Positions 1 through 64,000 of a stretch of DNA of 64,000 nt are shown one piece after another; position 1 is the stretch's first letter, and each line of letters starts with the position of its first letter. The notes beneath the pieces are model-generated. The model ran no database searches. It had not been told where the DNA came from and saw nothing but the letters and a program-made list of their open reading frames with translations. This DNA is from Erpobdella octoculata. Its lineage: Eukaryota > Annelida > Clitellata > Hirudinida > Erpobdellidae. The stretch is taken from positions 33,812,042 through 33,876,041 of the forward strand of contig OZ022239.1 in NCBI GenBank assembly GCA_963978895.1, given 5' to 3'. Both the position numbers and the translations under genes were made by a program.

Positions 1-115
1 GTTAGAGGGATAGGGTTAGGGTTAGGGTTTAAGTTTAATTTTAGGTAGACATACGGCTCAGTAGCAATTTTACCAATTATTTACACGGCTAACCGCCGGG
101 GCAATAGCAGCGACC
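1..115. repeat. Degenerate TTAGGG-type repeat plus conserved 27-nt block
   Basis: The first ~30 bases carry irregular GGGTTAG units. About 60 bases later comes a GC-rich block (aaccgccggggcaatagcag, then cgacctt). The same pairing of TTAGGG-like units followed by this block recurs around 22205-22263 and 27345-27472, so it is a dispersed repeat and not the end of a chromosome. Confidence 0.7.
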
Positions 116-749
116 TTTCGTTTCGTGTTATTCCATACTGGGGCATAGCGTGAATTTTATTCGACCGGTGCACCCAAGTTTTTTTCGGGAGGTTGGAAAA
201 AAAATTCGGCCGTGGGGCTTCAAAAAAAAATTTCAGGTATAATAATTTAATGCTTCTTAAACTATATCAAACAACAGAAATTTTTAATACAGTTAAACTA
301 AGTTTTAGTTCAAAAAGAATTAATTTATTTTAAGTTCAAAAATATATGTTTTTCCAAAATTTCAAGAAAAACTGTGTAGTAGTTAGACAAATAAGTCATT
401 TTTAATAAAAAAAAATCAGAATTCTTGGTTTTTCAGCCATTTTATCCAAAATAGAGTCTACTCTAAACATCTATTAAAATACACAAAATTAAACCATTTA
501 ATCTGTGTTCTGAGCAACAAAAAAAAAACAACTTAAAAAATCACAAAACTCACAACATTGGCTAATTAATAAAATGTATATTTAGATCAATCTTTCTGTG
601 CTTTTATCATCAGTAAAACCAATTTATAAATAAGCTTTCATGTAATAAATATTTTTTTGGATCAGCTCATTTGGAAAAAAGGTGTAAAATTTAGGAACAA
701 TTTTGAAAAATATCTATGACTGTTTTTAATTATATTTGTGAAACATAAA
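116..749. other. AT-rich intergenic, nothing recognised
   Basis: A-rich and T-rich sequence with many short homopolymer runs. I see no exon with convincing splice sites and no repeat shared with the rest of the window. Confidence 0.5.
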
Positions 750-757
750 CTCTAGGC

Positions 758-1909
758 CAGTGGCTTCTATCCCTATACAAGTGGGTGCAGCTTCGCCCGG
801 CAAAAACAGGGAGGGAAGAAAATAAAAAAGGGGTAAGGAAAAAATAAAAAACCCTACTTACATATATTTTCACACCTATGAATTACAGTTGAAGTAGAAC
901 TGAACGACGTGTTGCTTCACAACATTAACCTGAGATTCTTTATCTAACATTTAATGTTAGATCTTATCTCATCTTATCCGGCGGGATGATTAATTCGATA
1001 CGTTTCACATGGTGACAATTTGTAGATGGAACAAACTTTACGCTGACACCTTTGTATGCTGATAGTTTGTTTGAAAGTGAACCTAGCATAACTGTCATTT
1101 TGATTCTATTTTGTTTATGATTTATTTTGTTTGTTGAATAAAACACCATACTGCATGAAAAACGATGTAAGTGGCGCTGTTCAATCAAATAAGTTGAACA
1201 TAATCATGAACATTAAACTTTATTTAAAACGATCAAGTTTTATGCCACAAAAAACAAGCGTATCGATAATATGTAATTATCACAAAAAATCTGGTTGGGA
1301 AAAATTCCAATTGACGAAATCATTACCAGAAATTTTCAGAGGACTTAGCAGCATTTTCTTATTTTTATAAATTTACGAAGTTTAACAGAAACTGGTTTTT
1401 TTTTACAATTTTAACATTTTTTATTGCTCCACCTATTTTGTATCCAATATATATATATGTATCAAATTTTGGGGCATTAAAATTAAAAAGAACCTACTTC
1501 AAAATCAGAAGACCCACTTTTGAGTAGAGGCCCATTTCAAAACCATAATGACAATGGCTCCACTGTGCCTTTAATTGACATGGCTGGAAGAGGTGCAGCA
1601 AAACTATCTAAATTTGAACAAACCTACTTGTCTTTAACCCCTACTGTTCAAAATGATTTACGAGTATTAATATTTGTTATTGGTATGTTTGATTTTTATA
1701 CTAAAGTTAGATTGAATACCAACATTATAAGCTACACGTTCTGTCAAAATTGTAAAATAAAACATTAATTATATAGAGGATCAACTTATCTGTAGATGTT
1801 AAATAAAATACCAAAAAAAAAATTTCAGCTTGGAATTTTTCAGAGAGGGGAAAATTCGGCTTTTCAGGGGGGAATTGAGCCCGTCTGCCTGGGGGGATAG
1901 AAGCCACTG
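758..1909. mobile_element. Nonautonomous hAT-type element (MITE-like)
   Basis: The ends are inverted repeats: CAGTGGCTTCTATCCC at 758-773 and its reverse complement ending at 1909. The flanking octamers ctctaggc (750-757) and ctgtaggc (1910-1917) match at 7 of 8 positions, as expected of an aged 8-bp hAT target duplication. Ends beginning CAGTG also fit hAT. The interior is AT-rich, with G-rich stretches near both ends. A short open frame at 1520-1768 shows no transposase motif I recognise. The element is therefore inferred to depend on a transposase encoded elsewhere. Confidence 0.75.
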
Positions 1910-1917
1910 CTGTAGGC

Positions 1918-3071
1918 ACTAGCATAGCATGGGTTTCAGCTGCCTGGAGTGGAAACCTAAAGAAAAAAGAAGTTGGTAACTGAAAGAGGGTAGAATTTTC
2001 ATTAAAAAAAACTGATGAAGGGGGAGGGAATCTATTTATGGAAGCATGCAGGGGGCAAGGAACACTTCCCCCCCTGGATTGATTAAATTTTTTAGACAAA
2101 CAAATTATAATTAAAACATTTATAATTTATTGAACAACTGTGACTCCTTCCATTGTCATATCGATATCGATATCATCATCATCATTATCTTTGAGGATGC
2201 ATCCCCCAATGCTCTACTTTTTCCTCCACTCACGTTTCTCTAAATACTATGATGCATTAAAATTATCCAGAATCACTGATCAACGACTGGTTAAATGGTT
2301 TATTCTAAGTATAATATTTATTTCAGCTTGTACTAGTTAATAAGCTCATGTATTGTTGTGGGCAGTGCTGGGCTGCTGTGTAAATGGGCTTCCAAGAAAC
2401 ATTAATGTGTTCTTTTACTGATAAATTACTATTGTTTGGTTGTCTCCTCTCATTTTCCTACAATTTGGAATTTTTATTATGATGTAAAATAAAATAAAGT
2501 TAACTGAAAATTGTACTCTATATACCCAATTTAAAAAAAATAAAAAAAAATTATTAGGGCTCAATTGAAAAAATCCTGCAGATGCCCATGAATCTATTCA
2601 ACTTTTATTTTTCTCAAAATTTCTCGCCCCTTTAAAAGCGCAACTCTGGGCGGACCACTGCACCTCCCTTCTACGCTAGACCACTGACAAACCTTGCTAT
2701 GAGAAAAAAGTTATTATTCAGTAAAATTAGATTTATTCACAAGCATACTCTAGAAATATGTCCAGTGTTCTTCAGAAAGAAAAGTTTGCTTGTTCTCTTC
2801 TCCGACTTGTAGCCATTCTTTTAACAAGTTTGTTTAAGTTTTTCCTCTGTCCCAGACAAACTTTTATTAGTTTTAAAACAGTGGTAAAAAATTAATGTTG
2901 ACTCGATGAATCCTTGTTGGCAGGCAATGAGGAAACTAGAAAGTATCTGGTTTTTCAGCACTCACGGGTATCTGGAAGTACGCTATGTGGCTGCTTATGA
3001 TAAAAAAAAACAATATATAGTTTGAGTTTGTGTATTTCCATTTTTATTGTCACGACGATATTTCTCTGAAG
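1918..3071. other. No gene resolved; probable 5' part of the VAMP-like gene
   Basis: AT-rich sequence with short CT-rich tracts. The first exon or exons of the downstream VAMP-like gene should lie here or further upstream, because the exon at 3072 begins in phase 0 without a start codon. I could not choose among weak candidates, such as an open stretch near 2928-3020. Confidence 0.4.
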
Positions 3072-3711
3072 GATGAAGAAAGTCTGCACAACAAGAACAT
3101 CCGTGGAGATTTTTACAACAATGTGTCTTTCGATCCGAGCGAGTCGACTCTATCAGATGTCACCAGCATGCTGGACAAACAGCAGACGGCTTTACATGAA
3201 AATATTCACATGAAAGATGTTTGTTTTACTTATTTATTTATTTATCGAATGGCATCTTTTGTCTGCTATTGGCCGTGGGGTCGATAGGTTTATGGTGCAA
3301 TAATGCTATGAAATTTTGTCTCTTGTAAAATATGTTTTCTAATTTTTCAATAATATTACTTGTTCATGTTTTTTGTCAATTTGAAAAAGAAATTGTTTGA
3401 TTCTTAGATAATTAACATCATGAAAGTGAATTTTGACAAAATTATCGAAAGGAAAGAGAAACTGTCTGAATTGGACGACAGAGCGGGTTTGCTATTCAAT
3501 TCTTTGGTATTCACCTCGAGCAAACTTGTTTGAAGTTATGCAACAATTTAATAGTTTTTTATTTCGTTAATATTTTAAAAATTAGTCCACTTCTTTCAAT
3601 CGTGAAAATATAGTTTTCAGCAAGTAATGATGATGATAATGATATGTATCTTCATTCAGCAATGTATTCTTCTCACTGAAAATTTAGGCATTTTGTACAA
3701 CCCTTAAAAAC

Positions 3712-3775
<64 letters not shown>

Positions 3776-4459
3776 CTAAGACTTTTTATTAATAATGTGT
3801 TCTAAGAGAACTTGTCATCTGAATATTTCATTAAGACTTTTATTTGTGTACATTGTGTTAGTGTTCAATAAACTTCGCTAACATCTTCATATATGTACGC
3901 CACATCAACATTCGAGCAAATCACAGAAGTTTTATGTTGGCAGATGCCTTACAAGATGGAGCTAAACAGTTCAACATCACTGCCAAAAAGATAAATAGAA
4001 AGTATTGGCTAAAAAACATGAAGGTTATTATTATAGTATGTAAAGATTGAAATTTTCTGGACAAAGAACTGATCGTTATTTCACTTTATTTTATAGTGCT
4101 GGATAATGATTGTAGCAGCCGTTCTATCCGTCCTCATTGTTGGAATAGGAGTGGCAATGCCAAGCGTTATAACTTATATTCCTTTCCCGAAATTTGGCTG
4201 GTTCAGTAAAACTGCAGTAACTAGCAATAATGAAACCACCGTCTACTTGTCGAGTACAGCTTCAGTCGCAAACAGGACAGACGTAGAAAGTAGTGTTATA
4301 ACTCAATTTACTACCAATACGACTACAATCTCTGCTAAGTCTACAACCACTACTACCACCAAAACGACAACCACCACTACCGCCATAACCACTCCCTGTA
4401 TGGCGACAACCGTCAGACTTGTGAAAAACTTGAAAACGCACCGACGAAGAATTTCCTGA
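3072..4459 (+). CDS. VAMP/synaptobrevin-like R-SNARE with Thr-rich C-terminal extension (5' partial)
   Basis: Proposed exons are 3072-3218, 3408-3486, 3944-4023 and 4097-4459 (stop), with GT/AG junctions and compatible phases. The spliced frame reads a near-canonical R-SNARE motif: [20 protein letters not shown], then [13 protein letters not shown], then the juxtamembrane RKYWLKNMK. The Arg of IIER is the expected zero-layer residue. The last exon starts [18 protein letters not shown], a single membrane anchor. R-SNAREs of this type drive vesicle fusion with syntaxin and SNAP25 partners. Oddly, the frame continues for about 95 residues beyond the anchor with a Thr-rich run (3-6 Thr blocks) and a basic end, whereas synaptobrevins normally stop within a few residues. 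The region before the SNARE motif is about 50 residues here and its start exon is not resolved. A polyadenylation signal AATAAA lies at 4751. Confidence 0.88.
3713..3772. repeat. (TA)n microsatellite
   Basis: About 30 uninterrupted TA units inside intron 2 of the VAMP-like gene. Confidence 0.98.
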
Positions 4460-5182
4460 CAGCCTTGATCTTCATCTCTCGATCGGCTGTTCCGAGGACT
4501 CCGTGATCGTTCTACCAGACTTTTATGGTTCTTTGGTCGGAGTTTATTTCCACACCGACAAGCATTTTCTACAGAATTATATTTCTTCCTGAAAGTCTCA
4601 ACGAGCGCCTTCCGACAGCAATTGATAATTTCACACCAGCAGAAAGTGACTCACGATCTCGACCTTAGACATAACAAACTAATCGTACCTTCTGAACGAC
4701 GTTAGCGAAAGTCTCATTTTTTCCTCTTAACAGCCAAATTTATCGTTCTTAATAAATTATGTATATTTTCTAGTTGAGTGAATTTGATCGCTGAAACACG
4801 AAAACGCATTATCTGTTACTTGTAGAATTATTTATTTATAAAAAAATAAATAAAAATATGCAGCAAACAAATTCAAGCTAAATTGAAATAACAGATAAAA
4901 CACTCATATTAACTTGTACAAATAAATTACAAGAACCAATCTTAAAAGAAATTCAACGTTCAATTACTTTTGGTATTTTACTGGTGAATCAGATAAATGC
5001 TTACAGTCAAAAATGAAAGATTTCAACAATTTTCACACTATCTTTCTACTACAGTGACAATTGGAATGTGATTTTTTCCTAGTGAGATGTGCAAACAACA
5101 CTTCATTTTTATTCTAATTTAGTAAACTGGTGTTGTATCTTATCACAGTCCTATATCATACAGTCAGTGATTGAAATAGTAA
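4460..5182. other. 3' UTR of VAMP-like gene and AT-rich spacer
   Basis: The first ~290 bases are less AT-rich and end in AATAAA (4751-4756), consistent with the 3' UTR. The rest is AT-rich sequence without a recognised feature. Confidence 0.5.
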
Positions 5183-5521
5183 ACAAGTAAATTAAAAACG
5201 AATTTTTAAAACCAATGCTCTTATATGTAATTAAAATTTTGCAATCAATTTTTTCTTATATTACTCTTTTATTTTATGTTAAAGTCGAAATATCTTAATT
5301 ATATCGAAATATCGAAATTAATTAAAATTATCTAAATTAATTGACTTATTGTAAAACTAATAATTGAATATTGCATTGTCTTCTATTTTAAGCATGTATG
5401 CAAAATTTGAAAAAATCTATCATCAGGAAGTGACTCAAAAATTGATTGCAAGATTTGAAACAGACAGAGAAACAAACAGACAGACAGAGAAACAGAGACG
5501 ACGAGTTAATAAAAGCATTGG
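5183..5521 (+). repeat. Dispersed repeat family 'acaagtaaa', copy 1
   Basis: Starts acaagtaaattaaaaacg and ends gttaataaaagcattgg. The same head, body and GACAGAGAAACA-rich 3' part recur at 17821-18589 and, inverted, at 37464-38960. Inner sequences ccaatgctcttat and ataaaagcattgg near the ends are inverted repeats of each other. It has the size of a SINE or MITE. The class is not determined. Confidence 0.75.
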
Positions 5522-5673
5522 TAATAATAATAAAAATATCATCAAAAAGCATCGAATTTAAATATCTCAACTATTTTCATGAAAATTTCGTACACGCTTG
5601 AGAATCGCGGTCAGTGAGTGTGGTTCGTGTTAACTTGGTAAAATAGTCTGCCAGTCGGTTAGCGTTTTGTGGT

Positions 5674-5750
5674 CAAGAAAACCCTCCAGAAAACCCTCAA
5701 GAAAACCCTCAAGAAAACCCTCAAGAAACCCCTCGATAAAATCCTCAAGT
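5674..5750 (+). repeat. 12-bp minisatellite (aagaaaaccctc)
   Basis: Six imperfect tandem units lie between two copies of the 'acaagtaaa' family. Confidence 0.85.
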
Positions 5751-5754
5751 TTTC

Positions 5755-5925
5755 CTAAATTAATTGACTTATTGTAAAACTAATAATTGAATATTGCATT
5801 GTTTTCTATCTTGAGCATGTATGCAAAATTTGAAAAAAATCTATCATCAGGAAGTGACTCAAAAATTGATTGCAAGATTTGAAACAGACAGAGAAACAGA
5901 GCCGACGAGTTAATAAAAGCATTGG
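5755..5925 (+). repeat. Dispersed repeat family 'acaagtaaa', 5'-truncated copy
   Basis: Repeats the 3' half of the copy ending at 5521 almost exactly, again finishing ataaaagcattgg. With the intervening minisatellite it makes a local tandem duplication of the 3' end. Confidence 0.75.
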
Positions 5926-7199
5926 TAAAAATGACATCGATTCTATAAAATTAATATGCCAATAAATGACTTAAAATACACATGAAGTTATTGAGCTGTT
6001 GTGAACAAATTGATTTAATCATGATGAATGGAACATAAGTAGGAAGGCACAGTGAGCATGCTATTGTCTACAACCAATTTAACTGTGATGACTAAGCATA
6101 AACAGAAAGGCACCATGTACATATCAGATGGTGACAAGAAATGTTACTTTGAGCATCAATATACAGATATATTCAACCAACAATACAACTAATATCCAAG
6201 GTATGTAGAGTTAGGTATTTAGAGTTAGTGAGCAGTTTTTATTGGAAAAATACATATATAATACAGAAATAAATTTTAATTTATGGAAATGAAAGTGAAG
6301 AAAACACTCAAGTTTTAGCATCAAAAGATGAGGCGTAGAGTTTGGGGTTGGACGAAGGTAAAATTTGACGCCTTATTTTGAACCCTGGGAAAATTATTGC
6401 ATTCTAATACAAATTTAAGAAAAATAAATTCAATGAATCAATTTTTGATAAAAAAAATTGCCCATCATTAAAAAAATATAAATAGTTTCACCCCCCCCTC
6501 TCAATCACATAAAAAGTTGATGTCTATGATGGCTTTAGCCCCAGGAAAATGAGAACTTTACGCTTCTGATCAAAACAGCTGATGGAACAAAAATAAAACA
6601 AACCTGATAACAAGAAAAAAAAAACTCAAAAATAAATTGCAGAATAAAAAAAAAAGAGTCAGTCAAAATATAGAAAAAACCATTTTGAACAAAAAACCTA
6701 CAACAAAAACCTCCTATGTCAAAAACCTATTCAAACTTAAATACACAAAAAAATTAAAACAACATTTAGAATTCATTACTTGTGAACACAGATAAAACTA
6801 CGCGATTGCACTAAAAACAATCTCATTAACCTGAGATACATGAATACGTTAATCCAGGACACAGACAACCCATCCCTAATGACATTTTACAATGCGCAGC
6901 AGCCTTATGATAATATTACAGTTGCACTCGAAAAAAAGAACATATTTGATGGACGCATCATCATACATTGAAGAAAATTGCGGTGGAAAAGTAATTCGTA
7001 ATGATGATGATAGCCAGATTATATATATACTAAGAAGGACTCATCTTACATTACAAATGGCCTAACATAACATGTCTCATGTGGCACAAAATCTCTTCTC
7101 AAGTGTAGTTTTAATTTCAAAGATACTTAATCACATGAAACGGATGGCACAACTAATAAGAGACTAATAAGAGCGGATGGCACAACTAATAAGAGCGTT
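5926..7199. other. AT-rich spacer downstream of Ig-A
   Basis: No coding exon recognised. This is the downstream side of the minus-strand Ig-A gene, so its 3' UTR must lie here. Contains a C8 run near 6490. Confidence 0.45.
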
Positions 7200-9740
7200 C
7201 TATCTTGGGAACATTGCAAATTCAAACAACCAGATGATAGAGAGAGCAAAGATGGTCCAGGTGAATATTTTCTTAGACCCACTCTCTGTAAATCACAATT
7301 AAATATCTTAAAATCCAATCACATTCCTAAAGAAATGAACAAACTAAACAATTATATATTTTAGGAGTATTTCGCCAATTATAAAAAAAATGAAAAACAA
7401 AATAATATTCAAATTGTTGATGAAACTTGCAAATGCAACAATATGTGAAAAATTCTATTTGATGGTAGTAATAATAATAATAATAATTTATTATTATAAC
7501 CATGTAATCCCAAAATCCACCCGATTAGATCTCCTTCAAGCTCTGAACAAAAAGATTGTTGACAGATTCCAAAATAATTAAACAGTACAAACCATTCAGA
7601 GATGGAACATTGATGTAATCGTAAATCTTTATTTTTGACAGCTCAAATGTGCATCTGAAAGTGCCTGATTGTTCAAATGAAATTAAAATTTAGATAAAAA
7701 CAAACTGTCATTTAGTCGAGAATTTCCGAAAGTTAAGAAAAAATACTAATAATCAGTGACGACTACCAAAAGCATCAACACACCTGATTCAGACACCTTG
7801 AGCTTTGCACAAGGCTCGATGCAAGAATCTTTCTGGGCACTACTGGACGTCCCATTGGGAAATACCCAGGAAGATTCATACTTCGGACTGTTGTGACTGA
7901 ACCCCAATAGATGGCACTCGATTATGAAGGAATAACTATCAGAAGACGTGTTTGAAAGCTTCTTAACAACTGCATGGTTATCAAATAAAACATACAATTT
8001 AAAAAATAAAAAGTTTTTTTGGCAACCAATGTAGGAAATAGGCTTCTCGTATTGAATTATCATACCAGATGGATATTTCTTCCATCTTCTGCCCTTGCTT
8101 ACCGGAACCCACCGCAAAAAGATTATTGAAACAAAAATCAAATGCAAAAAAAATCAAAAAATAAAATTTTTATATATTTTGTGGCCTAGAATTCTGTCGA
8201 CTTGTGCCACACTAAATTAAGATTGCAATGAAATGAAAACTGACTTTCAAAAACATGGAATTCAACCTCATGCCTCCCGTTGGGGTTCCTACACGTGTAA
8301 AAGCCTTCCCCCAACTCTGTGAAATCGAATATCTCCAGGATGCTTAACGTCCACCCTTTGTGTTTTGAGCTGTAGGAACAAAATTTTAAAAAAATAAATA
8401 AAACATCAAACAAAGTAGAAATTGATGATTAAATAATTAAAAAAAAGTGTATACTAAGCTCTAATCTACCCATTGATATATATCAATGGGTAGATTAGAG
8501 CTTAGTATACAAATATATATATCAATGGGTCTACTTAACGTTTTGCCAAAAACCATGCAATATCATATATTCACAAATTCTTTATATTTTGTAATTCAGC
8601 AGCTTTCACTTTTTTGCAAATCGTTTTTTGATCATGATAAGTCGATAAAATAGAAAAACTTTCATGTTTGAAGTATGTGGGGATGAAAAATATAAGAAGT
8701 GTTTTGAATCACTATGAAACAAACAATGTTTTTGTCATAAATCCTTGACTTGAAAAATTAATTTTTGCTTTTTTGAAAGAGCTTAAACCGATGGTTTACT
8801 TCTGTGGAAAAATATGTAACTTTTTTAAATTTTAATTTATTTTATATTTTATTTAAATTTTGTCCAACTGATTTGAAAATGTAATAGAATGCATTGTGAT
8901 CAACTACAATTCACTAAATTTCAGTTTCATTGGAAAACAGAAAGTATGTTTTTATAAGTGTCTAAAGATACCAATGCATGGCTCAAGCATGCAAGCAAGC
9001 AAACATGGTGAAATTAATATAAAAAATTTGAAAAAAAAACTTACAAAAAGTTTGTTATGTGAACCTTCTTATCTAGAGGTTTGATTTCAACTCCAGATGA
9101 GTTGAACCACTGGACATCAACGTCTGAACTGCAACAACGTAACGTCAAGTTGTGACCTCTGAAAATCCAAATCAGGTTGTCACTGACTGGTGCGATGGCT
9201 AAAAGAAAAGTTTCACGACCATAACATTTTTAAAACGAGAAACTGTCAAAAAGTATAAGTGACAACCAAAAAAAATTCATAATTTTATTTTATTTTTTAT
9301 TACAACATTAATATAAGAAAAATTGAAATGATGAAAAGGACCAAAGAAAACAGAACAGTGACATGATTTTTAAAAGCTAGCATTTGTTCTAGACACATTT
9401 GACTGCCCATCTATTTCTATTCCCTAGAAAAGACATAATAATCTATGCTGACTCTACTAAAGATGGGTATAATTAATAGTTGTTTATAATTTGTTTCTGG
9501 TGGTTATTTAACTGATTTTTACTATAGTGCCAACATGCATATAAATTATTAAATACTACTTTAAATTCTCTAAAACGTGAATAAAAAACAAAATAAATCA
9601 AGCCAGTAATAAAAAATAGTTAATTAACCTTCTCCGCTCTGAAAATGTCTCTTCTTGCACTGGCTCTCACAGGTCATCAGCTCGATAATTATCATCGTAA
9701 AAAGAAAAAGGATCTCAAATAATATTTTAAAGGGACTCAT
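7200..9740 (-). CDS. Ig-A: two-Ig-domain type I membrane protein, complete
   Basis: Six minus-strand exons close one frame of 244 residues: 9629-9740, 9045-9198, 8245-8369, 7784-7969, 7593-7664 and 7200-7285. All have GT/AG ends and matching phases (1,2,1,1,1). Exon 1 starts MSPFKILFEILFLFTMIII, a hydrophobic signal peptide. Exons 2+3 form Ig domain 1, with LTLRCC as the B-strand Cys, VQWF as the C-strand Trp, and LEIFDFTELGEGFYTC as the F-strand. Exons 4+5 form Ig domain 2 (FIIECHLLGF, SSWVFPNG, VSESGTFRC). Exon 6 gives one membrane helix (FTWTIFALSIIWLF) and a very short tail ending MFPR. N-glycosylation sequons (NLT, NSS, NTS, NGT) occur in both Ig domains. The protein is inferred to be a cell-surface receptor or adhesion molecule. 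I do not recognise a named family and the ligand is unknown. Ig-B at 17183-21045 is its paralogue. Confidence 0.86.
8448..8511. repeat. 64-bp perfect palindrome
   Basis: Two 32-bp arms with no spacer, centred between 8479 and 8480, are exact reverse complements. A partial third copy of the arm end (atcaatgggtctact) follows at about 8521. It lies in intron 2 of Ig-A. Confidence 0.97.
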
Positions 9741-10042
9741 AATCAATATTTCAGTTTCTTTTTATTGTATTAATAATATCTTATCCGACACAAACTAGTC
9801 GTCTAGTCTACTCGAGTCAGTCTCTAACAGTTTAGTGAGGTTTCTTGGGAAGTGTCCTACTCCTGACTAGTCCTGACCTGAATAGGTAAACCAAATAAAA
9901 AAGTTGGAAAATTGCAGGTATGTTACAGTTTTAAATGTTAGTTTGATTCCAGAAAGTTTTAAGCTTGGCGTCTACTGGCTAGACATTCATTCAATAATTC
10001 AATACATTGCGATGCGATGCAGGACGATTTCGAGAATACATG
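9741..10042. other. Upstream region of Ig-A with 116-bp duplicated block
   Basis: Positions 9889-10004 are repeated with two mismatches at 15332-15447, in the same orientation. The block contains ttgcaggtatgt, which looks like a plus-strand splice donor. The promoter and 5' UTR of Ig-A (minus strand) should also lie here. The last five bases, acatg (10038-10042), are the target-site duplication of the adjacent LTR element. Confidence 0.7.
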
Positions 10043-10618
10043 TGTAACGGTTGTTACTAATTCGTAAATAATTATTTTTATTTTTTTTTATTATTTATTT
10101 TTTTATCTGGGGTATTAAATTAAATATCTATTATTTTATCTTTTATTTCTATGCTATGTGACGATAGGACGGATTTGTTTTAAAAAGAGGATTATTTGAG
10201 TTTCGGTGTGCTTCGTGCTTTGCTTCGTGCTGATAAATTGTAGCTGTGTGCTTCGTGCTTTGCTTCGTGCTGATAAATTGTAGCTGGGTGCTTCGTGCTT
10301 TGCTTCGTGCTGATAAATTGTAGCTGTGTGCTTCGTGCTTTGCCTCGTGCTAATAAATTGTTGCTGTGTGCTTAGTGCTTTTGCTTCGTGCTAATAAATT
10401 GTTGCTGTGTGCTTAGTGCTTTGCTTTGTGCTATTAAATTATTGTTTCGTGCTTCGTGCCTGACTTTGTGCTAAGTTATTAATTTGATTTCTCTGTGTGT
10501 TGTACCTTGGGAGCTGATAAAGTTTGTGGGTACCTCAGAACTTGTGGTGTCTAAATAAATAAGAACCTGAACGCCGGCTCCTGTTGAAGATTTTCCTCAT
10601 CGGACAACCGACGTTACA
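10043..10618 (+). repeat. 5' LTR of element 1
   Basis: 576 bp, TG...CA ends. From about 10199 to 10450 it holds tandem ~40-bp units built on gtgtgcttcgtgctttgctt followed by ataaattgt. One 12-bp piece (tttgcttcgtgc) is missing from the 3' LTR. AATAAA-like motifs are frequent, including one near 10553. Confidence 0.95.
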
Positions 10619-10622
10619 TTTC

Positions 10623-10640
10623 TGGCGCAGTCGACAGGAT
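10623..10640 (+). promoter_or_regulatory. Primer-binding site, tRNA-Ser type
   Basis: tggcgcagtcgacaggat begins 4 bases after the LTR. Its complement ends in CTGCG-CCA preceded by TCCTGTCGA, which matches the T-arm/acceptor end of eukaryotic tRNA-Ser species with a GCAGTCG acceptor. The match is from memory of tRNA consensus and was not searched. Confidence 0.75.
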
Positions 10641-10815
10641 CAGCATCAACATCGCTGATCTTCATCACAAGGAACGGGCCTACTCAACCAAAGTCTCGCC
10701 GAAAAAATCAAGGAAATTTTCTGTGTGGATTCTGTTAGTTTCTTTTTTTTTTTTTTATCATTTGGAAGTTATTGTCAGTACTGTAGGTTAGTGATCAATT
10801 AAGGTAGTTAGGATA

Positions 10816-13539
10816 ATGAATACACCGATATCAATGGTGGCGGAGAAAAGCTCACGGATTGATTCTGAAAATGAATCGCAGGGAGAGGAGTCGCCACTAA
10901 GGCGTAACATAAGTTTTACAGGAATACAATACGAGAGAGATTTAGCGGAGAGGATAAGACAGGAGGAGCGTGAGGACCGCAAAGAAAGAGAGGAGCGTGA
11001 GGACCGCAAAGAAAAAGAAAGAGAGGAGCAGGAGCGTGCGATGCGTATAAAATTAGCTGAGATAGAGAAGGAAGTGAAGTTGGCGGAGTTACAATCACGG
11101 CACGCACGCGATGATGGTTATGGCATGTATAATAATTCCGAACGCGAGAACTATATTCGCAAGGTAAACATTGTTAAGGCAGGATTAATGCCATTCCCTA
11201 CGGAAAAGGTTGAGTTACCGGCGTTTTTTAAATATCTGGAGGACGAATGCCGTTGCCAAGGGATCGATATATCTGACCAAGGGGAAATGCTTAAAGGCAT
11301 CATGGCGGCGCGAGCGGATAATTTATTATATCGTATACCCGTAGAACAGCGGTATAATTACCATTTCCTAAAACAAGCGATTCTTCGGGAATATGGTATT
11401 CATCCTGCCACACTTAAGAACGCCTTCGATAACGCGCAGCGCATGCGCGACGAATCATTTACAACGTTTGCCACCAGAATACACAACCTCTGCACATATT
11501 ATTTAGATAGCTGTGGTGCAGATGGCATTTACGACCGAGTAGTAAGCATCTTATGTGCCGATAAGATCAAGCAAATACTTCCCCGGGACTGTTTAAATTA
11601 TGTCATTGATCGTCCAGGTGAAGTCGATAATTGCCACAAGCAGGTTGCTGAGCACGCAGACAACTATGTTCTGCTACATAAAGACATATTACATAACACA
11701 GCATCCAAAATTCATTCTCGGTCTAGGGACGAAGAGGAATCGACTGGCCTACAACGGGATAGACCACCTGTAGCTCCCCTGACTTATGCACGGCCTATTC
11801 CTCAACCCTCGAAAACTAGCGCAAGCGGTAACATTCGAAAGTGCTACAACTGTGGTAAACTAGGTCACGAGGCACGCGAGTGTCGAGGAACTAAGGTGTG
11901 TACTAATTGCCAGGAAGTGGGTCATGCAAGTCAGCTCTGCCCACGCAACCCCACTAGAGCTAATATATGTCACGTAGATACTCTAGGAGTAGATAATGAG
12001 GCGTTCGAAAGTTATTTCCTTAATGTAAGGATCGGTGATGTTGCACCAGTGAGAGCCCTCAACGACAGTGGAGCTAACCGTTGCTGTATAAGGGCCAGTT
12101 TGGTTGATATTCATCAATGCCCCATACAACGTCAAGGCGTGTTGTGGGGAGCGATAGTGGGTATCGAGCAACCGGTTACTTTGGTCGAACTTACTATAAG
12201 GCCTTATTTATCTGATGACCAATATGTTAGCGTAGCCCCGACAATTAAAGAGTGGTTTGCAGTGGTAGATAACCTCCGGGAGGAAGCCCTCTTAACTCCT
12301 AGCGTAGTCAAAAGAATCCAAGCGTTGAAATCCTACGAAATGGTTACAGCTAGCGCAGCAACCATAGTTATAGAAAAGGACGGCGGCACATCGCCAACAG
12401 ATGTTGAAATAGTAAGGCCAGCCAATACGAATGGAACGATTCAGGACCTCAAGCCGATGCAGAGCAGCCGGATCTCAGCATATCAAATTCACTTACACCA
12501 GGCACCAAATATCCAGCCCAGAGTTGATCAAGAAACTTTGATCATAAATGAAATACAAAGACAGCTGACGAATGAAGAAAGTAAAATACAGGACAGGTCA
12601 CATTTACCTCATCATCCTCCTTCCTCTACTACTTCACCGTCATTGTCACAACCATTTTCCGGGCTTCCTTCATCTGCATCTCAATTTCAAGAGTCGACCA
12701 ATCAATTTAATCTCGATCTTCAACAAATCGAATTTTCTCCTGTGATAAAAAACAAATTAGAAGACACTGAAGCTCTTGATGGTTTTCGTTCAAACAGTCC
12801 TTCGCAGGGTGCCAGACATTCTCCGCGAAACAAGTTTAGAGTTCACTCAAAGACAAACTCCGATTTCGACAGCAGCAACAGCGATCGAACTATTCCTGTT
12901 TCGTTATACCACGTTTTGAATTCAAATGCGGCAAACAACTATCTAACAGTTCACGCACACATGTTACAGCAGATCTTGATTGAAGATGGCCGTTCTAATC
13001 GATGCAAAAGACGAGCAGCCTCTTGTTCAGTGCCATATCTTACGGCCTCCGTTCGGTTAGGTAACAAAAAACTCCTCGTAGAATCCGTCACTCTTTACAC
13101 AATTGACTACCAACGAGAGTTTAGTTTGGCTGTCGATGCAAGCACGGTAGCCGTGGGATGCTGCCTCTTCCAGTGGAACGCGAACCGAGAGGAACAACCC
13201 ATCGCCTTTGCCAGTGCTAAACTCAGTGACACACAACAAAGGTGGGCAACCATCGAAAGAGAAGCCTATGCTGTGGTGTGGGCGCTCCAAAAGTTCAAAG
13301 GGTGGTTACTGCTTTTACAGGTCACGGTCTTCTCCGACCATAATCCCCTTACGTTTCTAACGGAAGTATCGACAAAAAGTTCAAAACTCACAAGATGGGC
13401 CCTGGCACTTCAAGAGTTTGATCTTCAGTTCAAGTACCGGGCGGGACGAACCAACATTCCTGCCGATTTCATGTCACGGTCCATAGAAGACGACGGCGCT
13501 GAGGTTCCCTCCACAACGATCAAGAAAACTATACAATAA
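10816..13539 (+). CDS. Gag-protease-RNase H polyprotein of LTR element 1 (907 aa)
   Basis: Order of parts: a charged Arg/Glu-rich coiled-coil-like N-terminus (residues ~35-100); a capsid-like region (~110-300); two CCHC zinc knuckles starting near residues 343 (CYNCGKLGHEARECRG) and 362 (CTNCQEVGHASQLCPR); a retroviral-type aspartic protease with LNDSGANRCC (Asp 417); about 200 residues of Ser/Pro/Gln-rich sequence of unknown origin; then an RNase H domain from ~770 with FSLAVDAS (Asp 774), ATIEREAYAVVWAL and VFSDHNPL supplying acidic catalytic residues; the frame ends after a FMSRS motif. The RT palm/fingers (no YxDD) and integrase are missing without breaking the frame. The start is the first ATG after the leader. 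Confidence 0.9.
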   Translation: MNTPISMVAEKSSRIDSENESQGEESPLRRNISFTGIQYERDLAERIRQEEREDRKEREEREDRKEKEREEQERAMRIKLAEIEKEVKLAELQSRHARDDGYGMYNNSERENYIRKVNIVKAGLMPFPTEKVELPAFFKYLEDECRCQGIDISDQGEMLKGIMAARADNLLYRIPVEQRYNYHFLKQAILREYGIHPATLKNAFDNAQRMRDESFTTFATRIHNLCTYYLDSCGADGIYDRVVSILCADKIKQILPRDCLNYVIDRPGEVDNCHKQVAEHADNYVLLHKDILHNTASKIHSRSRDEEESTGLQRDRPPVAPLTYARPIPQPSKTSASGNIRKCYNCGKLGHEARECRGTKVCTNCQEVGHASQLCPRNPTRANICHVDTLGVDNEAFESYFLNVRIGDVAPVRALNDSGANRCCIRASLVDIHQCPIQRQGVLWGAIVGIEQPVTLVELTIRPYLSDDQYVSVAPTIKEWFAVVDNLREEALLTPSVVKRIQALKSYEMVTASAATIVIEKDGGTSPTDVEIVRPANTNGTIQDLKPMQSSRISAYQIHLHQAPNIQPRVDQETLIINEIQRQLTNEESKIQDRSHLPHHPPSSTTSPSLSQPFSGLPSSASQFQESTNQFNLDLQQIEFSPVIKNKLEDTEALDGFRSNSPSQGARHSPRNKFRVHSKTNSDFDSSNSDRTIPVSLYHVLNSNAANNYLTVHAHMLQQILIEDGRSNRCKRRAASCSVPYLTASVRLGNKKLLVESVTLYTIDYQREFSLAVDASTVAVGCCLFQWNANREEQPIAFASAKLSDTQQRWATIEREAYAVVWALQKFKGWLLLLQVTVFSDHNPLTFLTEVSTKSSKLTRWALALQEFDLQFKYRAGRTNIPADFMSRSIEDDGAEVPSTTIKKTIQ

Positions 13540-13606
13540 TGTAACGTGAGTTACGGGTGTTGATAACATTGCATTCCACCCTTACACCCTTAACTACACT
13601 CTTTTT

Positions 13607-13617
13607 GGGTAGGGAGG
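13607..13617 (+). promoter_or_regulatory. Polypurine tract of element 1
   Basis: gggtagggagg immediately precedes the 3' LTR, the usual site of plus-strand priming. Confidence 0.85.
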
Positions 13618-14181
13618 TGTAACGGTTGTTACTAATTCGTAAATAATTATTTTTATTTTTTTTTATTATTTATTTTTTTATCTGGGGTATTAAATTAAAT
13701 ATCTATTATTTTATCTTTTATTTCTATGCTATGTGACGATAGGACGGATTTGTTTTAAAAAGAGGATTATTTGAGTTTCGGTGTGCTTCGTGCTGATAAA
13801 TTGTAGCTGTGTGCTTCGTGCTTTGCTTCGTGCTGATAAATTGTAGCTGGGTGCTTCGTGCTTTGCTTCGTGCTGATAAATTGTAGCTGTGTGCTTCGTG
13901 CTTTGCCTCGTGCTAATAAATTGTTGCTGTGTGCTTAGTGCTTTTGCTTCGTGCTAATAAATTGTTGCTGTGTGCTTAGTGCTTTGCTTTGTGCTATTAA
14001 ATTATTGTTTCGTGCTTCGTGCCTGACTTTGTGCTAAGTTATTAATTTGATTTCTCTGTGTGTTGTACCTTGGGAGCTGATAAAGTTTGTGGGTACCTCA
14101 GAACTTGTGGTGTCTAAATAAATAAGAACCTGAACGCCGGCTCCTGTTGAAGATTTTCCTCATCGGACAACCGACGTTACA
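13618..14181 (+). repeat. 3' LTR of element 1
   Basis: 564 bp. Identical by eye to the 5' LTR apart from the 12-bp indel in the tandem repeats. Followed by target duplication acatg. Confidence 0.95.
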
Positions 14182-14186
14182 ACATG

Positions 14187-14519
14187 AATTAATATAAATA
14201 TATAGAATTATGAAATCAGAAGAAGGAGTAATACGTTAGTTAGTTATAATTTATAATTAATATAACAATAAATATATAAATCATTATCATATGACGCAGA
14301 AACCCATTAGGCAGTATACTGATCGATCTCCGTTTATACAGAGAAAAGTGTCAATAAGGAGAGACTTTATTTTAATTTATAAATCACGTCTAATTAATAG
14401 TAATTGATAATAAAGCGTGATTATAAAATAAGAAAACGCGGGAACCTCTGTTGCCGCGCTAGAGAAGAATATAGGTCGCTACTGTTCTAGAAAAGGCGGT
14501 GACGTTAAGAAGTGTAAAT
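14187..14519. other. Spacer between LTR element 1 and a hAT MITE
   Basis: AT-rich first half, then a more balanced stretch (14420-14515). No gene or repeat recognised. Confidence 0.4.
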
Positions 14520-14527
14520 GATTTTGA

Positions 14528-15283
14528 TAGTGATGGGCACCAACTACTTCAATTGTAGTTACAACTACATGCCAACTACCTCATGACAGAAGTAGTTATA
14601 ACTACATGTTAACTACTTTAGAAGAGAGGTAGTTATAACTAGTTTGTTAACTACTACTAAAGTAGTTAACTACTTTCCAACTACTTTTTAACTACTCGTA
14701 TATTTATAAAACATGTACTGTAAGATATAAAAACACAACAACAAAAAATAAATTTGCATTTAATAATTTTTTTTAAAGAATAATAATGATTGTTAACTAA
14801 ATATAATAAAAACAAAGTATTTTTAAGCAAATTTTAGAAAAACAAAGTGTTTATTGATACATAAAGGTTGAATGACAAAGTTCAAAATTTGTTAAAACTG
14901 GAACGGCTTTTCAGAAAAACCATACGGTCAAATAAAGTGTCACTCATTTTGCACCTTCGAGGTGTCAAAATCATACCAGCCATGCTTGGAAGAGTAGAAT
15001 TGGCTTTTATGAAAGCTCATTCTACAAATGGATAATCCTTCAGTGATTGAACATTCGATGCTTTAGATTATATTTTTAAATTATCTGGCTTTTTAATAAT
15101 TTTGTTACAGCGCTAAGTCAAAGTAGTTAGACTAGTTATAACTACCAAACTAGATCATAAAAGTAGTTATAACTACATGGCAACTACTCAAAAACAAAAG
15201 TAGTTATAACTACCATGTAACTACTATAAATGTAGTTATAACTACAGTAGTTACAACTACAGTAGTTAAAGTGCCCATCACTG
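14528..15283. mobile_element. hAT-type MITE with AGTAGTTATAACTAC subterminal repeats
   Basis: 756 bp with terminal inverted repeats: left tagtgatgggcac, right reverse complement cagtgatgggcac. A perfect 8-bp target duplication gattttga (14520-14527 and 15284-15291) identifies a hAT-superfamily insertion. About 150-200 bp at each end consist of many copies of the near-palindrome agtagttataactac in both orientations, probably transposase-binding repeats. The middle is AT-rich with no transposase ORF. Confidence 0.92.
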
Positions 15284-15331
15284 GATTTTGAAGAGAATGT
15301 TTCAGAGTGTTCGTTTTGTTGCACGCTTTCA

Positions 15332-15447
15332 AACCAGATAAAAAAGTTGGAAAATTGCAGGTATGTTACAGTTTTAAATGTTAGTTTGATTCCAGAAAGT
15401 TTTAAGCTTGGCGTCTACTGGCTAGACATTCAATCAATAATTCAATA
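15332..15447 (+). repeat. Second copy of the 116-bp direct repeat
   Basis: Matches 9889-10004 with two mismatches. The pair brackets LTR element 1 and the hAT MITE, about 5.4 kb apart. Confidence 0.9.
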
Positions 15448-17182
15448 TTTAACTTAAAAATAAGACAATGTTATTTGAAATATTCATAACATGATCATGT
15501 CATGCTCAAGCGAATTGCTCCACACAATCTACAAGTAGCAGTGGCGCAGCCATGGGGGCACGTCCCCCAAAAACTTGTCAAAGTTGATTTTGAAGTGACA
15601 AGCGTGCCCATGTATTTGGGGTGTTTTTCAACTTTCCTCGATGTATATTCTCTAATATTTTGTGCACTCTGCACATCTCCATTGTTATGTAACTTCTTTT
15701 GCGTTTATGCGACACAAAAAGTTTAGTTAAAAATGTTAATATGTACACTTTAATATTATTTTTAACCCCTCAAATCAAGGTCCGGTTCATGCAACACTCT
15801 AGTGTGGCTAGCCCTAAGCAATCCAGTCTGAGGTCTCCTTCCAAACAAAGGTTCTATCTGGCAAAGGATAAACATTTTATTGAATGCAAACAAAAACTAA
15901 AATGTCAAAGCTGTTCAGACAGACAGACAGAATATTAATTGTTATGCAATAGAGAACAAAATACAAAACCGACAAGAAGTATACATTATACATCACCCAA
16001 GAAAAAAATAATCTTTTTCGTAATCAATCAATCACAAAAATTTCATGGCGCCTTTTACAGAAGCACAAAAGACGCTTTGAGACAAAGCAGAAGCAGCATT
16101 AAAGATGTACGTGTTTGACCAAAATAAAATGCAAAGAACTGGGCAAATGGACATACAGACACGTAAAATTATATTCTTACAAAATAAATAAATAAAACCA
16201 TTAAAATACATAATTCTTCCAAGAATAATGTTTATTGACCTCAATGATAAGACACAAAGGGCTGATGCTTAAACATTATCATCAAAAATACAAGAAAATA
16301 ATTTCAAAACTTGAAAAAAGTAGGTTGAAATACATCATGAATGCTAAGAAGCACATACAGACCAGCCTTTGAAAAAAGGCACAACACTTACAAAATATCA
16401 ATTACTATGCCTATCATCTTCATTCCCAGCAAGAACAAATTCGATCACAGACTATAATTTGCTTCATAACTGTCTTGATTCTGATAAATAACATAAAAAA
16501 AACGAACTATGATTTCTTTCACATGCATACAACACTGAAAAAAACAACTTTGAAACAGATCCTCATGGGAGAAATTGACTATATGAAGATACAAACCAAA
16601 ATAAAATGCTTATTAGTAGTTAACTGGTTCGTGCATCAGAATCACATGAATTTGATTATTGTTGCAGTGGGTGCTTTAGCAATTCGTTGAGGAAATGGCA
16701 CATCCCTCCATCCCTAGTTTGGATAACATTGTGGCAGACGGTGGCGACCGACATTCTAGCTTCAGACACACAGGTGGGCAACAAATGAAATTGTGCTACT
16801 TCATGTACGAGCTGTTCCTGGAGCTTCTGGCTTACTTCCGAGCACGAAGCAGCATTTTAATGACACTGTACAAATTCACCTACACCTCTCATAGAGCATA
16901 AAGAAATAATATGTCTACTCGCTAGAGGTTCGATGTTGTCAACTTGTTACCCTCGACTTAAACGATGATGATGCCAGGACGAGATGGAACATTCGACGGC
17001 ATCGCGAAGACTGAGTCGGCAGAAATAATGGAATGCCGAACATTACAAATAGAGACATAGAGACCGATAGCCTATCACAAGGAAAATCAAATCAAAGGTC
17101 ACTTCTTATATGCTACAATATTTGTTAAATATACATAAAATAAATGACATCAACCAAGAAAACTTGAATAGCTTAAACGAAG
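15448..17182. other. No gene confirmed; probable Ig-B 3' UTR and an unassigned non-AT-rich patch
   Basis: This lies downstream of minus-strand Ig-B. Minus-strand AATAAA signals occur near 16220 and 15880. A patch at 16690-16900 has balanced composition: plus strand, an ATG at 16695 followed by 26 codons to a good donor (acacag/gtgggc); minus strand, a ~65-codon open frame. Neither resembles a family I know. Confidence 0.35.
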
Positions 17183-18007
17183 CTACTCAATGCATCTCTT
17201 CGAGATCAACTGAGGGTCTTTAAATATATTGAGGATACAACTTGAAGAGATGGATACTAGGAGAAGGGTAAGAATAACCCACGAGGTTGTAGGAGTTCCA
17301 CTATCTGTAACACAAGGATAAATAAAAAATTATAATTATGCATTTGCATAAAAAAACAGCATATGCCAAAATGCACATATCCCATAAGTAGCCGTTTGAT
17401 TTGTAATTCATAACTTTATTTTTTTAATCTTTTTTTGAGTGGGTATGTGATGTTTTGAAGTCTATTTCGATGGAAGGTCACTTTTTACATCTAAATTACA
17501 ATACATGTGACAAGCTGGGTAGCAACACACAGAAATATGAAGAAGAAAAAACTTATGTCAAGTTTAATATCTTTATAATGAAAAAAAGAAAAATAACTTA
17601 CTTGGCACTATAAAAGTTTCGTAAGCCTCAAAACTTTGTGAGGTGATTGAGACAGTTGGGAGCTTGAAAATGCATTTGTAGTGACCTGATGATATAGAAA
17701 ACCATGTTAAGGTTATGATATATAAAGAAGAAATTTCAGAGTGGTTAATAAACTTGAATACAGGTTTTCTGGTTTGAATCCCATCATAGTCATGGTTACC
17801 TTTCTTGAATTTAATATGAAACAAGTAAATTAAAAACGAATTTTTAAAACCCAATGCTTTTATATCTAATTAAAACACAAATTTTGCAATCAATTTTTTC
17901 TTATATTACTCTTCACAATTCCCTTGGCAAACTTCCAGAGACCACATCATGTTAAATAAACAACTTAGCTAGCTTCCCATGAGACAAATTTTATTCAATT
18001 TGCGGTT

Positions 18008-18041
<34 letters not shown>

Positions 18042-21000
18042 AACATTTATTGAGCACGAAAGAAAACAACAGTGAAGTTATAAATAAGGAAAAAAAATCA
18101 AGTGCTCAAAAGGTTCATCCAAAGGGAATTACTTCCCGCTAACTGGACGACCTATAAACGAAAATTTAGATACGAACCGAGACAGAGAAATAAAAGTTAA
18201 CATAAGTGTATAGGAGTAAACATAAGTATATATAAGTTAACATATCTGTATCGAAGTTAACATAAGTATATAGATATTGAAATTATGAATCTAGCTGTAA
18301 TATGTAAGATTTCAACGATTTTTTAAATAGACTTTTTTTTTTGTAGACTGTTTAATTAAAATTAACTAAATTAATTGACTTATTGTAAAACTAATAATTG
18401 AATATTGCATTGTCTTCTATTTTGAGCATGTATGCAAAATTTGAAAAAAATCTATCATCAGGAAGTGACTCAAAAATTGAATTACAAGAATTGAAACAGA
18501 CAGAGAAACAGAAAAACAGAGACGACGACTCTGGCGAATGAATTAAAAAAAAACAGACAAACAGACGCGACGAGTTAATAAAAGCATTGTAGAAAAAAAA
18601 AGACATTAAAGTGCTAATAATTTCAAATAAAGCTCAGCAGCTCCATAAACAGCTTGCGCATAAAAGATTACGCAGCTGTTGCCCAAGTAAAAACTCTGGC
18701 TTTGTCTTAGATAGTTTCAGTCTGTGTCGAGATCATGGTAGTTTGGGGCTGGAGTTTGTAGAATACAAATAAATAGAGCCACCACGCATCCTGCTGTCTG
18801 TGCTGCAACAGGCAAATAAAGAAAAGTATTTTGGATAAAACTTGGCTCAAAAACCCAAATTAGAGATTGATTAAGATTTGGTGATCAATATAGAAAAAAT
18901 GTCTAGCTATAGGTTAGTGTAGAAAAATAAGCATTTAGAAATTATTGAAGAAATAAACATGTCACACAAATAACTAATAAAACAGGAATTGTAACATACC
19001 AGCTACAGAAGTTTTGAGCGATATACAGAAATCATCGAGCGAACAATGACGCAGAGGTTGAGAGTAGCCTTCTTGACCGTTCGGTAAAACCCACCAGGAA
19101 TCGGTTGACGGTTTGTTGTGCGGAATGCCGTCCAAGCGACATTCCAGTAGGAATAAACCCGGTTCTATTTCTTTGTTTGTTGTTTTCACTGAATAAAAAA
19201 AAACAAATTACTACAACTCCTACTGCAAAAAACAAATTACTACAACTTTTACTGTAGAAAACAAAGTACTTCAGTAATATAGAACTGACTCATATCAATC
19301 TATTGTGAACTGGCATTTATTACAATTATGGCATTAGAGTCATAGCAACAGAAACCTCCATGATTTTTCAAAGGACAAATAATTTTATACAGTTGCCAAA
19401 TGCAAAAAAGATTTGTATGTAATCAAACAAAAAGATTTTCAACAGTGAAATAACCAAAAACAAATGCAAAAATCTAACTTTCGATTACGTGGAAGTCGAC
19501 TGTATACTTCCCGATTGCGTTTTTGCAGATATACGAATGTTGTCCCAATTCCTTGAAGATGAAAATCTCAAGAGTACTTTTTGCAACATTTTTATGTTTG
19601 TAACTGTAACAAAGAAAAACCATAAAGTTAGAATCAATGGTACAACAAATCTGATAGCTACGAAATAGGTCCTTGCAATTGCTCTTTCTACCACTAAAGG
19701 GCTGCCCAATTTCCATTTGCATGCAAATACAGGCCCACTCACAGAAATTCAAAATTTCTCGATTGTCTTAAATTTTTAATAGCAAGTCACATGTCGTCAC
19801 GCTCAATGTAAAAACAAGTAAAGGAAAAAAACGAGTTCTTCAACACATCCTTTTATGAGAAAGGAAAGATGTATAGGGCATTTGTTCAAAGTGTCCTTGT
19901 TTATGGCACTGAAACATGGTCTATGAAGGTGGAGAATCTAAGAAGTTTAGAAAGGGCAGAGCGTATGATGGTTAGATGGATGTGTGGTGTTTCGTTGAAT
20001 GATCGTGCACGTAGTGTGGATTTGTATAGCCTTCTGAATGTTCCTAGTGTGGCTGATGTGGTGAGGCGTGGAAGAGTAAGGTGGTTTGGACATTTGGAGC
20101 GTAAAAGTGCAAATGATTGGGTTTCGGCATGTAGAGATGTGGATGTTGTAGGAGTGAAAAGTAAAGGTAGAAGTAGGAAGACTTGGAGGGAATGTGTGAA
20201 GAAAGATATGGATGAGCTCGGCCTAAAGCGGCAGTCTGCCCTGGATCGTGAGTTGTGGAGGAGCCTGATATGGAAAAAACGTCCAAGCCTAGCGTGGAAT
20301 AGGGACGTTTCAAAAATAAATGATGATGATGATGAAACTTTTATTTCAAATACACTCGATTTAGAAATTAAGTTTTACGGTTGTTTTTCAATTGAATCAT
20401 GTAATGTCTTCCAATATAAAGCTATGCTGAAAATTTCAGCTTCCCAGCTAGTCAAAAAGCTGGTTAAACTTTACTTGCAAGATTTGCGTACAGAGAGAGG
20501 CACCCACAAACAAACAGAGATTGCAAGTTGAATAAAAGTATGTAGTAATGGACTCCAATAATCTTGAGATGGCCTACTGAGAGCTTAATTCAGTGCCTGT
20601 CAACACGCTGAATTTTTGCTTATTGTTCCACCCGAGATGAACCACCATCTCCAAAGTAAATCTCCCTTCAATATACATCTTCTGAAAAAGCAGTGAAGCA
20701 ACAAAATTATTATTCAACCTTTTGGTTGCTTCATTAGAAATGTTCAATAAATCTTCAATCTTATTTACCACCGCATTGTAGAGTATCAGAATACAAGCAA
20801 TGAGAATTTTTAGTAAAAATGAATATAAAACAAATAAACATCTAAGTAACTATTAGGAACTTGATGAATCTCTCATTGTAAAACTTACATGATATTGGTG
20901 ACGTGGCATTCTCTATCCCGAGGCCTTATTTCATTTTCTGAACTATCATACCACTGTATGTCAGAGAATCCGAGGCCGCAGCAAGCAAGAGATAGATTTT

Positions 21001-21045
21001 GACCCTTGAGAAGTAAATAAGGATTTTCATCAATGGGGTGGATAG
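17183..21045 (-). CDS. Ig-B: paralogue of Ig-A, two-Ig-domain membrane protein (signal exon not resolved)
   Basis: Minus-strand exons 20889-21045, 19479-19603, 19000-19188, 17602-17685 and 17183-17304 (stop) keep one frame with the same phases as Ig-A. The second has exactly the same length (125 nt) as its Ig-A counterpart. Ig domain 1 shows LSLACCGLGFSDIQWYDSS then LEIFIFKELGQHSYIC. Ig domain 2 shows LFLLECRLDGIPHNKPSTDS, WWVLPNG and VAGHYKCIF. The last exon encodes SWVILTLLLVSISSSCIL, a membrane helix, and a tail ending KRCIE. The CC at the first Ig cysteine and the ELG.. .Y.C pattern are shared with Ig-A. The signal-peptide exon is missing; a hydrophobic frame at 21591-21723 could serve but has a poor donor. 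An RTE-like LINE fragment sits in the intron before 19603. Function is unknown, inferred cell-surface recognition or adhesion. Confidence 0.83.
17821..18589 (+). repeat. Dispersed repeat family 'acaagtaaa', long copy
   Basis: Starts acaagtaaattaaaaacg, ends gttaataaaagcattg. Shares its first half with the inverted copy at 38110-38310 and its second half with 5334-5521. Contains a ~32-base T run at about 18009-18040. It lies in the intron between the Ig2a and Ig2b exons of Ig-B. Confidence 0.8.
18717..18802 (-). CDS. Candidate alternative terminal exon of Ig-B
   Basis: A minus-strand acceptor (ctgttgcag) is followed in the right phase to join the 19000-19188 exon by GCVVALFICILQ, then a short tail NYHDLDTD and a stop. 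It would truncate Ig domain 2 before its second cysteine and give a shorter product. No equivalent is seen in Ig-A, where the matching intron is only ~120 bp. It may be chance. Confidence 0.3.
19863..20337 (+). pseudogene. 5'-truncated RTE-like LINE, C-terminal RT remnant and 3' tail
   Basis: The frame from 19869 reads the C-terminal part of a LINE ORF: VYGTETWSMKVENLRSLERA, RRGRVRWFGHLERK and GRSRKTWRECVKKDMDELGL, patterns typical of RTE-type proteins downstream of the RT. It lacks the endonuclease and RT core. The 3' end runs into (GAT)n at 20320-20337, the short tandem tail usual for RTE elements. It is embedded in a dispersed repeat whose uninterrupted relative is at 63858-64000: caagtaaaggaaaaa lies on its left and ttcaaatacactcgattta on its right. 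Confidence 0.82.
20338..20545 (+). repeat. 3' part of a dispersed repeat split by the RTE fragment
   Basis: ttcaaatacactcgattta and tcaattgaatcatgtaat match 63896-63980. The end (acaaacagagattgc..aataaaagtat) resembles the 3' ends of the 'acaagtaaa' family. Confidence 0.6.
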
Positions 21046-21418
21046 CTGAAATGATAAAGTTTTAGAATAAATATCTGAGATATTACTATTAATACTTAAT
21101 GGAATTCACAACTGGCTATATCAATCGCTTTCTTAAAACTTTGAATTAAGATAACATAGACATAAACATTTTCTTCATGACAAAAAATAGTAAACTACAC
21201 ATTAAATTTAAATCAAAACAAATATAATTTGCAGTTAGTTATAGCACAATAATTCAAGCACAAATTCCAAGATAATTAATTTTAATTAATTACTGCATTA
21301 CCAAGACCTACAACTTTAAAAATCACCTATACATTTGTTGAACCTTAAAGTTAAACGCAGTTTATTATATACATTATGATTTAGGTGGAGATTAGCGTCA
21401 TAAATTATTTCCGGTGTT

Positions 21419-21520
21419 TTTAATTATATCTTTTATTATAATAATTATATATTTTATTATAATAATTATATATTTTATTATAATAATTATATATTTTATT
21501 ATAATAATTATATATTTATA
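21419..21520 (+). repeat. AT-rich ~22-bp tandem repeat
   Basis: About four to five copies of a unit reading attatatattttattataa. Confidence 0.85.
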
Positions 21521-21723
21521 ATCACATTTCCAATTTAATGATCCAACCAGTTTATTAATTTTTTGTAAAAAAATATCTTGTAAAAGTGACCAAATGCACA
21601 ACAGAATGACAGAACCACAACAAAAACTATTAATAGCGCAGTCAAAAATAAAATTATGTGCAAAAAAAGGGCAACAGTCACAAGAAAAAATATTAATCGC
21701 ACTGTCAGAATAACATGAGTCAT

Positions 21724-22204
21724 TCCTGATCATAAATATCTATGTTCCTAATATTTTTAGGAAAATTATATTGCTGGCATCTCCAACGAAAACCATCTAG
21801 CCTAGCCCTTGGTTATATAGAGTTTCGCATCCTATCTCTCGATTCAATTTCTAATATTTTTTGAATATTTTATAGTGGTTTCAAAATTAAGTAATCATTT
21901 ATTTTACAAATAATTTTTATAAACTCACACAGATAATTTCTTTGACATTTCATTTCACTTCACCTTTAGTTATTTTTTTTAAACGAAGGAATCGCGTAGC
22001 ATGTTATATAACGTTATAACTATTACCGTGGCGGTAGGCGCCGGTATGCGATCTTTGACTCGCTATATCTTTATTCATTTTATTTTTTACACTATATAGT
22101 ATATTCAAACTCAGAATTTGTACATTTATTTAAAATATTAGTGAAATTAAAAAAAAATATTAGTGAAATTTAAAAAAAATTATATTGAAACTTTTAATGC
22201 AACT
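21724..22204. other. AT-rich spacer
   Basis: No coding or RNA gene seen. Contains ttataacgttataacta near 22001, a short palindrome. Confidence 0.4.
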
Positions 22205-22263
22205 ACCTAGGATAGGGTTAGGGTTAGAGGTAGGGTTAAGGGTAGGGTACGGGTAAGGTTAGG
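22205..22263 (+). repeat. TTAGGG-like degenerate repeat, left part
   Basis: Irregular GGGTTAG/GGGTAAG units interrupted by LTR element 2. The repeat resumes at 27345. Confidence 0.8.
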
Positions 22264-22663
22264 TGTCACGCCCGCGTAAACGCAGTGTGCGTGCCTGGAC
22301 CTATATTTTTGGAATTTCCGGCGGAGGTGGTAAAAGATGTATTGCACAACGTTGCGTGTTCGGTTTGTTGCGCGATTATTTGAATATTTTAGCCTGTAGC
22401 CTGGAGGGCTTGTATATATAAGGCTGTCGCGATCTACTTCCTTCTTGTTCGCCGGGGTTCGCCATTGTTGGCCATATTTGATAGAACTTGAAACTGTTTT
22501 TTATATCTGTCGTGTTGTTGGTGATAGTTTTCGATAATCTTGATCTATATTCGTGAATAAAACAACTAAAACTATCTACGAGTGTCTTTAACTTTATTAC
22601 GATAGTTAGCCTGGGTTAAATTTCTCCAGCAGTATCGACTATCGCAAAGGCGAAGTCGTGACA
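22264..22663 (+). repeat. 5' LTR of element 2
   Basis: 400 bp. A TATA-like box (tatatataagg) is at 22413-22423 and AATAAA at 22556-22561, giving a plausible U3-R layout. Confidence 0.95.
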
Positions 22664-22675
22664 ATCGAACTTTCT

Positions 22676-22693
22676 TGGTGGCAGCGGTGGGAT
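22676..22693 (+). promoter_or_regulatory. Primer-binding site, tRNA-Leu type
   Basis: tggtggcagcggtgggat starts 12 bases after the LTR. Its complement, ATCCCACCGCTGCCA plus CCA, is the 3' end of animal tRNA-Leu(AAG) as I remember it. This differs from the tRNA-Ser-type site of element 1, so the two elements are distinct lineages. Confidence 0.82.
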
Positions 22694-23091
22694 AATCAGT
22701 CGATACATCGATCAGTTTTGGGTGAGATTCGTCCTGGGTGATAGAGTTCATCGAGTTGGTGAAGTTCTACCAAGTTTGGAGATCTGACGACGTTGGCGGT
22801 ATCCAGTGGTTTTGGCGGGATCAGCGGAATTCGACCGGGATCTGCAAAACCGACCAGGGATTCGACGCAAATCGACCAGATCAAGGAGGATCATCATCGC
22901 AAGATCGACGATTGACGATTCAGTGCTGGAGAAAGAGTCCAGACAGTTTCAGACCGTTCAGTTCGACCACGTGGCGACATCCGTTTCTCAAGGAGGGCCG
23001 ATCCACATCTCAGGTTAGAGATTTTATCGTTGCCGGATTGCCCAGTTAGGTTTTTCTCTCTTTTTCTTCTGTGTAGTAAGGTTTCATAAAT

Positions 23092-26000
23092 ATGTATAGA
23101 ACCCCTACGGTTGAAGAGTCAGTTGCGCAGGATAGTCCAACAGGGATCCTTAGCGAGGAGCACTATCAATTTGTTGATGATAGTCGGCGTCCACGTAGAG
23201 TTAGTGAAGATGCTAATGTTAGCAAAAATTCCAAATCAGTATTAGCTGAGCGTAAGTTAGCATTGCGCGAAGCAGAATTGGCGGCAAAAGAAGCTAAATT
23301 AGAACAGGAGCGTAGACTCGCTGAAGCTAAATTAGAAGAAGATAGGGCGAATCGCAGACTAGCTGAAGCTAAGTTAGAACAGGAAAACAGACTCGCTGAA
23401 GCTAGGTTAGATGAGGATAGGGCAACCCGCAGACTTGCTGAAGCTAAACTAGAGCTGGAACGTGAAAGGATTCAGGACCACAATAGTCTTGAGGTTTCTT
23501 TAGCCGTTCGCACTAGTCGCTTTCAAAATGCCATGAAGGGTATAATGTCAGAGTTTCCTTCAGATCCTGCTGCAATACCGGGGTATTTTCAATATCTCGA
23601 GAATCAGTTTGCATCATACCAAGTTGATGATGATGTGAAACCCAAAATATTACAGGCCCATATGAATAATAGAGCTCGCTCAATCTTGAGTCGATTGACC
23701 ATTGCTCAGTTAGGTGACTATGAGGAATTAAAGCAAATTCTATTGCAGGAATTTCGGGTCACTCCCAGTCTTTTGAGGGAGAGGTTTTATGCTGTAAAAA
23801 GAAGACCTGGTGAGACTTACTCACAGGTAGCTTCTGAATTACACACAGCGTTATCCTATTATATTAAAAGTAGGAATATCGATGAGAATTTCCATCAATT
23901 AGTTAGTTTGATGTGTGCCGATAGATTGAAACAACTAATGTCTCCCAGTTGTGCAGATTTTATTTTAACTCAGGAAAAGGATGATTGGTTGAATCATCTA
24001 GAGCTTTCACGCGTTGCGGATAGCTACATGGCCACACACGAGCATGAGACTAGACCGCCTCGATTCAACAACCCAAAACCAACAGATAAAGGGTCAGGGT
24101 CTCCCACTCCTAATAGAATGACTAAAATAGCCATTGATCCTAATATGGATAAGGATAAAAAGTATGGATTATGCTTTAAATGCCATAAGAAGGGTCATTC
24201 GTTCAAGGAATGTCCTCTACACAAATTCCCTTCCTCAAATTTACCTAATCCCAGAATTAATTGTTGTCAAACAGAAAATTCCTTTAATTGTCTCGGTGAT
24301 AGGAAAACATTTGTTGATGATAAAAATTTGTCCTCTCAGTCAAAAAATTCCCGTAATTGTCTCGATGATAGGAAAACATTGGTTGAGGGTAAAAATTTGT
24401 CTTCTCATTCAGAAAATTCCTTTAGAGGTCTCGTTGATAGGAAAATATTGTTTGATGGTCAAAAATCTTTTCCCTGTCCCGAAGCATGTCCCATTATAGA
24501 TGTTGATGATTATCACATTAGGTCTTATGAGAATGTATTTATCGATCAATTACCATCTATTCCAGCTTTGATTGATGGTGGTGCAGAGGTGTGTTGCATT
24601 AGAGAAGATTTAATTAAATCTCTTCGTAGGGTACCACATAAATTTATAAAATTATCTGGCCTTAAAGGTCAACCAGAAATTGTAGGTTGTGTTAGATTAG
24701 TCGTTCGACCAGATCTTGTGGGTGATGACATTGTGAACCTAGCACCCAAGGTTCGTGCATGGTTTGCTGTCGTCCCAAATCTTAATGAGCAAATTATTAT
24801 CACTCCCTCCGTAAGTAACCTATTAAAAACGATATCATTGTATGATACCGTTGCATACCCTATTAAGAACAAACAAAATGCACATGACTCTGATGTGAAT
24901 GTTCCCAGTCTTGAAATAACTAATTCACAATATTTTGTTTTAGATGAACCTCGTAATGATGAGCATAGTCCAGATGTTGCACTGATTCTAGGTGAAGGTG
25001 TTTCTCGTGCTGCTGACGCTAGGAAAGTTGATTCACAGGCCGATACTTGTCAGGACATAGATGTTTCTGTAGTTTCGGGTGATGATATTTGTCCAGGTGC
25101 TGATGCTAGGAAAGTTGATTCACAGGCCGATACTTGTCAGGACATAGATGTTTCTGTAGTTTCGGGTGATGATATTTGTCCAGGTGCTGATGCTAGGAAA
25201 GTTGATTCACAGACCGATACTTGTGAGGACATAGGTGTTTCTGTAGTTGCGGGTGATGATATTTGTCCAGGTGTTGATGCAGGCGGAAGTGATTCACAAA
25301 CCGACGCTCGATTTACAACCGTTAACGATGATTGTCAGGGGGTAGGTGATAGTAATGATCACGAGGCGTTTGCCAAAGAGCAACATGATTGTCCTTCACT
25401 TAAGTCCTTCTGGTTGCTAGGTATAGATAAGCGTAAAAACTTTTATATCGACAGGGGACTTTTGTTTCACAAGGAGAATCAGTGGGGTCATTCCATAAAA
25501 CAGTTGTGTTTGCCCAGGAATCGTATACTTGCAGTGTTACAGATGGGGCATGATGCCCCCTATTCGGGGCACATGGCGGCCAAGAGTACACGGCAGCGTA
25601 TTCGACTCAGTTTTTGGTTTCCCGATATGGAGAAACAAGTTCAAACCTATTGTGAGTCGTGCCCCGTGTGCCAGTTAAGGGCACCTGTTAGAAAAAGAGA
25701 TCGAGTCCCCATAACTCCCATTCCAAGGGGAGATGAACTACCGTTTAATCATTTAGTTATGGATTGTATAAGGCCCATAATTCCAGCGGGTGATAGTGTG
25801 ACTGTCCGACCCAAGTACAATTATGCCCTGGTTGTTGTCGATTTGTTCTCTAGATGGCCGATGGCCTATCCATTAAGGTCATTAGATGCTAAGTCTGTAT
25901 GTGACCGACTTTTCCATGTATTTTCAGTTCCTCGAATGGTTGGTTTTGTTTGTAGTTATTTCACTCGGAACCTACTTGCGGTTGTGAGAGATTCTTGGAA

Positions 26001-26391
26001 TAGTGCAAAGGATGTGCCTTGGCATTTAGGTACAAAACCACCTGACTACTGGGGGAAGCAAAAGCAAAATCTCAGAATAGCCGTGAGATTTGGTGGAATT
26101 GCAGGTGATCATGTTATCAAATACTATTATTATAGTATAAATCACCAGTGCAGAATCATACCATGGTGGATTCCCATGGTAAGCTTATTGGATTGTATCT
26201 CGAAGGGACCTAGGGGAGACTGCTTTCCAGTCCCCGATATCCCGAATCTGCTACAGATGGTAGGCAGAGCACAATTCCTAAGCTGTTGGCAAATTTCCAT
26301 AAAGTTACTGCACTTTCTTACGAGAAAGATTTACTCGAGTTATGCAGATTTGTTGTCTATGGTTTGGAGTCGGTCAGCAATGCTTTGCTGA
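23092..26391 (+). CDS. Gag-protease-integrase-remnant polyprotein of LTR element 2 (1099 aa)
   Basis: N-terminal Ala/Glu/Arg-rich coiled coil with repeats of RRLAEAKLE (residues ~45-125); capsid-like region (~130-330); one CCHC knuckle CFKCHKKGHSFKEC at ~361; aspartic protease ALIDGGAEVCC (Asp 495, DGG instead of DTG/DSG). Three 29-residue tandem repeats (~641-727, 87 bp each) follow in place of RT/RNase H. Then comes an integrase H2C2 zinc finger (His at ~820; CESCPVC) and the start of the catalytic core with MDC (Asp ~891) and VVVDLFSRWPMAYPL. The second catalytic Asp region is altered to CSYFTRNLL, and the sequence beyond shows no DDE-core motif I recognise. The ATG follows a ~430-bp leader. 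The frame is open throughout, so loss of RT was in frame. Confidence 0.88.
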   Translation: MYRTPTVEESVAQDSPTGILSEEHYQFVDDSRRPRRVSEDANVSKNSKSVLAERKLALREAELAAKEAKLEQERRLAEAKLEEDRANRRLAEAKLEQENRLAEARLDEDRATRRLAEAKLELERERIQDHNSLEVSLAVRTSRFQNAMKGIMSEFPSDPAAIPGYFQYLENQFASYQVDDDVKPKILQAHMNNRARSILSRLTIAQLGDYEELKQILLQEFRVTPSLLRERFYAVKRRPGETYSQVASELHTALSYYIKSRNIDENFHQLVSLMCADRLKQLMSPSCADFILTQEKDDWLNHLELSRVADSYMATHEHETRPPRFNNPKPTDKGSGSPTPNRMTKIAIDPNMDKDKKYGLCFKCHKKGHSFKECPLHKFPSSNLPNPRINCCQTENSFNCLGDRKTFVDDKNLSSQSKNSRNCLDDRKTLVEGKNLSSHSENSFRGLVDRKILFDGQKSFPCPEACPIIDVDDYHIRSYENVFIDQLPSIPALIDGGAEVCCIREDLIKSLRRVPHKFIKLSGLKGQPEIVGCVRLVVRPDLVGDDIVNLAPKVRAWFAVVPNLNEQIIITPSVSNLLKTISLYDTVAYPIKNKQNAHDSDVNVPSLEITNSQYFVLDEPRNDEHSPDVALILGEGVSRAADARKVDSQADTCQDIDVSVVSGDDICPGADARKVDSQADTCQDIDVSVVSGDDICPGADARKVDSQTDTCEDIGVSVVAGDDICPGVDAGGSDSQTDARFTTVNDDCQGVGDSNDHEAFAKEQHDCPSLKSFWLLGIDKRKNFYIDRGLLFHKENQWGHSIKQLCLPRNRILAVLQMGHDAPYSGHMAAKSTRQRIRLSFWFPDMEKQVQTYCESCPVCQLRAPVRKRDRVPITPIPRGDELPFNHLVMDCIRPIIPAGDSVTVRPKYNYALVVVDLFSRWPMAYPLRSLDAKSVCDRLFHVFSVPRMVGFVCSYFTRNLLAVVRDSWNSAKDVPWHLGTKPPDYWGKQKQNLRIAVRFGGIAGDHVIKYYYYSINHQCRIIPWWIPMVSLLDCISKGPRGDCFPVPDIPNLLQMVGRAQFLSCWQISIKLLHFLTRKIYSSYADLLSMVWSRSAMLC
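25012..25272 (+). repeat. 87-bp coding tandem repeat, three copies
   Basis: Each unit encodes a 29-residue stretch containing DARKVDSQ and VSVVSGDDICPG. Copies one and two are almost identical and the third has diverged. It occupies the position where RT would be expected. Confidence 0.93.
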
Positions 26392-26937
26392 GCGCGACTT
26401 CCTTCTCAGAACCATTTGGTGTTTTGTGTGTATCATCATTATTATATTTAGTAGCTGAATTCCTGTCTCGATTAAATTAGATTTGGAGTAGCTGTGGCTA
26501 CGATTAGGTTTATTTATCCTAGGGTGTATAATCTTTGGTTATCGGAAATTGGTATTACTTTATATGGGTAGCTTTGTAATGTTCTTTTGTTAATTTCTTT
26601 CTTTGGGCGATCCTGGTCAACGATAAAGTGGATCGGTCGCAAGTTTTTCTTTGCAGGTTTCCAGGAAGAAGAGCGCGTCACTGAACAAAGAGCTGCAAGA
26701 CGTCTTATTTGTCCTTGCTCGGAAGGTTCTTCGACCACGTCTTTCTTTCGCGTGTGGCTCATCGTCGCGACTGTTCTAGATATTCAGGTTCCCAAGACGA
26801 GCACCAGGAAACCCGACGACAAAAGAAGCCGTTCAGTCAACGGGATCCACACTCAGCCAACCGGATCGACCCAGATCAAAGAATGAAGATATTGCCGCTA
26901 ACGAGAAGGATCGTTACCGACTTTGGGGGGGGAGGTA
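26392..26937 (+). other. 3' internal region and polypurine tract of element 2
   Basis: No domain recognised in the short open frames here. It ends in a G-rich tract (ttgggggggg.aggta, 26923-26937) directly before the 3' LTR. Confidence 0.7.
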
Positions 26938-27344
26938 TGTCACGCCCGCGTAAACGCAGTGTGCGTGCCTGGACCTATATTTTTGGAATTTCCGGCGGAG
27001 GTGGTAAAAGATGTATTGCACAACGTTGCGTGTTCGGTTTGTTGCGCGATTATTTGAATATTTTAGCCTGTAGCCTGTAGCCTGGAGGGCTTGTATATAT
27101 AAGGCTGTCGCGATCTACTTCCTTCTTGTTCGCCGGGGTTCGCCATTGTCGGCCATATTTGATAGAACTTGAAACTGTTTTTTATATCTGTCGTGTTGTT
27201 GGTGATAGTTTTCGATAATCTTGAATTATATTCGTGAATAAAACAACTAAAACTATCTACGAGTGTCTTTAACTTTATTACGATAGTTAGCCTGGGTTAA
27301 ATTTCTCCAGCAGTATCGACTATCGCAAAGGCGAAGTCGTGACA
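26938..27344 (+). repeat. 3' LTR of element 2
   Basis: 407 bp, near-identical to the 5' LTR with one 7-bp duplication. Confidence 0.95.
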
Positions 27345-27472
27345 GTTAGGGTTAAGGTTAGCGGTAAGGTTAGGGGTAAAGTTAGGGGTAGGGATAGGGT
27401 TTCATTTTAATACGGGATTGCAATTTTACAGATTGCAATCACGGCGAACCGCCGGGGCAATAGCAGCGACCT
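27345..27472 (+). repeat. TTAGGG-like repeat, right part, with conserved GC-rich block
   Basis: Degenerate GGTTAGG units to about 27402. The block gaaccgccggggcaatagca then appears, as at 88-113. It is the continuation of the repeat split by LTR element 2. Confidence 0.8.
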
Positions 27473-28402
27473 TATATAAAGTGACTAGCGGGGTTTACTT
27501 CGTTGTTTCTCTCGCCTTTTGTTCTTTATCGTTTTACATAGAAAAAGTTTTAAAATTTTAAATTAATTTTTTTTTATAACTCATAGTTTGTTTTTTAAAT
27601 AAAACTTTATTATAAACTAATTGTATTTCTTTTTTATTCATTTCATTCATACAATCATCGTACCTCACCACTCACAACTACGATGTAAATAGTGCTTGAA
27701 AGGGTACTATTTACCGTTTTCAAAGTCTCTCAAATTACGATAAATGTTTTTTTTTTAAATTCAATTTGGTATAAAATTTGTTTTTTTTATGTTATTGTAA
27801 CAAAATAATAAAAATACGACTATTTTTTCGGCACGGGCCGTTCGTAGGAAAGATTACCTAAGTCTATTGCTATTGCTAATATATTTCTCTTTTCAATTAT
27901 ATTAATTTTATAATAAAAATATAATTGAAAACACCAGAAATAATTACGCTATTCTCCACCTTTACCTACATTATTATGCATCTTGAAATCTTGAAATATT
28001 ATATTTAAAATACAATATACGTGAACAAATGTAGCAACCTGCTCCGCTGTTAGCAGCCAATACATCGCACTGGCCATGGTCCGAAACCGAATGACTACAA
28101 CCACAAGAAAATACAAACAAAACTGAAATAAGAGATCGAAACATTCCTTATATTATTTAATATCTATAAGAATACGGCAAGACCCTGGGTATAAAGTATA
28201 AACAAAAATATCAAGGAAGTATAAAGTATAGCCGCAAGCTCCACCCGTCTGATTTTTTAACTCCGCCTGCAGGTTTAAATGTAGGTTTTTATAAAAAAAA
28301 TAAGCTTATAGACATCTAAATAGCCTAATATTAATGTAAATACTTATTAATAAAATTTAAGTAATAAGGACTTTTTTTCATGTATTTAAAACAAAATTAA
28401 GG
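27473..28402. other. AT-rich spacer
   Basis: No gene recognised. Contains homopolymer-rich sequence and short tandem motifs only. Confidence 0.4.
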
Positions 28403-28852
28403 GTGTCACGACAAAACGTTCACAGACAAAATGTTCAACGACAAAATGTTCCCGACAAAACGTTCACGACACAACGTTCACGACAAAATGTTCACGACAA
28501 AATGTTCACAGACAAAATGTTCACGGACAAAATGTTCACAGACAAAATGTTCAACGACAAAATGTTCACGACAAAACGTTCACGACAAAACGTTCACGAC
28601 AAAATGTTCACGACAAAATGTTCACAGACAAAATGTTCACAGACAAAATGTTCACAGACAAAATGTTCAACGACAAAATGTTCACGACAAAACGTTCACG
28701 ACACAACGTTCACGACAAAATGTTCACGACAAAATGTTCACAGACAAAATGTTCACAGACAAAATGTTCACAGACAAAATGTTCAACGACAAAATGTTCA
28801 CGACAAAACGTTCACGACACAACATTCACGACAAAATGTTCACGATTGCAAC
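28403..28852 (+). repeat. GACAAAATGTTCAC minisatellite, long array
   Basis: About 30 tandem units of 13-16 bp (gacaaaatgttcac, gacaaaatgttcacag, gacaaaacgttcac), arranged in a higher-order pattern of roughly 120 bp. The reading frames across it (DKMFTDKMF, RQNVH) are artefacts of the repeat. Confidence 0.97.
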
Positions 28853-29816
28853 TTTTAAATTTAGTTTAGTTTTAAATGATAAAATATTTTGTGTTTCACA
28901 AAATGAGCGCAAATAAAACGTTAACAATAGTAAATGCAATGTTAATTTCCTCTTTGATATCCCTAACTCAAACGGCAACCAGATGAGTATGGATCGGAGG
29001 ACTGTAAACTGTTTCAGCAAGAAAGAAAAAAAAACAGATGAAATGAGATAGCTATAATAGGAAAATACAATTGGTTACTAATTTGAGATCGTTTGAATTT
29101 TCAATTTCAATTAAGCAAACGACGTAAATAAGGTTTGATGGCTGTATTCTAAAGATTAAAAAGTTAAGGTTATCCAAGAGAAAATTAACCAATCCGCATT
29201 AACTAGTTAATAAATGGAACGATGATTAAAAGGGTCAAAATATGAAATCTTTATTAACTCCGATTAAATAGAAAAAGAAATGCAATTAGTTATTAATTGA
29301 GATTCATTTGATGTTTCAATTTTAATTAAGTGAACGACAGAAAGAAGCCTTGATCGTTGTAGCCTAGCGATTAAGATGTTATCGGCTTCCAAGAGCAATA
29401 TAGCCTCCTTTAATTAGCTAATTAACGTAACGGTGACTTGGGTAAAGCAGCATGCAGCTACTTGCGTTTTTCAACTAGAATTGAAAATACATCTCCAGTC
29501 TCTAGCAATTAAAAACTAAAAAGTTAGGGTATCCAAAAGCAAATTAACCGGCATTAACTAGTTAATGAATGGAACGATGATAAAAAGGATCAAAATATGG
29601 ATGAAAAAGAAAAAAGCCAAATAGCTATAACTCCATACAATTATTTATTAATTGAAGATCATTTGATGTTGCCAATACGTATATTAGTTTCATGCTGTCA
29701 TGCACATATAATACTTTGCTTACGTAAATCAATGGTGAATAGACACATCACAAAAAATGACTTAATAATTAGTTTGCAAGCGATCTTGACATAATAAAAC
29801 AAAATTTTATTTTTCA
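28853..29816. other. Segment between inverted minisatellite arrays
   Basis: AT-rich. It contains two diverged copies of a ~300-bp unit (29090-29300 and 29490-29640 share motifs such as aagttaggttatcca and ggaacgatgattaaaa). No coding gene recognised. Confidence 0.5.
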
Positions 29817-29889
29817 GTGTGAACATTTTGTCGTGAACGTTGTGTCGTGAACGTTTTGTCGTGAACGTTTTGTCGTTGAACATTTTGTC
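29817..29889 (-). repeat. GACAAAATGTTCAC minisatellite, short inverted array
   Basis: Five units of the family at 28403-28852 in the opposite orientation. The array abuts the broken end of a LINE fragment. Confidence 0.93.
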
Positions 29890-31125
29890 TTAAGTGAAAA
29901 GTTGGCCAGAAATGCCACGAATGGTGCCAGTTCATTGGAATATTGTTTTATTATCCATGTTGGCACTGGGTCCAAGAAACAGTTCTTGTTAGGTGAAGCC
30001 CTGATGAGACGGATGATGTAGTTAGCATCCACAGGCCTGAATTCCAGCAGCGAGCTGGAACAGCTTCCAGCACAATAGAGCGGACAAGAAGCAGACGAAG
30101 TAGACTGGCGAACACTCTCGGTCTTCTCTAAAAACGCCTTCAAGAAATCACTCGCCGCAAGATCATTGGGTGGGGCTGAAAAGCCACAGTCCTTGCCGAA
30201 CACCCCAGATAATGTTCTCCAGAGCTTTGCAGGATTACCTTGACTATCATCGATTTTTCCTCTCCAGTAAAAATTTTGTTTCTGCCTAAAAAGGCCGTGA
30301 GACGCAATCACGATCAAACCACGGCGTATGAGGCTGAAGGCGCCGTCTAGCAGCACGAGAGGGAGCATTTTGATCAAGAAGCGACGATAAGGTAGTGTCA
30401 TAGAGCTCCTGGGCCTGATCAATAGACATATCCTCATAGACCACCGGATTGCACAGTAGGCTGCTACGTAAATCGAACCGAAATCGCTCAGAGTCGAAAC
30501 ACCTCCAAGCACGAGTATTAATCTCGACAAACCGAGTTGGAAGAAGTCGGAACGGAACCCAGAAACGCACAAGAGAATGATCGGAGACCTGCGGCAGATC
30601 AACGACGATAGACGGAGATGGAAGATCAGATCTAGTAATAACCAAATCAAGAGTATTACCCTGCGAATGCGTAGGGCCGGTAACAGACTGCACGAAGCCA
30701 AATGAACCTATGAGATCCAACAGACGTGGATCGAGAGTAATGTTTACCTTGACATTCAGATCTCCAATAATAATGACCTGGCAATTGTACGTCGCCAATG
30801 CTTCAAAAATATTTCCTAGTTCTATGAAAAACAGATTACTAGCGGGGATGCTTCCAGGACGGTATATCAAAACAAAGATGAAACTCGTTTTAACGGATGA
30901 GAACTTTGTAGTTATGATCACAAATGTAATTGGCGTCAATCCCATAGCGAGTGGCTTGGCCGAGAGTGTGTTCCTGTGGATGACTGCTATTCCCCCATAA
31001 AAGCGGCCACTTTCATCGGGCCCTGGAGCAGCTTCAAAGCAGCGGTAACCAGGCAGATTGATCTTTTTCAGGGCAACGTCGTCAAAACACTCATGCCAGG
31101 TCTCCACCAAACCAAGAATTGTCAA
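29890..31125 (-). pseudogene. Truncated, frameshifted LINE (Jockey/CR1-like endonuclease and N-terminal RT region)
   Basis: The minus-strand frame from 31125 encodes an AP-endonuclease-like domain: LGLVETWHE, VIIIGDLNVK, GNTLDLVITR and VSDHSLVRF. It shifts frame near 30290-30310 and continues with RGKIDDSQGNPAKLWRTLSG and a pre-RT region ending in FVAFLANFS. There the GACAAAATGTTC array begins, so the RT core is lost on the 3' side. This is unlike usual 5' truncation and implies a later rearrangement or insertion. It is not functional. Confidence 0.85.
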
Positions 31126-31179
31126 TCTATTTTACGTTTTATAGGCTAACAGAAGTTATGAAAAAATGGAAAAGAGAAA

Positions 31180-31500
31180 ATGAGCGTGAACGGGAACGGG
31201 AACGGGAACGGGAGAGCAACCGTGACCGGGAACGGGAGAGCAAGCGTGAGCGGGAACGGGAAAGCGACCGGGAACGGGAAAGCGACCGGGAACGGGAAAG
31301 CGACCGGGAACGCGGAAAGCGACGAATCGGGAGAGCAAGTTTGGAAGGAAACGCGAGCAAGAGAGAAAATCGATAACAAAACTTCTGAGCGGGAAAGCGA
31401 CCGGGAGCTGGAAAACGACCGAGAGCGGAAAAGCGACCGGGAACGCGACGAAAACGGGAAAGTGGAGAAGGAAACGGGAGCGAGAGAGACAAACATTAGA
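31180..31500 (+). repeat. 18-bp G-rich minisatellite (gcgaccgggaacgggaaa) and related units
   Basis: Tandem units of about 18 bp between 31190 and 31330, then related degenerate units. The same unit is found inverted at 56660-56890 and 57000-57200, and in short form at 56285-56350. It is part of a composite repeat ending in the cccgggcaacgccgggta block. Confidence 0.9.
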
Positions 31501-31800
31501 AAAATTTCTAAAAACCCCGGGCAACGCCGGGTAACCCCGCTAGTATACATATATACATACAAACATTCATTTTTATATATATAGATGTATATATATAGTT
31601 CCCGCTCGCTTACCCGCTCCGCTCCGCTCATTTTGTGACGGATTTCAATTTTTTGTCTCTATATTTGATTCCCCTTGACTCTCAAGGTTGTGTGAAAATT
31701 TCATTACGATCGGATGAATGGTGTAGCAATGCATAAAGGACATGAATATATACATATATACATACAAACATTCATTTTTAAATATATATAGATATATATA
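31501..31800 (+). repeat. Composite repeat module ending in cccgggcaacgccgggtaac, plus 'gttcccgctcgct' module
   Basis: Module order: cccgggcaacgccgggtaac, ATA-rich linker, gttcccgctcgct, cattttgtgacggatttcaa, then a unique-looking stretch ending aatgcataaaggaca. The second part recurs at 57353-57496, and inverted at about 36430-36484. Confidence 0.85.
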
Positions 31801-32025
31801 CTAGCAGTGCCCGTAGCGACTTCGCTTGCATGAAATTAGAGAATTTGAACCGTGCATCCATAGGTGTTGGCTCGGCCCGTCGACAACTTGGCCCAGCCCG
31901 TTTCAAAACAAAAATTCCTAACCCCGGGCAACGCCGGGTAACCCCGCTAGTATACATATATACATACAAACATTCATTTTTATATATATAGATGTATATA
32001 TATATAGTTCCCGCTCGCTCACCCG
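31801..32025 (+). repeat. Short copy of the 'ctagcagtgcccg' composite element
   Basis: Begins ctagcagtgcccgtagcg and is deleted internally, jumping to ccccgggcaacgccgggtaa. Full-length relatives are at 34228-35835. Confidence 0.8.
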
Positions 32026-32246
32026 CTGGTGGCAGAGCGGTAGAGCGTTTGCCTGTCGATCGTTAGGTCGACAGTTCAAAACTCGCCGGCGTCACCAGCG
32101 TAACTCCCTTAACCAACGAGTTCACTCGCATTTGCTAAAGGGGTAGGCGCCTATAAATGGCTGCCTTTGCAAGTACCCTCCCTCTCTCGCCTTGAGCAAG
32201 ACTTGTCTTGATAAGGCGTATGCTAAATATCAATAAAAAAAAATAC
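32026..32246 (+). mobile_element. tRNA-derived SINE, copy 1
   Basis: The head folds like a degenerate tRNA: gctggtg and caccagc form a 7-bp acceptor-like stem. tggcagagcggtagagcg resembles a pol III A box, and gttcaaaact a B box. A ~140-bp body and an A-rich tail (caataaaaaaaaat) follow. A related head is at 41979. It is not a functional tRNA: the T arm does not pair. Confidence 0.75.
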
Positions 32247-32820
32247 TAAATACTAATTTTTACATCTGTAGCATTCACAGTTTTTGAGTAGCAGTTACTT
32301 TAAAAACCAAGCAATCCTATTTTCCACCCCACATTTAAAGTCCTGGAAACCAAATTTGTAAAAAAGGGTGAAACACGTATATCTTTATTTTTAGAATAGA
32401 AACTAAATACTAATTTTTACTTTTGTTGCATTTACAGTTTTTGAGCAGCAGTTACTTTAAAAACCAAATAACCCAATTTTCCAACCCACATTTGAGGTCC
32501 GGGAAATCGAATTTTCAAAAAATGGTGAAACACGTATCTTTTTATTTTTCAAGAAGAATCCATATACCAAATTTCAAAATCTCCTCATTTTTGGTTTTCG
32601 AGATATACATTGTTTTAGAAAAAAGTTTGTTTTCCAGTTTCTTCCCCTCAGGAAGAAAATTTTCAAAAATCCTTTTTTAGTGGATGCTTACGCAATAAAA
32701 GTAATATAAGTTCCAAATTTCACGTTCCTAGGATGAGGCGTTTGAGCTCGGCATTGATTATCAGTCAGTCAGTCAGTCAGTCAGTCAGTTAGTCAGTCAG
32801 TCAGTCAGTTAGGAGAGTTT
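32247..32820 (+). repeat. Partial 'ctagcagtgcccg' composite element: 157-bp satellite units and TCAG tail
   Basis: About two diverged 157-bp monomers, then the conserved 3' part (cacgttcctaggatgaggcg, gagctcggcattgattatca) and (TCAG)n. The SINE is inserted at its 5' side. Confidence 0.8.
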
Positions 32821-34228
32821 GAACCGTGCATCCATAGTAGAGATCAATTTTTTAGGTCTCGGCTCGGCCCATCGACAACTTAGCCCAGCCCGTTTTAAAA
32901 ACCCAAACTCCTGGCCCGGCACAGCCCGTCTGAATTAGGCCCGGCCCATTCTTACAGGCCTAGAAGTTCTATATACTTGATGAAAAACTTCAGCCCGTCC
33001 CACCTTGACTTCAGGTTTGGCCCGGCCCAGCTGAAGGCCCTAAAATCACTAAAATATCTATATACTTGGTGGAAAACCTCGGCCCACTTTGATTTAAGGT
33101 TTGGCCTGGCCGTGTGAAGACTCTAAAATAACGGCTTGGCCCGACCGGTGATAAACTGGACTTAGCTACTTTTAACCGGCACAAAACTTCAAAATACTAA
33201 TTTTTACATTTTTAGCACTTACAGTTTTTGAGCAGCAATTATTTTGAAATCAAATAACCCTTATTTCCACCCCACATTTGAGGTCCTGGAAACCAAATTT
33301 TTTAAAAATGTTGAAACACTTATACAGTTATTTTTTGAGTAAATACTAATTACTAATTTTGACATCTGTAGCATTCACAGTTTTTGAGTAGCAGTTATTT
33401 TAAAAACCAAAGAAACCTTTTTTCCACCCCACATTTGAGGTCCTGAAAAATAAAATTTCAAAAAATGGTGAAACACATATATCCTTATTTTTAGAGTAGA
33501 AACTAAATACTAATTTTTACTTTTGTAGCATTTACAGTTGTTGAGTAGCAGTTACTTTAAAAACCAAATAACCCTATTTTCAACCCCACATTTGAGGTCC
33601 TGGAAACAAAATTTTCAAAAAATGGTAAAACACGTATATCATTATTTTTAGAGTAGAAACTAAATACTAATTTTTACTTTTGTAGCATTCACAGTTTTTG
33701 AGTAGCAGCTACTTTAAAAACCAAGTAATCCTATTGTCCACCCCACATTTAAGGTCCTGGAAACCAAATTTGTAAAAAATGGTGAAACACATATATCTTT
33801 ATTTTTAGAATAGAAACTAAATACTAATTTTTACATCTGTGGTATTTACAGTTTTTGAGTAGCAGTTACTTTAAAAAACAAATTATCCTATTTTCCACCC
33901 CACATTTGAAGTCCTGGACACCAAATTTTCAAAAAATGCTAAAACATGTATCTTTTTATTTTTCAAGAAGAATCCATATATACCAAATTTCAAAATCTCC
34001 TCATTTTTGGTTTTCGAGATATACATTGTTTTAGAAAAAAAGTTTGTTTTCGAGTTTCTTCCCCTCAGGAGCAAAATTTTTAAAAATCCTTTATTTGTGG
34101 ATGCTTACGCAATAAAAGTAATATAAGTTCCAAATTTCACGTTCCTAGGATAAGGCGTTTGAGCTCGGCGTTGATTATCAGTCAGTCAGTCAGTCAGTCA
34201 GTCAGGACATGTTCTTTTATATATATAC
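32821..34228 (+). repeat. 'ctagcagtgcccg' composite element, copy lacking its 5' end
   Basis: Contains a CGGCCC-rich section (32865-33150) and then 157-bp monomers. The spacing of aaactaaatacta is 157 bp between 33500, 33657 and 33814. The common 3' part, (TCAG)n and gacatgttcttttatatata follow. Confidence 0.85.
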
Positions 34229-35835
34229 TAGCAGTGCCCGTAGCGGCTTCGCTCGCATGAAATTAGAGAGTTTGAACCGTGCATCCATAGTAGAGATCAT
34301 TTTTTTAGGTCTCGGCTCGGCCCGTCGACAAATTAGCCCAGCCCGTTTTAAAAACCCAAACTCCTGGCCCGGCACAGCCCGTCTGAATTAGGCCCGGCCC
34401 ATTTTTACAGGCCTAGAAGTTCTATATACTTGATGAAAAACTTCGGCCCATCCCACCTTGACCTCAGGTTTGGCCCGGCCAAACTGAAGACCCTAAAATC
34501 ACTAAAATATCTATATACTTGGTGAAAAGCCTCGGCCCGTCCCACTTTGATTTAAGGTTTGGCCTGGCCCGTGTGAAGACTCTAAAATAACGGCTTGGCC
34601 CGGCCAATGATAAACTGGACTTAGCTACTTTTAACCGGCACAAAACTTCAAAATACTAATTTTTACATTTGTAGCACTTACACTTTGTGAGTAGCAGTTA
34701 TTTTGAAATCAAATAACCCTTATTTCCACCCCACATTTGAGGTCCTGGAAACCAAATTTTCAAAAAATGCTAAAACACGTATTTCATTATTTTTGGAGTA
34801 GAAACTGAATACTAATTTTTACTTCTGTAGCATTAAAAGTTTTTGAGTAGCAGCTACTTTAAAAACCAAATAACCCAAAAAATGATGAAACACGTATATC
34901 TTTTTTTTTTGAGTGGATACTAAGTATTAAATTTTACATCTGTGGCAATTACAGTTGTTGAGTAGCAATTACTTTAAAAACCAAATAACCCTATTTTCCA
35001 CCCAACATTTGAAGTCCTGGAAACCAAATTTTCAAAAAATTGTGAAACCCGTATATTATTATTTTTAGAGTAGAAACTAAATTCTAATTTTTAATTTTGT
35101 AACATTAACAGTTTTTGAGTAGAAGCTACTTTAAAAACCAAATAACCCAATTTTCCAACCCACATTTGAGGTCCGGGAAACCAAATTTGTAAAAAATGTT
35201 GAAACACGTATATCTTTATTTTTAGAAAAGAAACTAAATAATAATTTTTACATCTGTGGTATTTACTGTTTTTGAGTAGCAGTTACTATAGAAGACAATT
35301 AGCCCTATTTTCCACCCCACATTTGAAGTCCTGGAAACCAAATTTTCAAAATTGCTAAAACACGTATTTCATTATTTTTGGAGTAGAAACTAAATACTAA
35401 TTTTTACTCCTGTAGCATTAACAGTTTTTGAGTAGAAGCTACTTTAAAAACCAAATAACCCAATTTTCCAACCCACATTTGAGGTCCGGGAAACCGAATT
35501 TTCAAAAAATGGTGAAACACGTATCTTTTTATTTTTTAAAAAGAATCTATATACCAAATTTCAAAATCTCCTCATTTTTGGTTTTCGAGATATACATTGT
35601 TTTAGAAAAAAGTTTGTTTTCCAGTTTTTTCCCCTCAGGAGCAAAATTTTCAAAAATCCTTTCTTAGCGGATGTTTACGCTATAAAAGTAATATAAGTTC
35701 CAAATTTCACGTTCCTAGGATGAGGCGTTTGAGCTCGGCGTTGATTATCAGTCAGTCATCTGTCAGTCAGTCAGTCAGTCAGTCAGTCAGTCAGTCAGTC
35801 AGTCAGTCAGTCAGTCAGGACATGTTCTTTTATAT
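34229..35835 (+). repeat. 'ctagcagtgcccg' composite element, full-length copy
   Basis: Starts ctagcagtgcccgtagcggc, has the CGGCCC-rich section (34310-34610), about five 157-bp monomers (34640-35560), the 3' part with gagctcggcgttgattatca, a (TCAG)n tract at 35748-35818 and gacatgttcttttatatata. It is bounded by TA-rich sequence. No protein-coding capacity is evident. It is probably a nonautonomous mobile element of unknown class with TA-rich target preference. Confidence 0.85.
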
Positions 35836-36626
<791 letters not shown>

Positions 36627-36661
36627 TACATACGCACATACATACGCACATACATATATAT

Positions 36662-37463
36662 ATAGTTCCCGCTTGCTCACCCGAACTCCGCCTTGCTTTT
36701 GCAAGCCAGTCCCAAGCCTGGAGAAAGGAGGAGGGAAAAGTTAAAAGGATCAAATTATGATCCACGACTGGTAGTACTTAGGTGCTTCTGACACAGCCGT
36801 TTCAGTCTTAAAACACTTGATGTAAAGGACTATAAACTATTATAAAAAAAAAAAAAAATCGCTCACCCGCTCTGTATGTATGTAAGAATCAACTAAGTAC
36901 TTCCTCCTTTCTCCAGGCTTGGTACTGGCTCGCAATTAGCGAGTCGGAGTTATCTCGTAAATCTTTTTTCTTTTTTTTTCATTATCGTTTATAGTCCTTT
37001 ACACCAAGTGTTTTAAGACTGAATTGGCTGTATGTAGGAAGCACATAAGTACTTCCTGTCGTGGATCAAAGTTTGATCCTTCTAACTGTCACTCCTCCTT
37101 TATCCAGGCTTGGGACTGGCTCGCAATTAGCGAGGCGGAGTAATCGAGTAAATCTTTTTTTTATAATAGTTTATAGTCCTTTACACCAAGTGTTTTAAGA
37201 CTGAAACTTTGATCCTTTTAACTGTCACTCCTCCTTTATCTAGGCTTGGGACTGGCTCGCAATTAGCGAGGCGGAGTAATCGAGTAAATCTTTTTTTTAT
37301 AATAGTTTATAGTCCTTTACACCAAGTGTTTTAAGACTGACACGGCTGTGTCAGAAGCACCTAAGTACTTCCATAATTTGATCCTTTTAACTTTTCCCTC
37401 CTCCTTTTTCCAGGCTTGGGTCTGGTTTGCAAAAGCAAGGCGGAGTTGGCAAGTAATTTGTTT
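36662..37463 (+). repeat. ~150-180-bp repeat family 'ttataatagtttatagtcc', one inverted and several direct copies
   Basis: Direct copies start at about 36977, 37160 and 37298, plus a partial one near 36890. An inverted copy lies at 36680-36850. Each runs from ttataatagtttatagtcct through caccaagtgttttaagactg to aggcttgggactggctcgca. Another copy is at 38957-39135. Confidence 0.88.
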
Positions 37464-37498
37464 CTTTTTCCCAATGCTTTTATCTACTCGTCGTCTCT

Positions 37499-37886
37499 GT
37501 TTGTTTCTCTGTCTGTTTGTTTCTCTGTCTGTTTGTTTCTCTGTCTGTTTGTTTCTCTGTCTGTTTGTTTCTCTGTCTGTTTGTTTCTCTGTCTGTTTGT
37601 TTCTCTGTCTGTTTGTTTCTCTGTCTGTTTGTTTCTCTGTCTGTTTGTTTCTCTGTCTGTTTGTTTCTCTGTCTGTTTGTTTCTCTGTCTGTTTATTTCT
37701 CTGTCTGTTTGTTTCTCTGTCTGTTTGTTTCTCTGTCTGTTTGTTTCTCTGTCTGTTTGTTTCTCTGTCTGTTTGTTTCTCTGTCTGTTTGTTTCTCTGT
37801 CTGTTTGTTTCTCTGTCTGTTTGTTTCTCTGTCTGTTTGTTTCTCTGTCTGTTTGTTTCTCTGTCTGTTTGTTTCTCTGTCTGTTT
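37499..37886 (+). repeat. 16-bp minisatellite (ctgtctgtttgtttct)
   Basis: About 24 near-perfect tandem units. Open frames on both strands are repeat artefacts. Confidence 0.97.
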
Positions 37887-38311
37887 CAAATCTTGCAATC
37901 AATTTTTGAGTCATTCCCAATGTTTTTATCTACTCGTCGTCTCTGTTTGTTTCTCTGTCTGTCTGTTTGTTTCTCTGTCTGTTTTAAATCTTGCAATCAA
38001 TTTTTGAGTCACTTCCTGATGATAGATTTTTTTTCAAATTTTGCATACATGCTCAAAATAGAAGACAATGCAATATTCAATTATTAGTTTTACAATAAGT
38101 CAATTAATTTAGTTAATAAGCAGTTTGTTTATTTAACAGTCTACAAGAAACCGCAAATTGAATAAAATTTGTCTCATGGGAAGCTAGCTAAGTTGTATAT
38201 TTAACATGGTGTGGTACTTTGGAAGTTTGCCAAGGTTTGCGACTTTAATATAAAATAAAAGAGTAATATAAGAAAAAATTGATTGCAAAATTTGTGTTTT
38301 AATTACATATA

Positions 38312-38928
38312 ACTAGCAGTGCCCGTAGCGGCTTCGCTCGCATGAAATTAGAAAGTTTGAACCGTGCATCCATAGTAGAGATCATTTTTTTAGGTCTCGG
38401 CTCGGCCCGTCGACAAATTAGCGCAGCCCGTTTTAAAAACCCAAACTCCTGGCCCGGCACAGCCCGTCTGAATTAGGCCCGGCCCATTTTTACAGGCCTA
38501 GAAGTTCTATATACTTGATGAAAAACTTCGGCCCGTCCCACCTTGACCTCAGGTTTGGCCCGGCCAAACTGAAGACCCTAAAATCACTAAAATATCTATA
38601 TACTTGGTGAAAAACCTCGGCCCGTCCCACTTTGATTTAAGGTTTGGCCTGGCCCGTGTGAATATACTCTAAAATAACGGCTTGGCCCGGCCGATGATAA
38701 ACTGGACTTAGCTACTTTTAACCGGCACAAAACTTCAAAATACTAATTTTTACATTTGTAGCACTTACAGGTTGTGAGTAGTAGTTATTTTGAAATCAAA
38801 TAACCCTTATTTCCACCCCACATTTGAGGTCCTGGAAACCAAATTTTCAAAAAATGTTAAAACACGTATTTCATTATTTTTGGAGTAGAAACTAAATACT
38901 AATTTTTACTTCTGTAGCATTAACAGGT
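38312..38928 (+). mobile_element. Nested, 3'-truncated 'ctagcagtgcccg' composite element
   Basis: Starts ctagcagtgcccgtagcggc, includes the CGGCCC-rich section and just over one 157-bp monomer, then returns to the host repeat at gttttaaaaattcg. Confidence 0.8.
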
Positions 38929-38956
38929 TTTAAAAATTCGTTTTTAATTTACTTGT

Positions 38957-39135
38957 TTTATAATAGTTTATAGTCCTTTACACCAGGTGTTTTAAGACTC
39001 TAATGGCTGTATGTAGGAAGCCCTTAAGTACTTCCTGTCGTGGATCAGAATTTGATCCTTTTTACTTTTCCCTCCTCCTTTCTCCAGGCTTGGGACTGGC
39101 TCGCAATTAGCGAGGCGAAGTTGGCGAGTAAATCT
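38957..39135 (+). repeat. 'ttataatagtttatagtcc' repeat, further copy
   Basis: Same order of blocks as at 36977-37157, ending aggcgaagttggcgagtaaa. Confidence 0.85.
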
Positions 39136-40114
39136 ATGTAGCCAAACTTTATCTGCGTTTTAGATAAAACTACCGATGGTGTCTAAAAAAAACTCTCTAA
39201 TACGTGTATATTTGTTGCCATGTCTTTCTAAGTTAATTGTGAATGGTTTTTTGCTAATAGATTCTTTCAAATAGAATTAAATTTGAGTTTGCTATGGTAA
39301 AAAAAAATAAGAGCACGCGCCATCTGTCATAATAAAGAAAATCTTAGTTTTAAAACATTGATCTACATAATTGCAATCAATCACTAAAAAGATATTTTTT
39401 ATTGAATTGAACTTTAGATGAAATTTCCAAAAGGCAAACTCTATAAGTTGGTTTACATGTTTTGCAGCGGTATTTCTTAGCTGATTTTCAAGAATCTAGA
39501 AAACATTAATAACATTTGTAACATGTGTTGGTGAGTGCTTCCCCCAAACAAAGTGAAGCTCTGATAGGGTACCTACATGTCAAAAATGACTATTGAATGA
39601 CTTTCGTACCGTAATTTTCCTCAAAATATGCTACAACCGTGGGCGTCTGGGCGGTGAAAGTTGCATATCTTTCTCCAGAATTTTTTTAAAAGTATAAGTA
39701 GGTACTTTTATAAAAATAGCCAATGGCCGGTTTTTGAGGTTCGGGTTGTTAAGGATACCTAACCTCTAACCAGTCTAACCTACCTAGTTGAAATGTCGCA
39801 ATCAGTAGACTTTTTCCTGAGGTTACTTTTACTTTTCTGACGTGTTTTGCTGCTATAATCAGAAATCAGGGTCAAATGTTTCAGTTTCTGTGAACTCTTA
39901 GGTCAAAGTGTGATATGATAGCTTTCGGCTTTGTTTTCAAATCATGAGTGAAAGCAGGGTAGCTGGGTGCTGGGAATTATGAGCTATTATAATTATATTT
40001 TTATAAATCAGCTGATCACGTGAATGGACCACAACCAGAATTAACTTTTAAACATTTTCATGAAAACAAAAAAACAACATCTTCAAATCATAGTTGATCT
40101 GCGAATTTATTCTT
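39136..40114. other. Upstream region of the DOK/IRS-like gene
   Basis: Less repetitive sequence without a recognised exon. The promoter and 5' UTR of the plus-strand gene starting at 40115 are expected here. Confidence 0.4.
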
Positions 40115-43100
40115 ATGGAGTTGAACGTCTCAACCGAGGGTCAGTCAACGTCTGTAATATTTGAGGTATGAGTTTTTTATATGCGTGTTGAAATATAATT
40201 GGTAATCTGTCGGAGAGTCGTATCGTTTATCAGTTTATTAATGAGATTGGTAAGTGGTAAGTAGTAGTAGTATAGTATAATAAGTATAGTATAGTATATA
40301 TGTCATAAGTATAGGAATTTGTAATCTGCAATCTAATCTAATTAATCTCTTACTTACTAACTGCGGTTTGTAGCTTAGGCTGCATTTGCATGTGAATGTG
40401 CTTGGTCCATTTAGATTTTGTTTTATTTTGGTCTGGCTGTAAATTTGAAATTTTTATTTTCAAGACCTGGCTGTACACATATAGAGAAGATAGAGAAAGT
40501 AGTTCAAAGAAGTTACTAAACACATGGAAGAAGAAATATTTCATTTTACTGAAAGACAGCAGCAATCCAGAAATCAAAATTTATTCAAAAAAGCCCACAA
40601 AATTAAAAGAAAAAGCAGAAAGTTTGTTGTTCTTCTCAATCTGTTTCAATAGCAATTTAACTAGGTTATTGATATTGCATATAAGATAAGATATAAGACA
40701 AAACTTTTTTTTTAATAAAGACACCTGACAAAAATGTTTTAACTTGAGACTTTCAACTACTTATAATTTCTATTCTGACAATAGTTGCTGGGGCTATAAA
40801 CCTAAAATATCTTTTTTTTTAAATACAGCTCTAGTTTCCATAACTGACATTGCTTTGAAAAGCATGTAGCAGAGAATTTATTTGTCAAATAAAAAAAACT
40901 TTTAGAATTTCATGATCTAATTTTTAATAAATAATAACAAGTTGTTTTTATTCAATTTGTTATAAATATTGATTGGTTCAAACTGGTTGTTATAAATATT
41001 GATTGCTTATGGCTATTATTTTTTTTTATATTTCTTTTTTTCTAATTCAAAAGGATATTTGATAGAAAAAGGATATCAAGTTTCTCAAAAATCTGCATGG
41101 AAAGGGAAGTCATTCATCTGTCAGCTGACATTAAAGAATATAGAACTGTATCTGTCTCTTGCTGAGCAACACCTTTGCGATTTCTTGCTTTTCTTTCTGA
41201 GAACTTTATCCACTATAAGGCCAGATTCGCAATGTGCGTTTTATTGAGTTTCTCTCGTTCTATTTTTATCTTGAAACTTTATTTGATTGTTTTGTTACAA
41301 ATGTTTATTAATTGGGTGTAATTATTTTATAGATATTGAATTTGGACATCTGTTTTCTTCCATTTCTTCTGAGTATTGTTGATTAAACAATTTTAATTGC
41401 TTTTATTTTTAAACTAATACTTAAAGATATTAACGATGGTTGTAATAATTGTGTGCTGAAAATAAAATATCGCAGTGATTTTATTTTAAGATCAGCTTTT
41501 TAATGAAAGCTCTCTTCGAAGTAACTTTATAAGAGCTTTATCTCAGAAAAATGGGGCTATCTTGTAATCTTATCTCTTTTTAATTTTTTCAACTCCAATG
41601 GTTGTTTTTTTAATTAATTTTCGGTGTTTTTTCTTTCGGATTCTTCAAGATGGCATCGACTTCGTTGTTCGTCCGGAGAAATCAAAAGATACGCAGAGAT
41701 TGGGTTTTTCCAGTTCTGTGTGTCTTCTTCACATTTCAAAATGGGGCGTGACACTTTCCTTACAGGTTTGTCATGCTTTTTAATTATAATGTTTTTTTTT
41801 CAGCTGAATACATCTCATGGTTATTTTATTTTTATGTTTACTCTATAACTAATAATTACAAATAATCGTTTATATCCATGTATTCTATATTGCTGGTATG
41901 CAATTCTGATTTAAGCAAGTACTGATAATTACAATGTTCTTTATCTTATGATTGGTCATTAGTGATCATTACAAGAGCACTGGTGGCAGAGTGTAAAAAG
42001 TTTGCATGCAGACCAAAAGGTCAGCAGTTTGATTTTCCCCGGGTCACCACTCACCAGGGGCTTGCTTGAAAGCACTCATTTTATTTATAGGCTGTCATTG
42101 GTAGTTTCAGTGTGGTTGCTTCCATGCCTGCTATTTGCTCTTAGAAATTAACCTAAGATGTCTTTTAAACTGCTCTATAATAATAATAATGATAACAATA
42201 ATAATAATAATTTTATTCGAAAGTTATATTTTTCCTATAAGCTTGTTTTTTATAAAAATAAAATTTATGAAAATTAGTCAAGATAACCTAAACAAACTTG
42301 CAGCTGTCAAGGAATGTTGTGGGCCAATGGCCGCTCAGGTGCATACGTACTTACGAGTGCACGGGTCAAGGACGTTTCGTGTTCACCGTGGGTCAGTTAT
42401 CTCCTACCGGGTATGCTCAACTGGCGCTCAAGACGAGACTGGGACAAGATGGTGTCATTTTTAATGCCATGGAGAGATCAGTGGAGGAAGCTTTAAGAGA
42501 AGATAGTTTAAATTCTTTGAAGCTTTTTATTCATTTCATATTTTTAATCTTTCCACTTTTTGGTTTATTGAAAGTTTAAGCTTCTGTATTTTTTTTACTT
42601 TTAAAACTGCTTCATGTTTTTGAGATTATCTGGCACTTGTTTTTGATTGGTTCACACTGTTCACAGGCCTTTTCAAACTATGACAACACTAGCAAATCAA
42701 AAGCCATGTTACAAAAGAAATATCTTTCTGATGAGCTCATTGGTTTAAGCCATTTGATAGAAATATCTGTCGACCAATCATTTGATCAGCATCTCAAGAA
42801 ACTTGCTAGGGACATTTATGACCATCTAAAGACTTACATCAGAGGTTGTTTGGGATTGGCTAAAGTAATTTAATTCATGAACATTCCAAATAGTCTTTGT
42901 TGGTATTGGTTGAAGTATTTCATAAATGGGATTTCATCGGTTTAGGTTGTTATAATTTTGACTGGTGAAAAATCGATGCGGACATATTTAAAAATAAAAT
43001 TTATTATTATAAAACGTAAAATCTTCTAGGCACCAAAACAGTGTTTTTTCTTTCACACTTTTTCTTGTTATATGGTAGACATAGAACAATAAATTAACAA

Positions 43101-45054
43101 ATTAATTGTTTTTGTTTAAGCTTATAAAATATTTGCAAGAAATTGAAGTCTTATGAAATGTTCATCTACATTTAATATCATTTAGATGACAGGTACACCA
43201 GCACAGAGAGACTGAATGAGACCAGGTTAACCTCTCATTTCTAATTTATACAAATCTTCTTTTATGTTGCCGAGCTTGGATTTCTTGTTTCGGGTATTAG
43301 CAGAAAATATGAAAGAGCAATTTGTTTTATATTTTTTATTTAAAATAAATTAACATCAAAATGTAAAATCTACAAATTTAATTAAAAAAACTAATGTTGT
43401 TAAAAATAGAGTCTTGAGCTTAAAATTATTGTCAACATTGCAGACAAAACTACCAGGAGTTGTCCTCATCAACACCTACCCCCTTGCCTTTAACTACGCC
43501 CCTCATCCAATCATCAGGTAGAAGCAAACTGCCGATACCTTCCCAGACGTCTGATTGTGTTTTTTCCTCGAGGAGCCTGGAAAAAGAAGAGGGACCTGGA
43601 AGCAGCTCGAATACCGCGAGATACCAAGCGACGACGGATGCCGGGGGAGTTTTTGAAAAAGAAGATGGTCAGGAGGAAATTTGCAGCGACATCAGACTTC
43701 CCGGAATGTCGAACATCAAATCGAGCGGATGGAGTACGAGCGGGGTTTCGAGTCCGAAGACCTTGACCTTGAACAAATCAGAATTTGGTGACGTGGAAGG
43801 AAATGATGAAGTTGACTGCGCTGACAAGAAGTCTTATGCTTGTGGCCAAATATCGAAGCCTTTAGTTGAAAAACCTGAACATTACTTGAACATGGATCGT
43901 AAAAACAGTTGTTCTTCAAATGGAAAAGGTTTGTGTTGTTGGCTTTTATGAAGGTAATTTTGTAGTTTTAATTCTTTTTCTAAATCATTTATGGATGTGT
44001 TTTTATGGAGGTGGGACCAAGACATTTAAATTTTAAGATAAGTTATAATATTTCAATGGTTTTTTTATTATAGCTCATAATGTTACATTATATTGCAAAT
44101 ATTTTATAATAATTTACATTTTTAATTTTTTTTTTAATAAATTAAGATACCAACAACAGCTCTGGTGTTACCACAACAACTGTTTGCAATTCTTACTTGG
44201 TGCCTAGTCCATCAGTAATCAACATAAGCTCTACTTCTGGATCAGAGTATCTCATTCCAGGCTCATCACCGCGTCCACAACGGCCAAAGAAAAATGTTGA
44301 AAATCAAGAATATAAGAACGACACACCTTTTAATGATTCCACCGTTGCGGATCCAGGAAGCTCCGCTAGTGATAGAAAAGCGGAATCGAGTTCCAGTGGA
44401 GTTGGCGACAAGATGCCCCCAAAGTGTAAACCACCACTTTTGAAGAAGGGGTGTTATGTACATGCAGACATCAAGGAAAAGAAAAATAAGCACGTCAGCT
44501 TGGCCGATAATTACCTTATCGTTTCCGGCACGGAGAGGAAAGGTACCAGTGAGGGGAAATCTTCCGTTCCAGAAAAAGAGCCTGCCAAGAATGAGGATAA
44601 ATCAAAAATGACAGAAGCAGCATCCCATTACGAGCTTGCCAAGGATAGCATCCGCAGCATCTATCACGCCTTCGGGAATCCTCGGACGATCGGCTCTGAA
44701 CCCAAATTGTACGATCCGAATCTCGACAAAGTCATTTCCATAGGTGACGAAGCTTACTTAGGTCTTGACAGTGAGCTGCTTTCAACTTTGCAGAGCCAGG
44801 CTGATGCAAATATTGTGACATCTAATGATTCCAAGTTAAAGAAAAAGCCTAAGCTAAAAATTCCTACCTCTAAGCTGTCTCTAATGATAAAGAATGCCAG
44901 CAAAGACTGTCCGGAAACTGGATCTTCCACATCGAAAACTGGATCTTCTGCACCGTCTCGGTTTGAAATGTCTCAGAACTTCATCAAAGGGATAAAGCCA
45001 AACTCCGAGACTGTAGTTTATACGAAATTCATGAAAGAAGATGGAAAGACCTAA
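40115..45054 (+). CDS. DOK/IRS-family adaptor: PH + PTB domains and Tyr-rich tail
   Basis: Exons 40115-40165 (ATG), 40465-40621, 41054-41233 and 41650-41765 join in phase. They are followed by 42304 to about 42505, about 42667-42865, about 43457-43928 and 44147-45054 (stop). The two junctions around 42505-42667 and 42865-43457 are not settled. Exons 2-3 give a PH-like domain (LLNTWKKKYFILLKDSSNP; later KGKSFICQLTL). Exons 4-5 give an IRS-type PTB domain: YGIDFVVRPEKSKDTQRLG, then GQWPLRCIRTYECTGQGRF, VFTVGQLSPTGYAQLAL and DGVIFNAMERSVEEALRE. The Ser-rich tail carries candidate phosphotyrosine motifs (EHYLNMD, a YxxM; SEYLIPG; EAYLGLD; VYTKFM). Proteins of this family bind activated receptor tyrosine kinases at the membrane and recruit SH2 proteins. 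DOK versus IRS is undecided. AATAAA occurs near 45575. Confidence 0.82.
41979..42170 (+). mobile_element. tRNA-derived SINE, diverged copy 2
   Basis: actggtggcagagtg..gtcaccactcacca corresponds to the head of the SINE at 32026. The body is only loosely similar (tttataggctg). It lies in intron 4 of the DOK/IRS-like gene. The 3' end is uncertain. Confidence 0.55.
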
Positions 45055-45600
45055 TTAGTAACCTCCACGCAAGTGCCTATTCCTTTGTTCTGGAGATTGA
45101 ATCGAACTGATCAGGAAAGTTTGGAAGAAAGAATAATTTTGTTTCAGGAATATATTTTTATACTACATTTTAATTATTTATTAGTTCCTATACTTGTTTT
45201 TATTATGTATACATACATAGCCTTGGTTTTTGTTTTTTCAATATTTTACTCAGGAGATGTTGATGTAAATCTCACTTGTGGAAGTGGTTTGCATTACGCA
45301 GATATTTGTTATATGCATATTTGTGTGGAATGTGTTGTATGTATCCAGATATTTGTTATATGCATATTTGTGTGGAATGTGTTGTATGTATCCAGATATT
45401 TGTGTGTGGTACAAATGGTATTTGTTTATGAATAATTACAATGTTGTTTTATTGTTTTTAGAACTTTGTTTTTGAATGTGATTTTGTTGTATTTTAAAAG
45501 TTACTTTCTTGTATCTTTACATATTTTTTCTGACCATTTTTCAATTAGTATTATAAACATTATATTAATTGCATGAATAAAATAACTTATTATATTTAAA
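45055..45600 (+). other. 3' UTR of the DOK/IRS-like gene with 47-bp tandem duplication
   Basis: The stretch tatttgttatatgcatattt..gtatgtatccaga occurs twice in tandem (about 45303-45398). AATAAAATAA at about 45575 is a likely polyadenylation signal. Confidence 0.65.
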
Positions 45601-45649
45601 TACTTGTATCAGTATTATTTAGAGCAGAATTTGAGCTTGCTGTGAATTT

Positions 45650-45885
45650 CATGTCATTCCAGGTTATCAGAATAATGTTGTAAATTCTCAATATTATATG
45701 CAACGGGCAAAAATGTCATTCCACCATGGGAACAAATAGTTAAGTAAATTCTCGATTATTACATGCAATCACATTAAAATGTCATTCCACCACGGGAACA
45801 AATAGTGATGTAAATTCTCAATATTACATGCAATCACATTAAAATGTCATTCCACAATGGGAACAAATATTGATATAGATCCTCA
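45650..45885 (+). repeat. ~65-bp tandem repeat
   Basis: Three to four imperfect units containing atgtcattccac, gggaacaaatag and acatgcaatcacattaaa. Confidence 0.9.
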
Positions 45886-48066
45886 ATGCTGTGTACAATA
45901 ATATTTATGTAATTTATGAGATTTTCCTATTGTTTTTTAACCAGCTTAGCAGTTTTTTCCATTTTGTTATGTCATCTTTCGTTAGTTACGGTTTGAATGT
46001 GTGCCTTCATAACATTACATCCACTGTACATTTTGATATGTTTTTACATTTAGCAAACTACATTCAAATGTATGCAAAATTTTTCTTTATTTATATTAAG
46101 TACATAAACGAGTACTGCAACCTTGTATATCATCTTACGTACATGAGCTTCTTCTGCATATTCAATCTGAACATTATGCATTATTGGCATCTATATTTTC
46201 TGTATAAGGTGTGTTATCATACTACAAATGTCTTTGAATTTCAAGTTATTTCTCATTCTCTTGCTCATAGCAGTTTGTAGCAATAAACCAGGAGGTTGAG
46301 GTTAAATTGAATCCAGCTATCGAACTAATCTAATCAGGTCATACAAATAAATAACAAAACTGGCTTCTTTTAAATCTGCTGAGATAAAGAAGTATGACTG
46401 TTAAATACATACCATTTCATGGATTGTTAAATAATCTCTTTTTATTCAATTCTGGAAACATTTTATTTAGAAAGATTTGAAACAAGTTCCAAAACAAAAT
46501 CCTCTGTTATATGAATCATTATGACTTTTATGATTACTATTACTATTAATATATCAGCTATTTATTCTTAATTTTAGAATATTTTGCTGACTTTTGTTTT
46601 ATTTATGGCTTACAAATATAAAATATGATATTTGTGTAACTCAATGTCCTAAAATTCAATAACCGAAAATCGGTTGTACTACTGATGAGTCTCTCTATAA
46701 ACATCTTTTAAATATTGTATTCATCTTTAGTATTACTAAAAGCATTGATATTGTTTTTTTCTATTAGAGATGCTATAATCAATTTTTTTATTTAATTCTG
46801 AATTATGTTGTAAACATTTATTCAAAGAATCATTGTTGTTTTTTTTTCAAGCTTTTGATGATGTTTTAATATTTGATGTTGCTAGGACATTGACTTAAAA
46901 GGTCATTCTTGTCAGATCGTTGATTTCATATTAGTGTCGAGTAAATCAACCCGTCCTCATTAAAACAAAAAAATATGCAGACGTTTAGTAGCTGTATTCA
47001 TGCATACTAATACATAGTGCATCCTGTTTAAATTAACTCCAGGCTTTTTATGATTAATATGATAATGGTGATAATAGTGATGTTTTCCAGTCTATGTATG
47101 AGGAAGAAAAATTATGCAGTTTTTATTGTTGTTGGTTCATGAATATGCATTAGTTATAAATGGTGAATAATATATATTAGTTATTTAGTTAAGTTGGTTT
47201 TCCATTTTCAAGTGCTTCATTTTTGAAGGGGTTTTGTATTTGTATTATTTGAGAATATCTCTGCATTGATTCATTCGGATTTCTCATTTAAAAAGCAACC
47301 TGTGAATGAATGCACTGTTGAATAATTAGAAAAAGCAGTATAAGTTTCACCTGCGCTCGCAAACGCTGGAATTTCCAAGGAATTGAATCACTGAATTTCC
47401 GATCGATGCAATTGTACCGCCTCGTTGGTACGAATGTACCACTCTCAATAAATTACATTATTGTTAACTTATTAATTGTAGTGAGGGATTTTTTTGTTTA
47501 TATTTGTTTTGCAATTTAAATTCAACCTAATAAATGAGAAAAAATAAATTAGTGTGTATTAATTGCATTTATTATTTATTAGCAGGAGACAAGTTGAAAT
47601 AAAGAAGTTACCAGATTTGCTAGTGCAGTTCTTGAATGCCTTCTGTAATTTCTGAATATATATTTTTACTACGACAGTTGGATCATACTGTATGCATATA
47701 TTTTTTTAAATCAATTAAAGACCCTATCTTGATATTACTAGTCTTTCCATAAAAGTAATTATCATGATGAGACCAGCATAACAAAAATTTAACTTTTATT
47801 GGTATATAATTCAAAAAGAGATGCATTGAAAACATGAAAAAATTTAAATATATGTCAGTCTGCAATATTTTTTTAAAATTTTTTAATACAATATAAAATC
47901 AGCTGCCATCAGCAATCAAATTGTAGGCTATGTCGTTATTTATCGTTGCGATCAACTTACAGATAAGTAACATTGCAAAAAAATTAATTCTTAGAATGAT
48001 TTATATTGACCCTTCGCTACAGGTAACATGAGTCATCATCAGCAACCACCACAAATGTAGCAACCA
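45886..48066. other. Intergenic, AT-rich; includes CTR1 3' UTR
   Basis: No gene recognised. A minus-strand AATAAA at 47795-47800 suits the end of the CTR1 transcript. Plus-strand open frames here lack family resemblance. Confidence 0.45.
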
Positions 48067-51000
48067 CTACAAATGGCAGTGACTGTCACCTACTTCACCT
48101 TCCGGGCACTGGTCGCTACCATTGACAGCTTCCAGAACTTTCTTGAAGTTGAACACCAAGTAGCCAATGCCGGCTCCGAAGCAGATTGCAATGAAAGGCC
48201 AAACGTTGAACGTCATGGCGACTAGCATCACTAGGAATCCGTAACAAACTTGAACAGTGTAGAGGAACGATTGGAGGAGGTGCAGACTGATGAGCAGTTG
48301 TTTTCTATATGTAGGTAGATATATGTAATAATAGATGAATTATTATATTTAAATAATGAATTAAAACATGAAAATAAATTATTATAACATGTAACATAAC
48401 ATAACATAAAGGAAATGATGGGCGCAAACTATAAGTAACAATGAATTATACTGTGAAAATAAATTCTATATTAGGTAAATAATAAATTATAATATGTTAA
48501 TAGTGAATTAATAATAATACATAACACGTAACTAATGAATTAGTGTGTAATATGTAATAGATGGTTACAATATTCACACTGTAATCTGCACTTCATTATT
48601 ATTTAGTGTTTGCCTAAATTTTGAGTTTCATTGTGAACTATTTATTTCTGGCTTAGAAATTTAGCCACACTCAAAATTGAACAAATTTCAAATTTTAGCC
48701 ACACTCAAAATTGAACAAATTTCAAATTTTAGCCACACTCAAAACTGAACAAATTTCAAATTTGTGAGAAAGTTGTATATTTTATTATTATTAAAATTAG
48801 TAATTATGCTAATTATATTTATATTTCTTCATAGCCTTCTAATCAGTCATTAAATATGCGCATAATATTATAATAATTATAATTCTCTAAATCCTTCCAG
48901 CCATTGAATTGGATCCAGGCAATACTTCAGCAAGCAGATTTTTACTTACAAAGCTTCGATAACAATTTCCAACAGTTTTGATATCTGCTGTAAAAAATGC
49001 ATCAATGAGAGAATCATGTTTGAATGTTTATCAGCAAAGTACGCTTGATGTTCTGCCGTGGTGAGTTATATCCCGATTTAGACCGAACTTTAAAAAAAAC
49101 GAATTAAGAACCATTTTCTAGAAGAACAAGTAAAGATAAAAAATAAATTTAAAAAAAAAGAGTCAATGAACTAAAATTTTTGAATCTAAAACAACTGTTA
49201 TGCTCAATCTTGTACATTGTTTATTTTTTTCATATGAAATCAAAATTCATAAAATTTAACTCGATGTATGGATTAGCTGTTATCTAAAACACTTCATTGA
49301 TATATTGTTATCAAGAATACAGTTATTCTGAAAGTTTCAAAGCTCTACGAAGATGAATATTAGTCGAATTTGCATTTACCTGTAACGGTCAACTTGAAAT
49401 TCAAATTTTTTTATGGTCTAATTCATGTCGGAAACATTCAATTCATGTATTGTCATCCAGAATAAAGCTTTCCTGAAAGTTTTAGAGCTCTAGGTGGTCG
49501 AAAAGTGGGTAAATTTTTGTTTCTAAGATTTGATCACCACAGACAAACAAACAAACAGAGAGACGAGTGAAGTTAAATAAAAGCATTTTTTTTAAATATT
49601 AAAAAGAACTTTGCTTTAAAATTTTTTTCTCAAAGTGGAGTGAGGTGGAGGGTGGTGGAGATGTGCAAAACACTCCCACCCTTAGTAAATAATAAACAGA
49701 TAAATAAAAAACTTTTTTGAGAAGTATGATGTTGACAGTGTTATCACTGAACGATAAAAAAAGAGATATAATTAGTCACAATTTAAGGATCTTTTAAAGT
49801 ATCATCTCAAGAAGATCTTTAAAATTTAATTATAAAAACTAAAAAAAATTCATAAAAATGGTACCAACAAAAAAGATTCTAGTGCAATAATGATGAAACT
49901 AAAATTTTCAAATCAAACGCTGTTTATATTTTAAATAAATGAGCTATAAAGGTATTTAAATTTTTAAAAAGGAACTCGTCAGCCTTGAATTTTTAAAAAG
50001 TTGAGATAATTAAACCTGACTAGCAATAGTGTTTCCTTGAATGTTCTGATAGACATGTGATAATGCAGTTATACTGTTACTTTTGATAGACATGTGATAA
50101 TGCAGTTATACTGTTACTTTTGATAGACATGTGATAATGCAGTTATACTGTTACTTTTGATAGAGATGTGATAATGCAGTTATATTGTTACTTTTGATAG
50201 ACATGTGATAATGCAGTTATACTATTATTTCAGATAGACATGTGATAATGCAAGTTATACTGTTTCTTCTGATAGTTTTGATGAATGCTGATGACATGCT
50301 GATTAGTTTGCTAAAACGTTGATACGTGCTTGGTGCAAAGCCAGACTTTTTGGCTCATTGAAATCTATTGCTACAACAGAAAGAGCTACAAATTGTATCT
50401 TGACTTGACAGTATATGTCTAAACCACCGCTCACAGTCAGTTGCCTCGATCCACAACAGAATTAATAACCATGATCTGTATCAGTCAGTCTGTCAAGATC
50501 TAACTGGTAGATTATTACATACATGCAAATTGTACATTAATAATTATGTAATATGTAATCTCAACTCACATGACTAGTTTATGTTTATTGTTCAGATAAC
50601 CTAATGGAGTACATGCATGCTAACAAACAAAATTGTCTGAATCAGTTAACAACCTGGAGAGGCTTCTAAAAGAATATGCAAATTAGCATACACTAACTGC
50701 AGAAGCAACTGATATTAAATAAATAAATGATGGCATGGACTGAATTCAAAACACTCTCAAGATATTTTATGACAATAAATTCATTAGAAAAACCTTTAAA
50801 TAATAAACAATAATTTCCTACCTGGACATCCTTCCGAGTATGGAACTGTTCTGTAATATCAACTCCTCCTCTCCTGATCCGTTCTGGCTTCCCCCTCCTC
50901 CGTTGGTGCAACAATTTGGAGATTTTTTAGAGGTGGATTTGCAGGCACGACAAGATGTCCACCACTGAAGACTGGTTCTCAAGGCTTTGAGACCTTCGTA

Positions 51001-52111
51001 CAAAAAGGATGCCACAAACACTAGGATGGAAGCCCCAGCCATTTCTTTGGGATTAATAATAATAATAATAATAGTTATAGACCAATAATAATTTCATGTA
51101 ATGTACAAAATTATTAAATTATTTATAGATTAATACTTTATTTCAATTTAATAAATAATTAAATAACAAATTATTTATAATTTTAGCTCTATTTATACCT
51201 TCTTATAGAAGGAATAAGATAGTTGAAATTTTTTTTAAATTGCTTGAACTTTGCCATATTGATTTTGTTCTGTCTATACTTATACTCATACTATATATCT
51301 AGACATGCCATTTGCATGCATTGCATGTCTAGATATATAGTATAAGTCTATGATCATAGGATGGAAGACATTAAAAACGATGAATAAGAACAAAAGAAAA
51401 ATCTTTTTCCATCATTATAATTAACATCTCTATATCTGGTAGTTGTACGTAAAAAAGAGTAGATAGGATAAACAAGCGCCTGTGTGTATGTGCATTTGTG
51501 CATGTGTGTTTCACTGATTTGTGGAGATAAAAGTAATGAATTGACATGTCTAATGTGGATTACTCTAATAATTACTCAAGTTGAATTAAGCAGCATCAAC
51601 AACAAGTTACTTATACCTGTGCAAGTTGTGGTAGCCCATGATTTAAATAGAAAAGTTGCTTCACAGGTAGCATAGAAGTACATCTAAAATTCAAAATTCA
51701 CAACATATCAACTGAATGTATATCAAGAGTTTTGTCAGATATTTTATTTGAAATATTAGTTGTGACTTTAATTATTATACAAAAATTACTAAAAACATTA
51801 AAACTAGACCATAGAATAGAGAATGATAGTGGTGAGTTAAGCAAATCTGTTGTACTGTAAACATCAAGTAAGAAATGAAAATAATACACAATTATATACT
51901 GCATGCTAAATGATAAAACTATTATAATCAATGGTTTACCAATTAAAAAATACCATTTTCCTACATAACCCAACATATATATCACATCACCACCATGTCA
52001 AGACCGAAGAACAAGATATAATTAAAAAAAATCAATTGTCATCACCTGCATCATCATCATGGTTCCGTTTGTTGAATGATCCATGTCACCGTCACACCCC
52101 ACCATGGTCAT
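48067..52111 (-). CDS. CTR1-type high-affinity copper transporter (SLC31 family), complete
   Basis: Minus-strand exons 52046-52111 (ATG), 51617-51683, 50822-51044 and 48067-48304 (stop) join in phase (0,1,2) to 197 residues. The extracellular N-terminus is Met/His-rich (MDHSTNGTMMMMQ then MYFYATCEATF), as needed for Cu(I) capture. TM1 follows FLFKSWATT; ILVFVASFLYEGLKALR is the conserved family stretch. A cytosolic loop of ~65 residues is Cys/Ser/Gly-rich (SCRACKSTSKKSPNCC). TM2 has the MxxxM copper motif in FLVMLVAMTFN and TM3 the GxxxG packing motif in FGAGIGYLVF. The C-terminus SHCHL matches the HCH copper-handoff motif. The family works as a trimer at the plasma membrane importing Cu(I). 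Length fits the family. SLC31A1 versus SLC31A2 is not decided, but the Met-rich N-terminus favours SLC31A1. Confidence 0.94.
48661..48762 (+). repeat. 36-bp tandem repeat, three copies
   Basis: Units contain agccacactcaaaattgaac and aaatttcaaatttt. Inside intron 3 of CTR1. Confidence 0.93.
50046..50275 (+). repeat. 37-bp tandem repeat, about six copies
   Basis: Unit gatagacatgtgataatgca followed by gttatactgttactttt. Inside intron 3 of CTR1. Confidence 0.94.
51289..51342. repeat. Intronic hairpin, 20-bp perfect stem and 14-nt loop
   Basis: tactatatatctagacatgc at 51289-51308 is the exact reverse complement of 51323-51342. Six further pairs (cttata/tataag) form outside a 6-nt bulge. It lies in intron 2 of CTR1 and would fold in the transcript. 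Confidence 0.93.
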
Positions 52112-53284
<1,173 letters not shown>

Positions 53285-53292
53285 CTTTAAAC

Positions 53293-54026
53293 TAGAGAGT
53301 GACACGGTAATACCGACCGCGGTAACCGCAGTATTTACCGCGGTAACGGAAACAAATTTCAATAATTTCACCATTACCGCGCGGTAACGGGGAAAAATGG
53401 GGTAAAATTTGCGGTAATGGGGAAAATGTTGACGGTAATTCCACGGGAACGGTAATGAAGTTTTAAACTTATTTTTAAAAATTCAAAAAAAAAATTTTTA
53501 ATTTTTGTTGGGTACTTTGTTTTATCGTCTTTGTACTTTGTTTAGCTAATTCTACCGGACTATCTTTCTTTTTGTATTTCATTTCGGTTGAATGTCTTGG
53601 TCTAGAATCGGTTTAATTTCAATAGTAAATTTTCGCTTGTAGGTAGTTTTAAATAACATGGAAATGTGAAAATGCGACATCGAAAAATTAATTTCAATTA
53701 AAAGTGAACGCTTGCGATTCGACAAATGTCAAGGCACTCATGGATTGAAAAACTAATATTTTTTACTTTCTTATTTCATTTAAAACATAACTATCTTTTT
53801 GCAAATTTTTTTAATAATTAACTTCAAAATAAACTTGCATAAAAATTTAAAATGCGGGGACAACGAGGGTTTGAGCATGATAGCTGCGGGGATGGGTAGG
53901 GAATGGGGACAGATATTGAGGGGATGGGATGGGGACATGGGGTGAGGGAACAGTGAAGGGACGGGAAAAAAGTTTTCTTTGCGGGGTGGGGATGGGGAAG
54001 AAATGTTGTCCCCGTGTCACTCTCTA
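53293..54026. mobile_element. hAT-type MITE with perfect 15-bp TIRs
   Basis: 734 bp. Terminal inverted repeats tagagagtgacacgg (53293-53307) and ccgtgtcactctcta (54012-54026) match perfectly, and an exact 8-bp target duplication ctttaaac flanks them (53285-53292, 54027-54034). The left subterminal part is rich in gcggtaa units and the right in ggggatgggga units. No transposase ORF. Confidence 0.95.
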
Positions 54027-54034
54027 CTTTAAAC

Positions 54035-55065
54035 ACTAAAAATAATAATGCACTAGTATTTAGTATACCTTATACTTACTCTGTAAATGTCGTATAATTC
54101 ATTTTGGACAGAGATGGTACAGTAATATATAAAATACAGATTAAACAACAACAACAAATAAAAATTAAGAAAAAGTTCATGAATTGGGCAACCCTGAAAA
54201 TCTGATATCGCTTTTCATTGATAACTAAAAAATGCAAGGACACAAACAAAACAACATCAACAAGTTACATTTGTACATTGATAGGTAACCTTCGAATAAA
54301 TTATTAACTGATAACAGATAAGACTTAATAAAAATATGCTTACATACTACCTATACCTATAAAAACAAATTATCAACAATGCATTTCAAATGCTGGTATT
54401 TTTTTTAGATCATCTCTTTTAAACAGATTACAATTGCTGTCTCTTCTAAGTTCAAACACTAATAAAGATTTACATTTTATTGTTCAATCATTTCAAAGAC
54501 AAAAAAATCTTTTTAAAATGGTTTCATATCAAAATTGGTTATGTTATAAATGGAACTTCAGACTTTTTTGTATTTATGACAAAATAAAAAGTGGGCGCAA
54601 GCTGCTTAAAAAATGTCGTTTTGGTCAATAAAAAAGTATATCCAAAATGTCCCACCAACAAGTATTTTGCGGTAATTGTGGTCTTGATGTCGGTTGCCAT
54701 AAAGAAAAAAACGCTAAATTGAATGCAGGACATTGGACACTGGACACGTTTGAGAAGTTCAGAAGCATCTTTTTATTTATAGTTCCAGTCAGTCTTGCCG
54801 ATCCCTCCTTATTAAAAATGACATGATCTTTTTTTAAAGCACGCTCATTATGACTGGATTAATTGAAGCGTGGCATAAAAGTGGTTTTTGCGGTTTTAGA
54901 AATTCTCCGGCTGCAAAAGATATTCAATAATCATAAAATTTTCTTCTGCAAATAATTTGAAAATATTTTCTTCACGGTTACTGATAAAGTATTCATTAAC
55001 TATTATACTTTCCTCTCATAACTACAATTATAACATAAACAATATATTGTTGAAAAGATATGCGG
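54035..55065. other. AT-rich spacer with a small CxxC-containing frame
   Basis: From about 54646 (+) a short frame reads MSHQQVFCGNCGLDVGC, with possible Cys-pair metal binding and a potential donor after AATGCAG. I cannot assign it. Nothing else recognised. Confidence 0.3.
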
Positions 55066-55233
55066 ACTTTTCATCAAAAGACGATTCATCAAGGGACTGT
55101 TCATCAAGGACTATTCATCAAGGGACTATTCATCAAGAGACTATTCATCAAAGGAATATTCATCAAGAGGACGATTCATCATAAGGACTGTTCATCTAAA
55201 GTATTCATCAAGAGGACTATTCATCAAATTTTG
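55066..55233 (-). repeat. 15-bp minisatellite (tttgatgaatagtcc), array 1
   Basis: About ten units reading ggactattcatcaag on the plus strand. The reverse orientation is at 59397-59448 and 63521-63662. Confidence 0.95.
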
Positions 55234-56284
55234 AAACCATAGATCGTTGAACTCAAAATAACTTAAACAATGCCGAACGTTATATTAAATCTCTGAAAAA
55301 GACAAGTTATAGATTTTATTTTAAGTCTTTAACTTTAGATTGTCGAAACTCGTATTTCTTTTTATTTAATTCTTATTCTTATTATTTTATTATTTAAATG
55401 TAAACCGCTGTGCGTCATTGTCAGGCTGGTTAATAAAGATTTACTTACTTACTTACTCCTCAACAACCTTTATCAATATACCTATACCCAAGATATTTTC
55501 AGCGTAAAGTAATTTGATGTATTTTTAAAAGACAGTTCTTCATCTTTGATAAAATAAATTTTAAACATATCAGTAATTTAAAAAAAATAGTGAAGGCAGC
55601 CAGGGTTGTTAAGAGCGGTACTATTGGCTGACAAAATCGTTGATGGCAGCGCCGCTACATTTTTTAGCTGTTCTCGGCGCTATTCGTACAGGTACTTTAT
55701 TCAAAAACAAAATAGATTTTTATATCAATTAAATGATTTCCAATGTATTTAGTTTTTATTTAAAGTATGCATGAAATCTGAGTCTGGTTGATTTATAGAC
55801 GAGCGTAAACGTCTCTTTGAAATGTGGAACCTTTCTTGACCTCGCTAAAGCGAGCGTGTGCGTCTTTTTGAAGTTTGGCAGAAGTGGTAGACCTGGTGTT
55901 AGCAATGTTTTGAGGTGTATGGTATCTGGCTGTTTGAGTATGTATATACCTACAGTTTGTACGAACAGTTGAAGACAGTTTTTTTAAACTTGTTATTCAG
56001 TTGTCTTTTGCTCGTTTGATCTTAAGATCTTGACGTTATTTCTTGTCCAGTTGTTTTATTTACTGTATGTGACAAATAAAATTGTTGTATATTACAACCA
56101 TGTCTTCTACAAACTTGTTGATTGCTCGAGGCATAAGTGTCTTTGAAACGTGGTCCCTTGGGGTTAAACGACCGATGCCAGATTTGACATAGCGGGCATG
56201 CGTGATGCTTTGATGTGTTTGTGGCCTTTGGTGAATGTGTACATATGCGGTTTACGAAAACAGTCAAATTTAGTTTTGCTGGTG
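55234..56284. other. Spacer with diverged repeat pair
   Basis: Two related stretches (55795-55950 and 56110-56270) share motifs around tgtctttgaaacgtgg and gaatgtgtacatatgcg-like ends. Includes a ttac-type microsatellite near 55442. No gene recognised. Confidence 0.4.
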
Positions 56285-57265
56285 CTGTGACCGGGAGCGG
56301 GAAAGAGATCGGGAGCGGGAAGGCGACCGGTAGCGTGAGCGTGAGAGCAAGGGCGGAAGGAAACGGGAGCGAGAGAGAAAAACGATCGAAAAACCTCTAA
56401 AAGCCCCGGGCAACGCCGGTTACCTTGCTAGTTTTTTTTATAAAGTACTAACGGGGTTACCCGGCGTTGCCCGGGGTTTTTTAGAGGTTTTTCTAATGTT
56501 TGTCTCTCTCGCTCCCGTTTCCTTCTCCACTTTCCCGTTTTCGTCGCGTTCCCGGTCGCTTTTCCGCTCTCGGTCGTTTTCCAGCTCCCGTTCGCTTTCC
56601 CGCTCAGAAGTTTTGTTATCGATTTTCTCTCTAGCTCGCGTTTTCTTCCAAGCTTGCTCTCCCGATTCCAGTCGCTTTCCGCGTTCCCGGTCGCTTTCCC
56701 GTTCCCGGTCGCTTTCCCGTTCCCGGTCGCTTTCCCGTTCCCGGTCGCTTTCCCGTTCCCGGTCGCTTTCCCGTTCCCGGTCGCTTTCCCGTTCCCGGTC
56801 GCTTTCCCGTTCCCGCTCACGCTTGCTCTCCCGTTCCCGGTCATGCTTGCTCTCCCATTCCCGGTCACGGTTGCTCTCCCGTTCAAGCTCATTTTTTCTT
56901 TTCCATTCTTTCATAACTTCTGTTAGCCTATAAAACGTAAAATAGATTTGCTAAGACTATATATATATATATGATTGTTTGTGGGTTAGTTTGTCTATTA
57001 TAGAAACGGGAAAGCTACCCGGAACGGACAGCGAGCGGGAACGGAAAAGCAAGCGTGAGCGGGAATGGGAGAGCAAACGTGAGCGGGAAAGCGACCGGGA
57101 GTGGTAAAGCGACCGGGAGCGGGAAAGCGACCGGCAGCGGGAAAACGACCGAAAACGGGAAAGCGAACGGGAGTGGGAAAGCAGGTGGGAAAGGAAACGG
57201 GAGAGAAAGAGACAAACATTAGAAAAACCTCTAAAAAACCCGGGCAACGCCGGGTATCTCCGCTA
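56285..57265. repeat. Composite repeat modules with 18-bp minisatellite and cccgggcaacgccggg ends
   Basis: Three modules: 56285-56430 (direct), 56450-56945 (inverted, with about nine perfect gcgaccgggaacgggaaa-type units around 56690-56815) and 57000-57265 (direct). Each has the cccgggcaacgccgg block at its outer edge. The inverted module matches 31130-31530 including its unit-flanking sequence. Confidence 0.88.
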
Positions 57266-57496
57266 GTACATACATAAACACACACACAGACACACATACA
57301 TGCACATACACATACATACATACACACACATACGCACATACATATATATATAGTTCCCGCTCGCTCACCCGCTCCGCTCCGCTCATTTTGTGACGGATTT
57401 CAAATTTTTTTTTATATTTGACTCCCCTTGACTCTCAAGGTTGTGTGAAAATTTCATTACGATCGGATGAATGGTGTAGCAATGCATAAAGGACAT
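57266..57496 (+). repeat. (ACAT)-rich linker and 'gttcccgctcgct' module
   Basis: Repeats 31597-31746, including the ending aatgcataaaggaca, which is followed by TATACATA repeats in both places. Confidence 0.85.
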
Positions 57497-59262
57497 TAAC
57501 ATATAAACATATATACATATATACATATATACATATATACATATATACATATATACATATATACATATATACATATATACATATATACATATATACATAT
57601 ATACATATATACATATATACATATATACATATATACATATATACATATATACATATATACATATATACATATATACATATATACATATATACATATATAC
57701 ATATATACATATATACATATATACATATATACATATATACATATATACATATATACATATATACATATATACATATATACATATATACATATATACATAT
57801 ATACATATATACATATATACATATATACATATATACATATATACATATATACATATATACATATATACATATATACATATATACATATATACATATATAC
57901 ATATATACATATATACATATATACATATATACATATATACATATATACATATATACATATATACATATATACATATATACATATATACATATATACATAT
58001 ATACATATATACATATATACATATATACATATATACATATATACATATATACATATATACATATATACATATATACATATATACATATATACATATATAC
58101 ATATATACATATATACATATATACATATATACATATATACATATATACATATATACATATATACATATATACATATATACATATATACATATATACATAT
58201 ATACATATATACATATATACATATATACATATATACATATATACATATATACATATATACATATATACATATATACATATATACATATATACATATATAC
58301 ATATATACATATATACATATATACATATATACATATATACATATATACATATATACATATATACATATATACATATATACATATATACATATATACATAT
58401 ATACATATATACATATATACATATATACATATATACATATATACATATATACATATATACATATATACATATATACATATATACATATATACATATATAC
58501 ATATATACATATATACATATATACATATATACATATATACATATATACATATATACATATATACATATATACATATATACATATATACATATATACATAT
58601 ATACATATATACATATATACATATATACATATATACATATATACATATATACATATATACATATATACATATATACATATATACATATATACATATATAC
58701 ATATATACATATATACATATATACATATATACATATATACATATATACATATATACATATATACATATATACATATATACATATATACATATATACATAT
58801 ATACATATATACATATATACATATATACATATATACATATATACATATATACATATATACATATATACATATATACATATATACATATATACATATATAC
58901 ATATATACATATATACATATATACATATATACATATATACATATATACATATATACATATATACATATATACATATATACATATATACATATATACATAT
59001 ATACATATATACATATATACATATATACATATATACATATATACATATATACATATATACATATATACATATATACATATATACATATATACATATATAC
59101 ATATATACATATATACATATATACATATATACATATATACATATATACATATATACATATATACATATATACATATATACATATATACATATATACATAT
59201 ATACATATATACATATATACATATATACATATATACATATATACATATATACATATATACAA
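57497..59262. repeat. 1.77-kb (ACATATAT)n octanucleotide array
   Basis: About 220 essentially perfect 8-bp units. Open on the minus strand in three frames because the unit has no stop, giving [12 protein letters not shown] artefact translations. Confidence 0.98.
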
Positions 59263-59396
59263 ACATTCATTTTTATATATATAGATATAAATTATTTGGA
59301 TGCAAGCACAGTATCACTGTAAATTTGATATAAATTACTCCACATTTTGGTAACATATTTTGGTTGAAAATAACATCTTAAACAATTTTAGTAACT
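59263..59396. other. Short spacer
   Basis: AT-rich, no feature recognised. Confidence 0.4.
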
Positions 59397-59448
59397 TTTT
59401 TTGATGAATAGTCGGGTGGATGAATAGACATTAGATGAACAGTCCTTA
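59397..59448 (+). repeat. 15-bp minisatellite (gatgaatagtcc..), array 2
   Basis: Three to four diverged units on the 3' side of the LINE. The array resumes at 63521 beyond the LINE. Confidence 0.85.
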
Positions 59449-59450
59449 TG

Positions 59451-59482
<32 letters not shown>

Positions 59483-59782
59483 TTGGTACACGAACAGAGG
59501 GACCCAAAGGGCCACTAATACTGTTCGGACAGAACACAATAAAAACTAAAGAAAAACAAAACAAAATAAACCGTCTGATGTGAGGCGACGAGCCAGGCAA
59601 AAGTAAAACAGAAAAGTTGTGTTCAAAATATAAACTATATGAACATTAACTAATACATAATGGATGGATTAGTAACAACAAGGTAATCAGATAAATATTT
59701 GTATTTATATCTAGGTACCAGATAGATACTAGTTTTTAAATGAGGATGTCACAGAAGGAGTAATAATAGAGCAATCAGATAT

Positions 59783-62617
59783 CTATTTATATGTGAGAAA
59801 GTTTGATAGGTTGGCTTCCGCTACGAGACATTTAAACCTACTGAGAGTGGTTGAACTGACAATATCGCTAGGCAATTGGTTCCATATGTTAATAACACGA
59901 TTAGTATAGAAAAATTTGGTAACATCAACTCTATTAAAGACAGATTTTAGCTTGAACTGGTGACCCCTAGTGGAATGATACATGGAGAACTGAAAACTAT
60001 GTTTTAAGTCGAAATCAATAAAACCGTTCAAAAAGCTGTAGCACAAACAAAGATCACTGATGAGTCTTCGGTGTTCAAGTAATGGGAGATTGAGAGTTTT
60101 GAGTCTCACCGCATACGGAAGGTTCTTGAGAGCCGGGATCGCCTTGGTAAATCTTTTTTGAATTCTTTCGATATCGTCAATAAGATATCGGTGATGAGGA
60201 TTCCACACCTGCGAGCAATACTCCAGAAGAGGTCGAACATATGTGCAAAAAGCTTGCTTAAGCAAATCTGGATCTTTAGATGTAAATGATTTAATGATGA
60301 GACGCGATCTCACAGACGCAACATGAACGATATTTGCCACGTGATATTTGAAACTCAGGCTAGCATCCACAATTACTCCTAGGTCTCTGATATGATCAAC
60401 GTTCTTTAGTTGGTAAGAGTCAATGGTGTAGATGGGAGATTTAAGTTTTGCACCTGCGGGACCAAAAATAGAGAGAACAAGACACTTTTCCAGTGCCAAG
60501 TTCAACTGCCAGTCTTTGCTCCATACCAGCAAGTGGTCAATTGCCTTCTGTAAATTGTTGGCATTAGGCTGGACAGGTGCATACAGTTTGATGTCGTCGG
60601 CAAATAGTTTGACTGAGATCGATCCCAACTCCACACTATCTGTAACATCGTTAATATAGATCAGGAACAGAGTTGGACCGAGAACACTGCCTTGCGGAAC
60701 CCCGCTTGTAACAGCTCTGGGCTCAGACAGGCTACGGTCTATCTGAACCATCTGGCGGCGATCCTTTAAAAAGTCAGTGATCCATGCCAATAGATCTCCA
60801 GCTATTCCATAAGCTTCCAACTTTCTTTTTAATTTGAGATGAGAAATGGAATCAAAGGCTTTTTGAAAATCAAAATAAATTATATCCGTGCGTCTGCGTT
60901 TCTCCATTGACAATGACCAGTCAGATACACATTCCAGTAGATTAGTACTGGTTGACCTTGACTGTAAAAATCCATGTTGGTGTCGAGAGATGAGATTGTG
61001 TTCAATTAAATAGTGTTGCATGGTTTTATTAATTATTTTCTCCATAATGCGACAACAGGTACAGGTAAGAGAAATGGGTCGGTAATTAGAAGGATTGCTG
61101 GTGGGACCTTTTTTATGGATGGGTTGAATAAATGCTGCTTTCCACTCTTTTGGTAGTATTTTAGATTTTAAAGACGTGTGGAAAATATGACAAAGAGGCG
61201 TTGCTAGACTGGAAGCGCATTTCTTCAAAAGTAGGTTCGGAATGCCATCTGGACCAAGAGAACATGAGTTATTGAGAGATTTTAGCGTTTCCACAACGGT
61301 CGACGGCGTAAAGGAGACGTCCTCCAAGGAGCTCGGTGATCGAGGATCCAACATGGGATTAACGCCATTGTCGAATGTAAACACGCTTGCAAAATAGTTA
61401 TTGAAAATGTTGGCAATTTCGGTAGCGTCAGATGTAGAGTTGCCATTTCCCGAATCAATGCAACCAATTCGAGGATGAGTAAATAGCTTACTGCTGACGT
61501 ACCTGTAAAACGCTCCAATGTTACCCCCCAAGATAAGTTTTCTCTCAGTGGTAACTTGAACTTCCTTGGCCAATTTAGAACATTTCTTTGAAAATTCGAC
61601 ATAGCAAACCTTGTGTTTCAAAGCATCAGTAGCCTTCCATCTCTTCCAAAACCACAACTTGGCCTTGTAAATCATTCTAAGAATTTTCGGTGTTTTTTCT
61701 TTTTTTGACCTTGATCCTTTAATACACAGAGGAACAAAATATGTCATAGCCATGTCCAACTGTTGTTTAAAGATCGACCAACAGCTTTCCACATCAAAGC
61801 AGTATTGAAAAACTTGATTCCAGTCGATGTCACTTAAATAGTAATTCATTTCCTCAAAACGTGCTCGTTTGAAATCGTAGATATATTGATTAGACGCACC
61901 AGTAGTTGAGACGGAGTCGCTAGTCCGGAATACAATCAAATTGTGGTCGCTGGTAGCTATTGGGCAAACAACATCTATTTTTGCAATAAACATGTGGTCA
62001 GTAGAAAGAATCAAGTCAAGAGTGCTCTCGCCACGAGTATGCTGGAACACAAATTGATGAAGTCCTAGATCGTTAAATAGATTCATGAATATCGTGTAGA
62101 TTTTATTATTGGGATGAGAAAACTGTAACCAGTTGATGTCAGGTAGATTGAAATCTCCCATTAGGCATAGTGTGTGATTTGTTGAACAGATTATTTTTAA
62201 ACACTCAATACTATCGATGGCATATTGATGAGCTTCCATGTCAAAACCTCCACTTCGGTAGTAGGCTATAATTCTACATGGAGTTGTATTCAGACGAATG
62301 TCAATGCAGACAACCTCAATATGCTTGAACTGATTTGGTATTTGGATGAGTTTAAAGACAACGTCCTCTCTAATTATGAGAGCCACACCACCTCCTCTGG
62401 TTTCTCTGTCCCAGCGACATGCAGAATATCCTCTAGGTAAAAATAAACTGTCGGGATCATCTTTAGTAAGCCAGGTTTCAATAACACAAAAAATAAAAGG
62501 TTTATAATCTTCTAAAAATAGAGCAACTTCCGCAATCTTGTTATTTATACTTCTTAAGTTAGTTAAAGCCATGCGACTTCCAGGTTTAAATCCGAAAGGG
62601 CTGGCTACTTCCACCAT
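59783..62617 (-). CDS. LINE ORF2: endonuclease-reverse transcriptase (944 aa)
   Basis: N-terminal AP-endonuclease domain with FCVIETWLT, GGGVALIIRED, LMGDFNLPDINW (near residue 153), STLDLILS and ATSDHNLIVF. The RT domain has NYRPISLTCTCCRIMEKIIN, HGFLQSRSTSTNLLE, DIIYFDFQKAFDSI, TSGVPQGSVLGPTLFLIYIN and the catalytic FADD near residue 671. A C-terminal region (YVRPLLEYCSQVWNP) follows. No RNase H seen. The motif set fits the CR1/Jockey group of APE-type LINEs. The first 32 bases overlap the end of ORF1 in another frame, suggesting reinitiation or coupled translation. It performs target-primed reverse transcription. Confidence 0.93.
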   Translation of the reverse strand: MVEVASPFGFKPGSRMALTNLRSINNKIAEVALFLEDYKPFIFCVIETWLTKDDPDSLFLPRGYSACRWDRETRGGGVALIIREDVVFKLIQIPNQFKHIEVVCIDIRLNTTPCRIIAYYRSGGFDMEAHQYAIDSIECLKIICSTNHTLCLMGDFNLPDINWLQFSHPNNKIYTIFMNLFNDLGLHQFVFQHTRGESTLDLILSTDHMFIAKIDVVCPIATSDHNLIVFRTSDSVSTTGASNQYIYDFKRARFEEMNYYLSDIDWNQVFQYCFDVESCWSIFKQQLDMAMTYFVPLCIKGSRSKKEKTPKILRMIYKAKLWFWKRWKATDALKHKVCYVEFSKKCSKLAKEVQVTTERKLILGGNIGAFYRYVSSKLFTHPRIGCIDSGNGNSTSDATEIANIFNNYFASVFTFDNGVNPMLDPRSPSSLEDVSFTPSTVVETLKSLNNSCSLGPDGIPNLLLKKCASSLATPLCHIFHTSLKSKILPKEWKAAFIQPIHKKGPTSNPSNYRPISLTCTCCRIMEKIINKTMQHYLIEHNLISRHQHGFLQSRSTSTNLLECVSDWSLSMEKRRRTDIIYFDFQKAFDSISHLKLKRKLEAYGIAGDLLAWITDFLKDRRQMVQIDRSLSEPRAVTSGVPQGSVLGPTLFLIYINDVTDSVELGSISVKLFADDIKLYAPVQPNANNLQKAIDHLLVWSKDWQLNLALEKCLVLSIFGPAGAKLKSPIYTIDSYQLKNVDHIRDLGVIVDASLSFKYHVANIVHVASVRSRLIIKSFTSKDPDLLKQAFCTYVRPLLEYCSQVWNPHHRYLIDDIERIQKRFTKAIPALKNLPYAVRLKTLNLPLLEHRRLISDLCLCYSFLNGFIDFDLKHSFQFSMYHSTRGHQFKLKSVFNRVDVTKFFYTNRVINIWNQLPSDIVSSTTLSRFKCLVAEANLSNFLTYK

Positions 62618-63317
62618 CAGTCAGCAGCTTTGGCACACCTTGCACGGACCCTTTCACTTTTTCGCGTCTTTCACATCGTCGCAGGTAATTTTGATGTCCC
62701 TGTTCTTTAGTGAGATCACGGTTAATAAAAACTCGCTTGGCGCCGTCATCCTTAGAAGCTCGAAGAAGCATAGAAGACTGTATCAGATCGTCCACAGCCT
62801 CGGCACTAGAAAGAGTAACACAAATGAGTGTCTTGGATTGGTTTGGGTTCTTATTCAATCGTCGTGTCCTCAGAATTTTTGGCTTCACCGTCAGGTGGTT
62901 TTCACAAAAATTTGAGATAGTAATGGAGTCAGAAACAGCATCATCCAACATCATTCCAGAAATAATAGCATTGTTGGATCTCTTCTTCCCTTCCTCCTTC
63001 TCCTGTTCTTGCAGCACGAATGAGCGAGAAACTGCCTCTAGCGGAGTCGAGTCATTTTTCTGCAAGCTAGCAGCATCTGGGAGCTTATTTTCTAGCCCTT
63101 CGAGCCTTGACTCAATGGTATTCATTCTCGAAGCCAGTAATTCCATTTTCGAAGAAGCCTCCTTAGAAGACTCTTTTAGTATCTGAACCACGTTGTTAAG
63201 CACCATCTCAAAGTTCCTATTCATAGTATCCATCACCTTCATCATATTATCGTTGAGTTTATCCGTGATTTTTGTCAGTATTGCCTCAAGACTCTCGAGA
63301 GTGATAGATTTGGCCAT
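62586..63317 (-). CDS. LINE ORF1: coiled-coil RNA-binding protein (243 aa)
   Basis: ATG at 63317. The N-terminal half (residues ~1-75) has heptad-like hydrophobic spacing and a Met/Leu-rich coiled coil. The middle contains an RRM-like or L1-ORF1-like fold candidate (NNAIISGMMLDDAVSD, TLICVTLSSAEAVDDLI), followed by RVFINRDLTKEQ and a basic C-terminus. No CCHC knuckle seen. It is inferred to coat LINE RNA. Domain assignment is by resemblance only. Confidence 0.8.
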   Translation of the reverse strand: MAKSITLESLEAILTKITDKLNDNMMKVMDTMNRNFEMVLNNVVQILKESSKEASSKMELLASRMNTIESRLEGLENKLPDAASLQKNDSTPLEAVSRSFVLQEQEKEEGKKRSNNAIISGMMLDDAVSDSITISNFCENHLTVKPKILRTRRLNKNPNQSKTLICVTLSSAEAVDDLIQSSMLLRASKDDGAKRVFINRDLTKEQGHQNYLRRCERREKVKGSVQGVPKLLTDGGSSQPFRI

Positions 63318-63520
63318 ATTTAAACTGGGATACCCGCCGCAAAATCAACTCAAATTCGGGAAAAGGTCCTAATTAAAGCAAATTATAATTCGTACAAAAA
63401 GTTTTTTATAAAACAGTTAGAAAATTTTAGTCAATTAGCATGAAAAATGCAATTACAACGGAACGGAGAACGGAGAACTTATTTTGTTTACTTCCGGAAG
63501 GCAGGTATTTGCAATTATCC

Positions 63521-63665
63521 GTCTTCTTGATAAATAGTCCTTTGATGAATAGTCCTTTGATGAATAGTCCTTTGATGAATAGTCCTTTGATGAATAGTCC
63601 CTTGATGAATAGTCCTTGATGAACAGTCCTTTGATGAATCGTCCTTTGATGAACAGTCCTAGAAT
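63521..63665 (+). repeat. 15-bp minisatellite (tttgatgaatagtcc), array 3
   Basis: About nine units, the first six near-perfect. On the 5' side of the LINE. Confidence 0.95.
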
Positions 63666-63815
63666 CGTTGAAAATGTAAAAAGAAATTTTGAATTTTAAT
63701 TATTGCCGCCAGAAAATTGTAACGGATCAAAGTTATGGATTTTCTTTTATTGTCACATTTAAATCAAATAATTTTTAGTAGTGTTATTATTAAAATCATT
63801 TTTGCAGAATAGAAA

Positions 63816-63822
<7 letters not shown>

Positions 63823-63856
<34 letters not shown>
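63823..63856. repeat. (TA)n microsatellite
   Basis: About 17 TA units. Confidence 0.97.
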
Positions 63857-63857
<1 letters not shown>

Positions 63858-63858
<1 letters not shown>

Positions 63859-64000
63859 CAAGTAAAGGAAAAAACGAATTTTTTAACACAAACTTCAATT
63901 TCAAATACACTCGATTTAGAAATACGAAAGATGTTCAAATTAAGTTTTTTTCAATTGAATCATGTATTGTCATCTAATATAAATTGATTAATCGACTGTC
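63858..64000 (+). repeat. Dispersed repeat, uninterrupted relative of the one at 19813-20410
   Basis: acaagtaaaggaaaaaacga, then ttcaaatacactcgattta and tcaattgaatcatgtattgt. The homologous copy at 19813 is split by an RTE-like LINE after its first ~35 bases. It runs off the window end. Confidence 0.8.

Follow-up and report, generated by a model that had tools for sequence, protein, structure and literature searches.

The locus described here raises the question of what kind of protein is encoded by two neighbouring genes that an initial annotation read as two-Ig-domain membrane receptors, and which it placed in a rapidly diverging, clustered set such as might be expected of recognition or immune loci. 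Both genes lie in the window, by which we mean the whole 64,000-nucleotide stretch of Erpobdella octoculata DNA that was analysed, and all positions refer to that stretch. With moderate confidence, we read the duplicated pair as two small two-Ig surface proteins that both carry a signal peptide and an anchor and would function as adhesion molecules or co-receptors.

Exons were placed by eye from the raw sequence, guided by the likeness between gene 1 and gene 2, and the junctions were then checked by script. Gene 1 occupies 9740-7200 on the minus strand and consists of six predicted exons that close with TAG and encode 244 amino acids; all five of its introns are bounded by GT..AG, with phases 1,2,1,1,1. 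Gene 2, its first exon apart, occupies 21045-17183 on the minus strand with five open, in-phase predicted exons and a closing TAG. The four introns between these secure exons are likewise GT..AG (phases 2,1,1,1), and exon 2 is entered in phase 1 with an AG directly before it. The predicted exons are as follows.

9629..9740, minus strand: gene 1 exon 1, with the start codon and a hydrophobic stretch resembling a signal peptide (hydropathy; donor GTTAAT in phase 1)
9045..9198, minus strand: gene 1 exon 2, N-terminal half of Ig domain 1, including CC and Trp (script-checked junctions; Pfam ig across exons 2 and 3)
8245..8369, minus strand: gene 1 exon 3, C-terminal half of Ig domain 1, including Y-x-C (script-checked junctions; Pfam ig)
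7784..7969, minus strand: gene 1 exon 4, N-terminal half of domain 2 (script-checked junctions; PDB profile of domain 2)
7593..7664, minus strand: gene 1 exon 5, C-terminal half of domain 2, including G-x-F-x-C (script-checked junctions)
7200..7285, minus strand: gene 1 exon 6, hydrophobic segment at the C-terminus (putative helix in the membrane, or GPI signal), followed by two residues of tail and the stop (junctions, hydropathy)
21591..21723, minus strand: gene 2 exon 1, the nearer of two candidates, with a weak donor (donor score; rival candidate at 28144-28039)
20889..21045, minus strand: gene 2 exon 2, N-terminal half of Ig domain 1, including CC and Trp (script-checked junctions)
19479..19603, minus strand: gene 2 exon 3, C-terminal half of Ig domain 1, including Y-x-C (script-checked junctions)
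19000..19188, minus strand: gene 2 exon 4, N-terminal half of domain 2 (script-checked junctions)
17602..17685, minus strand: gene 2 exon 5, C-terminal half of domain 2, including G-x-Y-x-C (script-checked junctions)
17183..17304, minus strand: gene 2 exon 6, predicted hydrophobic helix, 12-residue tail without tyrosine, and stop (junctions, hydropathy)

The script check agreed with the GT/AG junctions, matching intron phases and closing stops that had been claimed for both genes. Also present in both, as annotated, are the division of domain 1 and of domain 2 over two exons each, a CC doublet in the position of the first Ig cysteine (C59/C60 in gene 1, C66/C67 in gene 2), and a single last exon carrying one hydrophobic stretch and a short tail. 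The gene structures of both paralogues, as predicted models, are confirmed as real, and the description of a same-strand paralogous pair of two-Ig proteins with one C-terminal hydrophobic segment is supported by junctions, BLASTP, Ig profiles and hydropathy. The introns themselves hold two further features: a perfect 64-base palindrome in intron 2 of gene 1 (8448-8511) and, in the second intron of gene 2, an open reading frame (19812-20531) that resembles a LINE fragment by eye and has no Pfam match.

The relationship between the two genes was evaluated at the protein and codon levels. The spliced proteins are identical at 84 of 236 positions (36%, BLASTP E 5e-44); introns 1-4 occupy matching columns of the alignment, and intron 5 is offset by three columns beside a gap. 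Across the 201 aligned codons of exons 2-6, identity amounts to 117 at the first position, 125 at the second and 65 at the third, which is near-random. Conservation of positions 1 and 2 beside a near-random position 3 indicates that the genes are real coding paralogues derived from an old duplication under constraint, and these figures bear out the paralogy that had been proposed. The same comparison gives no support to the description of the pair as rapidly diverging: over 201 codons pN is 0.38 and pS is 0.87, as expected of an old constrained duplication. Because the silent sites are saturated, a divergence rate cannot be given. For the same reason dN/dS between the paralogues, which the initial annotation had put forward as a check, was rejected as a test of positive selection; the values give no hint of fast change. 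The DNA that surrounds gene 1 and gene 2 can no longer be aligned, the best match being an AT-rich 34 bp (E 0.001) at non-corresponding places. A tblastn search of the 64-kb window with both proteins (E<=10) recovered the two genes and no third copy or stray exons, and the best match outside them was of low complexity (E 0.058). The clustered set that had been supposed is thus, within 64 kb, a set of two.

The interval 7200-21045 spans the stop of gene 1 to exon 2 of gene 2, so the signal-peptide exon of gene 2 lies outside it. A first-exon scan of 21060-30000 with a donor cut-off of -3 returned 13 candidates, including 28144-28039 (donor -2.7). The near candidate at 21723-21591 has a donor of -3.2, the weakest of the ten scored and under the cut-off of the scan, and the far one sits beyond an LTR element at 22264-27344. 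Both are candidates for the first exon of gene 2, and neither is convincing. This element upstream of gene 2 is the second in the window; its LTRs are 97.5% identical and it has an integrase zinc-binding domain match. If its insertion had separated the first exon from the rest, gene 2 would be damaged and gene 1 the sole working copy, and the weakness of the near donor together with the position of the far candidate on the other side of the element would fit such an event. However, the other five exons are open, in phase and stop-terminated, and a long first intron is not unusual, in which case the far candidate would simply be exon 1. We regard damage to gene 2 as unlikely.

Both genes are, by their domain 1, members of the Ig superfamily as judged from profiles and residue patterns, and the Ig character of this domain is well supported. 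The expectation that the spliced proteins would match Ig profiles held for gene 1, which narrowly passes Pfam ig (22.2 bits, curated cut-off 21.8), but failed for gene 2, whose whole protein matched no Pfam family at E<=10; domain 1 of gene 2 alone matched Ig_6 (E 0.13) and no other family. Six shuffled ectodomains produced no Ig match in Pfam. A profile built from domain 1 of the two genes was searched against the PDB (E<=10), and every one of its 35 matches was of the Ig superfamily by name, although the matches are not independent of each other and none fell below E 0.01. These comprise 18 T-cell receptor chains, 11 chains of Fc epsilon receptor alpha, two of neurotrimin (the best match, E 0.013), two of neurofascin, VEGFR1 and PDGFR beta, all of which we take to be Ig-superfamily proteins. 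The two column-shuffled controls returned 0 and 4 matches, none of them Ig. Single-sequence PDB searches gave nothing significant: four matches for gene 1 (neurotrimin at E 0.74 and three ROR2 chains) and two for gene 2, both to one non-Ig yeast protein. In domain 1 the two cysteines are 56 residues apart in gene 1 and 57 in gene 2, with the Trp located 9 and 10 residues past the first Cys.

The Cys-Trp-Cys framework is present in all four domains. In domain 2 the Cys-Cys distance is 48 (gene 1) and 51 (gene 2), the Trp follows the first Cys by 16 and 15 residues, and an extra Cys pair is carried. The usual Ig motif is D-x-G-x-Y-x-C, the Asp of which is not universal; this Asp is absent from 4/4 domains, the residue six before the last Cys being Gly, Gly, Glu and Val. 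When the whole gene 1 protein was searched, its domain 2 part matched Pfam Ig_ADGRF3 (E 0.023), and domain 2 alone gave no Pfam match for either gene. The domain 2 profile had three PDB matches, the best being Contactin-5 (E 0.0086) and the other two not Ig, while the shuffled domain 2 controls had one match each (E 1.4 and 0.056), neither Ig. The domain 1 and domain 2 profiles did not match each other. From the residue pattern and weak profile support, domain 2 is likely to be an Ig fold.

Searches for relatives were made with a two-sequence profile against 5.8 billion proteins, in which none of 3404 candidates was a relative at E<=1, and by pattern in viral contigs (600 matches, none confirmed) and prokaryote contigs (101 matches, none confirmed). 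Ctr copper transporters are widespread in animals, and in a control search of the same collection with the neighbouring Ctr gene, 61 candidates yielded two relatives at E<=1e-5. Coverage of this region of the animal tree in the collection is poor. Since the control found just two relatives, the missing relatives of the pair say little about the proposal that it fits no known family, and their absence was rejected as a sign of novelty.

The window (GC 29-40% in 4-kb steps) contains transposable elements and a few host genes, and neither Rfam at its gathering scores nor a scan for tRNAs found anything in it. On the plus strand, a Synaptobrevin-like (R-SNARE) gene at about 3060-4460 matches Pfam Synaptobrevin (E 5.4e-23, joined pieces) and has a Thr-rich stretch past the helix. 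Also on the plus strand, an adaptor-like gene at about 40400-45055 has an IRS-type PTB domain match (E 2e-07); its PH domain is suggested by eye only, and the piece tested had no match. The Ctr copper transporter gene lies at about 48090-51080 on the minus strand (Pfam E 1.4e-25, two joined exons), its first exon not having been found. Between gene 1 and gene 2 is an LTR retroelement (10043-14181) with LTRs 97.9% identical and the same five bases on each flank; its open reading frame has a CCHC knuckle and an RNase H domain, with no Pfam match to a reverse transcriptase core. A 117-bp direct repeat (9888-10004 and 15331-15447, 98% identical) surrounds this element together with neighbouring repeats, an arrangement that might reflect insertion or duplication of a larger segment. 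A long open LINE reading frame at 59783-62620 on the minus strand has endonuclease and reverse transcriptase domains and 709 relatives at E<=1e-10, the top one 49% identical; among the best 120 of the 709, the animal names are two Hydra vulgaris entries. The region 57490-59320 is about 1.8 kb of short AT-rich repeat with several open frames on both strands and is not a gene.

Hydropathy places a hydrophobic stretch at both ends of both models, the N-terminus of gene 2 hinging on its candidate exon 1. Past the last hydrophobic segment the tail is about 2 residues in gene 1 and 12 in gene 2, with no tyrosine in either, and N-glycosylation sequons number five in gene 1 and one in gene 2. Each protein would thus consist of a signal peptide, two Ig-like ectodomains and a membrane anchor, presumably displayed at the cell surface, where the Ig ectodomain may bind a partner, either in cis or on an adjacent cell, as an adhesion molecule or co-receptor. 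By analogy, such a binding role would be the most likely one for the pair. Neither protein would be expected to carry out classical tyrosine signalling itself, because the tails are so short and lack tyrosine. As to the kind of anchor, we infer a helix in gene 2 and a helix or GPI in gene 1.

The C-terminal segment of gene 1 ends two residues before the C-terminus and is preceded by small residues and a short polar spacer, so arranged that it could equally be a GPI signal instead of a helix. A tentative alternative is that gene 1, and perhaps both genes, encode GPI-anchored adhesion proteins with neither helix nor tail, as in the Dprs and DIPs of Drosophila and the IgLONs of vertebrates; this overlaps the adhesion reading above and differs from it in the anchor. 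Besides the form of the gene 1 end, it draws on the best weak PDB match of domain 1, the IgLON neurotrimin (E 0.013), and on the release of Dpr10, Dpr19 and DIP-alpha by phospholipase C in vivo, as described in PMC10863630. Yet the gene 1 segment contains a Glu and ends in an Arg, and in gene 2 the segment is followed by 12 residues that include Lys and Arg. By sequence, the end of gene 1 appears compatible with a GPI anchor and that of gene 2 less so.

The short tails also bear on the supposition that the pair belongs to a receptor locus for self-recognition or immunity, with variable ligands and signalling through partner chains. Ig receptor genes do stand in tandem here, the Glu within the gene 1 hydrophobic segment might pair with a partner chain, and tail-poor recognition proteins are known; a short tail excludes no recognition role, because fuhc-tm is short-tailed and fester is without known signalling domains (PMC12065747). 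Against this reading, just two copies occur in 64 kb, their divergence is old and constrained with no sign of fast change, and the tails are devoid of tyrosine. We consider it very unlikely, and an immune function of the pair would be a matter of inference. We give still less credence to the idea that the pair founds a two-Ig family specific to its lineage, with gene 1 (possibly GPI-anchored) and a transmembrane gene 2 recognising each other or a shared ligand as a minimal two-gene module for self-recognition or wiring, marked by an unusual CC in domain 1 and the extra Cys pair of domain 2. So far the pair is without bearing on invertebrate immunity, there being no large cluster within 64 kb. 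The most likely reading is that of ordinary two-Ig adhesion or binding proteins. Provided that the genes are expressed, two small Ig surface proteins are gained for an animal with poorly covered relatives, which would help annotation and offer a case for studying the divergence of tail-poor two-Ig proteins after duplication.

Comparison with known systems serves to place the pair. Fc epsilon receptor alpha has two Ig domains and a short tail and signals via partner chains, and it accounts for 11 of the 35 weak domain 1 PDB matches; these matches, however, cover about 25 residues of domain 1 with a best E of 0.068, and the whole profile gives E 0.93. In Botryllus, according to PMC12065747, fuhc-tm is a short-tailed protein of three Ig domains whose gene adjoins fuhc-sec, fester has a sushi domain and no known signalling domain and works with co-receptors, and these fester co-receptors (FcoRs) combine a sushi domain with a long tail carrying tyrosine motifs. 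The resemblance to fuhc-tm, fester and the FcoRs consists in Ig surface proteins encoded side by side, with fuhc-tm being short-tailed. The three Ig domains of fuhc-tm, the sushi domains of fester and FcoR and the tyrosine tail of FcoR, as that source describes them, are features not seen in the pair. Neither protein matched a sushi domain in Pfam at E<=10, and membership of the fester/FcoR group was rejected on this ground and on the lack of a tyrosine motif in tails of 2 and 12 residues. The Hydractinia Alr proteins are single-pass Ig-superfamily surface proteins encoded in large clusters, with Alr1 and Alr2 highly polymorphic (PMC11067881). Like the pair they are Ig-superfamily surface proteins from neighbouring genes; against their large clusters, two copies are counted here within 64 kb.

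Membership of the Dpr, DIP or IgLON families was rejected for want of significant sequence similarity: neurotrimin reaches E 0.74 with a single sequence and 0.013 with the profile, and no Dpr or DIP chain was among the PDB matches of the single-sequence, whole-profile and domain 1 and domain 2 profile searches. The CC of domain 1 and the extra Cys pair of domain 2 would set the pair apart from these families, which are not known to carry them. Dprs have two Ig domains. The hydrophobic C-termini of the Drosophila Dprs and DIPs have been interpreted as helices or GPI sites (PMC6374074). The pair resembles these families in having a small Ig ectodomain, a signal peptide and a hydrophobic C-terminus that is almost tailless, with neurotrimin as the best weak PDB profile match of its first domain.
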